Source of the DNA: Henricia sp. BOLD:AAB3569
Lineage: Eukaryota > Echinodermata > Asteroidea > Spinulosida > Echinasteridae
Direction: 5' to 3'
Assembly: GCA_037783545.1 (NCBI GenBank)
Contig: JBBELK010000033.1
Span: 62,001 to 126,000, forward strand
DNA length: 64,000 bases
Under the pieces are notes generated by a model. That model was not told the DNA's origin, ran no database searches, and saw only the letters and a list, made by a program, of their open reading frames with translations. Positions 1-64,000 of the stretch are shown here, one piece after another; positions within the stretch are counted from its first letter, which is position 1; the number at the start of each line of letters is the position of its first letter. Made by a program: the position numbers and the translations under genes.

Positions 1-402
1 ACATGGCGGTAAAAGGTATGGAAGCGTATTAAGAAGTCAAACTAAGCATTTTCTGTTCATTAAATAGCCATTTTTGAAAAAGATCTGGAAGGATCCGGAG
101 GGTCCGTTTTTCACCCACACCCCACAACAATGCCCATTTCTGAGTACCCATGTGCATGCTTAAGCATGTCGTAGCCATGAAATACAACATTAACAACCTT
201 TCTGCTACAGTGAGCTTGCCTTTTCAGCATGAGCAGTGCCATGGAATTGGCACCAAGGAAGAATTTCATAAAACTCATCTGTTCAAGCACCTTGTGGGCC
301 ATCATGTGTGATATGAGGGCATCTTTCTGTCATTGTCATACTTGAGCAAAATTAAACAGAACTTATTTCTAAAAAAATATTTATTTATTTTTGCCTTGGC
401 AG

Positions 403-542
403 AGGAAGGTTTTGAGGGTGTGCATCGCAGCGAGTTGGTTAACTGGTATCTGAAACAGATGGAAAGTGAAATAGAGACGGAAGCTGAACTGATTGAGCAC
501 AAACAGAAAGTGGACAAGATTATCCACAGACTCATCAAGACG
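403..542 (+). CDS. MCM6: MCM6 penultimate exon (DNA replication licensing helicase subunit)
   Basis: The exon follows a clear acceptor (TTGCCTTGGCAG) and ends at a GTTAGT donor. Read from the third base it gives 46 codons containing [20 protein letters not shown] followed by LIEHKQK and IIHRLIKT. This matches the C-terminal winged-helix region of animal MCM6, where human has [15 protein letters not shown], with the same spacing to the HRL motif. MCM6 is one of six subunits of the MCM2-7 helicase that unwinds DNA at nuclear replication forks. The tail region contacts CDT1 during origin licensing (family knowledge). The rest of the gene lies upstream, outside the window. Entry phase is 1 and exit phase is 0. 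Confidence 0.9.
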
Positions 543-631
543 GTTAGTTCCCAACCACCACCTCCACCCCTCACGCCTACCCACACCACTCACCCCCACC
601 GCCCATAATAGAGTGCTAAAGTGAAAATGTC

Positions 632-830
632 AGAAGCTGAACTGATTGAACACAAACAGAAAGTTGACAAGATTATCCACAGACTCATCAAGACGGTTAG
701 TTCCCCCTCCCCCACTGGCCCCTCTCACTCCTCCACTCCTCTGCCCCTGCAACTTCCCCCTCCCCTCCCCACCCCACCCTCCCCCACGCCTCCACCCCAC
801 AATAGAGTGCTAAAGTGAACACGTCACATG
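632..830 (+). pseudogene. Partial tandem copy of the MCM6 penultimate exon and its intron flank
   Basis: From 634 the sequence repeats the last 60 or so bases of the 403-542 exon, including the GTTAGT donor. It then repeats the C-rich intron stretch that follows, down to a shared AATAGAGTGCTAAAGTG segment seen at about 606-623 and again at 802-818. The copy lacks the first half of the exon (the [10 protein letters not shown] part). It has a few silent or near-silent changes (GAG to GAA, GTG to GTT). A CAG precedes it at 631-633, so it could be spliced in, but that would repeat the [10 protein letters not shown] segment. It is most likely a local tandem duplication with no function. Confidence 0.75.
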
Positions 831-997
831 AAGCATGAACCAGGCTTAAGGCATAATTAAAAACTCTTGAAATTCCATTGTCAGAAAATTGTCCACAAAC
901 ATGATCCCTGTTGCAAAGGGTCTACTCCCACCTCGGCACCATTTTCATAAAGGTTTGACATAGTTTCACATTTTGATTTTGATTTCTTTGACTGAAG

Positions 998-1123
998 GAT
1001 AACGTGATGATTGAGCTAGCCAAGACAGGATTAAAGGAAAGGAAGGGTGTGGACTCGGCAGGGATTGTGGAAGAGGAAGATCCTCTACTAGTGGTACATC
1101 CAAACTTCAACATGGAGGATTGA
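998..1123 (+). CDS. MCM6: MCM6 terminal exon with stop codon
   Basis: After the acceptor TTTCTTTGACTGAAG the exon opens in phase 0 and runs 42 codons to TGA. It begins DNVMIELAKTGLK and ends EEEDPLLVVHPNFNMED. Human MCM6 ends with the equivalent EEDPYLVVNPNYLLED, so both frame and stop agree with the family. Joined to the 403-542 exon it gives HRLIKT-DNVMIEL, collinear with human HRLTHY-DHVLIEL. The stop codon sits in the first unit of a 35-36 bp tandem repeat that continues into the 3' UTR. Confidence 0.92.
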   Translation, partial: DNVMIELAKTGLKERKGVDSAGIVEEEDPLLVVHPNFNMED

Positions 1124-1202
1124 GATCCATTCACACATCATCATTGGAGGATTGGGATCCATTCACACTTCATCATTGGAGGATTGAGATCCATTCAAAC
1201 CT
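1112..1202 (+). repeat. Short tandem repeat spanning the MCM6 stop codon
   Basis: Three units of about 35-36 bp begin TGGAGGATTGRGATCCATTC. The first unit contains the last MCM6 codons (GAG GAT TGA); the others are 3' UTR. The second unit reads TTGGGA where the others have TTGAGA. Confidence 0.8.
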
Positions 1203-3180
1203 ATCTTAGGCTGGGTCTGAATTATCTGGCTGTGGCCGCTGGCTGTGTTTGTGTCTTTTAGACGTGACCTAATGACCATGGTCAATACAATCATTCGGAC
1301 GTAGCTACACTTGAAAAGAAATTAATTTGTTACCAAGTGCCGTGTTACGGACGATACAGAACAGTACGATTTATATATCCTTTTGCAGACAACTTGTGAC
1401 ATCCTAGATTCTAAACTGCTTCTGTATTGACTGAGGGTGTCTTCTCTATAAGGTATTTGAGAAAATGGGTTTTCTATTGTTTTCAAAAAGTTGTGGCTTT
1501 GAAATTTGTGATGTCGGCCAAATTTTCAGACATGTCTTCAAAGTAGCCAATTTGCCAACGGCCACAGTCAAATGTTTTTAATTTTTTGGTAACTCAGAAG
1601 GACACTTATGTTGCACCAAAAATTTCTGAACCGCAAAAAAATGTCGCTTTTTCAAATGTTGATTCAACAAAATGCTGTACCGGATGTTGGTAAAACGCAG
1701 CAAATTGTGGAATGGAACGCAGAATGGTTTGGTGATTTTTAGTGTAGATGACGTATTCACTTCGGCAGGCTATACTTGCATGAATAATGACTCCCTCATG
1801 GTGTTATCATGTTGGTTGCTGTGACGTTGACTTTTGTCCTTTGTAAAATATGATATGTATCGGATGGGATCCAAAGTAGTTTATTTGCCTGGGGTCGATT
1901 TCAAGAAGCGTTACGATCCTTCATAACTAGAGATGCACGTTATGATGGTATACCCATGGAAGTGCCATCCGACTTGTTGAGTTCCTTTTTTTGCAGGATG
2001 ACAACATATTCCTTGTAAAATGTCGTCATCTAGTGATAAGTATCTCAGGAAGATGACATCCAGAATGTAGGATGACAGCATCCCAAGATAATTTATCATC
2101 CTACGTTTTGGATGTCGTCACTCATCCTGTATTCTGCGATAAATTGTCAGGATCTCAAGTTGGATGGCACTTCCAGAGCTCTGTAGTGGCTTACAAAAGC
2201 ACACCGCCTGTTCAAATGCAATGTGACAGAAATTGAAGTGTAATCTATTTGTAGTTAATATTTTGTATATTACTGTGAGATTATTAAAGGCTAAATACTA
2301 AGCAATTGACCTGCTTTGGATGTTGGTAAAACACGGAATGTGGAACGCGCACACGTTTGTATGACTTCACATGAGGCACGTTCTACCGTTTTGTTTCACC
2401 CGCGTTTTACCAACATCCACTGCTTGGGTCTTCTCAAATTTACTCAGTCATGCTTCTTTAAACACAAACAACACATGCACATACCACGTGCATGCATTGT
2501 CGTGTTCAAGGAAGCATGATGAGTGTAAACTCGTAAAGACTTTACTGGCAAAACTGATTAGTATTTAATCTTGCCATAGCAAAATGGGAAGTGTATGATT
2601 GTTGAAAATGCTGTTCTTGTACATGATGATGAAACTAACATGTTATTTCCACTGACTGTGGAATCATCATGAGTGCCTTTACTTTTTATACATTGACGTC
2701 TTTAACCAAGTTGTATAAAAGCATTGGTTTAATGCCCAATAAATTGTCAAAACAATGTGCAGTGTTTTGGTTGTGATTTTTTTTTCAGAGTTGTAAAATT
2801 ATTACTCAAAGCATTAAGCCTAAAAATATGTTCAGATAATGTACAATTTATTACCATCCAATACGTAATTACAGCTGAACTTTGATAGTTTTAGAGCACT
2901 GTTACGACAACATTCTGCTTATAACGACCCTTTGTTCTTGATACTACAAGGTTCCTGTTTTACTAGTAAGGTAATTTGGAAAGCACCCATCTCAGCAAAA
3001 GAGTTTGCCAACCATTCTAAGGAACATGATTAGAAATAGTTTAACTATGTAAAACAAGGCTACTACAGTCCAACCTTGTTAATAAGAGCACTGTTGATAA
3101 ACATTTTGCTTACACAACAAGGGAAAGTTTACAGTTTAATCCATTCTCAGAGAAAAATTTGGGTTGTAGGGAAAAACACT
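1203..3180. other. Downstream of MCM6: no gene seen
   Basis: AT-rich sequence. AATAAA-like motifs suitable for an MCM6 polyadenylation signal occur around 2740-2745 (CCCAATAAATTG), which would give a 1.6 kb 3' UTR. Around 1740-1850 a fragment (TTGACTTTTGTCC, GAATAATGACTCCCTC) resembles the dispersed MITE also seen at 36.9 kb and 45.6 kb. No exon with a homologue I recognise. Confidence 0.5.
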
Positions 3181-3199
3181 GTATACCACTGGGAGTATA

Positions 3200-3400
3200 C
3201 CACTGTGCCTCATAGCTCAACTGGTATAGCATCTGCCTAGAGTGTCAGAGGTTTCAGGGAAAACCTGAGGGAGTATACTACTGTGCCTCATAGCTCAGCT
3301 GGTTGAGCATCTCAAAGGTCTCGGGTTCGACTCCACATGATTCTTCTGTCATCCCATGCTTGGTTGCATCCAGCAAGTTGACTCAATCCTTTTGTTTCCG
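3200..3400 (+). repeat. tRNA-headed SINE with duplicated head
   Basis: Two copies of a tRNA-like head (CCTCATAGCTCARCTGG) lie about 79 bp apart. The second continues to GGTCTCGGGTTCGACTCC, a B-box-like block. TAGCTCARCTGG matches the RNA polymerase III A box and GGTTCGACTCC the B box. No tRNA acceptor stem forms, so this is a tRNA-derived SINE and not a tRNA gene. The same head recurs at 31.8, 32.3-32.9 and 54.8 kb. Confidence 0.7.
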
Positions 3401-3448
3401 TTGCAGACAATGATGTTAAATTGTTAATGTCCAAAATTCTAAAATATA

Positions 3449-3657
3449 CCGAGCAACAAAAGAAACGCAAATTTTTTCTTCACTTTTTGATTGGGAAAAA
3501 AAGTCAATCTGCCAGTAGGAATTTTTAGCACACAAAAGCTTTAATCTAGTCATGCATAAAGAAGCTGTGATGTGAATATTTTGATGTCAACTTAATTACA
3601 AAAGAAATTTGAAAATTTTGATTAAACTGAAAATTTGCATATTCTTTTGTTGCTCGG
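3449..3657. mobile_element. MITE with CCGAGCAACAAAAGAA ends
   Basis: The ends are inverted copies: CCGAGCAACAAAAGAAACG on the left and TTCTTTTGTTGCTCGG on the right. There is no ORF inside the 209 bp. Non-autonomous DNA transposon; superfamily not assigned. Confidence 0.75.
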
Positions 3658-3747
3658 TGATTATTTCTAAAGTCTTACAAATGTACAAAAGTTAGCTTAC
3701 TATTGAAGTTCAACCCTCACAATTGCAATGGTGGATCTCAACACCAC

Positions 3748-3889
3748 AGCTGCGTTCGAAACATGCGAACATTGCAAACATTTGCATCGTTCGCCAACAA
3801 CTGGTACCCGGCTTTCCATAGACGTGTGCGCAAAAGCACTGAAACCAGTGGCGAACGTTGGCAACGTTCACGTGTTTGGAACGCAGCCC
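3748..3889. mobile_element. MITE, family 'GCTGCGTTC-AACGTT' copy 1
   Basis: Inverted ends GCTGCGTTCGAAACATGCG and CGTGTTTGGAACGCAGCC enclose AACGTTGC/GCAACGTT-type palindromic motifs. Relatives lie at 19400-19540, 60371-60499 and 62462-62586, with a degenerate one near 21750-21865. No coding capacity. Confidence 0.75.
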
Positions 3890-4339
3890 ACCATTCACAT
3901 AATGCACAGTTAACTAAAATAAAAATAGAATATAACGGGTAATTTATAGTTAATTGATGAATTTCAAATTAGCACTGAAAGCCTTGTCTGGGATGCTAAG
4001 ACATTGTATTACATCACGCGCATTGTCTATGCGTAGACAACAGTTTTGTTCCTTCACTTGTCCCCATGGTCACACACCACAGATTTCCATTAAAAGCTAG
4101 ATAAGAAACGACTGTTATTGAATAACACATCACTGGTTTGGAATGCGCGTGCCCGTAGCTTGTTGTGTGTTTAAACATAACACGCAGGAATGTCACGAGG
4201 TTTTATGTGTAATTCAATGGAAGTGCCCAAAACTATGCAAATTAGGTGCCCAAAATTATGCTAATGAGAAGGCGTGGTTAAGCGTGTCCCGGCTCCGTTT
4301 CGCTTCTAGCTTTTAATGGAGTTCAGTGTCACACATTGT

Positions 4340-5045
4340 TTCACTCTAGTCCTACAGGATGTGTCGTGGCACCAACCGAGAGAATACAGCCGACTGTCAC
4401 ACATGTAGCTCAGCTAACAGTCTCAGGAAGAGAACGTCCTTAGTGGCAGTCTTCTCTCACGCTATCGTATGCCCTTTGGGCTTGTTGAGATCCTGTACAA
4501 AGTTATCCTGCTTCACAATGTGTCAGTAAATCACTAGAAGCAAACCGTACGCCTGAAGATCGGAATACAACCGATTGTCAGACATCTTACCTTAGCTAAT
4601 ACAGTCTTTGTGAGATGACGTCCTGGGATGGTGGTAGTTTTCTCTCATGCTATCGTATGCTTGTTTGGATCCTCAAAATATATGTACACGTTATTCTGCT
4701 TCACATCAGGCAAGCCACAAGCCTGAAGATCGGAATACAACCGATTGTCACACAGCTTACCTCAGCTAAAACAGTCTTTGTGAGAAGACGTCCTAGGACC
4801 GTGGCAGTCTTCTCTCCTGGGGTTTGTTGGGATCCTCAAAATGTACAAGTTATCCTACTTCATAATGCGTCAGCAATTCACCAGAGCCAAGTCTCAAGAT
4901 CGGAATACAGCCGATTGTCACACAGATCAGGTCACACAATCGAGTCTTTGCGAGAGGACGTCCTTGGTGGCAGTCTTCTTTCACGCTATCGTATGTCCTT
5001 TGGCTTGTTAGGGTCATCAAAATCTTCCAAGAAAGCTTCTTGAGA
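4340..5045. repeat. Diverged satellite, about four units of 171-179 bp
   Basis: The block GAATACARCCGAYTGTCA recurs at about 4383, 4562, 4733 and 4904 (spacings 179, 171, 171). Each copy is followed by an AAGACGTCC-like block and TTCTCTC. Units are clearly diverged from each other, so the array is old. Apparent reading frames across it are not conserved between units. Confidence 0.8.
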
Positions 5046-5289
5046 TACAGCATACATGGAGTAGCCATCTGGAAGTGGTTTAGTTCATTAAGGAAGTAAA
5101 CATTAAATCAGAATCAGCCAAGAATCAAGTTGCTGGTTTAGACTGGTTCCTGCTCCACATATTTCACATATGAATCTCAGAATACATGTGGTCAGAATCT
5201 TTTGGTCTGGGAACCAGACTATGGCTAGTTGGCTCGTGAGCCCGCCCTCTTGTGATTATCCCATAAATGCAGTGACATCATGCGGATGC

Positions 5290-5640
5290 CTTTATTAGGG
5301 ATTATCAGCGTCCAGGCCCCTAGCCGGTTTTATAGGATTGTTTAAGACCGGCCAAACTCACTTTTAATCCCATTCATAAATACCTTTTTTGTAAATAGTC
5401 GGTAAAACTCACCTAAATTAGCTTGTCGTTGCATTCACTTTTTCCCTTCATCTTGTTGATTGTACATTCAAACTGCATTGAGTTCTTTGTTCGATCTCGC
5501 GCGTTACGCGTAATGCAGGTATGTTGTGTACGTGCACACACACGACCGGGTAGATGTCACAGTGCACATTTTGCTGTCAGGAGCGTGCAGTTTCGTGTGC
5601 GTGTTCCGTACACTTACTAGGGTGCAGGCAGAAACGCGAG
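5290..5640. repeat. Dispersed repeat shared with 41430-41830
   Basis: Blocks CCCTAGCCGGTTTTA, CCCATTCATAAATACCTTTTT, GTTACGCGTAATGCA and CACAGTGCACATTTTGCT occur in the same order and orientation at 41.43-41.83 kb. No ORF is conserved between the two copies. Likely two members of an unassigned transposon family. Confidence 0.65.
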
Positions 5641-5997
5641 AGATCTGTGCGCCGAGCTCATGAAAATTTTGTATGCCCTCAAATTCTTTTATATTAGAGA
5701 GAATTGCGAGCTGAACGAGTGTGGTCTTGTGTAGAATATGACTATCGCCGCGATGTGGGGTATTTTTTCTTCCAACTACAAACATTTTAGACACTGTAGC
5801 TCCTAAAAGTGGCCCTATTTTGGGAGTAACTATAGAATACAGGGCCCACGCGACAGCACCTTTTCAAAGACGAACGGAGACGATGTGATCGAAGAGACGG
5901 CGCCCTTTGGGGCATTCCTTACTTTTTTGCGAAAGTATCACTTTGCCGTGACTTCGTAATAAAACAAATCTCCTGGACACCGAATAAAGTTGAAACG

Positions 5998-7130
5998 TAG
6001 AACGTCCTCTATTTCCAGACTTTATTTACCTTTTTTGAAACATCCCTCTCGTGCCGAGATTATTCCAGGTAAAAGGGTCTCTGGAGGAGCGGCGACGCGG
6101 CGACGCGGAGACGATTGTGAATGTGGGGGGGGGGGGGGGGGGGGGTGGGGTGGGGCAGGATCGAAATAAGTTTAAAGGTATAACGCCCTCTATTTCCAGA
6201 CTTTATTTACTTTTTTTTAAAATATCCCTCTCGTGCCGAGATTATTCCTGGTAAGAGGGTCTCTGGAGGAGCGGTGACGCGGCGACGCGGAGACGGTTGT
6301 GAATGTGGGGGGGGGGGGGGGGGGGGGGGTGGGGTGGGGAACGTAGAACACCCTCTATTTCCAGACTTTATTTACCTTTTTTTCAATATCCCTCTTGTGC
6401 CGAGATTATTCCTGGTATTAAGAGGGTCTCTGGAGAAGCGGCGACGCGGCGACGCGGAGACGGTTGTGAATGTGGGTGGGGGGGGGGGAGGGAATATAAT
6501 TAAGTTGAAACGTAGAACGCCCTCTATTTCCAGACTTTATTTACCTTTTTTTTAAATATCCCTCTCGTGCCGAGATTATTCCTGGTAAGAGGGTCTCTGG
6601 AGGAGCGGCGACGCGGCGACGCGGCGACGCGGAGACGGTTGTGAATGTGGGTGGGGGGGGGGGGGAATATAATTAAGTTGAAACGTAGAATGCCCTCTAT
6701 TTCCAGACTTTATTTACCTTTTTTTTAAATATCCCTCTCGTGCCGAGATTATTCCTGGTAAGAGGGTCTCTGGAGGAGTGTAACGGTATATTGTACAAAC
6801 CTACTTATATATGTCACATTGTGCCCTCCATACTTTAGTGCTTATTTGCATATCATGTATATTCATGTACCAAGTGCATGATGGGAAAAACCATGCCTTC
6901 CCCTGGGTTGGCAAGATGGCTCCTGTGAGCTGATCAGACGCATGTGTGATTAAACCCGTTTGTCCTTCGTATAGTTGTCGTTAATCCTCTCTGTCTTCCG
7001 TGTCCTGTTTATCCATCCGAACCTTAAAGTAACCCTAAACCCGTTACAGGAGCGGCGACGCGGAGACGGTTGTGAATGTGGGGGGCGGAGGGGTGGGATC
7101 AAATTAAGTTGAAACGTAGAACGCCCTCAA
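5998..7130 (+). repeat. Minisatellite of about 170 bp units with poly-G tracts
   Basis: Five to six units each contain CCTCTATTTCCAGACTTTAT, a CGTGCCGAGATTATTCC block, GGCGACGCGGCGACGCGGAG and a run of about 10-24 G. The GCGACGCGG subunit number varies between units. The last unit is split by the solo LTR. The long G runs could form quadruplexes on the + strand. Confidence 0.85.
6779..7048. mobile_element. Solo LTR, 270 bp, with 4-bp target duplication
   Basis: The insert begins TGTAACGG and ends CCGTTACA, the TG...CA ends typical of an LTR. It is flanked by GGAG on both sides, and removing it plus one GGAG restores the minisatellite unit (GGAGGAGCGGCGACG) exactly as seen in neighbouring units. 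No internal retroelement sequence remains, so this is an LTR-LTR recombination product, probably from a Ty3/gypsy-type element. Orientation is not certain. Confidence 0.85.
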
Positions 7131-7539
7131 TGTGCAAGTCCGTGACCACCGTGACCACGTCTCCGGAGACGTGGAGATTGAAGTATAGTGGGCCCTGCAT
7201 TCTATAGTTTAGCCTTATTTTGCCCAGTAGCGTATGTTTAGCAATTTTCACTGTTGCAGGGATAGTTTTGTTTCAAGTGCAAATTAGGGAATAAAAGTGA
7301 CGGATTACCCTCATAAGATTGAACAGAGTTAAAAAGATGAGACTTCAATGAGTATTTTGGTTGTTGTCCTGAGTAGCTGAGAGAGTTGTGGGTATTTTTA
7401 AATGATTTTTGAAAATGGGGCATTTAGCATTGGTTCCTATGGGAGCACTATTTACTTGTGTGCAACCCTATATGGGGCGCCGTTCGTCAACTAATTATTT
7501 AGGCGAATTATAGCATGTTTTTTCCATGGTTTATCTTAA

Positions 7540-8460
7540 TTCTGTGTAAATAATGCATTTGTGTCAAAGGCCGTTTATGGTTTACAAACAACTCGATTCT
7601 TTACAAAACAGGAAATATACTTGTAGCTGTGCAAATTCATTATTTACAAATAATGAAAATTACCTCGGCGTTCCATACTTTATTAATGAAACCGACCAGT
7701 GTACATTTCAATGGTTTACAAACAAGAGAATTGTATCGTTCATAGACAATTCCATGGTTTATAAATAATGAATACTGCACATTGCTGCACGTTTTTTCTG
7801 GTTTACAAATAATACAAAACTATCCAGTGCGCAATTACATGGTTTATAAACCAAGAAACTTGCACCGGGGTCTGATTTTCTATGGTTTATAAATAATGAA
7901 AATTGGTTAGTGCCGGGACGTACAATTCCATGGTTTATAAACAATCTAAACTGCGCCGTTCTAATCAATTTTGTGGATTCTGTGGTTTGTAAACAATTAC
8001 AAATAGTCAATAGGCGTGCATTTTGATGGTTTGTAAATAATTGAAAGTGATCGTTGGCTCACAATTTCATGGTTTATAAATAATGAAAATGAACTAGTTA
8101 GTGTGTCGCAAAATTTCATGGTTTACAAACAGAAAAAAATAAAGCTTTATACACTTGTCTGTCGTTTGTAAAGGTTGACTATCGATAAAATAAGAAGTAT
8201 TATGCACTCGGTACATCTCAAAATACGATCATTGACGAAAAATTGAAGGGTTTGTAAATAATGAAAATGGACTAGTTAGTGTGTCGCAAAATTTCATGGT
8301 TTACAAACAGAGAAAATTAAAGCTTTATACACGTTTCTGTCGTTTGTAAAGGTTGACTATCGATAAAATAAGAAGTATTATGCACTCGGTACATCTCAAA
8401 ATACGATCATTGACGAAAAATTGAAGGGTTTGTAAATAATGAAAATGGGTTTGTAAACCA
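7540..8460. repeat. Tandem subrepeats in the left foldback arm
   Basis: Spaced copies of ATGGTTTATAAATAATGAAA-like blocks recur every 40-65 bp. A longer duplication of about 175 bp (starting ACTAGTTAGTGTGTCGC at about 8093 and again at about 8271) follows. The right arm carries the mirror image at about 10420-11340, including the same duplication. Both arms therefore share one amplification history or have been homogenised. Confidence 0.8.
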
Positions 8461-9194
8461 TGAAAAACACGCTTCATAAACGTTTATTATAATCCAGTAA
8501 CGTTGCGAGAGCAATGGGTGCGTTCAATTAGCTATCGTCGAGTCATAGGGGTGCTCGTTCATAGTGTGAACAGTCCGGCAGACCATGGCAACAAAGGTAT
8601 TTATGTGTACAGCTCATCGAACGCCACGGCACAGCCTTCAGCGCGCGCGCGGGAAATTCCAGGTTCATTACCCGACTAAACCTAGCCGCGTATTGGGCCC
8701 AAAATCCAGCCGCGGTCTTAAAATCTCAAACGGATGTAGTAAAAGGTGATAAAATCTTATTTTTTATTACACGAGTTCTGAGACTCTGGCAATGAAATTG
8801 TTAAAATTCTCATAGAAATGTATTTCTTTTCACGGTGTTACCTAACTCAGTCATCTACCGGGCTGATTAAATTTTAAATGGTAATTTTAATTAATTAATT
8901 TTTAATTAATGAGGAGTCTCCATTTTCCACCCCAAAAGTGCCGAAAACTTAATACTGCCGACAAAATGGTCCCTTTAAAAGAAAATGTACACCACATAGT
9001 TTCAAAAATTAGCATTTTTATTACATAATCTGTTTGATCCGTCAATGGGGCACATCAAATTTTGGATGAAGCCAAATCGGTCCACAAATTAGTGCTTAAT
9101 TAAATGGCTAATAAGGAGTCTGGTTTCCACTATAAAAGTGTCGAAAACTTAATACTGCTGACAAAATGTCCCTTTAAAAGTAAATGTACACCAC

Positions 9195-9685
9195 GCCCAG
9201 TGCGCAAGCCGCGGTCGGGCCGTCAGCGGCCCGCTAGCGGCACCGCTAGCGGGCCGCTGGTGGCAGCCACCCGCGGACCGCGGACCGCTAGTGCTCCGTT
9301 GGCGATTGAGGAGCGGCAGTGGCACTGGTGGTTTGCCACTGGATACCGCTAGTGGTTCGCTAGTAGCTCGGGAGCTGTAAAACGCTGTTCGCGTGCCACT
9401 TGCAAGCCACCGGCGAACCGCCGGTGGTTTTTGGTCGGTGTGCCGATGCCGACCGGTCGCTTCCTAGCCGACGGCAGCCGACGGCGGTCAGTTTGAAAAA
9501 TTTGCATTTTTATTACATAATCCGTTTGAAACTATGTAGTGTACATTTTCTTTTAAAGGGACCATTTTGTCAGCCCTTTAATTAAGCACTAATTTGTGGA
9601 CCGATTTGGCTTCCTCCAAAATTTGATCTGCCCCATGGACGGAACAAACGGAATATGTAATAAAAATGCAAATTTTTCAAACTAT
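9195..9685. other. Asymmetric loop of the foldback element
   Basis: The 491-bp spacer has a very GC-rich first part (9195-9486, many GCTAGCGG/CCGCTAGC palindromes). A second AT-rich part (9487-9685) is a diverged, inverted copy of the arm segment around 8940-9110 (CTTTTAAAGGGACCATTTTG, CCGATTTGGCTTC). No coding sequence recognised. The GC-rich core may be a separate insertion. Confidence 0.7.
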
Positions 9686-11366
9686 GTGGTGTACATTTAC
9701 TTTTAAAGGGACATTTTGTCAGCAGTATTAAGTTTTCGACACTTTTATAGTGGAAACCAGACTCCTTATTAGCCATTTAATTAAGCACTAATTTGTGGAC
9801 CGATTTGGCTTCATCCAAAATTTGATGTGCCCCATTGACGGATCAAACAGATTATGTAATAAAAATGCTAATTTTTGAAACTATGTGGTGTACATTTTCT
9901 TTTAAAGGGACCATTTTGTCGGCAGTATTAAGTTTTCGGCACTTTTGGGGTGGAAAATGGAGACTCCTCATTAATTAAAAATTAATTAATTAAAATTACC
10001 ATTTAAAATTTAATCAGCCCGGTAGATGACTGAGTTAGGTAACACCGTGAAAAGAAATACATTTCTATGAGAATTTTAACAATTTCATTGCCAGAGTCTC
10101 AGAACTCGTGTAATAAAAAATAAGATTTTATCACCTTTTACTACATCCGTTTGAGATTTTAAGACCGCGGCTGGATTTTGGGCCCAATACGCGGCTAGGT
10201 TTAGTCGGGTAATGAACCTGGAATTTCCCGCGCGCGCGCTGAAGGCTGTGCCGTGGCGTTCGATGAGCTGTACACATAAATACCTTTGTTGCCATGGTCT
10301 GCCGGACTGTTCACACTATGAACGAGCACCCCTATGACTCGACGATAGCTAATTGAACGCACCCATTGCTCTCGCAACGTTACTGGATTATAATAAACGT
10401 TTATGAAGCGTGTTTTTCATGGTTTACAAACCCATTTTCATTATTTACAAACCCTTCAATTTTTCGTCAATGATCGTATTTTGAGATGTACCGAGTGCAT
10501 AATACTTCTTATTTTATCGATAGTCAACCTTTACAAACGACAGAAACGTGTATAAAGCTTTAATTTTCTCTGTTTGTAAACCATGAAATTTTGCGACACA
10601 CTAACTAGTCCATTTTCATTATTTACAAACCCTTCAATTTTTCGTCAATGATCGTATTTTGAGATGTACCGAGTGCATAATACTTCTTATTTTATCGATA
10701 GTCAACCTTTACAAACGACAGACAAGTGTATAAAGCTTTATTTTTTTCTGTTTGTAAACCATGAAATTTTGCGACACACTAACTAGTTCATTTTCATTAT
10801 TTATAAACCATGAAATTGTGAGCCAACGATCACTTTCAATTATTTACAAACCATCAAAATGCACGCCTATTGACTATTTGTAATTGTTTACAAACCACAG
10901 AATCCACAAAATTGATTAGAACGGCGCAGTTTAGATTGTTTATAAACCATGGAATTGTACGTCCCGGCACTAACCAATTTTCATTATTTATAAACCATAG
11001 AAAATCAGACCCCGGTGCAAGTTTCTTGGTTTATAAACCATGTAATTGCACACTGGATAGTTTTGTATTATTTGTAAACCAGAAAAAACGTGCAGCAATG
11101 TGCAGTATTCATTATTTATAAACCATGGAATTGTCTATGAACGATACAATTCTCTTGTTTGTAAACCATTGAAATGTACACTGGTCGGTTTCATTAATAA
11201 AGTATGGAACGCCGAGGTAATTTTCATTATTTGTAAATAATGAATTTGCACAGCTACAAGTATATTTCCTGTTTTGTAAAGAATCGAGTTGTTTGTAAAC
11301 CATAAACGGCCTTTGACACAAATGCATTATTTACACAGAATTAAGATAAACCATGGAAAAAACATG

Positions 11367-11669
11367 CTATAATTCGCCTAAATAATTAGTTGACGAACGG
11401 CGCCCCATAACCCTACGGCTGCCCGTGGCATTAATTATAAAAAGGATACAAATTCCCAGAACACCCGCTCCGAGACACAGCGCAACGAAGACATTTCTCC
11501 GGATATATTTAGCTTTCGAAGTCACGTAGACAGTCTCCATGTGAGCCCTGGCCATTTGGGCCATGTACCTTTGATCTCTAGGGGAGATTTCGTCCCGTTT
11601 CAGGTCGACTCGCCTCATCGTTTCGGGCGGTTTACCGGAGTCTTGTCCGCTGCTGCTGTTCGTCGCCAT
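11367..11669 (-). CDS. COA3: COA3 (cytochrome c oxidase assembly factor 3), 3' end altered by transposon
   Basis: Starting at the ATG at 11669 (good context AAAATGG; an earlier in-frame ATG at 11690 is less likely) the ORF encodes 100 residues. DLKRDEISPRDQRYMAQMAR is followed by RRNVFVALCLGAGVLGICIL, a single membrane segment at about residues 58-80. This matches the COA3/CCDC56 layout: a short N-terminus, a charged helix, then one TM. COA3 sits in the mitochondrial inner membrane and stabilises newly made COX1 during complex IV assembly (family knowledge). The last codons from GSRRV onward enter the foldback element and end GRRSSTNYLGEL. Without the insert, the frame would read GSRRVAHK and stop. 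The usual family C-terminus (SQERFLDEL in human) is not found here. An unseen splice (for example at GTATCC in GGAATTTGTATCC) to a further exon is therefore possible. Confidence 0.75.
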   Translation of the reverse strand: MATNSSSGQDSGKPPETMRRVDLKRDEISPRDQRYMAQMARAHMETVYVTSKAKYIRRNVFVALCLGAGVLGICILFIINATGSRRVMGRRSSTNYLGEL

Positions 11670-11829
11670 TTTGCTCACATGTAATGACAAAAGTGCGCCA
11701 CCTTGTGGCGCAGGCAGTCTCTTGTGGGGCGTGGTTAAGTAGGAGGGGTGTCTGGGGACACGCGCTTTTGTGTAGTTTTAGAAAGATACATAAGATGAAA
11801 CGCAAATTGTATTTTGACAGAAATATCAA

Positions 11830-12660
11830 AGATGCTGAGAAATGTGACGTGTTTTTTTATTAGTCAGTAACATGTATGGACAACTCTTGTGGCAAGGCTG
11901 AATGTACCACGCTCCATAAGAGCCGCTGAGGCAGGGTGCGCCTCTCTGTCTGAAGGTTTTATCTTACTGTTATGTAACCCCTACGATTTTTTTTCTGAGA
12001 GCCCTTAGCCTAATTACACGATTCTACCAGAACTAAGAAATGTCGCATTTCATTCTTGTGATAATTACTTTGTTTAAACAGGTCTACTTAGACCTGGACG
12101 AAATCACCGTCTGAAGCGGAATACCGATTCCATTGTGATTGGTCCATCAGTGCCTTGTTATCCTCAATTTCAATGTATTCAACAAACTTCTGTCCTGATC
12201 AAGAACTTTCAACGGTCACAGGTTTCATCCATGGCTAGCTATGAACAGCGCCCTCAAATGTGGAGAAACTTTATAAAAGGGTTAACAAGGTTTTTTCTTT
12301 ATGAAATAAAAAACCAATTTGTTGGATTCCTGTATAAATTTTGTTCGTTTAGTGGACAACATACCAAGGGTCGAGCCTGTCAATCATACTTCTTTAAACC
12401 GTTTTCGCTGATTTGATTCGCCGAAATAAACCACGACTGATCTAGGAATGTTTACGCCCCACCCACATAAATTTCACTAACCAATCATTATGAAGGAAAG
12501 TTGGGATCACGTGGTCGTTGGGGCCTCCACGTGATCCACTGATTGCGCGCACTTAGTGGGTGGGACTTAGTGGGTGGGGCTTAGTGGGTCGGTCTACTTT
12601 GGAACAACCTCCTGAGGTTCTTTAAAGGAAGGAAATGTAATCATACGCGTCTATTTTATT
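11830..12660. other. Upstream of COA3: no gene seen
   Basis: AT-rich sequence with a GTGGGYGGGRCTTAGTGGG triplet repeat at about 12557-12590. The COA3 promoter should lie just upstream of 11690, but no TATA box stands out. Confidence 0.4.
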
Positions 12661-12664
12661 TTTA

Positions 12665-12900
12665 ACATATTTATTAAAGGTAGTATACTTGTTTGGTAAA
12701 CTATTAAAAACTGGTAATTGAAAGCATATATCGAGAGAACTACCTTGTAGAAATATCAGCCACATAGATGCAGTAATACTTCAGAAAACCTGAAAAATCA
12801 AAGTACGGTTTTTGTGCATGAATTAATGGCTCCAAAGATCGCCTATAAAATACAGGCGATGTTTGGAGATTCAAATAATTTTGTGAATTTTCTCATGAAT
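12665..12900 (+). repeat. Dispersed repeat, inverted partner at 63390-63720
   Basis: Blocks ATTAATGGCTCCAAAGATCG, TACGGTTTTTGTGCATGAAT and ACATAGATGCAGTAATACTT recur in reverse complement at 63.39-63.56 kb. A third, diverged partial copy follows at about 63790-63860 (ACATAGATGCATCAATGCTT). It contains a small palindrome around GGCGAT...ATCGCC. Probably a MITE; ends not resolved. Confidence 0.65.
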
Positions 12901-13045
12901 GGGCACTTCAAACGAAATAATTTCACAGGATTATTACTACCATTACCATCTTGCATGGTAACAAGTAAATTTTGTATTATGTGTGAACGCGGTCAAAAAA
13001 CACCAAAACAACTCTGTCCCTCTTTTACGATATGTAAAAAAGTTG

Positions 13046-13163
13046 TTTAAAAGTGTTAAACAACCGGGATTGTTCATGTGCCCTGCTCAAACAACTGTTT
13101 AAATATTTACAAGTTGTTTAAGCAGGGCACATGAACAACCCCGTTTTAAACAACACTTTTTTT
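13046..13163. repeat. Imperfect hairpin
   Basis: AAAAGTGTTAAACAACCGGG then TGTTCATGTGCCCTGCT is mirrored by AGCAGGGCACATGAACA then CCGTTTTAAACAACACTTTT, around a short AT-rich centre. Likely a small MITE or the end of one. Confidence 0.75.
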
Positions 13164-13412
13164 GTTAACAGTATACTGAGTTCAGTTTTGTTTCGTTCTG
13201 TCCACGTTAATTCAACCCGTTTTGTTTCGTTTTTCTATAAACTGTGGTTTATGATAACATTTAAAGCAATTGTTTTTAAGCATTCGCGATATTTTATCGT
13301 TATGCGTGAAAACAGTATAAAGATAAAAAACAGTATAAAGATAAAATCATAAAACTATATATACAGTACCTGTATACAGCATATTGTACACATCATTTCA
13401 GACGTTATCACA

Positions 13413-13970
13413 ATTCCAAATTGTTTGCAAAATCCATTTACATCAACCGGCATTACTTATCGTCCACGGTATATCTTGAACATGTTTTATGGCTCTGTTA
13501 TCGAAAGTGTCTGGAGGTATCGTTTGATTTGCTGGGGCGGCAATGTCGATAAAAGTGGTGTAAATCGCATTAATCGTATCGTTCGGGAGGTTAGGCGAAT
13601 TGTTGGTTTGTCGCAGCCCATGGTTGAGACGGTGTATGGTGACTTGCTGGCAGGGAAGCTGGAGGTGGTATTGGATGACACGAGTCATCCTCTCCATCTC
13701 CAGCTGACTGGCCAGATGAACCGGTCTGGGCGAATGAGGTTGCCGTACGCTGCTACAAATCGACATCCATCCTCTTTTATTCCACGTGCAATCAGATTAT
13801 TTAACAGCAGTTTCCAACGGTAAATTGATTAATGTGTTTAACCATGTATTTTACGTTTTTAGAGTGATTTTGACTGTGTAGTATGTGTATTTGGTGTTTT
13901 AATGTTAAATAGGCGAGCAAAGAGTTTCCCATTTTTGGGATGTAATAAAGTTTAAAATCAAATCAAAAAT
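13413..13970 (+). mobile_element. LINE 3' fragment (reverse transcriptase C-terminal region)
   Basis: An open frame from about 13413 to 13822 contains YGSVIESVWRYRLICWGGN, then INRIVREVRRIVG, and ends RLPYAATNRHPSSFIPRAI before a short tail. This is the pattern of the C-terminal part of non-LTR retrotransposon ORF2 proteins (FYRSFIESVLTFCLVCWYGN-like, then ...HPLH...GRRLRLP...R...SFVPRAI...LN). The catalytic RT core (FADD) and endonuclease are absent, so this is a 5'-truncated copy. It ends in ATGTAATAAAGTTTAAAATC with a short A-rich tail near 13970. Confidence 0.85.
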
Positions 13971-14248
13971 ATACTACAGTGGATTTTAGGTGAGAAATCG
14001 AGCTCAAGCTTAGGCCTATGCGAAATCGTGGCACAAAACTTTGAATCCGCACTTTGTAAGGCAATCCTTACATTTGTATAACCATCAAACCGAGACTATA
14101 GGAATGCAGCTAAGTTGGTCGTCAATATGACATTTGCATCACTTGTGTCATCCATTTAAACAATTCTCCACGGCAGCAAAGTCATTTTTCTTTTACGTGT
14201 CTGATGGAAAAAGTACAGTTTTATTTCTGTGTAATTCAAGATGTTGTT

Positions 14249-15148
14249 TTAAGGTCTCAGACGCAACTCGTACAACTTTTTGTAGTAGGGTTCACTGTAC
14301 TCGCAACACTCCAGCACATCCTTAGGGAGGTTGCCTTCCAGATCCGCCAAACTCCCACCGTTTGACACGAAACATTCGCTCTTCAGGGCTCGTTCATACG
14401 TCCCCATGACGGAATTCAAGGCCCTGAAACTGGCTGCACAGTGCCAAGATGGACTGATGTCCTGGCTGGCCTTCCATGATAACATGTTCTCGGTGAACGG
14501 CAGGTCCACGGCCTGGCAGTATTTCCTCATGATGCTACCAGGGTATCGGCACAAATCGTCCCCGTCTATGATGACCGGTTTCTGGCGGTAGTTGCTACAG
14601 ATGTGATTGTAGAGATCGTAAGCTTCCTTGAAGGCGTAACCCTTAGGCAGGCCAAACTTAACAGACACTTCTTCCTTGTACTCGGGGTATTGGTTCACCA
14701 CTTTGTGGTAAGACATGAAAACTTTGGCTGGTTTACGGATGAGGAACGTGTGTCTGAATCCGTCTGGTATACCATCATAACGACCATCCACTGCGAACGC
14801 CATGTCCTTACAGAAGATGACTTCAGTCCCCGTGTAGTCGGCTTCGAGCTGCTTCCGCACCCAGCTGTAGGTATACGCGTTCTCTTCTGGGATGGGAGGG
14901 CCTGGCGGGGCTCGCCGCTCCGGACCGAAGTTGTAGGCCACGGTGAACGGTTCGTGAAAGATCTCTGCATTGCACGAGAGGTTGGAGATGCATTTAAGAA
15001 AGGCGGTGGAGATGGAACGCGGGACACACCATAACATGACGCGGACGGGAGGGCGGAAGGATCCGTTAGTTTCAGGCACGTGTTGGTCGTATTGGGCTGG
15101 ATGGAGCTGTGTGATAACTCCCGGAGTTTCCATCTTGGAGAACGTCTT
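14249..15148 (-). CDS. P-loop sulfotransferase-like protein ('branched-chain-amino-acid aminotransferase-like' family)
   Basis: A single open frame from ATG 15133 to TAA 14249 encodes 294 residues. Residues 36-43 (CVPRSIST) match the 5'-phosphosulfate loop of PAPS-dependent sulfotransferases. HEPF follows at 60-63. A second motif LIRKPAKVFMSYHK (131-144) fits the 3'-phosphate-binding block with its serine. Database entries of this type are often called 'BCAT-like', but I see no PLP-aminotransferase motif, so the name is misleading. The expected role is transfer of sulfate or a related group to a small molecule; the substrate is unknown. No signal peptide is evident, so it is probably cytosolic. 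The exon starts at 15148 behind an acceptor (TTTTTTGTTTAG), so at least one 5' exon, probably non-coding, lies upstream. Length suits a complete protein. Confidence 0.85.
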   Translation of the reverse strand, partial: KTFSKMETPGVITQLHPAQYDQHVPETNGSFRPPVRVMLWCVPRSISTAFLKCISNLSCNAEIFHEPFTVAYNFGPERRAPPGPPIPEENAYTYSWVRKQLEADYTGTEVIFCKDMAFAVDGRYDGIPDGFRHTFLIRKPAKVFMSYHKVVNQYPEYKEEVSVKFGLPKGYAFKEAYDLYNHICSNYRQKPVIIDGDDLCRYPGSIMRKYCQAVDLPFTENMLSWKASQDISPSWHCAASFRALNSVMGTYERALKSECFVSNGGSLADLEGNLPKDVLECCEYSEPYYKKLYELRLRP

Positions 15149-15149
15149 C

Positions 15150-16928
15150 TAAACAAAAAAGAAAACCCAACAAAATAATAAACATACAGTAAGACGATTT
15201 CCGTGCATACGGTTGCGTAAATGACTTCACAGAAACAAAATCTAAAGCGTTAAAACAAAAACAAAAAACCAGAAGAGAAATTTCTGCAGCATTCAAGTAA
15301 AAACGTTGAGAAAGCAACCATTTCCTCTCAGAGCCACACTTCTCCAAAAGAGATCATTCTGACACGTGATGCCCCGCCAGTATTCATTACTCTCCCCACG
15401 TGCACCATGCAAAATCTCAAAACTTACCTGAAATCATTGAATTACATCACCAAAACAATTGTTGTTAATTTTATGGCATTCTCGCCAACCATGAGACCCT
15501 TTAATCCATACCAAAGGGCATTAACTTTAATTGTACTTTTTTATCAACTTGAGATGACAAAGGAGGAGATTCGGTTTCAGAAGTGGGAGGAAACCCCCCA
15601 GGGAAATCTCCTGGGCGGAAACCCACGCGACTGAGTATAGGGACTGCAAACCCATGATCCACCTTATACGGCCTGGAATCGAACCTGGGGCGACAATAAA
15701 GACAATTTCTGAGAGTCGGGATTCGTTAATATCGTTCAAAGCACCTTACATAATGCTGATTTGACAGTGCTCATTTGACACACGACTACATGTACTTTTC
15801 AAACGAATCAGGGACGGCGGGCTACATTATTTCATATTTCGCGACATGCGATCTTGAGACGAGTGGAAGATGGTTGAAAGCCGGCCTCTGCAGCGTGCGA
15901 GGTTTGCTACGAATTTCCCACTATTAGGTATAAGACTTATTGAGATTACCTGAGGCCGTCTGTAGAGTTTATACACAGTCCCAGGTATAATTCTCAAAAA
16001 ATTGCCTAATCGTAGGAAATGTGCATATTAGCAAAAATCGCACGGTGTGAGGCCGATTACTTACTATATAGAGGATCCGTCTTGGCGCGGAATAGATGCA
16101 ATGGAGCTAACGTGGTCCCCGGCTTTGAATTCACGACTATATAAAAAATTCTCCCCTAGCGACCGAATTTATAGTCAGCCAATGTCTCGGGGACGAAATC
16201 TTGTACGTGGGTCATTAGCCTTGATTTGTGGAATTACGGGAAATTCATACAGGGTGCGTCGTAAGTCCATCCACCCCCCAAATAGCTAGTGGGTGCATGG
16301 TTCTAGCTCTGTGATTGGCAGCCGATATACGTCAACATACCGAATAGTATTAGTACACAACCTTGTCATTGTTTGCTAACAAAGGTACTTGGCCGGGCAT
16401 TTGTGGGAACTGTAAACTACTTCTTTCGTGGTGTACTTTTGCAGGTATCCATATTTTATGGACAGAGGTTGAGCAGTCACGTGATCGTACCTTGATTCTA
16501 GACGGCTAACACACGTGGATATCAAGAGAAACAACATTAACAGTGGGATTGTTTGATGCCGTCCAGTGACGTCATTTGCATTAACCGGATATGGACTTTG
16601 ATAAACGATTTCAGTGTAAACGACCTAACTTGAAAATTGACAATGCACGGCTGAATTGGGAACATCGGGAAAAATTAGTCATTGCAATGCAATGACGATC
16701 GTCTAGGTCAAAGTTTGTTTAACACAGCTGAAAAATATGATGTGGGCGCGCGTATGCGCCGAAAAAAACATTTTCCCAAAATTCTACGAGTTGACAAAAA
16801 CCTCACTCGAAGTGTAATGATAGCCATGGTATCAAACACCATTTATTAATCTATTCTTGCTAGGGTCCATTAGGGTACTTTGTGTAAGAAATAAACAGCA
16901 GATTGAGCATAAGTGAGAGCGCACGTAT
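15150..16928. other. No gene seen
   Basis: Intron or 5' flank of the sulfotransferase-like gene. Scattered short ORFs lack family motifs. A GGAAACCCACGCGACTGAG-type fragment at 15600-15680 with CCTGGAATCGAACCTGGGGC resembles a tRNA-derived B box in reverse. Confidence 0.4.
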
Positions 16929-16929
16929 A

Positions 16930-17305
16930 TGGCAAGCCAAAAGGCTCATAACGTATTGCGGCAACGCGTTGCGAAAATATCACAACGCGTTGCGAAAATA
17001 TCACAACGGGTTGTGCTATCATCCAATCAGAACACTATTTCTGCAACGTGTTGCTAAAAATAGACTCGCGACGTGTTGTGAGGTGTCCAAAAACGCGTTG
17101 CGAACATCTCACAACGCGTTGCCAGATATCCACAACGCGTTGTGAGATGTTCGCAACGCGTTGTTGGACACCTCACAACACGTCGCGAGTCTATTTTTAG
17201 CAACACGTTGCAGAAATACAGTATTCTGATTGGATGATAGCACAACCCGTTGTGATATTTTCGCAACGCGTTGCCGCAATACGTTATGACCCTTTTGGCT
17301 TGCCA
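16930..17305. mobile_element. 376-bp near-perfect palindrome (MITE) built from CAACGCGTTG motifs
   Basis: The left end TGGCAAGCCAAAAGG and right end CCTTTTGGCTTGCCA are inverted, and the symmetry continues inward to a centre near 17117. A TA dinucleotide flanks each end, as for Tc1/mariner-type insertions. The arms hold about ten CAACGCGTTG-like blocks (each a small palindrome with an MluI site) separated by GCGAAAATATCA or TCTCA spacers. No coding potential. Confidence 0.85.
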
Positions 17306-17469
17306 TACACGTACGTGTTCACTTCTTCACGGCATTTACTTAAAACCAACCACATAGAGCTGTTCCAGGGATTCGCAAAACGTTTAGTCTATACAAATCG
17401 CGGTACAATGGTCTAGTACCTCAAAGTTATACATTTCATCTGTGCAAGCGGTAGCATGGCGGCATGATG

Positions 17470-17570
17470 ATTTTAATGAGTTAGCAATATAGCACCTTGA
17501 GCACCCTGCAGGGTGGATATGTGCGCTTTACAAATCTCATTATTATTATTATTATAGAAAACCTACAAAG
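17470..17570 (+). repeat. SINE tail with (ATT)n
   Basis: The sequence GATATGTGCGCTTTACAAAT followed by (ATT)n resembles the tails at 46.74 kb and 59.76 kb (ATGTGCGCTATACAARAAT). Only the tail can be made out here. Confidence 0.6.
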
Positions 17571-17649
17571 GATCCCAGCTTTAAGTATTTGCAGGCAGAT
17601 CATTTTCCGGGTCATTGGATCGGAATCACTGCGGAAACACTTTCGTCTC

Positions 17650-17865
17650 TCACTCCGAAAATGTCTTTAACGCATGCCAGGCCCTCTCAAGGCCGCATCC
17701 AAAGTGTCTGGCTGCGGCTTTGAAATCACCAACTGTCTTGCCGTTGAAATCCGGTCCAGCCCTAGACAAAATGTTTCGAGGTATACGCTCCCGGTCAATG
17801 ACCCCAATCGGGCCATGGTCCTTGGGTACGATGGAGTATGCGGAGTCCAACCTGGGCTACTAGCT
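17650..17865 (-). other. Coding-like open frame, unrecognised
   Basis: A minus-strand frame without an ATG reads SIVPKDHGPIGVIDRER, then SRAGPDFNGKTVGDFKAAAR, and ends in LKTFSE plus stop. The composition is protein-like and an AG lies at its upstream edge (AAAGCTAG). It could be a terminal exon or a transposon remnant. I cannot name a family. Confidence 0.3.
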
Positions 17866-17909
17866 TTACAAGAAATTGCGCGAAGCCACCATCCTAGTAC
17901 AGGCTGATT

Positions 17910-19399
17910 CCATAGCTGTATTGCACGGAATGCGGACCCATATGGACCGTCACGGTGAATGTGCGGTGCCCAGACGTGTCTAGTTTACTTTGATGCGCAA
18001 AAAGTTACTTTTCATACTTTCCTGACTAGTCTAGACGGCCGTACGGCCATTGGTGATCAGGGTAATACATGTAATGTTAACTATAAATTTCACGCAAATA
18101 CTCACCGAGGGATATTAATTTCCAGTGCTTGAAGGAGCAGCTGATCTTCGATGTAAAACAGGAAGCTGCTTCCAGAAGCCCTTCGTCGAGGATGAAAACT
18201 GTCAGGAAACGTCGCGACTCGCAATGTTGTCCACTGTTTTCATACAATGTTCCGCGAACAGACGGCATGCGTCCACATTTTAATGGCAGCATGCAAAAGT
18301 CGCGCGCGCGTGACACACGTGGTTCACGCACAGATTACGTACGGTCGTCTACTAGTCTGGACACTTTGTATCTTTCAGCCCAACCATTTGCACACTTATC
18401 GTGATTCGCGTAGCCCAGGTACTCGACCATTATGGTACAGTACTGTCAAAAGTTTGTCGCGTAATATTTTATATATATCGACCTTGGCGGTCCCTGGGTC
18501 ATAATCCCTAAAAATAATCACTTATTCATAGGGGGCCTACTTCACATTTTTATTGTGGGAAAATTGCCAGTTTTATCACAGAAGGAGATGCATTTAGTCA
18601 TGAATTGCAGTCACCCGAGAAGCTAGGGTTATGTGTTATGTAAATGCCCCCGCGAAGAAGGATATGAGGGGGCGGGGTGAGGTGGGGGCAGGGTGAGGTG
18701 GGGTGGGAGTACCGGGTGCGCATTTAGTTGGAGACTGGAGAGAGGCCAGACAGGGCCAGGGCGGAGCGCGCGTCGTGCCAAATCTCTCAGCGCTAACGCA
18801 GTCCCCGACCTACTTTCGTTGCCTATCGTTTTGTCAATTTTGAATATTTTTCTACTACGACAAACACTATCCCGGTTGGCTGAAAATAGGGGTAAGCCTA
18901 CATTAACTGCATCTGTGATGTGATTGGTCAAGTAAAACTGGAAGTGAATTATATAGACGAATCCCAAATTAACCAATTTGCGACCGGTCTGCGCACTTCC
19001 GTTGCTTAACACGAAGAGCCTCTTTATTAAACCCAGAAGTGAACTAATGTACACACGTGAATGCACAATCAGTCCCACATGCAACGCAGAACAGCACACG
19101 TACACACTCGGTCTCTGTACAATACTGTACTTGTAGCGCATGCGTACTGCCGACTTGACACGAAGAGCCTCGATTTCAATGCGGAAGTGTGCAGAACGGG
19201 CTAATGTGAATTTCGTCCATTACACGGCTATAGAATGACACACGAAAGCAAGTGAACGTGTAAAGCATGTAGTTTGTCGTCCAAGCATAGGACTAAAACA
19301 ATTTAAAAGTATAAATTGAAATAAGGGAGTCCTAGACTGGTTCCCGTCCACATATTCCACACAGGAGAATATAAGGACAGGTAAAGAACGCTTCATCTT
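17910..19399. other. No gene seen
   Basis: Mixed-composition sequence with a GC-rich patch at 18660-18790 (GGGGTGAGGTGGGG repeats). Short ORFs on both strands show no motif I recognise. Confidence 0.4.
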
Positions 19400-19540
19400 G
19401 GCTGCGTTCCAAACACGCGAACATTGCAAACGTTTGCATCGTTCGCCAACAACTGGTACCCGACTTTTCATAGACTAGTGCACAAAAGCACTGTAACCAG
19501 TGGCGAACGTTGGCAACGTTCGCGTGTTTGGAACGCAGCC
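19400..19540. mobile_element. MITE, family 'GCTGCGTTC-AACGTT' copy 2
   Basis: GGCTGCGTTCCAAACACGCG at the left end mirrors CGCGTGTTTGGAACGCAGCC at the right. The body matches the 3748-3889 copy, including TCGCCAACAACTGGTACCCG. Confidence 0.85.
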
Positions 19541-19926
19541 CTGGATCTGTAATTGGTCGTCATTGCGCGCACGTACGTGCGCATTGTGTTTTTTTATATT
19601 TAAAAATTTGCCAAGCACCGTGCTTTAGGCAACGTACTTTATTTACATAATTGAATATGTTCGACACGCACGGCCAAGTTACAAATGTCACTGCAAAATC
19701 TGCGCACTTAATAAAAAAAAAATAATAATAATAATAATAACCACGTGACGGGCAGAATTCTGCCCGTCATGGCTGCCCTTTACCGATCCCTATATTTTCG
19801 CTAAAGGGAGTCCTATATCGCGATTTATTACAATAAAAGCTATTTTACAACTGCAAAAAGTGACGTTCAGTCAAGAGACTGCCGATTGATTTTGGACGGC
19901 AAATACTCGAATGAGACCATACATTG

Positions 19927-20795
19927 TAGGGTTAGGCCTGCCATGGGCATAATGGCATAGGGTTAAGCCTGCCATGGGCATAATGGCATAGGGTTAAGCC
20001 TGCCATGGGCATAATGGCATAGGGTTAAGCCTGCCATGGGCATAATGGCATAGGGTTAAGCCTGCCATGGGCATAATGGCATAGGGTTAAGCCTGCCATG
20101 GGCATAATGGCATAGGGTTAAGCCTGCCATGGGCATAATGGCATAGGGTTAAGCCTGCCATGGGCATAATGGCATAGGGTTAAGCCTGCCATGGGCATAA
20201 TGGCATAGGGTTAAGCCTGCCATGGGCATAATGGCATAGGGTTAGGCCTGCCATGGGCATAATGGCATAGGGTTAAGCCTGCCATGGGCATAATGGCATA
20301 GGGTTAAGCCTGCCATGGGCATAATGGCATAGGGTTAGGCCTGCCATGGGCATAATGGCATAGGGTTAAGCCTGCCATGGGCATAATGGCATAGGGTTAA
20401 GCCTGCCATGGGCATAATGGCATAGGGTTAAGCCTGCCATGGGCATAATGGCATAGGGTTAAGCCTGCCATGGGCATAATGGCATAGGGTTAAGCCTGCC
20501 ACGGGCATAATGGCATAGGGTTAAGCCTGCCATGGGCATAATGGCATAGGGTTAAGCCTGCCACGGGCATAATGGCATAGGGTTAAGCCTGCCATGGGCA
20601 TAATGGCATAGGGTTAAGCCTGCCATGGGCATAATGGCATAGGGTTAAGCCTGCCATGGGCATAATGGCATAGGGTTAAGCCTGCCATGGGCATAATGGC
20701 ATAGGGTTAAGCCTGCCATGGGCATAATGGCATAGGGTTAAGCCTGCCATGGGCATAATGGCATAGGGTTAAGCCTGCCATGGGCATAATGGCAT
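19927..20795 (+). repeat. Minisatellite, 31-bp unit, about 28 copies
   Basis: The unit is TAGGGTTAAGCCTGCC followed by ATGGGCATAATGGCA. Units are almost identical; the only variants I see are AAGCC to AGGCC (several units) and CCATGGG to CCACGGG (two units). TGCCAT and ATGGCA within the unit form a 6-bp stem with a GGGCATA loop. The near-identity implies recent expansion or homogenisation. Confidence 0.95.
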
Positions 20796-20859
20796 GGTAT
20801 ATGTAAATTCCGCCAGTTGTCTCGCTGTTACCTTTCAATTTCTGCAGGTGAAACTAGTC

Positions 20860-21400
20860 AACTTTTTGCTGGGTTAATAATGTAATTGGATGTTGTGACA
20901 TGAATGTTGGCATACTGTGGTTTGATGCGATTAGAACGGTAATGTTTATAGACACGGCGAGGGTCGGGCGGGACTCGGAGGATAACCCTTGCGGGAGGCA
21001 GTGATAGACGGTCATCGGGTAGGCTGGGAATTTGGCGGCCGGAGTTACCGGACCAAGGTTCATTAAACCCAATGGTTCATTAAACCATCTCCCATTGTCC
21101 CGATCAGTAGACCGTGAATTACGGCCCTGGTACGTCCAGATTGCGGACACGCCACATCGTATTTGATTCATCGAGGAAAGTAGGAAAAACCAATAAAGCT
21201 GTCAATTCAAACATCGGATTCACCTTTGGCGTAACTGTATCACCTTGAGTCGCCTTCAATGCCATCGGTGTCTGAATGACTTTGGTCTTCGATTTGAAAG
21301 ATGTATGATCCGATTTCACCTTGAAAAGGAACATTAATAAAACCATACCATTCAAATGAAATGTCGAACAAAAACTACCAAAAAGTTTCATAAATGGTAT
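20860..21400 (-). other. Coding-like open frames, unrecognised
   Basis: Two overlapping minus-strand frames look protein-like: 21119-21400 with KVIQTPMALKATQGDTVTPK and FELTALLVFPTFLDES, and 20854-21171 with NLGPVTPAAKFPAYPMTVYH. A frame change near 21120-21170 would join them. No family recognised. They may be decayed exons or a transposon remnant. Confidence 0.3.
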
Positions 21401-21529
21401 AGGTTTTGTTCCATAATTTCCTGTTCGAGGATACCTTTCTCTGATGCGACGTTTGAAAATACATTTTTTATTACAATTTATTTTCAAGGTCACTCTTTGA
21501 ACACAGACAAGATATACCACGCAGAGTTC

Positions 21530-24284
21530 ATTGTTCTTTTGTAAACCAAACCTTCACACCACCAGGAAAGACCACAAGAGAATTGATGTCACGTTGAATC
21601 TAACTCAATTGCTTCATTGCTCAATGCCCTTCGGTCATTTCAGTCTCTTAACTCGGTAAAACACAAACTTGTATGGGTTAATCGTATAGAAGCACGCATG
21701 TAAAGCTGTTGTCTCAAATAGCAACGAAACAGGGATGCGGTTCCAATTACGTTCGTCAACGTTCGCCACTGCATGGTTACAGCGTTAGCGAACGTCAACG
21801 AACACGCTAGCGAACGTTGCAAACGTTGTATTGGCAATATTCGCGTAAATGAAACACAGCCCTGGCGCAAACAAAAAACGTCGCAGAATGTTTGGTTACG
21901 ACCATATGCACAATAACTTCAACGTTTCATTTTCGAATTTCAAGTGTTTCTACAAATGTTCTCATGGGATTTAGACTCTTACAACGGTCAACGTCCTGAT
22001 ATAAACACTATTATCGAATTATAGACATTTTTCATCTCTCCATCGAAAAAGAAGGGGGAATGAAAGGAAACCCCAAAACGATCGTTAGATATTGAATAGG
22101 CCCGCCGCACCCCACAGCACCGTGCAAAAGAAATTCACTAATATAGGCTAAATCCAGCAACTATTATTACAAAGTTTGCCTGTCACTTGCCGTAAGCACA
22201 AACACCTTTGTACGTAGAATTATACCAAGGTGTTTTCTAGGTAAACATTTATAGGAATCGAACTTGAGTTGGTTGATTGTCAATGTTCGGTCGTTTACCC
22301 CATAATGGTCGGGCTCTTTTCCCCTAGCAGCCATTGTACGTAAAACGCCACTCTGTTTAATAAGTCGATTTCCAATTTGAGGAAAATAGTCAAAACTGGG
22401 GAAGGAGGTCGACATTCGCCGGCGGCCTGATGGCGGCGCTGTCTCACCCAGTCACTGAGTTTAAGACATTCAAGTTCCACCAAGAGGAAACAGTTTACAT
22501 TTTGACATAATCTACCCTCAAACTGACAAGTATCTGGGTCGGTTTTGGATTTCCAGCCCCTTGGTCATTTTGGGTTGGCCTGTGTGTTGGGGAGTAACAT
22601 ACTTTTTTCGTGATTACAATCTTGAGATTACGGTGCGAAGGTACTTGCACTGTTTGAAATCTTTATACAAACTTCGTATGTTTGAAATCTTTAAACTTTG
22701 TACGGTAAGTTATCAGTTTGAGTTTGTCAGCGTGTTATTATCAATCTCCCTCATGTTTGGTCTGGTCTAAATTGCCTTTATCCTGCATGAAGAAAGTATA
22801 ATCTTCCCAAAAGAAACGCAATTTTGTTAAAACATCAATTCTTGATCAGAACAGAAGTTTGAGTGCACAGGGCGGCCGCCCAAACCAGAGTTCCAAAACA
22901 ACCTGTGCATCAAATTTAGGGTATATATGATAACAAGGCACTATTCACTTTGGAATCGCTTTTATAACTGTTCCGCTTTAGTGATTTCCTAAGGTGCAAA
23001 AGTATCTGTTTGAACAGAGACTATAGGCCTAGTGATTCTCACAGGAATGAAACATTTATACTTTGTTTCTGTGAGAATCCTGCAGTTCAGAGCTCTCAGA
23101 AAACCCAATCAGTTTGGTTTCAATCTGATTGAACCTGCATGCGTGCACGGGATGAGCTGGCCTCTGCTGCCGTGCGTCTTCAAAAGTGCCCTAGAACTGC
23201 AGCAGCTCAGGAGGCACTTCAGGTAGAGTGACGCACACTGTCTCAGCGGCTCTTCAAAGGCTGGTGCAGTCAGCCTTGCCACAGACCGATACAATATGTT
23301 ATATCTCTTTTAGCATCCTCGATCTTTCGGTCAAAGTATAATTTGCGTGTTTTTTTTTTTTACAGAAACACGTCCTTTAAAAAGATTTTCCCAGCATGCA
23401 AGTTGAATGTTCTCGGTCATAGTGATACCTTTCTTGCCAAAAAATACAAAGCACTTCACCTTCCTTCTTTGCGCATTTACTGAAAATTTCACTGCAATAC
23501 TTCCCTCTAAACGATCTAAAAAGATTAGCCCAGAACTAAATTCTCATTAGCTATACCCTTTTAGCAAATAAATCGGCATTTCGATGGTATCAATCTTTGC
23601 AACGAAGTAATCGGATTTTCCTCTTTTTGTGTGTAGGTACTTATTTTGATGAATCGAATTACGTATAGTGACCGATTTTGAGGGAGTTTACAGCGCGATC
23701 ACCGACCCGGGCTGCAAGCCTCACCGGGCGTTGGCGAGGGTAGCACGGAGGGGAGTGGGGCCAACGACCCAGCGTCGCCTTTCGGGAGGGACCAATGAAC
23801 CCCGGAACACCCCGGGAGTACACGGTGCAGTCTGTCACAGGTCCCGGTGGGGTACGTGAACGAGACGATGTTCAATAATGGGTCTTGATGTGAATGTTTA
23901 GGCCTGCAGTTATCCCGACAAGTACAAAGGTTTAGGAGTATATGTATGTTGGGTTACGCTGTATTACTTGCAGCAAAACACACCAACTTGGTAACAAACA
24001 CAAGTCCGGCGTTTTATACTTTGTCGTTTTCTTTTTTGGAGTAGTTTCAAATTAAGGAGTGGTCCTGCTTGGAACTGAGCATTTCCACAACAGCACATTC
24101 CAACTTTTGTTTCCATGATGATTTGCCATTTTACCTGTCCGTTGGTAAACTGGCTGCTAAGGGTTCGCCCAAACACTTTTCTGTTTCAACAACATCCTTG
24201 CAAATGACAAGAAACAAATCTTATTTATTAAGGCTCGGGGTAGATTTGATCTGCATAATTTATTTTTTATATAATTTTTAAAAA
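21530..24284. other. No gene identified
   Basis: A degenerate member of the GCTGCGTTC/AACGTT MITE family lies at about 21750-21865 (AACGTTCGCCACTG, AACGTTGCAAACGTTG). A GC-rich block at 23690-23860 (CCCGGGCTGCAAGC, CCCCGGGAGTACACGG) stands out from its AT-rich surroundings, with an open frame on + at 23668-23859 that I do not recognise. Confidence 0.4.
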
Positions 24285-24354
24285 AATTCATGCCACGAAA
24301 TACGCAACTCCATGCCTTTGCTATATGGAGCTGCGTATTTCGTGGCACGAATTT
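24285..24354. repeat. Perfect-stem hairpin
   Basis: AAATTCATGCCACGAAATAC is mirrored by GTATTTCGTGGCACGAATTT around a short ATGCCTTTGCTATA loop. Probably a very small MITE. Confidence 0.8.
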
Positions 24355-24400
24355 GGCGCGCGCGCATTGCTGACGAGCCTGTGCCTTTAACTATTGACTA

Positions 24401-24556
24401 AAGCGGGCCTCCCACTGTGCGATTTTGGCTACGAATTAGGTACGATTGGCTACGATTTGGTACCACTGTCTATAGACTCTATACAGAATCGTACCAAATC
24501 GTAGCTAATCGTTGGAAATTCGTGGCAAAAATCGCACAGTGGGAGGAGGCCCGCTT
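24401..24556. mobile_element. MITE with AAGCGGGCCTCC ends
   Basis: The left AAGCGGGCCTCCCACTGTGC and right GCACAGTGGGAGGAGGCCCG pair as inverted ends. Inside are repeated TACGAATT/TACGATTTGGTAC motifs. 156 bp, no ORF. Confidence 0.8.
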
Positions 24557-25094
24557 GAGACATCGACCAGCAAAGTTAACAAGCGGGAGGTTATGAACCA
24601 AAATGTTTATTCAAGGTTCAAGGTTCAAGGTTCATTTATTTGATGCTCCAAACAATTTGTTCCAGAAAATACATCATTTTGAAAACCGAGGAAAACCGAG
24701 GATTCTATCAATTTTTTATTGCAGTTTTAGACATATAGGTAAAATCGGATTTGAATTCAGATTGGGTGCGTGAAATTCACGTCGTGGCTTTATCGTGCCC
24801 TATAAATCATTTTATTCGGGCTAGTAACAAGATATCATTTTATCTCGATCACCAAAACAATTTTTAAAATGCAAAGATTAAGCAATTCTGCTGCGAATTC
24901 CGGGTTTACTTTGAATTTACTGTGGTCAGAGCATGCAATATCCAGCGATAACAGAACGGAAGTGAGTTGATTCCAAGCAATTTAACGCAACTTGCACCAT
25001 TGATTTCATGGCGGATTTTTGATGACTGATTCCTAAAGTCTGCTGGACCTTGGTACGTGATATCACAGTGCGAGGATTGTGCAAATAAAGTCTT

Positions 25095-27334
25095 ATTGTT
25101 GTCAAGTCCAACTAGTGGCATGGTGGCTGTACTTATTGTTGTCAAGTCCAACTAGTGGCATGGTGGCTGTACTTATTGTTGTCAAGTCCAACTAGTGGCA
25201 TGGTGGCTGTACTTATTGTTGTCAAGTCCAACTAGAGGCATGGTGGCTGTACTTATTGTTGTCAAGTCCAACTAGTGGCATGGTGGCTGTACTTATTGTT
25301 GTCAAGTCCAACTAGAGGCATGGTGGCTGTACTAATTGTTGTCAAGTCCAACTAGAGGCATGGTGGCTGTACTTATTGTTGTCAAGTCCAACTAGAGGCA
25401 TGGTGGCTGTACTTATTGTTGTCAAGTCCAACTAGTGGCATGGTGGCTGTACTTATTGTTGTCAAGTCCAACTAGAGGCATGGTGGCTGTACTTATTGTT
25501 GTCAAGTCCAACTAGAGGCATGGTGGCTGTACTTATTGTTGTCAAGTCCAACTAGAGGCATGGTGGCTGTACTTATTGTTGTCAAGTCCAACTAGAGGCA
25601 TGGTGGCTGTACTTATTGTTGTCAAGTCCAACTAGAGGCATGGTGGCTGTACTTATTGTTGTCAAGTCCAACTAGTGGCATGGTGGCTGTACTTATTGTT
25701 GTCAAGTCCAACTAGAGGCATGGTGGCTGTACTTATTGTTGTCAAGTCCAACTAGTGGCATGGTGGCTGTACTTATTGTTGTCAAGTCCAACTAGAGGCA
25801 TGGTGGCTGTACTTATTGTTGTCAAGTCCAACTAGAGGCATGGTGGCTGTACTTATTGTTGTCAAGTCCAACTAGTGGCATGGTGGCTGTACTTATTGTT
25901 GTCAAGTCCAACTAGAGGCATGGTGGCTGTACTTATTGTTGTCAAGTCCAACTAGTGGCATGGTGGCTGTACTTATTGTTGTCAAGTCCAACTAGAGGCA
26001 TGGTGGCTGTACTTATTGTTGTCAAGTCCAACTAGTGGCATGGTGGCTGTACTTATTGTTGTCAAGTCCAACTAGAGGCATGGTGGCTGTACTTATTGTT
26101 GTCAAGTCCAACTAGTGGCATGGTGGCTGTACTTATTGTTGTCAAGTCCAACTAGAGGCATGGTGGCTGTACTTATTGTTGTCAAGTCCAACTAGAGGCA
26201 TGGTGGCTGTACTTATTGTTGTCAAGTCCAACTAGTGGCATGGTGGCTGTACTTATTGTTGTCAAGTCCAACTAGAGGCATGGTGGCTGTACTTATTGTT
26301 GTCAAGTCCAACTAGAGGCATGGTGGCTGTACTTATTGTTGTCAAGTCCAACTAGAGGCATGGTGGCTGTACTTATTGTTGTCAAGTCCAACTAGAGGCA
26401 TGGTGGCTGTACTTATTGTTGTCAAGTCCAACTAGAGGCATGGTGGCTGTACTTATTGTTGTCAAGTCCAACTAGTGGCATGGTGGCTGTACTTATTGTT
26501 GTCAAGTCCAACTAGAGGCATGGTGGCTGTACTTATTGTTGTCAAGTCCAACTAGTGGCATGGTGGCTGTACTTATTGTTGTCAAGTCCAACTAGAGGCA
26601 TGGTGGCTGTACTTATTGTTGTCAAGTCCAACTAGAGGCATGGTGGCTGTACTTATTGTTGTCAAGTCCAACTAGTGGCATGGTGGCTGTACTTATTGTT
26701 GTCAAGTCCAACTAGAGGCATGGTGGCTGTACTTATTGTTGTCAAGTCCAACTAGTGGCATGGTGGCTGTACTTATTGTTGTCAAGTCCAACTAGAGGCA
26801 TGGTGGCTGTACTTATTGTTGTCAAGTCCAACTAGTGGCATGGTGGCTGTACTTATTGTTGTCAAGTCCAACTAGAGGCATGGTGGCTGTACTTATTGTT
26901 GTCAAGTCCAACTAGTGGCATGGTGGCTGTACTTATTGTTGTCAAGTCCAACTAGAGGCATGGTGGCTGTACTTATTGTTGTCAAGTCCAACTAGAGGCA
27001 TGGTGGCTGTACTTATTGTTGTCAAGTCCAACTAGTGGCATGGTGGCTGTACTTATTGTTGTCAAGTCCAACTAGTGGCATGGTGGCTGTACTTATTGTT
27101 GTCAAGTCCAACTAGAGGCATGGTGGCTGTACTTATTGTTGTCAAGTCCAACTAGTGGCATGGTGGCTGTACTTATTGTTGTCAAGTCCAACTAGTGGCA
27201 TGGTGGCTGTACTTATTGTTGTCAAGTCCAACTAGTGGCATGGTGGCTGTACTTATTGTTGTCAAGTCCAACTAGTGGCATGGTGGCTGTACTTATTGTT
27301 GTCAAGTCCAACTAGAGGCATGGTGGCTGTACTT
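25095..27334 (+). repeat. Minisatellite, 40-bp unit, 56 copies with a two-state variant
   Basis: The unit is ACTTATTGTTGTCAAGTCCA then ACTAGWGGCATGGTGGCTGT. I count 56 units. All but one differ only at W: by hand about 24 carry T (ACTAGTGGC) and 32 carry A (ACTAGAGGC). One unit near 25334 reads ACTAATT. T units cluster at both ends of the array and the centre is mixed. The 40-bp period is not a multiple of 3 and frames close, so it is not a coding repeat. Confidence 0.95.
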
Positions 27335-28005
27335 CAAACGAATACCTGACAAGATAATTTGTGCCTATCGTTTACCCAAAACATTCTTGCCCCCACGATG
27401 CACCCATGGCCACACGTGCCATGGTTCAAACTGGTTTTATAGGTAGGACCATTTGCCTTACGGTCAATGACCCCGCACATACCTAGGGCATATATTTCTT
27501 GGGTGTTTTTGAAATGTAATTTCTTCATTGGAAGAGCAAAACAGTTTGTCTTGAAGTCTTATGAATTCTTGCCCATGCACGAGTTACCTATTGCAGACAT
27601 GGGCGGGAGTAGAGTGAGCATCAGCAGGCTGCGGCGTCACCAGACTTTTCAGGGGGGTGTGTTGTGGGGGTGGCACAATATGTTACAAGGGGGTGGGGGT
27701 ATACACAAAGCAGCTTACGCATGCTTACACAATAGTTATAGCCCATTTGCACGGGCGGCCATGATAGGGGCAATCACATTGTGTATGCACTTTGTGGATC
27801 TATTGTCACATCATTTGATATGAAAACCTGTCAAAGGCTCTATAGACTGCCGAAGTGAATGCGTCAACCTTTTGTTAGTTGCCTAGGCAATGGCTCTACA
27901 CTAAAATCACTGAACCGTGTCCAAGTGCTTTTGCAGTGGTGCTTTATCTGGCAGCCATGATGTTTGGAGCCAGTTGCTTTGGCAAACACGTCACACTCCT
28001 GACAG
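27335..28005. other. No gene; dispersed repeat at 27835-28005
   Basis: The segment 27835-28005 (AGGCAATGGCTC, CACTGAACCGTGTCC, GTGCTTTTGCARTGGT) recurs, diverged, at 28975-29115. Open frames on + through here are short and lack motifs. Confidence 0.5.
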
Positions 28006-28035
28006 GTGGGTGCAGGGGGCGGGGATGGCATTTTT

Positions 28036-28200
28036 TTTGGGGGTTGGGGTTGGGGGGGGGGTTGGGGGGGGGGGGGGTTGGGGGGGGGGGGGGTTGGGGG
28101 GGGGGGGGGGGGTTGGGGGGGGGGGGGGGTTGGGGGGGGGGGGTTGGGGGGGGGGGGTTGGGGGGGGGGGAGTTGGGGGGGGGGGTGGGCGGTTGTTGGG
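28036..28200 (+). repeat. Poly-G tract with TT interruptions
   Basis: About 160 bp of G8-G18 runs separated by TT or T. Strong quadruplex potential on the + strand. Long glycine-rich or proline-rich frames across it are composition artefacts. The exact length is unreliable in any assembly. Confidence 0.9.
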
Positions 28201-28204
28201 CGTT

Positions 28205-31190
28205 CGGCGACGCCGCTTGTTTCGATTGGGGAAAAGGGTTAGCTCCGAAACAGTCAACTCCCCCTCCAACCTATACCCGCCCCCCACATCCCACCCCCAC
28301 CTCCTTGCCAACCCCGCCCCCCGTAATACTATATGCCTCCGTTTATAGTCCAAAGTGTTTTCGAATGCTGGGAAAATCATGCAAATCGGGGTGAACGTCC
28401 TAGAGTTTGCTAAGCTCAAATCAAGCATATCCGTTGGGAATAGCGAGCATAAGAAAACGACATTATACCAAGTCAACAATTCAGACTACAACAATGAATA
28501 AATCCTAACACAATTCATCAGCAATCTCTGCTAGCAAACCACATAAAGTGGGTTAATTGTTTCTTTTTAGCTGTATACTGACGATCGTGCCCGCACTGAC
28601 CCTGACTAATTCATCATCAAACGCAAATATTATCCAGGGCTGCGGTCGATCCTGCTTTTTTTTAACACTCTTGGAAATTCACACGGTGACTTTCGAAGTG
28701 TTTTAGAGGGGGAAATTTATTATTTTTTTCCGGGTGCTAAAATGGTACTTCTGATTATTCTGTTCGGGCGGCGTGTCCGGACAAAACCGGTAGTGCAGAA
28801 CGCCGTCGGGGCTAATGGCCGGACATCCTAAAACAAATCATCTCGCATGTACGAGCTACATTAGGCCTACTTTGTGGGCACAAAAAAGACTGATTTAGTA
28901 AGAAACGCATCTATAGCACCTTCAAAGTGCGCACAATCATTGTTTGGGTCTCAAAATACCACACGAATCACCATAGACTACCGAAGTGAATGCGTCATAT
29001 TTTGCATAGGCAATGGCTCGACACTAAATCCCTGAACCGTGTCCCTGTGCTTTTGCAATGGTACTTTTTTCTGTTTAGAGCCAATTACCATGGCAACACG
29101 TCACACTTCGGCTGTCTATTGTCCTTTATAATGGTTGATTGGTGGAATTTACGGGGCGAAGCGCAGACGCTTCTGAACCAACTCGTGCACACAAGTCAAT
29201 TTTCTCGTGCTATGCGAGCAAAATAATTTATCTATAGGCGAGCGAGCGAGCTAATTCATCTCGGCGCACGAGATACACATACATATGTAGTTCGTATAAA
29301 TCTATTGTTTTGAAGATGTCCATTTCGGGACTCCGTAAACCTGACCGATTGTCCGAGACATTTCTGTATATTAACCGGGCAGTGTACTTTGAACGCCAGC
29401 TATCTTGTTTTAGTTGTGTCTGCATGGCGATGAGATTTTGTCTGCAGTTGCGTGATTTGAAATATTACTTTGACGAGTACGTGTAAGTCCGTCCATGTAT
29501 TTTGTAACAAATTGTGTGGTATGTTTTTGATATTGCTGTATCTCTGACAACATCGCATTTGTTGGCTTGTTTGCAACATGATCGTGTCACATTTTCGCGG
29601 GAAAGCGTTTATTTGGTCTAAAAGTAAATCAATTTGCACGGTCTAATTGACATGTATATACTTCTGACCAATCACAATGTATCTTTGCAGCACTACAGTC
29701 ATGGACAGTATTACACCCGAGTCAACTCATAGGCCTATAAAGCCTTTGCACGGCGGCCATGACAGGGGACAGTCCCATTGTCACTGTGTGTCAAGCATGA
29801 GTAGGTGCTTTGTGGTTCCATTGTCACATCATTTAAATAAGAAAACCTGCCCCCTGTCATGGCCGCCGATGCAGAAGCTCTATTGGGTTTCTAGCCCAGA
29901 TGGACTCCTCTCTTCGCTGCACTACGGAATGAGATGAAGGTATGACGTCCAACCTAGACTAATTTGGTTTCAACCAAATAAAACCGTCGTGGTGCATGCA
30001 TGACGCGTACCGCTTAAGAACCATTTTGCGGAAATATCAGTCCAATCACGACACTGATACAAACCTTTCGGAGTGCACCCTTCTGCTACAAATGAGCCAA
30101 AATAACTAACTTTCGTGCGCGCAAACTGTTTTCGGAAGAAAAATCCCGCGGAGCAACAATTTTATTTTACAAACCTCAATGGAACATTCACACCCCGAGT
30201 GTTTGAATTTACATTAATGCAAATAAACGTAAATGTAACCTTATTTTAAGTTATTTGAACCATGTAGGGAAAAATACGTATATTTTAACGAGTATGCCTA
30301 GAAACGGTCAATAACAGATCGCGTTTCCAGATTTTTCTCATCTGACAAGTCTCGATTTCTTGCCAAAACTATACAAGCTTCTGCGGTTAACGTATTGGAT
30401 ACATTTTGGTTACAACTCAATTTATTAAGAATGTAGCATCGTTATAGTGTAGTTTACACAGAGAATGTGATATATATCAACACGCCTAATAACCACAGAC
30501 CTCCCATGAAGGATATTCAATAAGGTCTCAGTTCTATTTTAACGACGTACATTTTATAAAGTTATAAAAGCAATTTCCACAGGGCAAAATTAGATTAAAA
30601 AAAAAATTTAACTCGTTTCCCTCTCTCCTTTGATCCAATTAACATTTTTGTCATTCACAAAAAAAATATCATGGGACCGGATGACAAACAAATCATATAT
30701 CCTTCACAGAATGGACAAAAACAGCCATGATTTGTTATAAACCATGTTGGGTTTCACGGACATTAACCGACATAAACTGAATGTATATTCACTTCTTCCC
30801 CGAGAAAAACTTCATAACGTGGGACTCGAACCCACAACCTCCTGCATATTAGGCAGATGTCTTAACAACTAAACCGCCGAGCTGGCCGGTGTTCGAATCA
30901 CTGTGGACCCATTATTCACAATAGTGAATAAAACGAACGAGAAACGAGTTAGTGTAATAGTGTGTTTTAATTCATCATCTTCAACATTTTCAAAAGTTAC
31001 ATCAAATATATAATGCTTACCTTGTCACAAACTGGAAGAAACTGTTGTAAAGTTTGTATTAAAATGTCTCCTTTACCGACTGGCAAGACCTTATTGACAT
31101 GAATAGCACCGTCATGAAAGAAGTTGATTTTTTGTTCTTTTAAAAACATTTCAACATGTATAAAAATATAATAAAACATAAGTACAACCA
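28205..31190. other. No gene seen
   Basis: AT-rich sequence with the second copy of the 27.8-kb dispersed repeat at 28975-29115. A tRNA-like SINE head sits on the minus strand at about 30815-30890 (GTGGGACTCGAACCCACAAC on +, which is a reversed B box). No exon with a family motif. Confidence 0.45.
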
Positions 31191-31335
31191 GGGGCGGATC
31201 CAGGAATTTTTCCAGGAGGGGGTTTTGCCACCAGGGAGGGGTTTTGCCTATCAGATTTTTATGTCTGCTTGTTTCGGACAGGCGGACACGCAAAAAATGC
31301 ATTACATTATATTTTTGGATCCGCGCCTGACAACA
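31190..31335. mobile_element. MITE with GGGGCGGATCCAGG end, copy 1
   Basis: Begins CAGGGGCGGATCCAGGAATT and ends GGATCCGCGCCTG. The body (CCAGGGAGGGGTTTTGCC, ACACGCAAAAAATGCATTAC) matches the copies at 33352-33532 and 38752-38934. Confidence 0.8.
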
Positions 31336-31799
31336 CAAACAGGAAACAAGCACAAGAAAGTTTTACAAAAAGACAACTCAATTATGAACTTTGAACATAA
31401 CTTTAAAAAATACTTGTATTACAAAAAATACCAAACATACAAAAAGATATATTTTACTTTCTTTGTGAAAAATTCTGTAAGATGAAACTTGCATAGTTGA
31501 TCATGACAGTGCAGTGAAACCTCACATAGAAAACACAGTTATCTCTAACGCATTGCTAACTCAAAACATGAATCGAGCTTAGCAAATGGCGTACGACCAT
31601 GCTTAGCTTGAGGTGAGACATAATAGATTTGTACTGTTATGTGGATACTTCTTTTCCTCATTTGCAAAAGGAAAAAAGCCCTGAGATACTGGATTTTGAC
31701 AGCAATTTTTAAATACTCAGCCTCGGTATAAATATGAAAAATGATACTGCCTGGTATGGTGCCCAATCACCATTGAAATGAAACAACCAAACTTACATG

Positions 31800-31935
31800 T
31801 AGGACAAGAGAAAAATTACGTGACTCCATTGGGATTCGAACCCCGAGACCTCCGACTCACCGGGCAGATGCTCTACCAGCTGGGCAGATGCTCTACCAGC
31901 TGAGCTATAAGGCACAGTTGGTATACACCCTCAGG
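31800..31935 (-). repeat. tRNA-headed SINE, minus strand
   Basis: GGGATTCGAACCCCGAGACC (reversed B box) and GCTGAGCTATAAGGC (reversed A box) lie in tRNA-like order, with CTACCAGCTGGGCAGATGCT duplicated between them. Flanks include ATACACCCTCAGGTTAT, matching the GGGAGTATAC linkers of the 32.3-kb array. Confidence 0.75.
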
Positions 31936-32305
31936 TTATCCCTATGAACCAAACTGGGCAAAGTAACAAATGCCATATCTGGTATGGTACCCAATTACCA
32001 CTGAAATGAAACAAACAAACCTAGTGAGTTTGAGGTCGCAATAAGGCCTTACAATTTTTCTTTCATTTCAAGAATGGTATAGAAAGGTTCCTGAGTGGAT
32101 ATTAGAACTCGCCCCTTCACTGGAGAGGTCGCTGGGGCTTTTAAGAAACATTTTGTAACAAAAGCCTTGTATTATCTGCTTGCTATAACAATGAAAAATA
32201 GGGATATGAAAATTCCCTTCTTTTAAACAGCGCTCACAAAGTTCTGCACCAATGCAACAAAAAGAGAAAATCTGGGTTCTTGGGAAAAATTCGAGGGAGT
32301 ATACC

Positions 32306-32881
32306 TCTGTGCCTTATAGCTCAACTGGTAGAGCATCTGCCTGGTGTGTCAGAGGTCTTGGGGGAAAACCTAACGGAGTATACCTCTGTGCCTCATAGCT
32401 CAGATGGCAGAGCATCTGCCCGGTGTGTCAGAGGTCTTGGGGGAAAACCTAACGGAGTATACCCCTGTGCCTCATAGCTCAGATGGCAGAGCATCTGCCC
32501 GGTGTGTCAGAGGTCTCAGGGGAAAACCTGAGGGAATATACCACTGTGCCTCATAGCTCAGCTGGCAGAGCATCTGCCTGGTGTGTCAGAGGTCTCAGGG
32601 GAAAACCTGAGGGAATATACTACTGTGCCTCATAGCTCAGCTGGCAGAGCATCTGCCTGGTGTGTCAGAGATCTCAGGAGAAAACCTGAGGGAATATACC
32701 ACTGTGCCTCATAGCTCAGCTGGCAGAGCATCTGCCTGGTGTGTCAGAGGTCTCAGGGGAAAACCTGAGGGAATATACCACTGTGTCTCATAGCTCAGCT
32801 GGCAGAGCATCTGCCTGGTGTGTCAGAGGTCTCAGGGGAAAACCTGAGGGAGTATACCACTGTGCCTCATAGCTCAGCTGG
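32306..32881 (+). repeat. Tandem array of tRNA-like heads, 79-bp period
   Basis: CCTCATAGCTCAGCTGGCAG-type heads start at 32312, 32391, 32470, 32549, 32628, 32707, 32786 and 32865, an exact 79-bp spacing. Each unit keeps the A-box-like TAGCTCAGNTGG, but the B box is replaced by GTCTCAGGGGAAAACCTGAG, itself a small hairpin. It lies just 3' of POFUT2. These are not tRNA genes because no acceptor stem or B box is present. Confidence 0.85.
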
Positions 32882-33127
32882 ATTTGTTTGTCTGTAAGGA
32901 TACTTTTTTAGTTTTTGAGTGAATTCAGTTTCCTCATAATAATATCCTCATTCCATGAAATGACACTAAAGCCATGGCTGTTAGTTAACGTTATTACACA
33001 TTTGCATAAAATCAAAAGCAACAATGGCAATTCTTGCAAAAACCTTTCCCATCTCCTTCAAATAAATAATTAAAACACAAAGAATTCGAACCTAACATAA
33101 CACAATTTTGACCGTTTTAAGCGATCA

Positions 33128-33287
33128 TTAATGATAAACTATTTTCCAGACTGAAGGTTGTTCACAATCATCTGGTTCCTCATCCCCACAGAACCTGTTG
33201 TAGGTCATCTTGGGGTCAAATCCTAGAATCTGTCGCTCTTCATGAATTCGGAAGGAAAATGTGGACACGCCGGTTCCTATGAAATAT
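33128..33287 (-). CDS. POFUT2: POFUT2 exon 8 (terminal, intact copy A)
   Basis: After the acceptor CCCTTCCAG the exon completes the split Arg codon and runs [19 protein letters not shown]... to [12 protein letters not shown] and TAA at 33130-33128. This is the only copy with the true C-terminus; the inverted copy at 38998 breaks off seven residues earlier. It lies in arm A of the rearrangement. Confidence 0.92.
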
Positions 33288-36200
33288 CTGGAAGGGACCA
33301 CATTTTGACAGAAAATTTTTACTACGAAAATTGTTAATTAGGAGGGGTATACAGGGGCGGATCCAGGAATTTTTCCAGGATGGGCTTTTGCCACCAGGGA
33401 GGGGTTTTGCCCGTCAGATTTTTATGTCAGCTTGTTTCGGACACACAAAAAATGCATTACATTATATTTTTTGGTGTCGGAGCAGGGAGGGGTTTTGACC
33501 CCCAAAACCCCCCCTCTGAATCCGCGCCTGGTATAGTTGTATTTGTTTTCATGATTCAGTATGTTCCCGCCCACTTTATTTTGTCTATTCCCTGCATTTC
33601 CCCTACTGTCTTTTTCATTTTTCAACCTCATCCTTTTCTGGCCTCCAATTTCCTCCCAATATTCCTTTTTACTAACTACACTTAAAGTAAAGTTCCAGAC
33701 CATGTTAGATGGAGCAGTCAACAGAGGGCAGGGCTCGACCTTAACGCTAGCCAGGCGTACATTGTCTAGTAAAAACTGCTGTGGGCAAGTAAAATCCACT
33801 TTTCAACTTGCCCGGCGGGCTACTTAAAACATGTGCACGTTCCTTGTTTTCCAGATGTGATTATTGAAAATAAAACGCACTCTTCAAAGCTTTACCTTTT
33901 GCGGCATGCAAACGACGATTGCGCATTGCATTTTTCCACGTGCAACACACGGCCACAGCTAGCTTGGGTCTGCATTGTGTCCAACACAGCTTGTGTACAA
34001 TATACGTGCATAGACATACATGCATCTGGTATCCGACTGCGGCCCCATACTGGCTCGGCCCCAAACTCGGCCCCAGACCAACTCGGCCCCCAATGCCTTG
34101 TGTACAAACTCGGCCCCAGACTGACTCGGCCCCAATTGCCTTGTGTACAAACTCGGCCCCAGACCAACTCGGCCCCCATTGCCTTGTGTACAAACTCGGC
34201 CCCAGACTGACTCGGCCCCAAACAGGCTAAACATTTGATTTTTCCCCAAAAGTCCATATACAGTGTGTTTTCAAAGATTTTAAGGAACTTTTTTTTTTAT
34301 TAGGAGAGCTATTAGCTCTCCTCGATTATCTCAGAAGAGCAATTTAGGGCTCTCCTGACTTTTTTAAAAATGAAGGACTGAAGAAGAGGAGGAAGAACAT
34401 CCCGACTCCACTACAAGCGACAGTGATTTCTAGCCATGGGGGGGATGAACAAAAATCAACTTTCTCAGTGCTAGTCAATATTTTAATGCTTTGTTTTTTT
34501 TATTTTTCAAACATTTCATGGGCTAGTAAAAATGTCTGCGGGCTAGTAAAAAACACAATTTACTAGCCCAGTGGGCTACTCTCAGAAAAAATTAAGGGCA
34601 AGCCCTGGAGGGCATTCTTATTTATTGCGTCTAGAGCAGCCGGTGATCCCACACCATGTTTCTTCGTTTGAACGAACACCGCCCCTATATGGAGCCAAAT
34701 GAGCACTCGGCATTTTTGGGGGTACTTCATGAGTTAAATTGCTTCTTTCCATGATATCCTAGCAGTGACCTGACATCACTAGTCCTTGCAAAGGGGACAT
34801 TGGTCCACCTTTTTAACAAAAGAACTTCCATCATTGAATCACTAAACAACCAGCCTACGACCTTGGCCTTTCCTATAATCTTCTGGCCTACAGGTTTCAT
34901 TTTCCTATCTACCCATCCACTCACCTTGCATGTGCACATATCCACTGGTCTATAATCGCCACGCCTCCATCCTTGAAGTTTTCCGAGATGCCCTTGGGTG
35001 GCACATAGTTGTAAACTTGATAATCTGGAAGATGTCTTCTTATTTCATCAATTTCTGTAGTATGATACAGAAATATATTGATAGAAACCTCAATATCCTT
35101 AAATGAGTAACATTGAGAGAATGAATGTTATTTACATGTAGGGTTTGTTTATCCCTTAATACCAGACGTCAGCTGACTGTATTCACCACTTGCATGGAAC
35201 TGCCATATTGGTAAAACAGCAAGGCTTTCCTTGCTTGAACAATGACTCCCTCGCGTTGTTACCATATACCGGTTGCTGTGATGTTGACTTTTGTCCATTG
35301 TAAAATATGCCCAGAAAGCCTCGTTTTGGACGCAAACGTGCAAGTGGTGAATAGCCAGTGCATCCCTGAGACACTACAAGAAGAACTACATAGTCCAGGC
35401 CCCTAGCTGGTTTTAAATGTATGTTTAAGACTGCCCAAACCCCGTTTTATTCCCTAATTAACTGCACTCGGAAAGAAATTATATTAAAATTTATAGGCGA
35501 TCCTCAGCAAATTTTGAGCAGTATGTGAGAATGAACTACTTTATTTACTTGGTTTATGAAAAATTATTTTATACAAAACCGTATGAAATAATCTCCAATT
35601 TGTTTTCAAACTCTTCCAGAGAACGCCAGGATCAGCAGTCGGTGGCCCTTACCTAGCAGCACATCTTAGGAGAGAGGACTTTGCTCGCAGCCATCGCAAA
35701 GAGGTTCCATCATTGAAAAAAGCAGCAGAGCAGATTAAAATGGCGCTACAAAAATACGACCTCGAGAAAGTGTTTATAGCAACGGATGCACCAAAACATG
35801 GTAAGATTATAGCAGAGAGAGAGAAAATTGTGTGTTTCTATGATAAGCTCTGTACTTAGTCCCATCTCAGTGAGTTATCGGGCCAATTTCATGCCGCTGT
35901 TAAATGGCCAATTTGTTGTTAACAGAGCGTCTTTCCGTTTCATTAGACTGTAACCTTAAGTTAAATACTGCAAAATGTTAACTTTAGAGGAAAAATGTAC
36001 TTAAATAGTGATTGAACAATAATGTTTCTAAGCATGCACATCCACTTGTAAAATGTTGAGGGTTCTACTTCCAACTGGTATTCTAATTATTCCCTGTGAC
36101 AGTTTTATGGAAGATGTGTATACATGCTGGAGTTTTCTGTGATAGTTTAATGAACAATGATATTGTGAAAGAATGGTTGAAAAATGTCAATGGGTCCCAT

Positions 36201-39200
36201 GTGCTTTGTACACAAAATGGAGTAACAACACAAGGCAAGTTGAATTGTGTTGTTATGCATGGCTGTTATGAGAAGCTGTCAGGCGTGGCTGTCGGTTGCA
36301 GCTGCTGGGCGCGGCTGTCGGGCGCGGCTGTCGGGCGCAGCTGTCGGCCACAGCTACCGGCTGCAGCTATCGGCTGTTGGGCGCGGCTGTCGGACGTGGC
36401 TGTCGGGCACAGCTGTCGGGCTGCAGCTATCGGCTGTCGGGCACGGCTGTCGTTGAAGCAAACAGTGCCATGTGATAAAGCCTCAAGGTGTTGTAAAAGT
36501 CAAGTTGTGGTGAGAGAAGTTGCAAAGGTATTGTACAAACAGGAGTCTTAACTTTTTGAAATCATTTTTGGAGGATAAGGCAGTTTATTGCCAGATAATC
36601 CCGATGTTACGTGTTTAAGGATTTCAAGGCTTCTATCGGTGCATTTCTGGATCAGGAAAGTTCATTTAGCTTGAGTTTAGTTTTGCTTTTACACAACGTA
36701 ACTTGATAAACATTCATTCTCCCCGATACAAGCTATATCACCTTCCCTCATCGGTTGCTGTTCCTGCCGCTGTATAATTCGAACCAGCCATTCAAAACCA
36801 ACCATTCAAAACCAACCACCTCAATGGTCGAGTGGTTAAGACGTCTGCCTAGTATGTAGGAGGTTGTGGGTTCGAGTCCCACCCAAGCACACTATGTAGT
36901 TCTTCTTGTAGTGTCTCAGGGATGCACTGGCTATTCACCACTTGCACGTTTGCGTCCAAAACGAGGCTTTCTGGGCATATTTTACAATGGACAAAAGTCA
37001 ACATCACAGCAACCGGTATATGGTAACAACGCGAGGGAGTCATTGTTCAAGCAAGGAAAGCCTTGCTGTTTTACCAATATGGCAGTTCCATGCAAGTGGT
37101 GAATACAGTCAGCTGACGTCTGGTATTAAGGGATAAACAAACCCTACATGTAAATAACATTCATTCTCTCAATGTTACTCATTTAAGGATATTGAGGTTT
37201 CTATCAATATATTTCTGTATCATACTACAGAAATTGATGAAATAAGAAGACATCTTCCAGATTATCAAGTTTACAACTATGTGCCACCCAAGGGCATCTC
37301 GGAAAACTTCAAGGATGGAGGCGTGGCGATTATAGACCAGTGGATATGTGCACATGCAAGGTGAGTGGATGGGTAGATAGGAAAATGAAACCTGTAGGCC
37401 AGAAGATTATAGGAAAGGCCAAGGTCGTAGGCTGGTTGTTTAGTGATTCAATGATGGAAGTTCTTTTGTTAAAAAGGTGGACCAATGTCCCCTTTGCAAG
37501 GACTAGTGATGTCAGGTCACTGCTAGGATATCATGGAAAGAAGCAATTTAACTCATGAAGTACCCCCAAAAATGCCGAGTGCTCATTTGGCTCCATATAG
37601 GGGCGGTGTTCGTTCAAACGAAGAAACATGGTGTGGGATCACCGGCTGCTCTAGACGCAATAAATAAGAATGCCCTCCAGGGCTTGCCCTTAATTTTTTC
37701 TGAGAGTAGCCCACTGGGCTAGTAAATTGTGTTTTTTACTAGCCCGCAGACATTTTTACTAGCCCATGAAATGTTTGAAAAATAAAAAAAACAAAGCATT
37801 AAAATATTGACTAGCACTGAGAAAGTTGATTTTTGTTCATCCCCCCCATGGCTAGAAATCACTGTCGCTTGTAGTGGAGTCGGGATGTTCTTCCTCCTCT
37901 TCTTCAGTCCTTCATTTTTAAAAAAGTCAGGAGAGCCCTAAATTGCTCTTCTGAGATAATCGAGGAGAGCTAATAGCTCTCCTAATAAAAAAAAAAGTTC
38001 CTTAAAATCTTTGAAAACACACTGTATATGGACTTTTGGGGAAAAATCAAATGTTTAGCCTGTTTGGGGCCGAGTCAGTCTGGGGCCGAGTTTGTACACA
38101 AGGCAATGGGGGCCGAGTTGGTCTGGGGCCGAGTTTGTACACAAGGCAATTGGGGCCGAGTCAGTCTGGGGCCGAGTTTGTACACAAGGCATTGGGGGCC
38201 GAGTTGGTCTGGGGCCGAGTTTGGGGCCGAGCCAGTCTGGGGCCGCAGTCGGATACCAGATGCATGTATGTCTATGCACGTATATTGTACACAAGCTGTG
38301 TTGGACACAATGCAGACCCAAGCTAGCTGTGGCCGTGTGTTGCACGTGGAAAAATGCAATGCGCAATCGTCGTTTGCATGCCGCAAAAGGTAAAGCTTTG
38401 AAGAGTGCGTTTTATTTTCAATAATCACATCTGGAAAACAAGGAACGTGCACATGTTTTAAGTAGCCCGCCGGGCAAGTTGAAAAGTGGATTTTACTTGC
38501 CCACAGCAGTTTTTACTAGACAATGTACGCCTGGCTAGCGTTAAGGTCGAGCCCTGCCCTCTGTTGACTGCTCCATCTAACATGGTCTGGAACTTTACTT
38601 TAAGTGTAGTTAGTAAAAAGGAATATTGGGAGGAAATTGGAGGCCAGAAAAGGATGAGGTTGAAAAATGAAAAAGACAGTAGGGGAAATGCAGGGAATAG
38701 ACAAAATAAAGTGGGCGGGAACATACTGAATCATGAAAACAAATACAACTATACCAGGCGCGGATTCAGAGGGGGGGTTTTGGGGGTCAAAACCCCTCCC
38801 TGCTCCGACACCAAAAAATATAATGTAATGCATTTTTTGTGTGTCCGAAACAAGCTGACATAAAAATCTGACGGGCAAAACCCCTCCCTGGTGGCAAAAG
38901 CCCATCCTGGAAAAATTCCTGGATCCGCCCCTGTATACCCCTCCTAATTAACAATTTTCGTAGTAAAAATTTTCTGTCAAAATGTGGTCCCTTCCAGATA
39001 TTTCATAGGAACCGGCGTGTCCACATTTTCCTTCCGAATTCATGAAGAGCGACAGATTCTAGGATTTGACCCCAAGATGACCTACAACAGGTTCTGTGGG
39101 GATGAGGAACCAGATGATTGTGAACAACCTCAGAAAAAATTAAGGGCAAGCCCTGGAGGGCATTCTTATTTATTGCGTCTAGAGCAGCCGGTGATCCCAC

Positions 39201-42200
39201 ACCATGTTTCTTCGTTTGAACGAACACCGCCCCTATATGGAGCCAAATGAGCACTCGGCATTTTTGGGGGTACTTCATGAGTTAAATTGCTTCTTTCCAT
39301 GATATCCTAGCAGTGACCTGACATCACTAGTCCTTGCAAAGGGGACATTGGTCCACCTTTTTAACAAAAGAACTTCCATCATTGAATCACTAAACAACCA
39401 GCCTACGACCTTGGCCTTTCCTATAATCTTCTGGCCTACAGGTTTCATTTTCCTATCTACCCATCCACTCACCTTGCATGTGCACATATCCACTGGTCTA
39501 TAATCGCCACGCCTCCATCCTTGAAGTTTTCCGAGATGCCCTTGGGTGGCACATAGTTGTAAACTTGATAATCTGGAAGATGTCTTCTTATTTCATCAAT
39601 TTCTGTAGTATGATACAGAAATATATTGATAGAAACCTCAATATCCTTAAATGAGTAACATTGAGAGAATGAATGTTATTTACATGTAGGGTTTGTTTAT
39701 CCCTTAATACCAGACGTCAGCTGACTGTATTCACCACTTGCATGGAACTGCCATATTGGTAAAACAGCAAGGCTTTCCTTGCTTGAACAATGACTCCCTC
39801 GCGTTGTTACCATATACCGGTTGCTGTGATGTTGACTTTTGTCCATTGTAAAATATGCCCAGAAAGCCTCGTTTTGGACGCAAACGTGCAAGTGGTGAAT
39901 AGCCAGTGCATCCCTGAGACACTACAAGAAGAACTACATAGTGTGCTTGGGTGGGACTCGAACCCACAACCTCCTACATACTAGGCAGACGTCTTAACCA
40001 CTCGACCATTGAGGTGGTTGGTTTTGAATGGTTGGTTTTGAATGGCTGGTTCGAATTATACAGCGGCAGGAACAGCAACCGATGAGGGAAGGTGATATAG
40101 CTTGTATCGGGGAGAATGAATGTTTATCAAGTTACGTTGGGTAAAAGCAAAACTAAACTCAAGCTAAATGAACTTTCCTGATCCAGAAATGCACCGATAG
40201 AAGCCTTGAAATCCTTAAACACGTAACATCGGGATTATCTGGCAATAAACTGCCTTATCCTCCAAAAATGATTTCAAAAAGTTAAGACTCCTGTTTGTAC
40301 AATACCTTTGCAACTTCTCTCACCACAACTTGACTTTTACAACACCTTGAGGCTTTATCACATGGCACTGTTTGCTTCAACGACAGCCGTGCCCGACAGC
40401 CGATAGCTGCAGCCCGACAGCTGTGCCCGACAGCCACGTCCGACAGCCGCGCCCAACAGCCGATAGCTGCAGCCGGTAGCTGTGGCCGACAGCTGCGCCC
40501 GACAGCCGCGCCCGACAGCCGCGCCCAGCAGCTGCAACCGACAGCCACGCCTGACAGCTTCTCATAACAGCCATGCATAACAACACAATTCAACTTGCCT
40601 TGTGTTGTTACTCCATTTTGTGTACAAAGCACATGGGACCCATTGACATTTTTCAACCATTCTTTCACAATATCATTGTTCATTAAACTATCACAGAAAA
40701 CTCCAGCATGTATACACATCTTCCATAAAACTGTCACAGGGAATAATTAGAATACCAGTTGGAAGTAGAACCCTCAACATTTTACAAGTGGATGTGCATG
40801 CTTAGAAACATTATTGTTCAATCACTATTTAAGTACATTTTTCCTCTAAAGTTAACATTTTGCAGTATTTAACTTAAGGTTACAGTCTAATGAAACGGAA
40901 AGACGCTCTGTTAACAACAAATTGGCCATTTAACAGCGGCATGAAATTGGCCCGATAACTCACTGAGATGGGACTAAGTACAGAGCTTATCATAGAAACA
41001 CACAATTTTCTCTCTCTCTGCTATAATCTTACCATGTTTTGGTGCATCCGTTGCTATAAACACTTTCTCGAGGTCGTATTTTTGTAGCGCCATTTTAATC
41101 TGCTCTGCTGCTTTTTTCAATGATGGAACCTCTTTGCGATGGCTGCGAGCAAAGTCCTCTCTCCTAAGATGTGCTGCTAGGTAAGGGCCACCGACTGCTG
41201 ATCCTGGCTTTCTCTGGAAGAGTTTGAAAACAAATTGGAGATTATTTCATACGGTTTTGTATAAAATAATTTTTCATAAACCAAGTAAATAAAGTAGTTC
41301 ATTCTCACATACTGCTCAAAATTTGCTGAGGATCGCCTATAAATTTTAATATAATTTCTTTCCGAGTGCCGTTAATTAGGGAATAAAACGGGGTTTGGCC
41401 AGTCTTAAACATACATTTAAAACCAGCTAGGGGCCTGGACGAGTGATAATGGCCCGAGACACAGGCGAGGACTAATATTAGCATCCAGGACCCTAGCCGG
41501 TTTTAAACGGATGTTCAAGACAGGCCAAACCCACTTTTATTCCCATTCATAAATACCTTTTTCGTTTAAATCGGTAAAACTCACAAAAATTCTTCAATAA
41601 TCTTGTCGTTTTGCAATGTACTTTCAGTTACATGCATGACCACGTTCGTTCAAACTGCTGTGCGTCGAGTTGTTTTTGTTTGATGCCCACGTTACGCGTA
41701 ATGCAAGCGTTGTTGTATGCACACGCACACAACCCGGTACTTGCCACAGTGCACATTTTGCTTTCCGGCGCGTGCAGTTTGTGCAAGTGCGTGTTCCATA
41801 AGCGCTGAATAGGGCGCGGGTGCAGGCCAGGGTAAAAAGAGTTAAAGACTGGCCGGTCTTTATCGTCCATTTAAGACTGTGATGTGCTCTCAGCCAATCG
41901 GGATGCGTAAACTGTCTAAGGTATTTTTTAATGTTTTGAAATATTTGTTCTTATATAAAGAATCAATAAACATACCGTACTCACTGTATTTGTCTTAAAG
42001 ATTCTAAATTTTTACTTTTAATAGAATTATACAATTGGACCTCATTAATTAGAGGTCCTTTTGACTTTGTAGGCACATTGTATTATCAGAAATGAAAACG
42101 ATGAACAGTATTAACAGTGCTCTTATTATCAGGGTTTCTTGTTATAAGCAGAATGTTGTATTAACAGTGCTCTTATTATCAGGGTTCCTTGTTATAAGCA

Positions 42201-45200
42201 GAATGTTGTATTAACAGTGCTCTTATTATCAGGGTTCCTTGTTATAAGCAAAATGTTGTATTAACAGTGCTCTTATTATCAGGGTTCCTTGTTATAAGCA
42301 AAATGTTGTATTAACAGTGCTCTTATTATCAGGGTTCCTTGTTATAAGCAGAATGTTGTATTAACAGTGCTCTTATTATCAGGGTTCCTTGTTATAAGCA
42401 GAATGTTGTATTAACAGTGCTCTTATTATCAGGGTTCCTTGTTATAAGCAGAATGTTGTATTAACAGTGCTCTTATTATCAGGGTTCCTTGTTATAAGCA
42501 GAATGTTGTATTAACAGTGCTCAGTGTTGTATTTGTGCAGTGCAAATGTCAGTGATTCACAACAATTCAGCATTTGCTTCGGAAACTAGTTTGTCAACTC
42601 AATACTTCGACTATCCCCCCTAAAATCATGTTATGTTTGTATATTGCTTCTCAAGATGTTGAAGAAATATGACTTATACAGATTGGTAGATAACAAAGAG
42701 TGTCTCACCTCCATTTCCCTCCAGTCTTCTGTGAGTTTGGTTTTATCGTTCTCGTCGTTAGATCCTAGTTTACTTTGTCTGAATTCATCACCGATGTCAC
42801 GTAGATGTTTCGCAAATCGCATGGATCTTCTTGCCTGCAATTACAAAATTCTAATAAAAAAATGTCCTCAGGGCTGATAATTAACCATTACGAAAAGCCC
42901 AGGGGCCAATTTCACAAAACATGTTAGGACCCGATTTCTGATTAAGCAGCGCTCTCTCCATTCCATAAAACTGTTTAAGCACTAGCAAACCAAACCGCAT
43001 GCTAACGTGACGCCATCTTTATCTTCGCCATACTCGGCAAAATTCGAGATACACTACAGATACACAACTTTCAGCTGTTGTTTAAATATCCCAGTCAGCG
43101 ACAAGCAAGGGTCTTCTGCGGTAGTGATAATCATCTCAAAATTGAAAACATTATCGATGATGGTACTTGAAAATTTTGACGTTGACTTATGAAAGCAGCC
43201 GATGAACGTGCTCGAACAAAACAGACGACAGCGTTGCGCGCGCGCTCTCTCTACGCGCGCTTAGAACAACAAGCTTTATGAAACAGGCCCTTGCTTGAGC
43301 GAATTTTCGTGCTATGCTTAATCCAACATTGTTGATTAAGCGTAATATGTTTTATGAAATTGGCCCCTGGTTGGAGAACAACCACTGCATTGTGACAAAC
43401 GTCCAGGCTACCAATTCCAGCTGCCATAGTGAAATTATTTGCATATTCTCAACCAAGCACTTGTCTAACTCGGCACCCAAAGAACATGTGAGCAAAATTT
43501 TAGAGATATCCGACAGCTAACTTTGTAAAAATTGTTGTAAAAAGGTTCACTATGGCAGCTGGAACTGGCACCCTAGGGCTGCGTTCAGCCGGGCGTATAC
43601 TCGTGTTAACACGAGTATACTCCTGCGCGCACAAACAGCAAGATTAACGACACTCAGGTCAGTGAGAGTATGCTCTAGCTACTCCCCAACAAGTGGGGAG
43701 TTTGCTCTTACTCCTGACGAATGCCATGTGATTAGTACGAAGATGGCAGAGTATGGGTTGGATATTTGGTGAATTTGCTCAACGTGTCAACTCAATAACT
43801 CACTAAGCCTTGCTTTAGACGGCATCAAAGGTTCTCACGACTTACGGCCTGTATTTTCTTTAGTTTCTTGTGAGTAGTGAAACAGCGTTTTTTGTGTAGT
43901 CATGGCAAGAGACGGCCATCTTCAACTGATAGCCATTCGCTCATGCGGACTGCGGACCTGCCGTTCGCATAATGTGACCTGAGTAGCGAGAACTGTACGC
44001 CCGAACGCAGCCTAGTTGTCAGTCGCATTGCAATAAAGACGTCATCCAACTTGGGCTAAATTATTAATAAATTTAAATGAACAAACTGAATGAATTCACA
44101 GTTAGCTGAAAATATTAGCTTTCAAATTAAATACATTGTATCATTAAAAATGGCAAATATGAGACGATTTATCTTTACTGTTTCCCACAAAAAATAGAAT
44201 TCAAAACAGAAGAAACTGGTCATCAAGATGTTTGTTAGTATTAAATGTCAAACCTCTGAGAAAATAGGGAAAAAATAGAAAAGTAGAAGATGAAATCAAG
44301 TGTAACTAATGAAGTAACATGGTTTAGTCCCTTTGCTATCATTTATCAATGGCCATTCTTCAATTTTGTTACTAGAGGAACGAGAAAATGACAATGTACC
44401 GGTACACCAAGAAATATGATGCACTCTGCGAAAACAAGTTCCTTCTCATACAGCCTAGACCATGTTTTTTTAAACCATAACTAGAAATCAGTGATGAATC
44501 TTGGTTCATTAAAGGTTTAGTGAAGTGAAAATTATCAACCAGCTGTTTTTATACATGTACACAAATCAAAAGGGCAAACTCAAATTTGTTATTATTTCAG
44601 AAAGAAGTGACCTTTTCTCTACTTCAAACATTTCTTGTCAGGTGAGGGCGCTGTGGGTATTACTGGTCATGGAGGGAACCCACAGTTGAAAAACAAAGAA
44701 AGAACATTACATTTTAAACAGTAACAGCAGCCCACTGATCCATTTTTGACCCCAACAAACTTGTTAGAATTGTTGCAAAAACTCAGCAAACTGATGCAGT
44801 TCATATTACATGTATCAAGAAGCCACAGAAAATGACACCAACTTTTGTACACAAGACAGTGGAGAATTCTTCTGTTGTCCTGAGATGACATCACAGCTTT
44901 GCTCATGAATATGTAAATTCTCATTAGCATAAAAATAGAAAACTTGCAATTACACCAAAATGCAACTATCAAATTCTCTAAAATTGATCGAAATGTGTAA
45001 AACACATCCTCTACTGTTATTTTACGCAATAAAAATCCTATTTCATGCATTCTTTAAAATACAAACACACAATGGAAATTCTCGGCGGTACATGAAGACC
45101 GCCTGGAATATCTGGGTACCACGCAGAATTTCAATTGTATTTTCATATTTTAATGAGCCTCGGTCAGCCGCTGATTTTTTAGTTACATGTATGGTAGCAA

Positions 45201-48200
45201 AAACTGTGCAAGATGCGACTCATTATTGCAGAGTGTGTCTCACATAACTTTGAAGAATGGCCACTTACATTCCAGTATTGCACTTGACCATAGTAATCAT
45301 GAAGTATTTCTTCCCCTCGGTCAACAAAAACAGATCTGAGAAAACAGACAGTGTTAGGGATTTAACAAAACTAAACAACGAGTCGACAAAATGATAATTG
45401 CTAGGACATTAAGCTGCCATTCACCGACTGTGTCAAAGTGGACCAATTGGTTAATGTCCATTGTCACTGAATGAAAGCTTTGTCTGGGAGAGAAAAAAAA
45501 CATGAACTTGTGAGAAAGCAATCTTAAACATTTAGCTTCAACCAAATCTTGGACGAAGCTTATTACTTCAACCCAATGCAAATTCTTAACATGCTATTTA
45601 CCACTTGCACGGCCGCATTCAAAACAAGGCTTTCCTGGCATACATCATATTTTACAATGGACAAAAGTCAACGTCACAGCAACCAACATGGCAATGACGC
45701 GAGGGAGTCATTGTTTATGCAAGGAAAGCCTCGCTGTTTTTCCAATATGGCGGTTCCGTGCAAGCGGTGAATGGCCAAATGCATAGTTCCGATTTTGCCC
45801 AGTTAACCCCACCCCTTGAATATTGTTGCTATGCCTCATACGCTATCGTCAAAATGGCGACACACAACGCATAAAGCAATGGGAGTTTCAACGGAAATCA
45901 CAGATTTATTGGAGAAAACTCAAAGGTATTCATGTTTCAGGGTCGACAGTTATCTTAGAACACACTGAGTAAAGGGCCAGTAATACAGGAATGTCATATC
46001 ATGAAATACATGCTTTCGTACCTTTGAACAACGAAATGACCGGCCTTGAAACAAAAAATTCACCCGGATCATCGCATACAACACTGTACAAATTGTATGG
46101 AGCAGAACATCGCGTGATGTTGTTGTGAGACAGTGCACTTTGACCTTTGTGGGCGCTGTCTGCTAGCTCTGTTGTGATTGGTCGGCGGGTTTGGCTTGAT
46201 TGACAGGTCGGAACTATGGATTACAGTGACCCTTTTAGACAAGCAGAGTGCAAACAAACTGAGATTTAGTCAGCTCATCCAAGATTGCTTTCCCACTGCA
46301 AACAACTATATTATAAACTTACATCCCAATATGAAACATCCCCAAAGTGATCGTGAAGTAACTTCTCTCCCCTGTCAACAAACACAGACCTGGGTGTGCC
46401 ATGTGGAGGCACACCATAAATAATGAGTTTACAATCAATTGGTAAAACAAAGCATGTGTGGTCTAGTTGGTACACAGCTGTGCTTATGATCCAGAGGTTA
46501 TGGGTTCAAGCCTCACCGGTGTCAACTGTGAGGAAAGACACTTAATCTCAATTGCCTCGTCAACCCAAGCAATATTTAGGGAGCTGTTAGGGGGAATGCC
46601 ACAATCTAAGTGCTGATAGGGTTGTGCGCCTATCAGCACTTTCACCAGAACCATTTCACTAAAGATAAATGGTTCTTGTGATTTCCTGATGGCAGCGATA
46701 ATAATGGCGGCGATAATAATGGCGGAAGATTCCTGCAGGATAGACATGTGCGCTATACAAGAATCCATTACTAAAACAAAGTCGGACTTGTCTTTACATG
46801 AAATATTTTGTCAGCCTCCTTTGACAAATTTCATTTTCAGTTTATGCATCGGCAAAAACCTTCTCCGAGCAGGTTTTAATTTGCCATTGCTAGCATCAGC
46901 AAATAATGGTTTATAGCTGTTTCTCAAATACAAATAGAAAAATTTAAATGCACAATTGGACCGTAAACAAAATTAATAGAAGGGCAGTGTCATTGTTTCT
47001 GAATGACATGCATGGTTGCAAATTTTGTGTTTACATTGTTTACCTTTTAAATATTATAAAATCTGGCCTATACAAAATTGCGCATTTTCATGATAACCAT
47101 AATGCATAGTTCCGAGATTGCCCAGTTAACCCCGCCCCTTAGATATTGTTGCTATGCGCTCACAAGCCATCGCAAAAAATGGCGACACACAACGTACAAA
47201 GCAACGGGACTCGGCATGGAAAGCACAGATTCATTGGAGAAAACTCAAAGGTATTTATGTTTTAGGGTCGACAGTTACCGTAGCACACACTGAGGGAAGG
47301 GCTAGTAATGCAGGGATATTCATAAAAATGCGCTTTCCTAGACCTTTGAACAGCGAATCGCCCGACATTGAAACCAAAATTCACCCGGTCACTGGCGCAT
47401 ACAACATACAAGCTGTATGGGCAGAAAATCTCGTGATTGTGTGATGATTGCATCACTTTGACCTATGTGGGCGCCGTCTGCTAGCTCTGTTCTGATTGGT
47501 CGGCGGGTTCGGCTTGATTGACAGGTCGGAACTATGCATTACCTCTCTTCTTCCTCTAAATCTTCCAATTCCATTTGATCTTGGAATAAAGTCAGAACTT
47601 GATAGGTTGCTCGCCGCATATCAACACCAAAGCTTGCTAGCCTATTTATTGTTTTTTATTTTGTTAATCTCTCGTTGACTGCAGCCAATTTATTGAGAGG
47701 AATGCATTGTTCTTACACTGACCCTGTATATCAGGGAAGGAATTTCATGACGGCCACGGCGGCCATTGCCGTCGATGCCCTTTTAATTGCCGTGATGCCC
47801 CTTTTTAAAATGCAGTTTCCACGGCCAACTATGCTGTGCCTTTTTAATACCTTGGCCGCAGTGCCCTTTTGTAAAAAAAACAAACGAGCATGCCATTGTC
47901 AGAAACTCATTTTGTGTCCATTTGCAAAGCGCTAAAAAAAATAAACGCATCCGAGTCGGTCGTACATTGATTGCGGCCGTACTGACACTGACAGTAGAAA
48001 AAAAAGGACATCGCACTCGCACCGTACCACACCGCATGCATGTGGTGCATGTACTGTAACGAACTCTGGATTCAGCTCAATACCGTGTACACGTACGTAC
48101 TGATAGAGTGTTGGCTGTACGCAAAGCTTGAACATTATTCCGTTCATTTCGCAAACTCCAGAACTGCAATTGCGCTTGCCACAATTGCGCGAACATCCCC

Positions 48201-51200
48201 CTGTTGCGGACTCGCACAGACGTGCTGATACATGTGGAGTATACCGTAATCCAGTGGGAGTGTGTGGTGTGTGAACAGCGTGCACGTGCATGTGCTGCTT
48301 TTCTTCGAAGCTTCGAGAACTAAACACAAGTGCAGCGTGTATGACTACTTTTTCTTGCAAAATAAATAAACGCAAATTCCTTAAGTTTAACAGCTGAAGT
48401 TTTAAAAATAGAACTGTGATTGTAATAAATGTGTATTGATCAGCGATGCCACGTAAGGATCGCATGAAATGCTCCAAGCAACTGGAACTGGACAGATCGG
48501 CCAGTAAATGCAGAAATTAAAGCTGGAATCGTTGATTCGTTCCTGATTGGCTCTGGGCGAGTTCAAAAATCTGCTCAAATTTTATCGAAATTGGCCGTGG
48601 TCATCAACATGTAGGTCATGGATTTATGAAAAATAATTTATTTTATAAATTTGACATCCGACCTGAGCAGATTCTGCCATTTGTGGACTATGTGAAAGGA
48701 TTACCGTCCCGTAGCCTACGTGATTTTACCTGTTGGTCGGTGGGTTTTCTCCCCACAAGCCGTATCCGGTCGGCGCCCTGTTTCGTTTCGAGTCGGACGA
48801 GTTGTCCCCGCGGACGAGTTGTCTCGGCGGACTAGTTGTCTCGGGCGAACGTCTTTGGGACCGGCTATCCCGGGCACGGGTTGTCCCGGAGACGAGTTTT
48901 TCTTGCAATATTTGGATTTTTTTTCTGGTTTTTCTTATTCTGTTTAGTCTAACTCCTAGTCCTAGGCCTATCTCAATTTTTGCTTTTCTGAATTGTGAGG
49001 AAACGGTAGCTAATACTATAGGCCTAGGCCTATTTGTTTTTATTTTAAAGCCTAGGTTTTTGGCATTTCTAAATTTTTGAAATGGATCAAGTCGTCCCCA
49101 GCCTAGGTCAACTCGCCCCCCGACATCGGTTACAGGTTTTATTTTATTTTAATTTTATTTTAATTGTTTTTAATTATAATTTTGTGAGAAATATTTCCCA
49201 AAAGGAAATGATGCATTTGAGGAAATATTTTACTTTCAGGTAAGCCTATTATACATGTAATTTTAGTACCTGTGTGTATTGCAAACTTATAAAAGTGAAT
49301 GCCAGGAATCGTAACATTGAATAAGAATTGTGCTTTTGTATTTTAAACTGGCAGTCGTGCCCTTTTTAAACATTTTTACATTGGCCTTGGTGCCCTTCTC
49401 ACTGGCCATGGTGCCCCTCAAAAATACAGGTTCTTTAAGGACAAAGTGGCCTTGCCCCTCGAGACGAAATTCCTACCCTGGTATATGTTTGTGTGACTCG
49501 ACTTGGGGGCACAGCTCTCTGAATCTTCCCAGCACCAATCTCCACATGATGCGTCTTTGCCCACGTTGTTTTCGAAACTGCTCACACAGGCGAATGAGGG
49601 TGGCGTTGGTGTCGTCGGCAGGCACCTGTGGAGCGACAGCCTCTTCATCAGATTGATCCTGCTCCTCGTCTTTAAACTCTCCGCCTGCAGCTTGGGCCTG
49701 CCCATCATTCTCTTCATGGTGCTGGTCAACAGGCGGCTGTTTCGGAATGACCTCACGCCACCATGCGTCGGGCGAGATCGGATCCGTTCGGTATCCCCGT
49801 GGTATATCCCATCAGAGACTTTATGTCTCCGAACAGCCTTTTCTCCGCAATGTTGACCGGTCTCCGTCTTCGATTCTCGGTAGTGATTCCGGCGAGGGCC
49901 AGTAGGTCAGTGGCGCGCTGCAGAAGTATGCCGCAGTCTTGGACGTAGTCGTCAATGGTGATGTACCGCTTTACTACCACTGCTGGAGCCAGGATGTGGT
50001 CCAGGTCATGAGGACGGCGGCTGACGAAGACTTGCACAGCCCCGGGGATCGTCAGCGCTTTGATGGATGCCTCCATCCTGATGCCTCCCAGTAGTTCAGG
50101 ATGGGCGGTCATGCTGGAGTGTGTACGACGGAAGTTGGCCAACTTTCGTGCTACAGCTCTGGTGTTGAATGGCTGGCTTATGTTAAAGTTGTGCGAAGTA
50201 CGCAGAAAGTGAAATGCTTCATTGTAAACTTTCAGCTGCAGAAGGTCGCCATCGGGAAACTTGATTGTCATGTTTCCTCCATGGTTTGAGAACAGGAAGG
50301 GGCGTTGATCCAACGGGGTGTACATGGGGTACATATCTATCTGCACCCAATGTGGCAACAGGTGGCGATCCTGGATCTTCATAACGTATATCAAGTTGTT
50401 ATAGATGGAGAACGCGATGTCGAAACGGTTGTCTGGATATCCCTCTTGCTCTACCGCGTCGCAGTGGATTTACTATAAACAAAAAATGGTTTATAGCTGT
50501 TTCTCCTGGAGGCATACCATTTCCAAAGCCTTTCAGAAATGGTAATTGAGCTTGGTAGAAACACGCTCAGGTATAAATACCATACACCTTCGCCACTAAT
50601 TCTTCCTAGTATGACATGATAATGCCCCAAAAAGTGTAAAATTGGTGAGGAAACATGATTTTAGCACCGAGAGGTTTTTCTTTGAAAACACTAAGGATTT
50701 TTATGTCATGCTTCCTAGACTGCGTGATGTCTCAACGGTATTTTGTCTCCCACTCATAGTTTGGTATCACGACACGACACCCATCTTACCTGGCTGTGAG
50801 GTTGTGTGTGAGTATCGGCACCAGTATTCTAGCCATTCCTTGCACTGACAGGCACTTGAATGCTTTAGCATGTACATCAGGATACCCCCAGAACCATCCC
50901 CTGTACAGCCCTTCATCATCTGGCCGGTATGCAGGAGGCTCAATGCAATCACGTTGGTCAATCCTCTCCTCCCATTTACCATCTGTCCATCCCTCCTTGT
51001 AAGGCTGGAGGTAGAGAATCTGGTCAATGGACGCTTGACCAGTTTCTGTTAATGAATAGGAACAAACAGAAAATATGATATAAATGATAATATGGACTTA
51101 TTGACCACTTGCATATACGTCATTTTGGAGTCAAATTATGACACGTCAATATTGGCTCCATGTGCGTGCGCGTTGTGTGTACCTCTGGTGGGCATAACAC

Positions 51201-54200
51201 GGTTTATTTTACCAATGGGAACCTTAGTACAGCGAATTACTCATGCTCGAGACACACAACATGCACACACATCGCTTCAACAATGACGCGGCATTATTTG
51301 ACTCCCAAAATGACTTGGTAATTACTGTAAGCCTAAAGTAATACCACGCACTTGTCTGGGGAAAACTCTAATCAAGGCACCTACACTATCATTACCCTAA
51401 ATCATAGGGCTCCATTAAATCACTCCATATACCCTTTCAGCTCCCTGGGGAGTATACAGCCCCGGCCGTCTATTAGGCAACTCAATGGCTAATCAAACAC
51501 ATCAACCCTCTCAAGTACCCATTTTACTCGTACATAGCAAAGTACCTTGCTGAAGGGTACACGTATCATGGATGGGCTGGACCAGGATTCGAACCCACTA
51601 CTTTTGGAACTAACTCAGGTTTTGAATATGCTCCACCAGACCGCTTCGCCACAGCACTCCACAAAATATCTTTATTGAGCATACATGTAAATGAAATGAC
51701 CATAGCATCCACCCGGGTCAGTATGTGAGTTCTCAGTCCCTTCTTGATTCTGTGGGTTTCCCACATGTTCATGTAGGATTTTCCTCCCACCTCTTTCTGT
51801 TCTCTCACACTTCGTGGCCGAGCTGAGGAACCTCCTACCGGTAGGTGGCTACAGGGCAACGACTGAAGTCAGCTAATCTCAGCAACCCGATCACAGTCAT
51901 TGGGGATCATACGAAAAGACGACGACCCAACTACACCAAGGGTATGTTCAGACGGAGGGCTACTTTTTTAGCCCCAATCCAATTAACAGACTCAGCGGGG
52001 GTTGGCTGGAGTTAACGTGAGTTAGTCCAAAATGCCCTCCTGTTCAAACGGTGATGATAACTCCGGAGCTACAGCTAGCTCCGGAGCTAAAATGTGGTCA
52101 AATTTGATAGCATATTAACATTGGCCAGATGCCACAGAGCTAGGTCAGTTGCATTCAGTCAATAAATAATGGTGGAGCTAAGTCATAGAAGAAACCCCGC
52201 TGTGCTAACAAATTTGTGGGGCTAAATTTGGAGAGGGCTAGCCCCGGAGGTGGAGCTAATTGCGTTCTAACGAAGGGAGTTTGGGGTAGAGCTAGCTAGC
52301 TCCGGAGTTAGCTCCAGAGATAGCCCCTCGTCTAAACGACCTCCAACAGCCCCAACTTATTGTTAAGCCATTCCCAACAATAGTTGGGCCGGTCCCAACT
52401 TATTGTTTGGAAGGCTTTAAGTTTTGTTTGTAGGTTTTTGTTCGGGGGGAGGGGGGAGGGAGGGGGGGGGAGGGGGGAGGGGGGGAGGGGGGGAGGGGGA
52501 GGGGTTTTAAGGGGCTTGTGGGAATCGCTTTAAGCCGTATATCAGTCTGGGCCAAGTTTCTGTGACCACTTAAACTAGAAATCAGCAAGAGATCCAGGCT
52601 CATTAAAATATGAAAATACAATTTAAATTCTGAGTGGTACCCATTTCCATTGTGTTTTGGTATTTTAATTCGTCGCTGATTTCTAGAACTTTATGTCTAT
52701 ATATGGTCACCAAATCGTGGCCAAGGCTATGTGACATCCAACTCATTTTCGTAAGGGGTAGGGTTGTAGTCGAGTCCATCACAAGTCCTCACAAGCCTTC
52801 ACAAGTCCCTGGGTCTTAATTCAAGTCACAAGCTATTCAAATGAACTCCAACAAAGGCATTCCTTTGTGCGTGTTCATCCTCTGCTTCTTGTTACTGGAC
52901 TTGTGCGGGACTTGTCACTGACTTGTGATTTTATCGGTTCTTGACTTGATAGACTTGTGATGGACTCGACTACAACCAAGGTGGACTGGTCACAAATACA
53001 CATCCTCCTGCACTGAATGGACAAAATGAAAATGCTAACCTTTTATAAAATCTTCAAACTCAATGACTGGTATATAATGGTTCAAGCTGTTCACATCAAA
53101 GAACGTTGCCCACGGTATCCTAATCTGGTCCAAAGAACGCGTCCTCCAGTGGTAGAGGCGCCCCCATGGGGGCAGTACGAGCACCCAGCTGTCCTTCTGA
53201 AGTAGCTGTTTGAGCAGGTTAGCGATTCGCATGTAAACATCTCGTCGGAGGTTGAACCCCTCACCGTGGTTGACGTCGTATAGTAGAAATCTGTATCAAA
53301 CAGTAATGAAAATGAATGGTAACTGAAATGGGAGAATGCGATTTGGCTTGCGTCAGGAACAAAGAATATAAATAGGGTTTGTTTTTGCCCTACCCGACAT
53401 CTAGGTTGTGGGTTCGAGTACCACCCGAGCACGTTATGAAGTTTTTCTCATAGTGTCTCGGGATTCGGGAAAGCACCGAGTATCAGTGCTAATCAAGTAC
53501 GTCAGGTAGGGCAAAAACGACCTTTAATTAATGCCTCAAATTTAGGAAAGAATACCTAGCCATGGACACTGATAATTTCTCTTGTTAGACTAATGAAACT
53601 CGATTTTATGTTTCCCGTAACCCGCCCGCGTTTGGATTTTTCGGCCGCGTTTGAGATGCCAAAATCCAAAAACAATTCATTATTTTGTATTTTCCCCCAA
53701 AATATAAAGTTTTTAAATTTTTTCTCCTGCCATTTTTGTTGGATATTTAAAAGCAGCGCTCGAAATTCACATTTTGAGCTAGGTGCTTATTCCCGTCCTC
53801 CCGTCAAAAAATGTTAACGTAATTTTCTTTCTCTATAAAAATGAATACCCCGGAAGCAGAGTATCGGCGCGGCTGGCCGGCGGTGCGTGAACATTTGTAA
53901 CAGTGATTCACAATAAATTCCTGGAGAAGACATTGCGCTACCCGTGCCATTTTTGTGATGCATGTATCCCGCGCTGCATGCTGTACAAACACATAGGGAC
54001 CGTCCGCTCCATTGTACTATAGTTATTAAACCCGTGGTTCGTAGCCGTGAGTGCTAGCCTAGAACTAAACACACAAACTACAAATGGGCGATTGTTTTTA
54101 TCGTTAGCGAGCGGCGCGCGGACCACAAATGGGCCTTGACACTTAAGTTGACTGCGGCTAGCTTTTTAGGTACCGTTGACGTGTAGAATCGCATCCTTTT

Positions 54201-55539
54201 TGTCGTGTTTTGGAGAAGGTTGCACGGTTGTATGATGTGAGACAAATAAAATGTTCGTGTTGGTGAAGATACAGGAAGGGGGTATAAATCTTTTCCTACC
54301 GGTAACTCCATAGTATAATGAAGATGCCATGGACTATCACGACTGTGTCTCAAACGTGCACTTTGTTGCAGTTAATTGTCGAACTCGGAAACAAGTGTTA
54401 TTAAATAGAGGTAGAAAAGCATGGGTGCAATTCCCATTTGAAATGTGTGGACTGATATAAATGTGTTTTGTTATTTAAATATATTTTGATCTTTAAATAA
54501 ATGTCATAAATACCTGGGAAATGGTGAAAGATATTTTAATAAATACAAATTTGTGTATAAGTTGATCAGGGTTGTGTTTTAACACACTATCAGAGGGTAT
54601 AGAGCACCCTAAGTTTTGATCAAATAGCCGTTATTTTGCAAATAATGAAATGCTACAAAATAATGAATGAATAATGAAATAGTTGCCTCATTTGGGCTTG
54701 ACAAAAATGTTACGGGAAACATTAAATCGAGTTTCATTAGCCTTATGACTTGTAAAGTAAACCATGTAAGAATGGTAGTTTGATGATAAAAAACACAGAC
54801 AGGAATAAAGGTCATTATTTTACTCAGGAAAACCTGAGGGAGTATACCAACTGTGGCTTATAGCTCAGCTGGTAGAGCGTCTGCCGAGTGAGTCAGAGGT
54901 CTCGGGTTCGAATCCTGATAAGGCCCTTACGATTTTTCTCTCATCCCAAAAATGTTAGTTTGATGGTAAAAACACAAAATTGCGAAGGAAAAATTTCATG
55001 ATTTTACTAAGAAAAAAATTGGAATTTTTGTACGAATTCCTTTCACCGGTCACCACTGAGATGCCATGTGTCTATAACAGGGCAGAAAAAGTAGGCCTAG
55101 GCCTATTTTCAAGAAATACATGTAGGCCTAGCAGCAGTAGTTGAATGTTTTCACTAAAAATCACTTCCCTTTAAAATATTAACACGTTTTGGTGGTTATT
55201 AAGTGGCGACCAGTAAACGGAATTTTTCCTTTTTAGCCTTCTGCGCCATTCAGCCGGCCAACCCGGTCCACATCCAGCCCCCTGGCGCTGCGATGGCCTT
55301 CCGTACGCGTAGTTCTAGTTGCGCTACACATTTGGCGCAAGTTCGGGGTCTTGCGCGTGGCCTTCCTTCTTTACAAACCTCTTTGGTTTTGCCGTGCCAT
55401 ATTTCAAAGTCTGATGGTTTCCTGACTGAAACACGATGTCATCGGATGGATCAAGATCTGATAAGCATTTCACCTCGAATAAATGAGTTAAACCTACTAA
55501 TAAAACAAAAAATAAAATCGAATGTGCGGAAATCCACAT
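33128..55539 (-). CDS. POFUT2: POFUT2, GDP-fucose protein O-fucosyltransferase 2 (whole gene, 8 coding exons)
   Basis: Exons, in coding order: 55539-55379, 53290-53040, 51045-50790, 45335-45269 (or alternative 46389-46323), 42834-42709, 41213-41033, 39602-39473, 33287-33128. All joins use GT-AG and keep frame, giving 443 residues against 429 in human. The product transfers fucose from GDP-fucose to Ser/Thr of thrombospondin type 1 repeats in the ER lumen (GT68, family knowledge). Visible landmarks are an N-terminal signal peptide, [14 protein letters not shown] with the catalytic-type Glu (E54 in human), [18 protein letters not shown] (donor-binding Arg), and [13 protein letters not shown]. 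The C-terminus reads [12 protein letters not shown], like human CEQPTHWKITY. One N-glycosylation site (NLT) ends exon 3. Between exons 7 and 8 lies a 4.5-kb inverted duplication. Introns hold many transposons. Confidence 0.93.
33352..33532. mobile_element. MITE with GGGGCGGATCCAGG end, copy 2 (POFUT2 intron 7)
   Basis: Inverted ends CAGGGGCGGATCCAGG and CTGAATCCGCGCCTG; flanks GTATA on both sides suggest a target duplication of at least 5 bp. The same insertion is present in the B copy (about 38752-38934), so it predates the rearrangement. Confidence 0.8.
33729..34614. mobile_element. TIR element CAGGGCTCG... in POFUT2 intron 7, with internal minisatellite
   Basis: The left part CAGGGCTCGACCTTAACG, CTGTGGGCAAGTAAAATCC is mirrored by ACTAGCCCAGTGGGCTACT and AAGGGCAAGCCCTG at the right. 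Inside, 34040-34225 is a minisatellite of CTCGGCCCCAGACYRACTCG-type units separated by TTGTGTACAAA. Break point 2 of the POFUT2 rearrangement falls inside this element, near its right end (34581). Confidence 0.7.
34925..35054 (-). pseudogene. POFUT2 exon 7, surplus copy A
   Basis: Sequence identical by eye to 39602-39473, including acceptor and GTGAGT donor, on the same strand as the gene. Its phases are 1 in and 2 out, so splicing it in after exon 7C would break the frame. A normal protein needs it to be skipped. Confidence 0.8.
35620..35800 (+). pseudogene. POFUT2 exon 6, inverted copy B
   Basis: A 181-bp copy of exon 6 with intact splice sites on the + strand, beginning [20 protein letters not shown]. 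It has ACG (Thr) where the exon in the gene (41213-41033) has AAG (Lys), the residue also seen at this place in human. No + strand upstream exons accompany it, so it is unlikely to be translated in the native frame. Confidence 0.82.
36285..36455 (+). repeat. Minisatellite of GGCTGTCGGGCGC-type units (B copy)
   Basis: About a dozen 12-15 bp units (GGCTGTCGG, GCAGCTGTCGG, GCAGCTATCGG) in POFUT2 intron 6. The mirror copy in arm C is at about 40380-40555. Confidence 0.85.
36826..37135 (+). repeat. tRNA-headed SINE followed by a MITE (B copy)
   Basis: TGGTCGAGTGGTTAAGACG (A box) and GTGGGTTCGAGTCCCACCC (B box) form a tRNA-Leu/Ser-like head without an acceptor stem. It is followed by inverted ends TTCACCACTTGCACGTTTGC and TGCAAGTGGTGAATA enclosing TTTTACAATGGACAAAAGTC. 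Copies are in arm C (39700-40010, inverted) and partly in arm A (35160-35394). A relative lies at 45597-45772. Confidence 0.75.
37231..37360 (+). pseudogene. POFUT2 exon 7, inverted copy B
   Basis: A 130-bp copy with intact splice sites, between exon copies 6B and 8B in the correct order on +. Encodes [20 protein letters not shown]... to CAHAR. Confidence 0.85.
38998..39253 (+). pseudogene. POFUT2 exon 8, inverted copy B, truncated at the rearrangement join
   Basis: Follows exon 8 from [12 protein letters not shown] to DDCEQP. At 39129-39130 the sequence switches to intron-7 transposon sequence in reverse orientation. The frame continues as [14 protein letters not shown] and stops at 39250. 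The normal SVWKIVYH end is lost. Confidence 0.9.
39473..39602 (-). CDS. POFUT2: POFUT2 exon 7 (copy C, in the gene)
   Basis: Acceptor TACTACAG, donor GTGAGT. Encodes [18 protein letters not shown], then [13 protein letters not shown]; the last motif matches human [16 protein letters not shown]. Phases 1 in and 2 out. It must splice over the inverted copy and copy A of itself to reach exon 8, 6.2 kb away. Confidence 0.9.
41033..41213 (-). CDS. POFUT2: POFUT2 exon 6 (copy C, in the gene)
   Basis: Acceptor CTCTTCCAG, donor GTAAGA. Encodes [20 protein letters not shown], then [17 protein letters not shown] is the conserved GDP-fucose-binding block; human has HLRRKDF. Keeps the Lys that copy B lost. 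Confidence 0.92.
41430..41830. repeat. Dispersed repeat shared with 5290-5640
   Basis: Same block order as the 5.3-kb copy (CCTAGCCGGTTTTAAA, CCCATTCATAAATACC, ACGTTACGCGTAATGCA). Lies in POFUT2 intron 5, directly beside the outer end of arm C. Confidence 0.65.
42105..42522 (+). repeat. Minisatellite, 50-bp unit, about 8 copies (POFUT2 intron 5)
   Basis: The unit is GAATGTTGTATTAACAGTGC, TCTTATTATCAGGGTTCCTT, GTTATAAGCA. Two units have AAATG at the start; the first has GTTTCTT. Diverged single copies of the same motif appear elsewhere (about 2905-2950 and 56950-57000), suggesting it grew from a dispersed repeat. Confidence 0.92.
42709..42834 (-). CDS. POFUT2: POFUT2 exon 5
   Basis: Acceptor TTGCAG, donor GTGAGA, phase 0 on both sides. 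Encodes [20 protein letters not shown], then a variable acidic stretch and EDWREME. Human has TRRSMVFARHLREVGDEFR at this place. Confidence 0.93.
42899..43370. mobile_element. MITE with CCAGGGGCCAATTTCA ends
   Basis: CCAGGGGCCAATTTCACAAA is mirrored by TTTATGAAATTGGCCCCTGG; 472 bp, no ORF. Internal secondary inverted blocks (GATTAAGC, AAACATG) suggest foldback structure. Confidence 0.8.
43406..43574. mobile_element. MITE with inverted CAGCTGCCATAGTGAA blocks
   Basis: ATTCCAGCTGCCATAGTGAA pairs with TTCACTATGGCAGCTGGAAC. About 169 bp; abuts the next MITE. Confidence 0.75.
43577..44012. mobile_element. MITE with GGCTGCGTTCAGCC end
   Basis: GGCTGCGTTC-AGCCGGGCGT at the left pairs with ACGCCCGAACGCAGCC at the right. 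Contains a palindrome TATACTCGTGTTAACACGAG and CCCCACTTG/CAAGTGGGGA. 436 bp, no ORF. The 10-bp end resembles the AACGTT family but the body differs. Confidence 0.75.
44013..45268. other. POFUT2 intron 4-5 region: no feature seen
   Basis: AT-rich intron sequence. Short open frames show no motif. Confidence 0.4.
45269..45335 (-). CDS. POFUT2: POFUT2 exon 4, version a (proximal)
   Basis: 67 nt, acceptor TTTTCTCAG, donor GTAAGT. With the AG carried from exon 3 it encodes [20 protein letters not shown] then YWN. Human [23 protein letters not shown] aligns without gaps. Phase 2 in, 0 out. Confidence 0.9.
45597..45772. mobile_element. MITE, relative of the one at 36.9 kb
   Basis: CCACTTGCACGGCCGCATTC and CCGTGCAAGCGGTGAATGG ends, with ACAATGGACAAAAGTCAACG inside. 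Confidence 0.7.
45778..46222. mobile_element. MITE family AATGCATAGTTCCGA, copy 1
   Basis: AATGCATAGTTCCGA at the left, TCGGAACTATGGATT at the right. It lies between the two exon-4 versions. The body carries GGTCGACAGTTATCTTAG and GATTGGTCGGCGGGTT, shared with copies at 47101-47540 and, inverted, 62835-63276. Confidence 0.88.
46323..46389 (-). CDS. POFUT2: POFUT2 exon 4, version b (distal), candidate mutually exclusive exon
   Basis: 67 nt, acceptor CACACCCAG, donor GTAAGT. With AG from exon 3 it encodes [20 protein letters not shown] then YWD. Length and phases equal version a; about 16 of 23 residues are the same. Both frames and splice sites are intact, and changes favour residues also seen in POFUT2 of other animals (LLHDH, YWD in human). 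Including both versions would shift the frame because 67 is not a multiple of 3. Confidence 0.82.
46455..46770 (+). repeat. tRNA-headed SINE with CTATACAA tail
   Basis: TGTGGTCTAGTTGGTACAC (A-box-like) and GGTTATGGGTTCAAGCCTC (B-box-like) open the element. GGCAGCGATAATAATGGCGG and ATGTGCGCTATACAAGAAT close it. The same 3' body occurs at 59.54-59.79 kb. Confidence 0.8.
47101..47540. mobile_element. MITE family AATGCATAGTTCCGA, copy 2
   Basis: Perfect ends AATGCATAGTTCCGA and TCGGAACTATGCATT. TA lies next to each end, compatible with a TA target. Confidence 0.9.
47732..49480. mobile_element. TIR element, 1,749 bp, inserted in the unknown ORF
   Basis: CAGGGAAGGAATTTC at the left and GAAATTCCTACCCTG at the right, with related GGGGCACCATGGCC/GGCAGTGCCC blocks continuing inward about 150 bp. 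GTATAT flanks both ends as a 6-bp target duplication. Internally 48770-48900 has an imperfect repeat around GACGAGTTGTCYC. No transposase motif recognised. Confidence 0.75.
49480..50484 (-). pseudogene. Unrecognised protein-coding fragment, frameshifted and transposon-interrupted
   Basis: From about 50478 the minus strand is open through [35 protein letters not shown] and [20 protein letters not shown] to about 49805. The good frame then moves by one base ([16 protein letters not shown]) and continues through an acidic stretch, [20 protein letters not shown] and [11 protein letters not shown]. There the 47732-49480 element interrupts it. Past that element (below 47726) the frame goes on briefly and stops at about 47670. 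Codon use is GC-richer than its surroundings. Intronless, with the 5' end at the 21-bp repeat, so it looks like a truncated insertion. I do not recognise the family. Confidence 0.6.
50790..51045 (-). CDS. POFUT2: POFUT2 exon 3
   Basis: Acceptor TTCATTAACAG, donor GTAAGA. Encodes [20 protein letters not shown], then [27 protein letters not shown] and THNLTA. Human has PFIDQVYVLQSYAEGW, RPCIDQ, RGWFWGYEE and CLSVQGSA. The two Cys positions and GWFWGY are conserved. Phases 1 in and 2 out. Confidence 0.94.
51570..51870 (-). repeat. tRNA-like SINE, minus strand
   Basis: CCAGGATTCGAACCCACTAC on + is a reversed B box; CCACAGCACTCCACAAAATA follows. Lies in POFUT2 intron 2. Confidence 0.55.
51943..52342. 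mobile_element. MITE with GTTCAGACGGAGGGCTA end
   Basis: TGTTCAGACGGAGGGCTA pairs with TAGCCCCTCGTCTAAACG. Inside are many AGCTCCGGAGCTA-type palindromes. About 400 bp, no ORF. Confidence 0.75.
52441..52507 (+). repeat. G-rich GGGGGAGG tract
   Basis: About 65 bp of G runs with single A. Quadruplex-prone on +; glycine/proline frames across it are artefacts. Confidence 0.9.
52762..52977. mobile_element. MITE with GGTTGTAGTCGAGTCCATC ends
   Basis: GGTTGTAGTCGAGTCCATCA pairs with TGATGGACTCGACTACAACC; then CAAGTCCTCACAAG and GACTTGTGCGGGACTTG pair further in. 216 bp. Confidence 0.9.
53040..53290 (-). CDS. POFUT2: POFUT2 exon 2 (catalytic Glu exon)
   Basis: Acceptor TTTGATACAG, donor GTTAGC. 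Encodes [20 protein letters not shown], then [15 protein letters not shown] and [11 protein letters not shown]. Human has [21 protein letters not shown] and [14 protein letters not shown]. The Glu in GEGFNLRRD corresponds to the catalytic base E54 of human POFUT2. Phases 2 in, 1 out. Confidence 0.95.
53392..53520 (+). repeat. tRNA-headed SINE fragment
   Basis: GGTTGTGGGTTCGAGTACC (B box) followed by TCTCATAGTGTCTCGGGA, the same 3' continuation as in the 36.9-kb SINE. Confidence 0.65.
53530..54820. other. POFUT2 intron 1: no gene seen
   Basis: AT-rich. A segment at 53593-53625 (AAACTCGATTTTATGTTTCC) is repeated in inverse orientation at about 54705-54740, so 53.59-54.74 kb may be a TIR element of 1.15 kb. 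No ORF with a motif. Confidence 0.45.
54828..54945 (+). repeat. tRNA-headed SINE with intact A and B boxes
   Basis: GCTTATAGCTCAGCTGGTAG (A box) and GGTCTCGGGTTCGAATCC (B box) in the right spacing, the best-preserved head of the family in the window. Preceded by the AACCTGAGGGAGTATACC linker. No acceptor stem pairing, so not called a tRNA. Confidence 0.8.
55379..55539 (-). CDS. POFUT2: POFUT2 exon 1 with start codon and signal peptide
   Basis: The ATG at 55539 opens [20 protein letters not shown], a classic signal peptide, as needed for an ER-lumen enzyme. The exon ends CCAAAGAG before GTTTGT; joining to exon 2 gives [10 protein letters not shown], in frame with the family. An upstream out-of-frame ATG lies in the leader. 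The TTAAAGG element starts only 75 bp upstream (55615), so the promoter or transcription start lies at or in that element. Confidence 0.82.
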
Positions 55540-55614
55540 TGTTAACCATTAACCCGCGGTGCTGCTCGCACATGGTACTAGCGCCACCAAGCGATAAGTG
55601 TTGTCATTCGGAAC

Positions 55615-58348
55615 TTAAAGGAACACGTTGCCTTCGGGTTGCGCTTTATTGGGCGTTTTTGGGCTATTACAAGCGTTTGAAGTATAATGAGCACGATCTG
55701 AAAGATGTTTAAAAAGTAGAATATAATGATCCACACAAACGTGCCTTAGAAATGCTTCAATTTTGCGTAATGTCTCGAAGCAGCACGCTCCGCCATTTAT
55801 GGGAGTCAAAATCTTGACTCCCATAAATGGCGGAGAAATTATATTAGTCTTATTTCCAGTCGCAGCTGTTGAAATACTTCTGAACAATTATTTCTATCGG
55901 TTTGTCCCATGACAATAAGCCTTTTTGAGGTATGGCGGATACTATACCTGTCGCTAGAGGGCGCACTGTCATTTGGGTAAACGCATCTAAAAATGGCAGA
56001 CGGTAATACCGTAGCGTGTACGTTGTTGTATTAAAATGCTTATCAAAACTTCATCTGTTTGATTGCTTAGAGATAACTTGACGACCAATATTGTACGTGG
56101 TTTTGGAAATAGGATAATTTTCTATTGTATAAGAACAACTTTTGGTCTGTTTGTGGCAGATTTTGATCGTTTTCGTTATTGTTTTGCCTAGCATACGTGA
56201 AAAACGTCGTACTTCAAAAAATGCTGATTCGTTCACGCACGTTTCTAAAGTCCGATAGGGTAAGAATTGATAATTTAACCATTAATATTTTGGAAAGAAT
56301 TTACGAGTCGGACGTCACATAAACCCTCCTGCACTAAACGTATAAGACATCTCGGAAGATTTCTTAGTTTTTCCTCGTAAAATCTTCACTTTTTCGCCCT
56401 CCAAAATTTGTTCTTTTCATTTGCACTTTAGAAAATGTGACGGGCCGAGTATGGAATTCTTTCCAAGGTCTAAAACAATATGGTCAAGTTATCAATTCTT
56501 TCCCGTGATTTCTGGAAGTTCACATGTAAAGTTCTTTGACAGTTTTGACATCTGTATTTTCAGATTTGCCAATGAATAAACTCAGTGTCGTGCGGCTTCA
56601 AGTTATCTTGTTTCACTTGGCCTTTTTATTTACACTCATTTGTCCATGGCCAAAACAAAATTTCATGTACTATAGCTGTATTTTTTAGTGTTTCACAACT
56701 TGCATAGTCAAGCTTTATGAATAATTAGGAATGAACACGATGGAGAATAGGAAATGTTCTTCATTATGAGCAGAATGTTCAATGAGCAGTTCTCTTATCA
56801 GAGTTTTTACTGTACCATAACATGGAAGCTTAAGATGGAGTGATTTTTAGAGCATCTATACATGCATAGTTAATGGTACTATCGATTGGTAAATTCTTTA
56901 AAACGGTGATTAATTGAGAGCCTGCAGTGTCGAGAAAACTACATACAAATAGTCTAACACTGATTATAAGAGCACTGTTAATACAAAGTAATGCTTATAA
57001 CAAGGACAAATTTGGGTCCCAACTCTTTCTTCTTCTTTTTCAAGATTGGTAATACAAGATTTAACTATTAATAGCAAGTTAATTTGGAAAAAGCTGCAAT
57101 TTCTTCCAGGAATGATGATAAGGCACATTGTTGGTTTTCAGCCAGTCATGCAGTCATGCAGGATCTACTGCTTGTAAACTCAAACTGTCATTTGCATTAT
57201 TCATCTGGACTATAATTAAAAGAGCCAAAAGAAACAAATTAAAACATAACACACTGATTGGTCTTTTGGGAAACAGTCATAGCGTAACTTAGCAAGTTAA
57301 AATAGGCCCTACTAAGCTAAGGCTTTAGGCAAAAACATAGCACGTTATAGAGTAGACCAAGGCTTGCAGAAATTATTAAGGTGATATATGACCGTGCGCG
57401 CGTTGATAGGCCACGGGCTAGGCGCATCCTATGCCTTAATGCTGGGTTAAATCAGCCAGATTAACACATATCCTGTGCCGTAGATAAATGAGTACCTTTA
57501 ACCCGTCCATTACCGTAATTAAGCACTAAAATGTCATTTAAAAAAGGCGGCTTTAGCCGTCAGTAAAAATGTAAACGTACACCCACCCGCACAAACGTAC
57601 GTACAAGCGTCGGCCATTTTGGTTTTGTTTACCCAAATCAAAGGGCGCCCTCTATAAGGCAGCCATACTTCAAAAAGGCTTATATTCTTACCCTGATTGG
57701 CGAGGTTTTCGTTTTTTCTTTTTTGACGCGTCTGCTGTGTTTTCTTGACGATCCATTTGTTGACAGCAAGTCGGTGTGTGTGTGTGTGTGGGGTGTCGTT
57801 GAAACCCGGAGGTCGGAGGTAGAATTTGTTGTGACCGTGTAGTACATGCTACAACCTACCTCCGGCTTGTTATTTTAATACTGCGTAGCTCCGGGCCACC
57901 GTCAACGCACCAACTACACGTTAGCAAAAACAATCTACCTCCGGGTACCTTTGGGTATCTCCGACCACCTCCGACTTCCGGGTTTTATAAATTTCCGTGT
58001 GTGTGTGTGTGTGTTTACATTTCACACATGTCTCGGGAGGCGGAGAATGGTATGGTACCTTGCGTTCATCTGATAGGTTTACCTGACCACTGGCTACGGC
58101 GCCAACCTAACTCCTGCTCGTCGCTGCATTTTGCCCACTACCCGGACGATCGTATTGACGGCTTGAAATACGTATACATTTCGCGGGACATGTAGTGGGG
58201 GTCAGAGGTCAGTGTTTGTTTTTTTAATTACCATTCACTAATTATAACACATTAAATGTGTTTTATTGCAAGAACAACTCTTAATAAGTATAAGGAACAC
58301 CCTCAAACGTGAGATTTCGTGAAATCTGAAGGCAACGTGTTCCTTTAA
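55615..58348. mobile_element. TIR element TTAAAGGAACACGTTGCCTTC, 2.7 kb, at the POFUT2 promoter
   Basis: TTAAAGGAACACGTTGCCTT at the left is mirrored by AAGGCAACGTGTTCCTTTAA at the right, each starting with TTAA. Near the left end, 55787-55835 is a perfect hairpin (CGCCATTTATGGGAGTCAAA and its inverse). No transposase recognised in the 2.7 kb. Contains (GT)n tracts at 57773-57790 and 57993-58015. Could be one long element, or a short MITE whose right end was displaced by later insertions. Confidence 0.7.
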
Positions 58349-59143
58349 GCTCCATAAGAAAAAAATGCAAAATTTTCAGAAATTATTTAAAATACTTGAA
58401 GGTCTCACAGCGTCTTGGGACAAAATTCTTTCAGTTTTATTGGGATAGTCGGTCACTTTTATTCACTAATTTATACTCAGTGAAATAAAACATAGGCCCC
58501 ATACTGATCAATAATTGAGCACTCGCTCACATAAAGAGATGTGCAAAGTACTTTGCCAGTAAGATAAAGAGAAAATCGATCAATTCAAAATCGATTAACT
58601 CAAAATCTATCAACTCATGTGTTTCCTAGACTAGACGCACATGAACCACGTGACTAAAGTGACGCGCAAAAGCTAGGCAGCTAGTTCCATTGATTACACG
58701 CGCGCGTTTGTCCTGTTGACGCACGCGTTTTGTCAACTCGGTCGAAAATACTCGGTCATGTCGGCAGAAAATTGACTCTGGCTGAACCCTAATGCGAAGG
58801 TAAGCTTAAACTGATTTAGATATCATGCATCTCTTCGTGAATTGGTTTGTTGTAAAGGTCTCCCAACTATATTGCCAGCAGTGTGAGTGCTGTTTGCATT
58901 TTTAGCTCAAACAACATTTTAGTGACAACATTATTTATTTCTTGTGCGCCGTTACCTTCGTCACCTTGAACCACGGTGAGAACGGTAACCTATAACTTAT
59001 AAGGGAGTTCATTTTCGATTTGTAATTGCGCCAATTAATGTGGCAGATGTGACGTCGTTTTCCACGAACCGAAGCAGTGATCTTTTTTATATCTTACATC
59101 GGTTCCAGGGACGTTTTTGCCTTAAATCGCCCAAACTCGGGGT

Positions 59144-59305
59144 GAATAAGCCAGTTCGGAATCTCGCGCGCGCAAGGAACGTCTATGGGATTGTGTCAAA
59201 GGTCATTTGAGATAAACACATTGCATACGGACAGGGTGCGCCTTTGTTTATCTCAAATCAAAGTCGGGAGACGCATGCGCAGTCGAGACTCCGAACTGGC
59301 TTATA
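59144..59305. mobile_element. MITE with AAGCCAGTTCGGA ends
   Basis: GAATAAGCCAGTTCGGAATC pairs with ACTCCGAACTGGCTTATAC; TTGAGATAAACA/TGTTTATCTCAA pair inside. About 160 bp. Confidence 0.75.
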
Positions 59306-59467
59306 CGGGAGTTGAAACCAGACGCCGACAACATTATTATGCAAGAAAAGCTCTCTAAATAAAACATAGAATAGTGAAAAGCCACTTTCTCGGGAGCGAT
59401 ATGATGGACAACTCGTTCTAGAGTAAAGATTGCACTCTTTTTAGTGGATATTTCACTACTTTCGAGA

Positions 59468-59490
59468 TTCCCCCCCCCCCCCCCCCCCAC
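59468..59490. repeat. Poly-C tract
   Basis: About 20 C followed by CACCCC. Low-complexity. Confidence 0.9.
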
Positions 59491-59539
59491 CCCTCTCCTT
59501 CTCCCTTCCCGCACACGGTTGAATATCACAGACTCGACA

Positions 59540-59790
59540 TTTTGAAGCGAAGGTTCTGATTTCCTGATGGCAGCGGTGATAATGGCAACAGTGCCAGTCC
59601 TGAGTATCCTGTAGGTGGATTGTCACAATCTAATTGCTGATAGGATTGTGCGCCTTGCCCAGGCAGCCACCTAGTTGAAGCGAAACGGTGCTGGTGATTT
59701 ACTGATGGCAGCGGTAATAATGGCAACAGCGCCAGGAGTACCCTCATGTAGGGGTAGATATGTGCGCTATACAAAAATCTAGCATTATAT
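59540..59790 (+). repeat. SINE 3' body, duplicated
   Basis: TGATGGCAGCGGTRATAATGGC occurs twice (about 59563 and 59702), ending ATGTGCGCTATACAAAAAT. It matches the 46.68-46.77 kb SINE end. Confidence 0.7.
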
Positions 59791-59831
59791 TGGCCAGATA
59801 ATATAATGCCCGATGTATCTTTTTAATTTAG

Positions 59832-59948
59832 ACAAATCAACGAGGATATTCATCGCATATGGCCGAAGCAAACATATACAGGCGACTGGAGCAGGAATGC
59901 ACGGAGCCAGTAACCAGACCGACTACGTCACCAAACTGCCCTCATGCC
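59832..59948 (+). CDS. Possible internal exon of an unknown gene
   Basis: Good acceptor (ATCTTTTTAATTTAG), donor GTAAAT. In frame 0 it is open: RGYSSHMAEANIYRRLEQE, then PVTRPTTSPNCPHA (39 codons). Exits in phase 0, as needed by the 61159 exon. No family recognised; the other frames have stops or are less protein-like. Confidence 0.35.
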
Positions 59949-60370
59949 GTAAATGCTAACCATAACCCCGGGTGGATGTCACACTGTCAACGCGCTCCGA
60001 AGATGTGAGTCCATGCACACTCGGAGCCGATTTTATCTTTAAAAAATTGATTAATATCGATTTAAAAAATCTTCGAATTGCGGGAACTTATGGACATAAT
60101 GCACTCCTTGCATGCACTTTTACGATCACTGCGTTATATAAGCCAACGTCACAACAACCGACACTAAGCAACGACGCAATGTAGCCATCATTTATGTATT
60201 TTAAGCCATTTTTAGACCCTTTGACGTCGGCCATCTTATAGGGGACACGCCCTTTGTCATACTTTTTGTCATACCTCCCCATAAAGCATATATATAAAGA
60301 TGGCTTCTGGTGCATAATCTCGAACTCAGATCTAATGGAGATGCTCGTCCATAGGATGCGTTACACTTAC

Positions 60371-60499
60371 GACACGAACGCTGCCAACGTTCGCTATACG
60401 GATGACAGTGCTTTTGTGCACGCGTTTATTGAAAGCCGGGTACCTGTTGGTGGCGAACGTTGCAAACGTTTCCAACGTTAGCGTGTTTGGAACGCAGCC
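60371..60499. mobile_element. MITE, family 'GCTGCGTTC-AACGTT' copy 3
   Basis: Right end GCGTGTTTGGAACGCAGCC with TGGCGAACGTTGCAAACGTT inside; the left end is decayed. Confidence 0.75.
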
Positions 60500-60549
60500 C
60501 AGGTCTGGGCACCACGAGACTATCTGGTGCAAAGAGTGGCGTCTCCGTG

Positions 60550-60712
60550 CAAGGAGCGAATATATACCGTATCAAATAGCTGCCATCTTGTAGGGCAGTT
60601 TCTTTGTTTCGTAAGGACATGCATGGTTTCACATGTTGTACTTATATTGTCGACAATTTAAATGACAAAGGTTGTCCCCCAAGATGGCAGCTATTCGATA
60701 CGGTCTATTAAG
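60550..60712. repeat. Inverted repeat CCGTATCAAATAGCTGCCATCTTG
   Basis: CCGTATCAAATAGCTGCCAT at about 60567 pairs with ATGGCAGCTATTCGATACGG at about 60683-60703. Probably a small MITE. Confidence 0.7.
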
Positions 60713-61158
60713 GTCGAACGTCTCGCATAGGGTGAACTAGTATAATCCACATTGCTCCGCATTGACAAAGAGTTGCTGTTAAAGGAGCGTGTTCAGAAGA
60801 AAAAAATAGTTTTAATCCCAACAGTAACAATCATATAAAATACCTCCCCAAAATATCATCAACGGGAAGAAAACAGGAAATTTTCAATCTCTAATTTGGA
60901 TGTGGAAGCAAAAAAGTTGGTGTAATTGCTGCACTGCCTTATGGAACCAGATAAATTACTTTACAAACATTGGTGTTACGATATCCTTGAAAATATAAGG
61001 AACGCGAAATTTCAGAACGGTATTGATAAAATACGACAATATGGCAATACCCATGGGGGAAAATAGGTGGGTCAAAAATGTGATCTGGACACGCTCATTT
61101 AATTACAATCACTCTTAAATCATGTTCATGTCATTGTCTTGTTTTCCTTTCAATTCAG

Positions 61159-61275
61159 ACCACTGAGGCGAAAACGAGGATACCACTCCCTGACAGTGTC
61201 TCACGTTGATGTCGCATCTTACGCCACAAGACCTCGAGTTGGTCCCGGAGGAGAATCAGCCAAATAAAACATTAA
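61159..61275 (+). CDS. Possible terminal exon with overlapping polyadenylation signal
   Basis: Strong acceptor (TTTTCCTTTCAATTCAG). In phase 0 it reads TTEAKTRIPLPDSVSR then stop (ends 61209) and would join the 59832-59948 exon in frame. In another phase it reads through VDVASYATRPRVGPGGESAK to a TAA at about 61267. AATAAA occurs at about 61264-61269. Short, unrecognised, plausible only as a 3' end. Confidence 0.33.
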
Positions 61276-61760
61276 ATTCGATTGAATTAAATTATATTTG
61301 TGTGCTGTAGGAATTACTCTGCACTTAGTACGTTATCATGATGAAACACGGGTTTCTTGTAACCACATGCGAACCCATAAGAAATCGAAACTTTCCATAA
61401 CTGGCATATGAGCGTTCCCCTTTGAACAACTTTCAAAACGGTATGGACATAAACGACGCCGGTATTCCCAGAACTCCTCCCCCGTTTTCACAAGCGTACA
61501 CTACATACAGAAGAGCTTATACGTGCGGAAGATGCACTCCATTCTCGGCAGTAGGCTATACATGTATACGTTTGCGAAAATGGGGGAAAGAGACATTTAA
61601 AGGCATTATATACGGGATGTGCTGACACCGAATGGCAAAACCATGCACCGAACTTTTGTGAAATACACTTATGGAGTAAGTGAATGGTAGTCTGAACTGT
61701 CGTATCAAATCGACGATTGTGTTTTGCATTTTGTCACTGTCAAGATGAAATACACCCATG

Positions 61761-62290
61761 GACGTGTTTGTTACGGACGGATCCGGATCCAGATCTGCGC
61801 AGATCATTGACCGTTTTCGACTTTAAGCTGCATGAGTCTTTGCAATTTTTCCGTCTTTCTTTGTGAGCATGGAGTTCACTTGCTTGATTTCCCCTCGGGT
61901 CTTAAGGTGACGCTCCATAGAAGTGGACGTTTAAGTTCATGTCGAAGTCAGTGTTTCTTTAGTCATGCTAATTTTCTGAGATGCACCAAGCTTGCGTCGA
62001 AGCCAGTCGAAAACAGCCCATAGGTGCACTCTCGTTCATTTCTCGCAGTTCCTGATCGAGACCCGTGGTCTTACGGACCCTTCTTGAGACGTGGTTCAGT
62101 ATAGGCCCTATACAAGATCCAAAATGGCGATGCAAACATTTTGTGCGTGTGTTTTGGTTCAGAAATTTGAGAAATATGATTTTAAAATGCTCACATGACT
62201 TGAGATCCTGATTGAGAGCAGTTTTGTTTGTTTTCGCACGGTAAAACGTCTCGGGATCTGGATTCGGATCCGCTACGAAACAAACGCGTC
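61761..62290. mobile_element. MITE with GACGTGTTTGTTACGGACGG end
   Basis: GACGTGTTTGTTACGGACGG plus ATCCGGATCCAGATC pairs with GATCTGGATTCGGATCC plus GCTACGAAACAAACGCGTC. 530 bp; no ORF. Several GGATCC sites. Confidence 0.78.
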
Positions 62291-62461
62291 TAATGTACAA
62301 TATATATATATCTTGGCCTTAAAATGCCTGTAATAAATGTAATAGAAATGCCACAGTTTTGTAAAGTTCCGTTTAATTTCGTCGTTCTTGAAAGCATGAC
62401 CAGAAACTCGTTTATGACGTAACCATGTCTTCAACCAATGAGCAGTTAATGAGCAGCTCCG

Positions 62462-62590
62462 CGTGTCACCGACAGTGCTGCGTTTCCCACTGGTTTCAGT
62501 GCTTCTGTGCACTCGTCTATGGAAAGCCGGGTACTTGTTGTTGGCGAACGTTGCAAACGTTTGTAATGTTCGCGTGTTTGGAACGTTCCA
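62462..62590. mobile_element. MITE, family 'GCTGCGTTC-AACGTT' copy 4
   Basis: TGCTGCGTTTCCCACTGGTT at the left and GTGTTTGGAACGTTCC at the right, with TTGGCGAACGTTGCAAACGT inside. Ends diverged. Confidence 0.7.
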
Positions 62591-62834
62591 CATAGGCAAC
62601 GCAAACGTTGATAACATTGTTGTTTAACACATGCACAACAAGAAACCATCTTTCAGCAACAATACATTTTTTTATTAAGCCATCATAATGATTAAGCCTG
62701 GGTCTCAGCTCAAATGATGCAATGTTTGAGACTGAGCAGCCATCCACTTATCACTGCGGCCGTGCCCGAGTTCACTGACTGCGTCTTGAAAATACTGCGT
62801 CTTTGTTACTTAAACCTTTCAACAATGGAGGCAC

Positions 62835-63276
62835 AATGCATAGTTCCGACCTGTCAATCAATCGAACCCACCGACCAATCACAACAGAGCTAGCAGATAT
62901 CACTGACATAGGTCTCACAACAACATGATCACGCGATATGTTCTGCCGGCCCCATACAATTTGTACAGTGTTGTATGCGATGATCCGGGTGAATTTTTGG
63001 TTTCAAGGCCGTTCGTTTCGTTGTTCAAAGGTACGAAAGCACGTATGTCATGATATGACATCCCTGTATTACTGGCCCTTTACTCTGTGTGTTCTAAGAT
63101 AACTGTCGACCCTGAAACATCAATGCCTTTGAGTTTTCTCCAATGAATCTGTGCTTTCCGTTGAAAGTCCCATTGCTTTGTGCGTAGTGTGTCGCCATTT
63201 TTGACGATAGCGTGTGAGCCATAGCAACAATATCCACGGGGGCGGGGCTAACTAGGCAAACTCGGAACTATGCATT
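62835..63276. mobile_element. MITE family AATGCATAGTTCCGA, copy 3 (inverted)
   Basis: AATGCATAGTTCCGACCTG and AACTCGGAACTATGCATT ends. The body is the reverse complement of copies 1 and 2 (AACTGTCGACCCTGAAACAT). 442 bp. Confidence 0.9.
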
Positions 63277-63389
63277 ATGTGCAACCATGCATGTCCTCAA
63301 GGAACAAAGAAACTTCCCATGAAATGTCTGAATTATTATCTAAAAGCTTACTCGTGAAGATGGTTATGGTAGTAATCATCCTGTAAAAC

Positions 63390-63720
63390 TATTTCGTCTG
63401 AAGTGCCCCCATTGACAAAACTATTTGAATCTCCAAAGATCGTCTGTTTAATACAGTAGGCGATCTTTGGAGCCATTCATTCATGCACAAAAACCGTACT
63501 TGGATTTTTCAGTTTTTCTAAAGTATTACTGCATCTATGTGGCTGACATTTCTACAAGGTAGTTTTCTTGACATAGGCTTTTAATTACGAGTGGGCTTTT
63601 AATTACGAGTGGGCTTTTAATTACGAGTGGGCTTTTAATTACGAGTGGGCTTTTAATTACGAGTGGAAATCACGTTGTTTTTAACAGTTTATCAATCATG
63701 TATACTACCTTTAAAGGACC
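63390..63720 (-). repeat. Dispersed repeat (partner of 12665-12900) with a 23-bp tandem insert
   Basis: CGATCTTTGGAGCCATTCAT and TGCACAAAAACCGTACTT mirror the 12.8-kb copy. At 63572-63665 the unit GGCTTTTAATTACGAGTG (about 18 bp) is repeated five times, an expansion missing from the 12.7-kb copy. Confidence 0.75.
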
Positions 63721-64000
63721 TATCATTCGCAAGATACAACTTTTTGCAGGTACGTGGACTAAGAGTGTAAAATATCCAAGAAAGAAATGTTTAGCTACAT
63801 AGATGCATCAATGCTTCAGAAAACCTTGAAAATTTATATATGGATTTTGTGTACAAGTGAATAGTAAAAAAGTCCCGTTGTCAATTTTCAACATGAAATA
63901 CCATTTTTGACGGAAATAAATTCATGTGGTGTTTGTTACCATTGCTATCAACACTTTGAGTAAGGTTTTTCATGTCAACTCATGAAAAACAAAATTGGAT

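What the first reader, a model, noticed from the sequence alone, without database searches (positions are those of the whole stretch)
33155..41442. DUP-TRP/INV-DUP rearrangement inside POFUT2, with 2-bp microhomology at both joins
Three arms can be read directly: A (33155-35394, gene sense), B (35393-39130, inverted) and C (39129-41442, gene sense). Exon 7 is present three times, exons 6 and 8 twice. Join 1 shares GT and join 2 shares CT between the parental sequences. This is the signature of microhomology-mediated template switching, as described for human DUP-TRP/INV-DUP alleles. The arms are nearly identical by eye (for example AAG/ACG in exon 6, ACTGGCTCG context at 34050/38235). It is therefore very recent, possibly polymorphic, or an assembly error in a heterozygous genome. 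If real, the transcript must skip exon 7A or lose frame.
Basis: partly seen in the sequence, partly recalled or inferred. Interest (0 to 1): 0.85.

Follow-up and report, generated by a model that had tools for sequence, protein, structure and literature searches.

The report
Recent inverted triplication inside POFUT2 gene
A stretch of an animal sugar-transfer gene (POFUT2) appears three times, the middle copy backwards, which looks like a recent DNA-copying slip of a kind already known from human disease and yeast; the gene could still make its normal protein if exactly one of two identical exons is used.

Summary
Arms A (33155-35394), B (35393-39130, inverted) and C (39129-41440) give a copy-number pattern 1-2-3-2-1: 1426 bp twice, 814 bp three times, 1498 bp twice. 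Five substitutions and no indels separate the copies. The gene is POFUT2 on the minus strand; exons 5-6C-7(C or A)-8A read to the stop, while using both exon 7 copies, or neither, breaks the frame. This is a small DUP-TRP/INV-DUP allele, best read as two template switches in one replicative event.

New points: one breakpoint (C 41440) lies at the stem-loop edge of a 166-bp imperfect palindrome; three of four B/C differences lie within 231 bp of join 1; all five differences are transversions, unlike array variation in the window. The 2-bp microhomologies are weak evidence (16.6% chance per join).

An assembly or library artefact is not excluded: no reads, relatives or whole genome were available. 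The low arm divergence argues against a merge of two diverged haplotypes. The kind of event is known; the small size and intragenic place make it a new member, not a new kind.

The parts
33155..35394 (-). Arm A, in the orientation of the gene (gene is on the minus strand); holds exon 8A (part) and exon 7A
35393..39130 (+). Arm B, inverted copy of x=33155-36892 (position = 72285 - x); its exons 6, 7 and truncated 8 lie on the plus strand
39129..41440 (-). Arm C, in the orientation of the gene, copy of x=34581-36892 (position = x + 4548); holds exons 6C and 7C
34581..35394 (.). Triplicated 814 bp, copy in A (others: B 36891-37704 inverted, C 39129-39942); all three identical
35393..35394 (.). 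Join 1 (A to B): x=35394 to x=36892, shared GT
39129..39130 (.). Join 2 (B to C): x=33155 to x=34581, shared CT
41379..41544 (.). Imperfect palindrome around the landing point of join 1 (x=36892 = 41440); the main stem of the DNA fold ends at 41439
42709..42834 (-).
41033..41213 (-). POFUT2 exon 6C, 181 nt, ends in phase 1
39473..39602 (-). POFUT2 exon 7C, 130 nt, identical to 7A
37231..37360 (+). Exon 7B, antisense to the gene
35620..35800 (+). Exon 6B, antisense to the gene; codon ACG where 6C has AAG
38998..39130 (+). Exon 8B, antisense to the gene, truncated before the stop codon
34925..35054 (-). POFUT2 exon 7A, 130 nt
33128..33287 (-). POFUT2 exon 8A, coding part to stop TAA at 33130-33128

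Best explanation
A real, recent, intragenic DUP-TRP/INV-DUP allele made by one replicative event with two template switches. Read along the plus strand, synthesis ran to x=35394, switched to the opposite strand 1498 bp ahead at x=36892, ran backwards to x=33155, then switched again to x=34581 and went on. The result is sense - inverted - sense, with 814 bp three times and the flanks (1426 and 1498 bp) twice. The landing point of the first switch is at the tip of a 166-bp imperfect palindrome, so a hairpin or cruciform there may have started or caught the event. Clustered transversions just after join 1 may be errors of the low-fidelity synthesis. The gene keeps its sense exons in order (5, 6C, 7C, then 7A, 8A); normal POFUT2 protein is made when exactly one of the two identical exon 7 copies is spliced in. 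Shown: structure, breakpoints, identities, reading frames. Inferred: the mechanism, the role of the palindrome, that the allele exists in the animal, that splicing copes.
For: Structure and base-level joins. Copy-number order 1-2-3-2-1 with an inverted middle matches human DUP-TRP/INV-DUP as described in PMC10766186 section 5, where the tabulated junction homologies are mostly 0-5 bp or lie in repeats. Both joins have 2 bp of shared sequence. Palindrome at point 2: score 81; among 300 random positions the best local inverted repeat has 95th percentile 41 and 99th percentile 244; 0.21% of window bases lie as close to the centre of such a palindrome. B/C differences at 41, 70, 231 and 1300 bp from join 1; P = 0.003 for three of four within 231 bp, or 0.016 if all five differences and either end of B are counted (chosen after seeing the data). 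At 36851 two other copies of the repeat agree with C, so B is the changed copy. Human DUP-TRP/INV-DUP joins carry point mutations near the junction (passages of PMC4352052). A tandem duplication followed by inversion cannot give this order (own reasoning from the coordinates).
Against: Microhomology is near chance. All five differences are transversions (0 of 5 transitions, against 16 of 22 variant sites in four tandem arrays of the window; Fisher P 0.006), which also fits base errors. One of the five (34048) is derived in A, not in the inverted copy. Only one of four breakpoints has a strong palindrome nearby. No read, second individual or relative supports either join.
Confidence: 0.58

Rival explanations
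1. Assembly or library artefact: chimeric, amplified or mis-joined molecules produced the two inverted joins, and the chromosome carries a single copy.
For: No reads are available. The transversion-only differences (0 of 5 transitions) look more like base errors than like the array variation of the window. Chimeric joins made during whole-genome amplification are often inverted with short homology (recalled; one search found no paper on it that I read).
Against: The joins are staggered by 1.4-1.5 kb on both sides, unlike a simple read that turns round at one point (recalled read behaviour). 0 indels in 3738 compared sites argues against raw long-read noise. If the arms came from two haplotypes differing at 0.5%, about 19 differences would be expected and P(5 or fewer) = 0.0002. 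The arrangement leaves every sense exon in order with matching phases, though this would be so for any join of this type in these introns.
Confidence: 0.22
2. Palindrome erosion (ODIRA type): an inverted triplication with long palindromic junctions formed first, perhaps at the 166-bp palindrome, and one arm of each palindromic junction was then deleted.
For: PMC10766186 derives exactly this end product that way. The point 2 breakpoint sits at the palindrome tip. The two asymmetries are similar (1498 and 1426 bp).
Against: No palindrome near the other end, x=33155: best local inverted repeat score 12. It needs two extra deletions. No replication origin could be tested.
Confidence: 0.12
3. Fragment capture: a staggered break with ends 814 nt apart was filled in (giving the direct repeat 34581-35394 / 39129-39942), and a 3738-bp copy of the same place was inserted backwards between the ends by end joining.
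For: The structure is formally identical to an inverted 3738-bp insert flanked by an 814-bp direct repeat. 2 bp of microhomology is usual for end joining (recalled).
Against: It needs a free fragment of the same locus and an unusually long overhang; it does not predict differences clustered at one join.
Confidence: 0.06
4. A mobile element or old segmental duplication kept alike by gene conversion.
For: Repeats are common in the window, and another near-identical inverted pair (7471-9194 / 9686-11409) does look like a transposon.
Against: The outer flanks of the arms share no target-site duplication (33135-33154 vs 41441-41460). The arms contain ordinary POFUT2 exons and introns.
Confidence: 0.02

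Closest known systems
[quoted passage not shown]
   Same: Copy-number order 1-2-3-2-1, triplicated part with an inverted middle copy, two joins in cis, short shared sequence at joins, point changes near a join (PMC10766186 section 5; passages of PMC4352052 and PMC11658439).
   Different: Far smaller: 814 bp triplicated, 1.4-1.5 kb duplicated, against a few kb to thousands of kb for the duplicated parts in the survey of PMC10766186. No join in a pair of long inverted low-copy repeats. Lies inside one gene with sense exons kept in order.
Small inverted triplications (SIT) in yeast rad27 mutants and cancer genomes (PMC13334657: abstract, passages and Discussion seen)
   Same: Flanking direct duplications, inverted middle fragment, spacers and short junction homology; blamed on replication errors, with hairpins.
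   Different: SIT medians are 148/160/148 bp with a 30-bp spacer and 6-bp junction; here the direct repeat is 814 bp, the unpaired loops 1496 and 1424 nt and the junctions 2 bp.
ODIRA inverted triplications (yeast SUL1)
   Same: Inverted middle copy; a palindrome at one breakpoint.
   Different: Junctions here are not palindromic; only one of four breakpoints has a strong inverted repeat; no origin tested.

Membership tests
DUP-TRP/INV-DUP | Copy-number order 1-2-3-2-1 with direct outer copies | tested here: met
DUP-TRP/INV-DUP | Middle copy of the triplicated segment inverted | tested here: met
   36891-37704 is the reverse complement of 34581-35394 and 39129-39942
DUP-TRP/INV-DUP | Two novel joins with little or no homology, or one of them in repeats | tested here: met
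   2 bp at each join; 2 bp or more is 16.6% by chance
DUP-TRP/INV-DUP (MECP2/PLP1 type) | One join inside a pair of long inverted low-copy repeats | tested here: not met
   only a 61-bp-arm palindrome at one of four breakpoints; the partner breakpoint x=35394 is not in it
DUP-TRP/INV-DUP | Both joins physically in cis on a chromosome, shown by reads or maps | not testable with these tools
   no genome held; no reads
Small inverted triplication (SIT) | Size near 148/160/148 bp, 30-bp spacer, 6-bp junction homology (medians) | tested here: not met
   814 bp direct repeat, loops 1496/1424, 2 bp; the published ranges for duplication and inverted fragment do reach kilobases
ODIRA inverted triplication | Short interrupted inverted repeats at both ends of the amplified part | tested here: not met
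   strong at x=36892 (score 81), none at x=33155 (best score 12); palindrome erosion could have removed such ends only beyond these points
ODIRA inverted triplication | Replication origin inside the amplified part | not testable with these tools
   no origin data

The most novel reading that the evidence does not exclude
The allele carries its own splicing switch. The single antisense exon 7 in arm B can pair with exon 7C or with exon 7A in the pre-mRNA (perfect duplex over the 814-bp core) but not with both at once, so one copy is hidden in double-stranded RNA while the other stays free: mutually exclusive exons by competing RNA pairing, created in one mutational step. The inverted arm would then repair at RNA level the frame damage that the direct duplication of a 130-nt exon would otherwise cause.
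Probability: 0.04. Interest if true: 0.65.

Novelty: new member of a known kind. Interest (0 to 1): 0.36.

Why it matters
[quoted passage not shown] Such alleles are hard to see with short reads, so young natural examples help to tell template switching from palindrome erosion. It is also a natural test of how splicing deals with duplicated sense exons flanking an antisense copy. If it is an artefact, it is a warning for gene models of POFUT2 in this assembly.

Tried and rejected
Two events in one window: the second near-identical inverted pair (7471-9194 / 9686-11409, 1 mismatch) first looked like a second template switch and would have hinted at a systematic artefact or a hyperactive genome. 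Its outer ends are flanked on both sides by ACCCTA with inverted termini TATGGGG, so I read it as a DNA element with long terminal inverted repeats and a 6-bp target-site duplication, and dropped the argument.

Tandem duplication plus inversion: worked out on the coordinates; it gives no third copy of the 814-bp part, so rejected. Mobile element for the arms: no shared outer flank. tRNA genes: ARAGORN found 0 in the window; Rfam finds tRNA-like matches (4 in the window), one of which in arms B and C (36825-36882, 39951-40008) lies next to breakpoint x=35394; I do not build on it.

Whole genome: none held. Relatives: viral contigs had 1 and genome contigs 17 pattern matches, none a relative by tblastn. 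These collections are not eukaryotic. Species: I suspect amphioxus from recall of similar sequences only; nothing tested it. The amphioxus mutation rate and heterozygosity (PMC12862219, passages) are therefore used only as an example.

Papers: 'inverted triplication' with 'amphioxus' gave 0 papers. A wider search listed 10 of 712 papers, none of the 10 with the term 'inverted triplication'. One search listed 15 of 67 and 15 of 28; by their titles and abstract starts these are human, cancer, yeast or Candida work or reviews and tools. So I saw no report of such an allele in an invertebrate germ line, but the search is narrow. Search for foldback-read artefacts gave one paper that did not bear on it and was not read.
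Full report
Observation. The window against itself gives exactly the three-arm structure described: A 33155-35394, B 35393-39130 inverted, C 39129-41440. With A's coordinates as reference (x), B is 72285-x and C is x+4548. Copy numbers along x are 2 for 33155-34580 (1426 bp), 3 for 34581-35394 (814 bp) and 2 for 35395-36892 (1498 bp). The three 814-bp copies are identical. Over the 3738 sites present at least twice there are five differences and no indel: x=34048 (A/B) and 35592, 36661, 36822, 36851 (B/C). The joins share GT and CT.

Gene. The gene is POFUT2 on the minus strand. The 3' exons match human POFUT2 chains 4ap5/4ap6 at E 2.8e-51, two upstream open stretches near 53.1-53.3 kb and 50.9 kb match the same chains at E 9.3e-65, and Pfam PF10250 hits at E 8.5e-27. 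I modelled the last exons only. All five have AG before them where an acceptor is needed, exons 5 to 7 have GT after them, and phases match. 5-6C-7C-8A translates without a break to the stop; 7A is identical to 7C, so skipping either copy gives the same protein. 7C plus 7A gives a stop two codons after the exon join; skipping both also breaks the frame.

Chance and strength. Kilobase inverted arms at 99.8-99.96% identity are not chance. The microhomology is weak evidence: about 200,000 simulated inverted joins within 2 kb, drawn from 41500-60000, share 2 bp or more in 16.6% of cases.

What was not in the finding. (i) The landing point of join 1 (x=36892, C 41440) lies 21 bp from the centre of an imperfect palindrome, 41379-41544, made of two head-to-head copies of a repeat end; the main stem of its DNA fold ends at 41439. 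Its score, 81, is above the 95th percentile (41) but below the 99th (244) of the best local inverted repeat at 300 random positions; 0.21% of window bases lie within 22 bp of the centre of a palindrome this strong (3 in the window, this one included). The other three breakpoints have best scores 12, 14 and 15, though an 11-bp stem lies next to x=34581. (ii) Three of the four B/C differences lie 41, 70 and 231 bp from join 1 (P 0.003; 0.016 for a looser count; both tests were chosen after seeing the data). At 36851 two other repeat copies agree with C, so B changed. At 34048 the neighbouring repeat units agree with B, so A changed. The other three could not be polarised by sequence held here. 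(iii) All five differences are transversions, against 16 transitions and 6 transversions among variant sites of four tandem arrays in the window (Fisher P 0.006). This may mean low-fidelity synthesis, or base errors; it does not look like ordinary drift.

Real or artefact. No reads, no genome and no relatives were available. The divergence is too low for two diverged haplotypes: at 0.5% heterozygosity about 19 differences are expected and P(5 or fewer) is 0.0002; at the 3.2-4.2% quoted for amphioxus (PMC12862219, passages) 120-157 are expected. The arms therefore come from one haplotype. Zero indels speaks against raw long-read noise. A chimeric-molecule artefact remains possible, and the odd base spectrum is a point for it. 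If the five differences are real mutations, the age is roughly 67,000-670,000 generations for rates of 1e-8 to 1e-9, and about 110,000 at the amphioxus rate of 5.89e-9; the species is not established.

Mechanism. The order sense-inverted-sense with overlap needs two switches: 35394 to 36892 on the opposite strand, and 33155 back to 34581. One replicative event with two template switches is the shortest account. Palindrome erosion after an inverted triplication gives the same end product (PMC10766186 section 5) and the palindrome at one breakpoint fits it, but the other end has none. Capture of an inverted local fragment at a staggered break is formally possible. Tandem duplication followed by inversion is not, since it gives no third copy of the 814 bp.

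How it may act. In the pre-mRNA, arm C (exons 6C, 7C) is made first, then B (antisense), then A (7A, 8A). B can pair with C over 2312 nt (loop 1424) or with A over 2240 nt (loop 1496), the 814-nt core with only one of them. I infer risk of exon hiding, dsRNA editing or lower output, and, as the boldest reading, mutually exclusive use of the two exon 7 copies. None of this was tested.

Known kinds. The structure meets the copy-number and orientation definition of DUP-TRP/INV-DUP and differs in size and in lacking long inverted repeats at a join. Small inverted triplications (PMC13334657; abstract, passages and Discussion seen) share the plan at about a tenth of the size or less. I therefore file it as a new member of a known kind. 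PMC11293582 (iterative template switches) is known to me only as a reference in PMC11658439; it is not held.

Noticed in passing
7471-11409: Near-identical long inverted repeat (1724-bp arms, 1 mismatch, a C/T transition; 491-bp spacer) flanked on both sides by ACCCTA with inverted termini TATGGGG: probably a recent DNA element with long terminal inverted repeats and a 6-bp target-site duplication. It ends inside an open frame 11367-11777 that had no Pfam hit.
   Followed up: partly
25092-27334: Large 40-bp minisatellite, 56 copies, 98% matches.
   Followed up: no
19927-20795 and 42108-42522: 31-bp array (28 copies) and 50-bp array (8.3 copies), both 98-99% matches; the second lies in the POFUT2 intron between exon 5 and exon 6C.
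   Followed up: no
32293-32881: 79-bp array, 7.5 copies, just downstream of POFUT2 exon 8A; its unit resembles a tRNA promoter region by eye.
   Followed up: no
36825-36882 and 39951-40008: tRNA-like repeat (Rfam RF00005, 39.6 bits) in arms B and C, immediately beside breakpoint x=35394; a relative lies at 30819-30875.
   Followed up: partly
16911-17324 and 24395-24562: Two other strong imperfect palindromes (scores up to 248 and 93).
   Followed up: no
49753-50469: 238-aa open frame on the minus strand between the POFUT2 stretch near 50.9 kb and exon 5, no Pfam hit at E 0.01.
   Followed up: no
14249-15148: 299-aa open frame on the minus strand with a sulfotransferase domain (PF19798, E 1.1e-10).
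   Followed up: no
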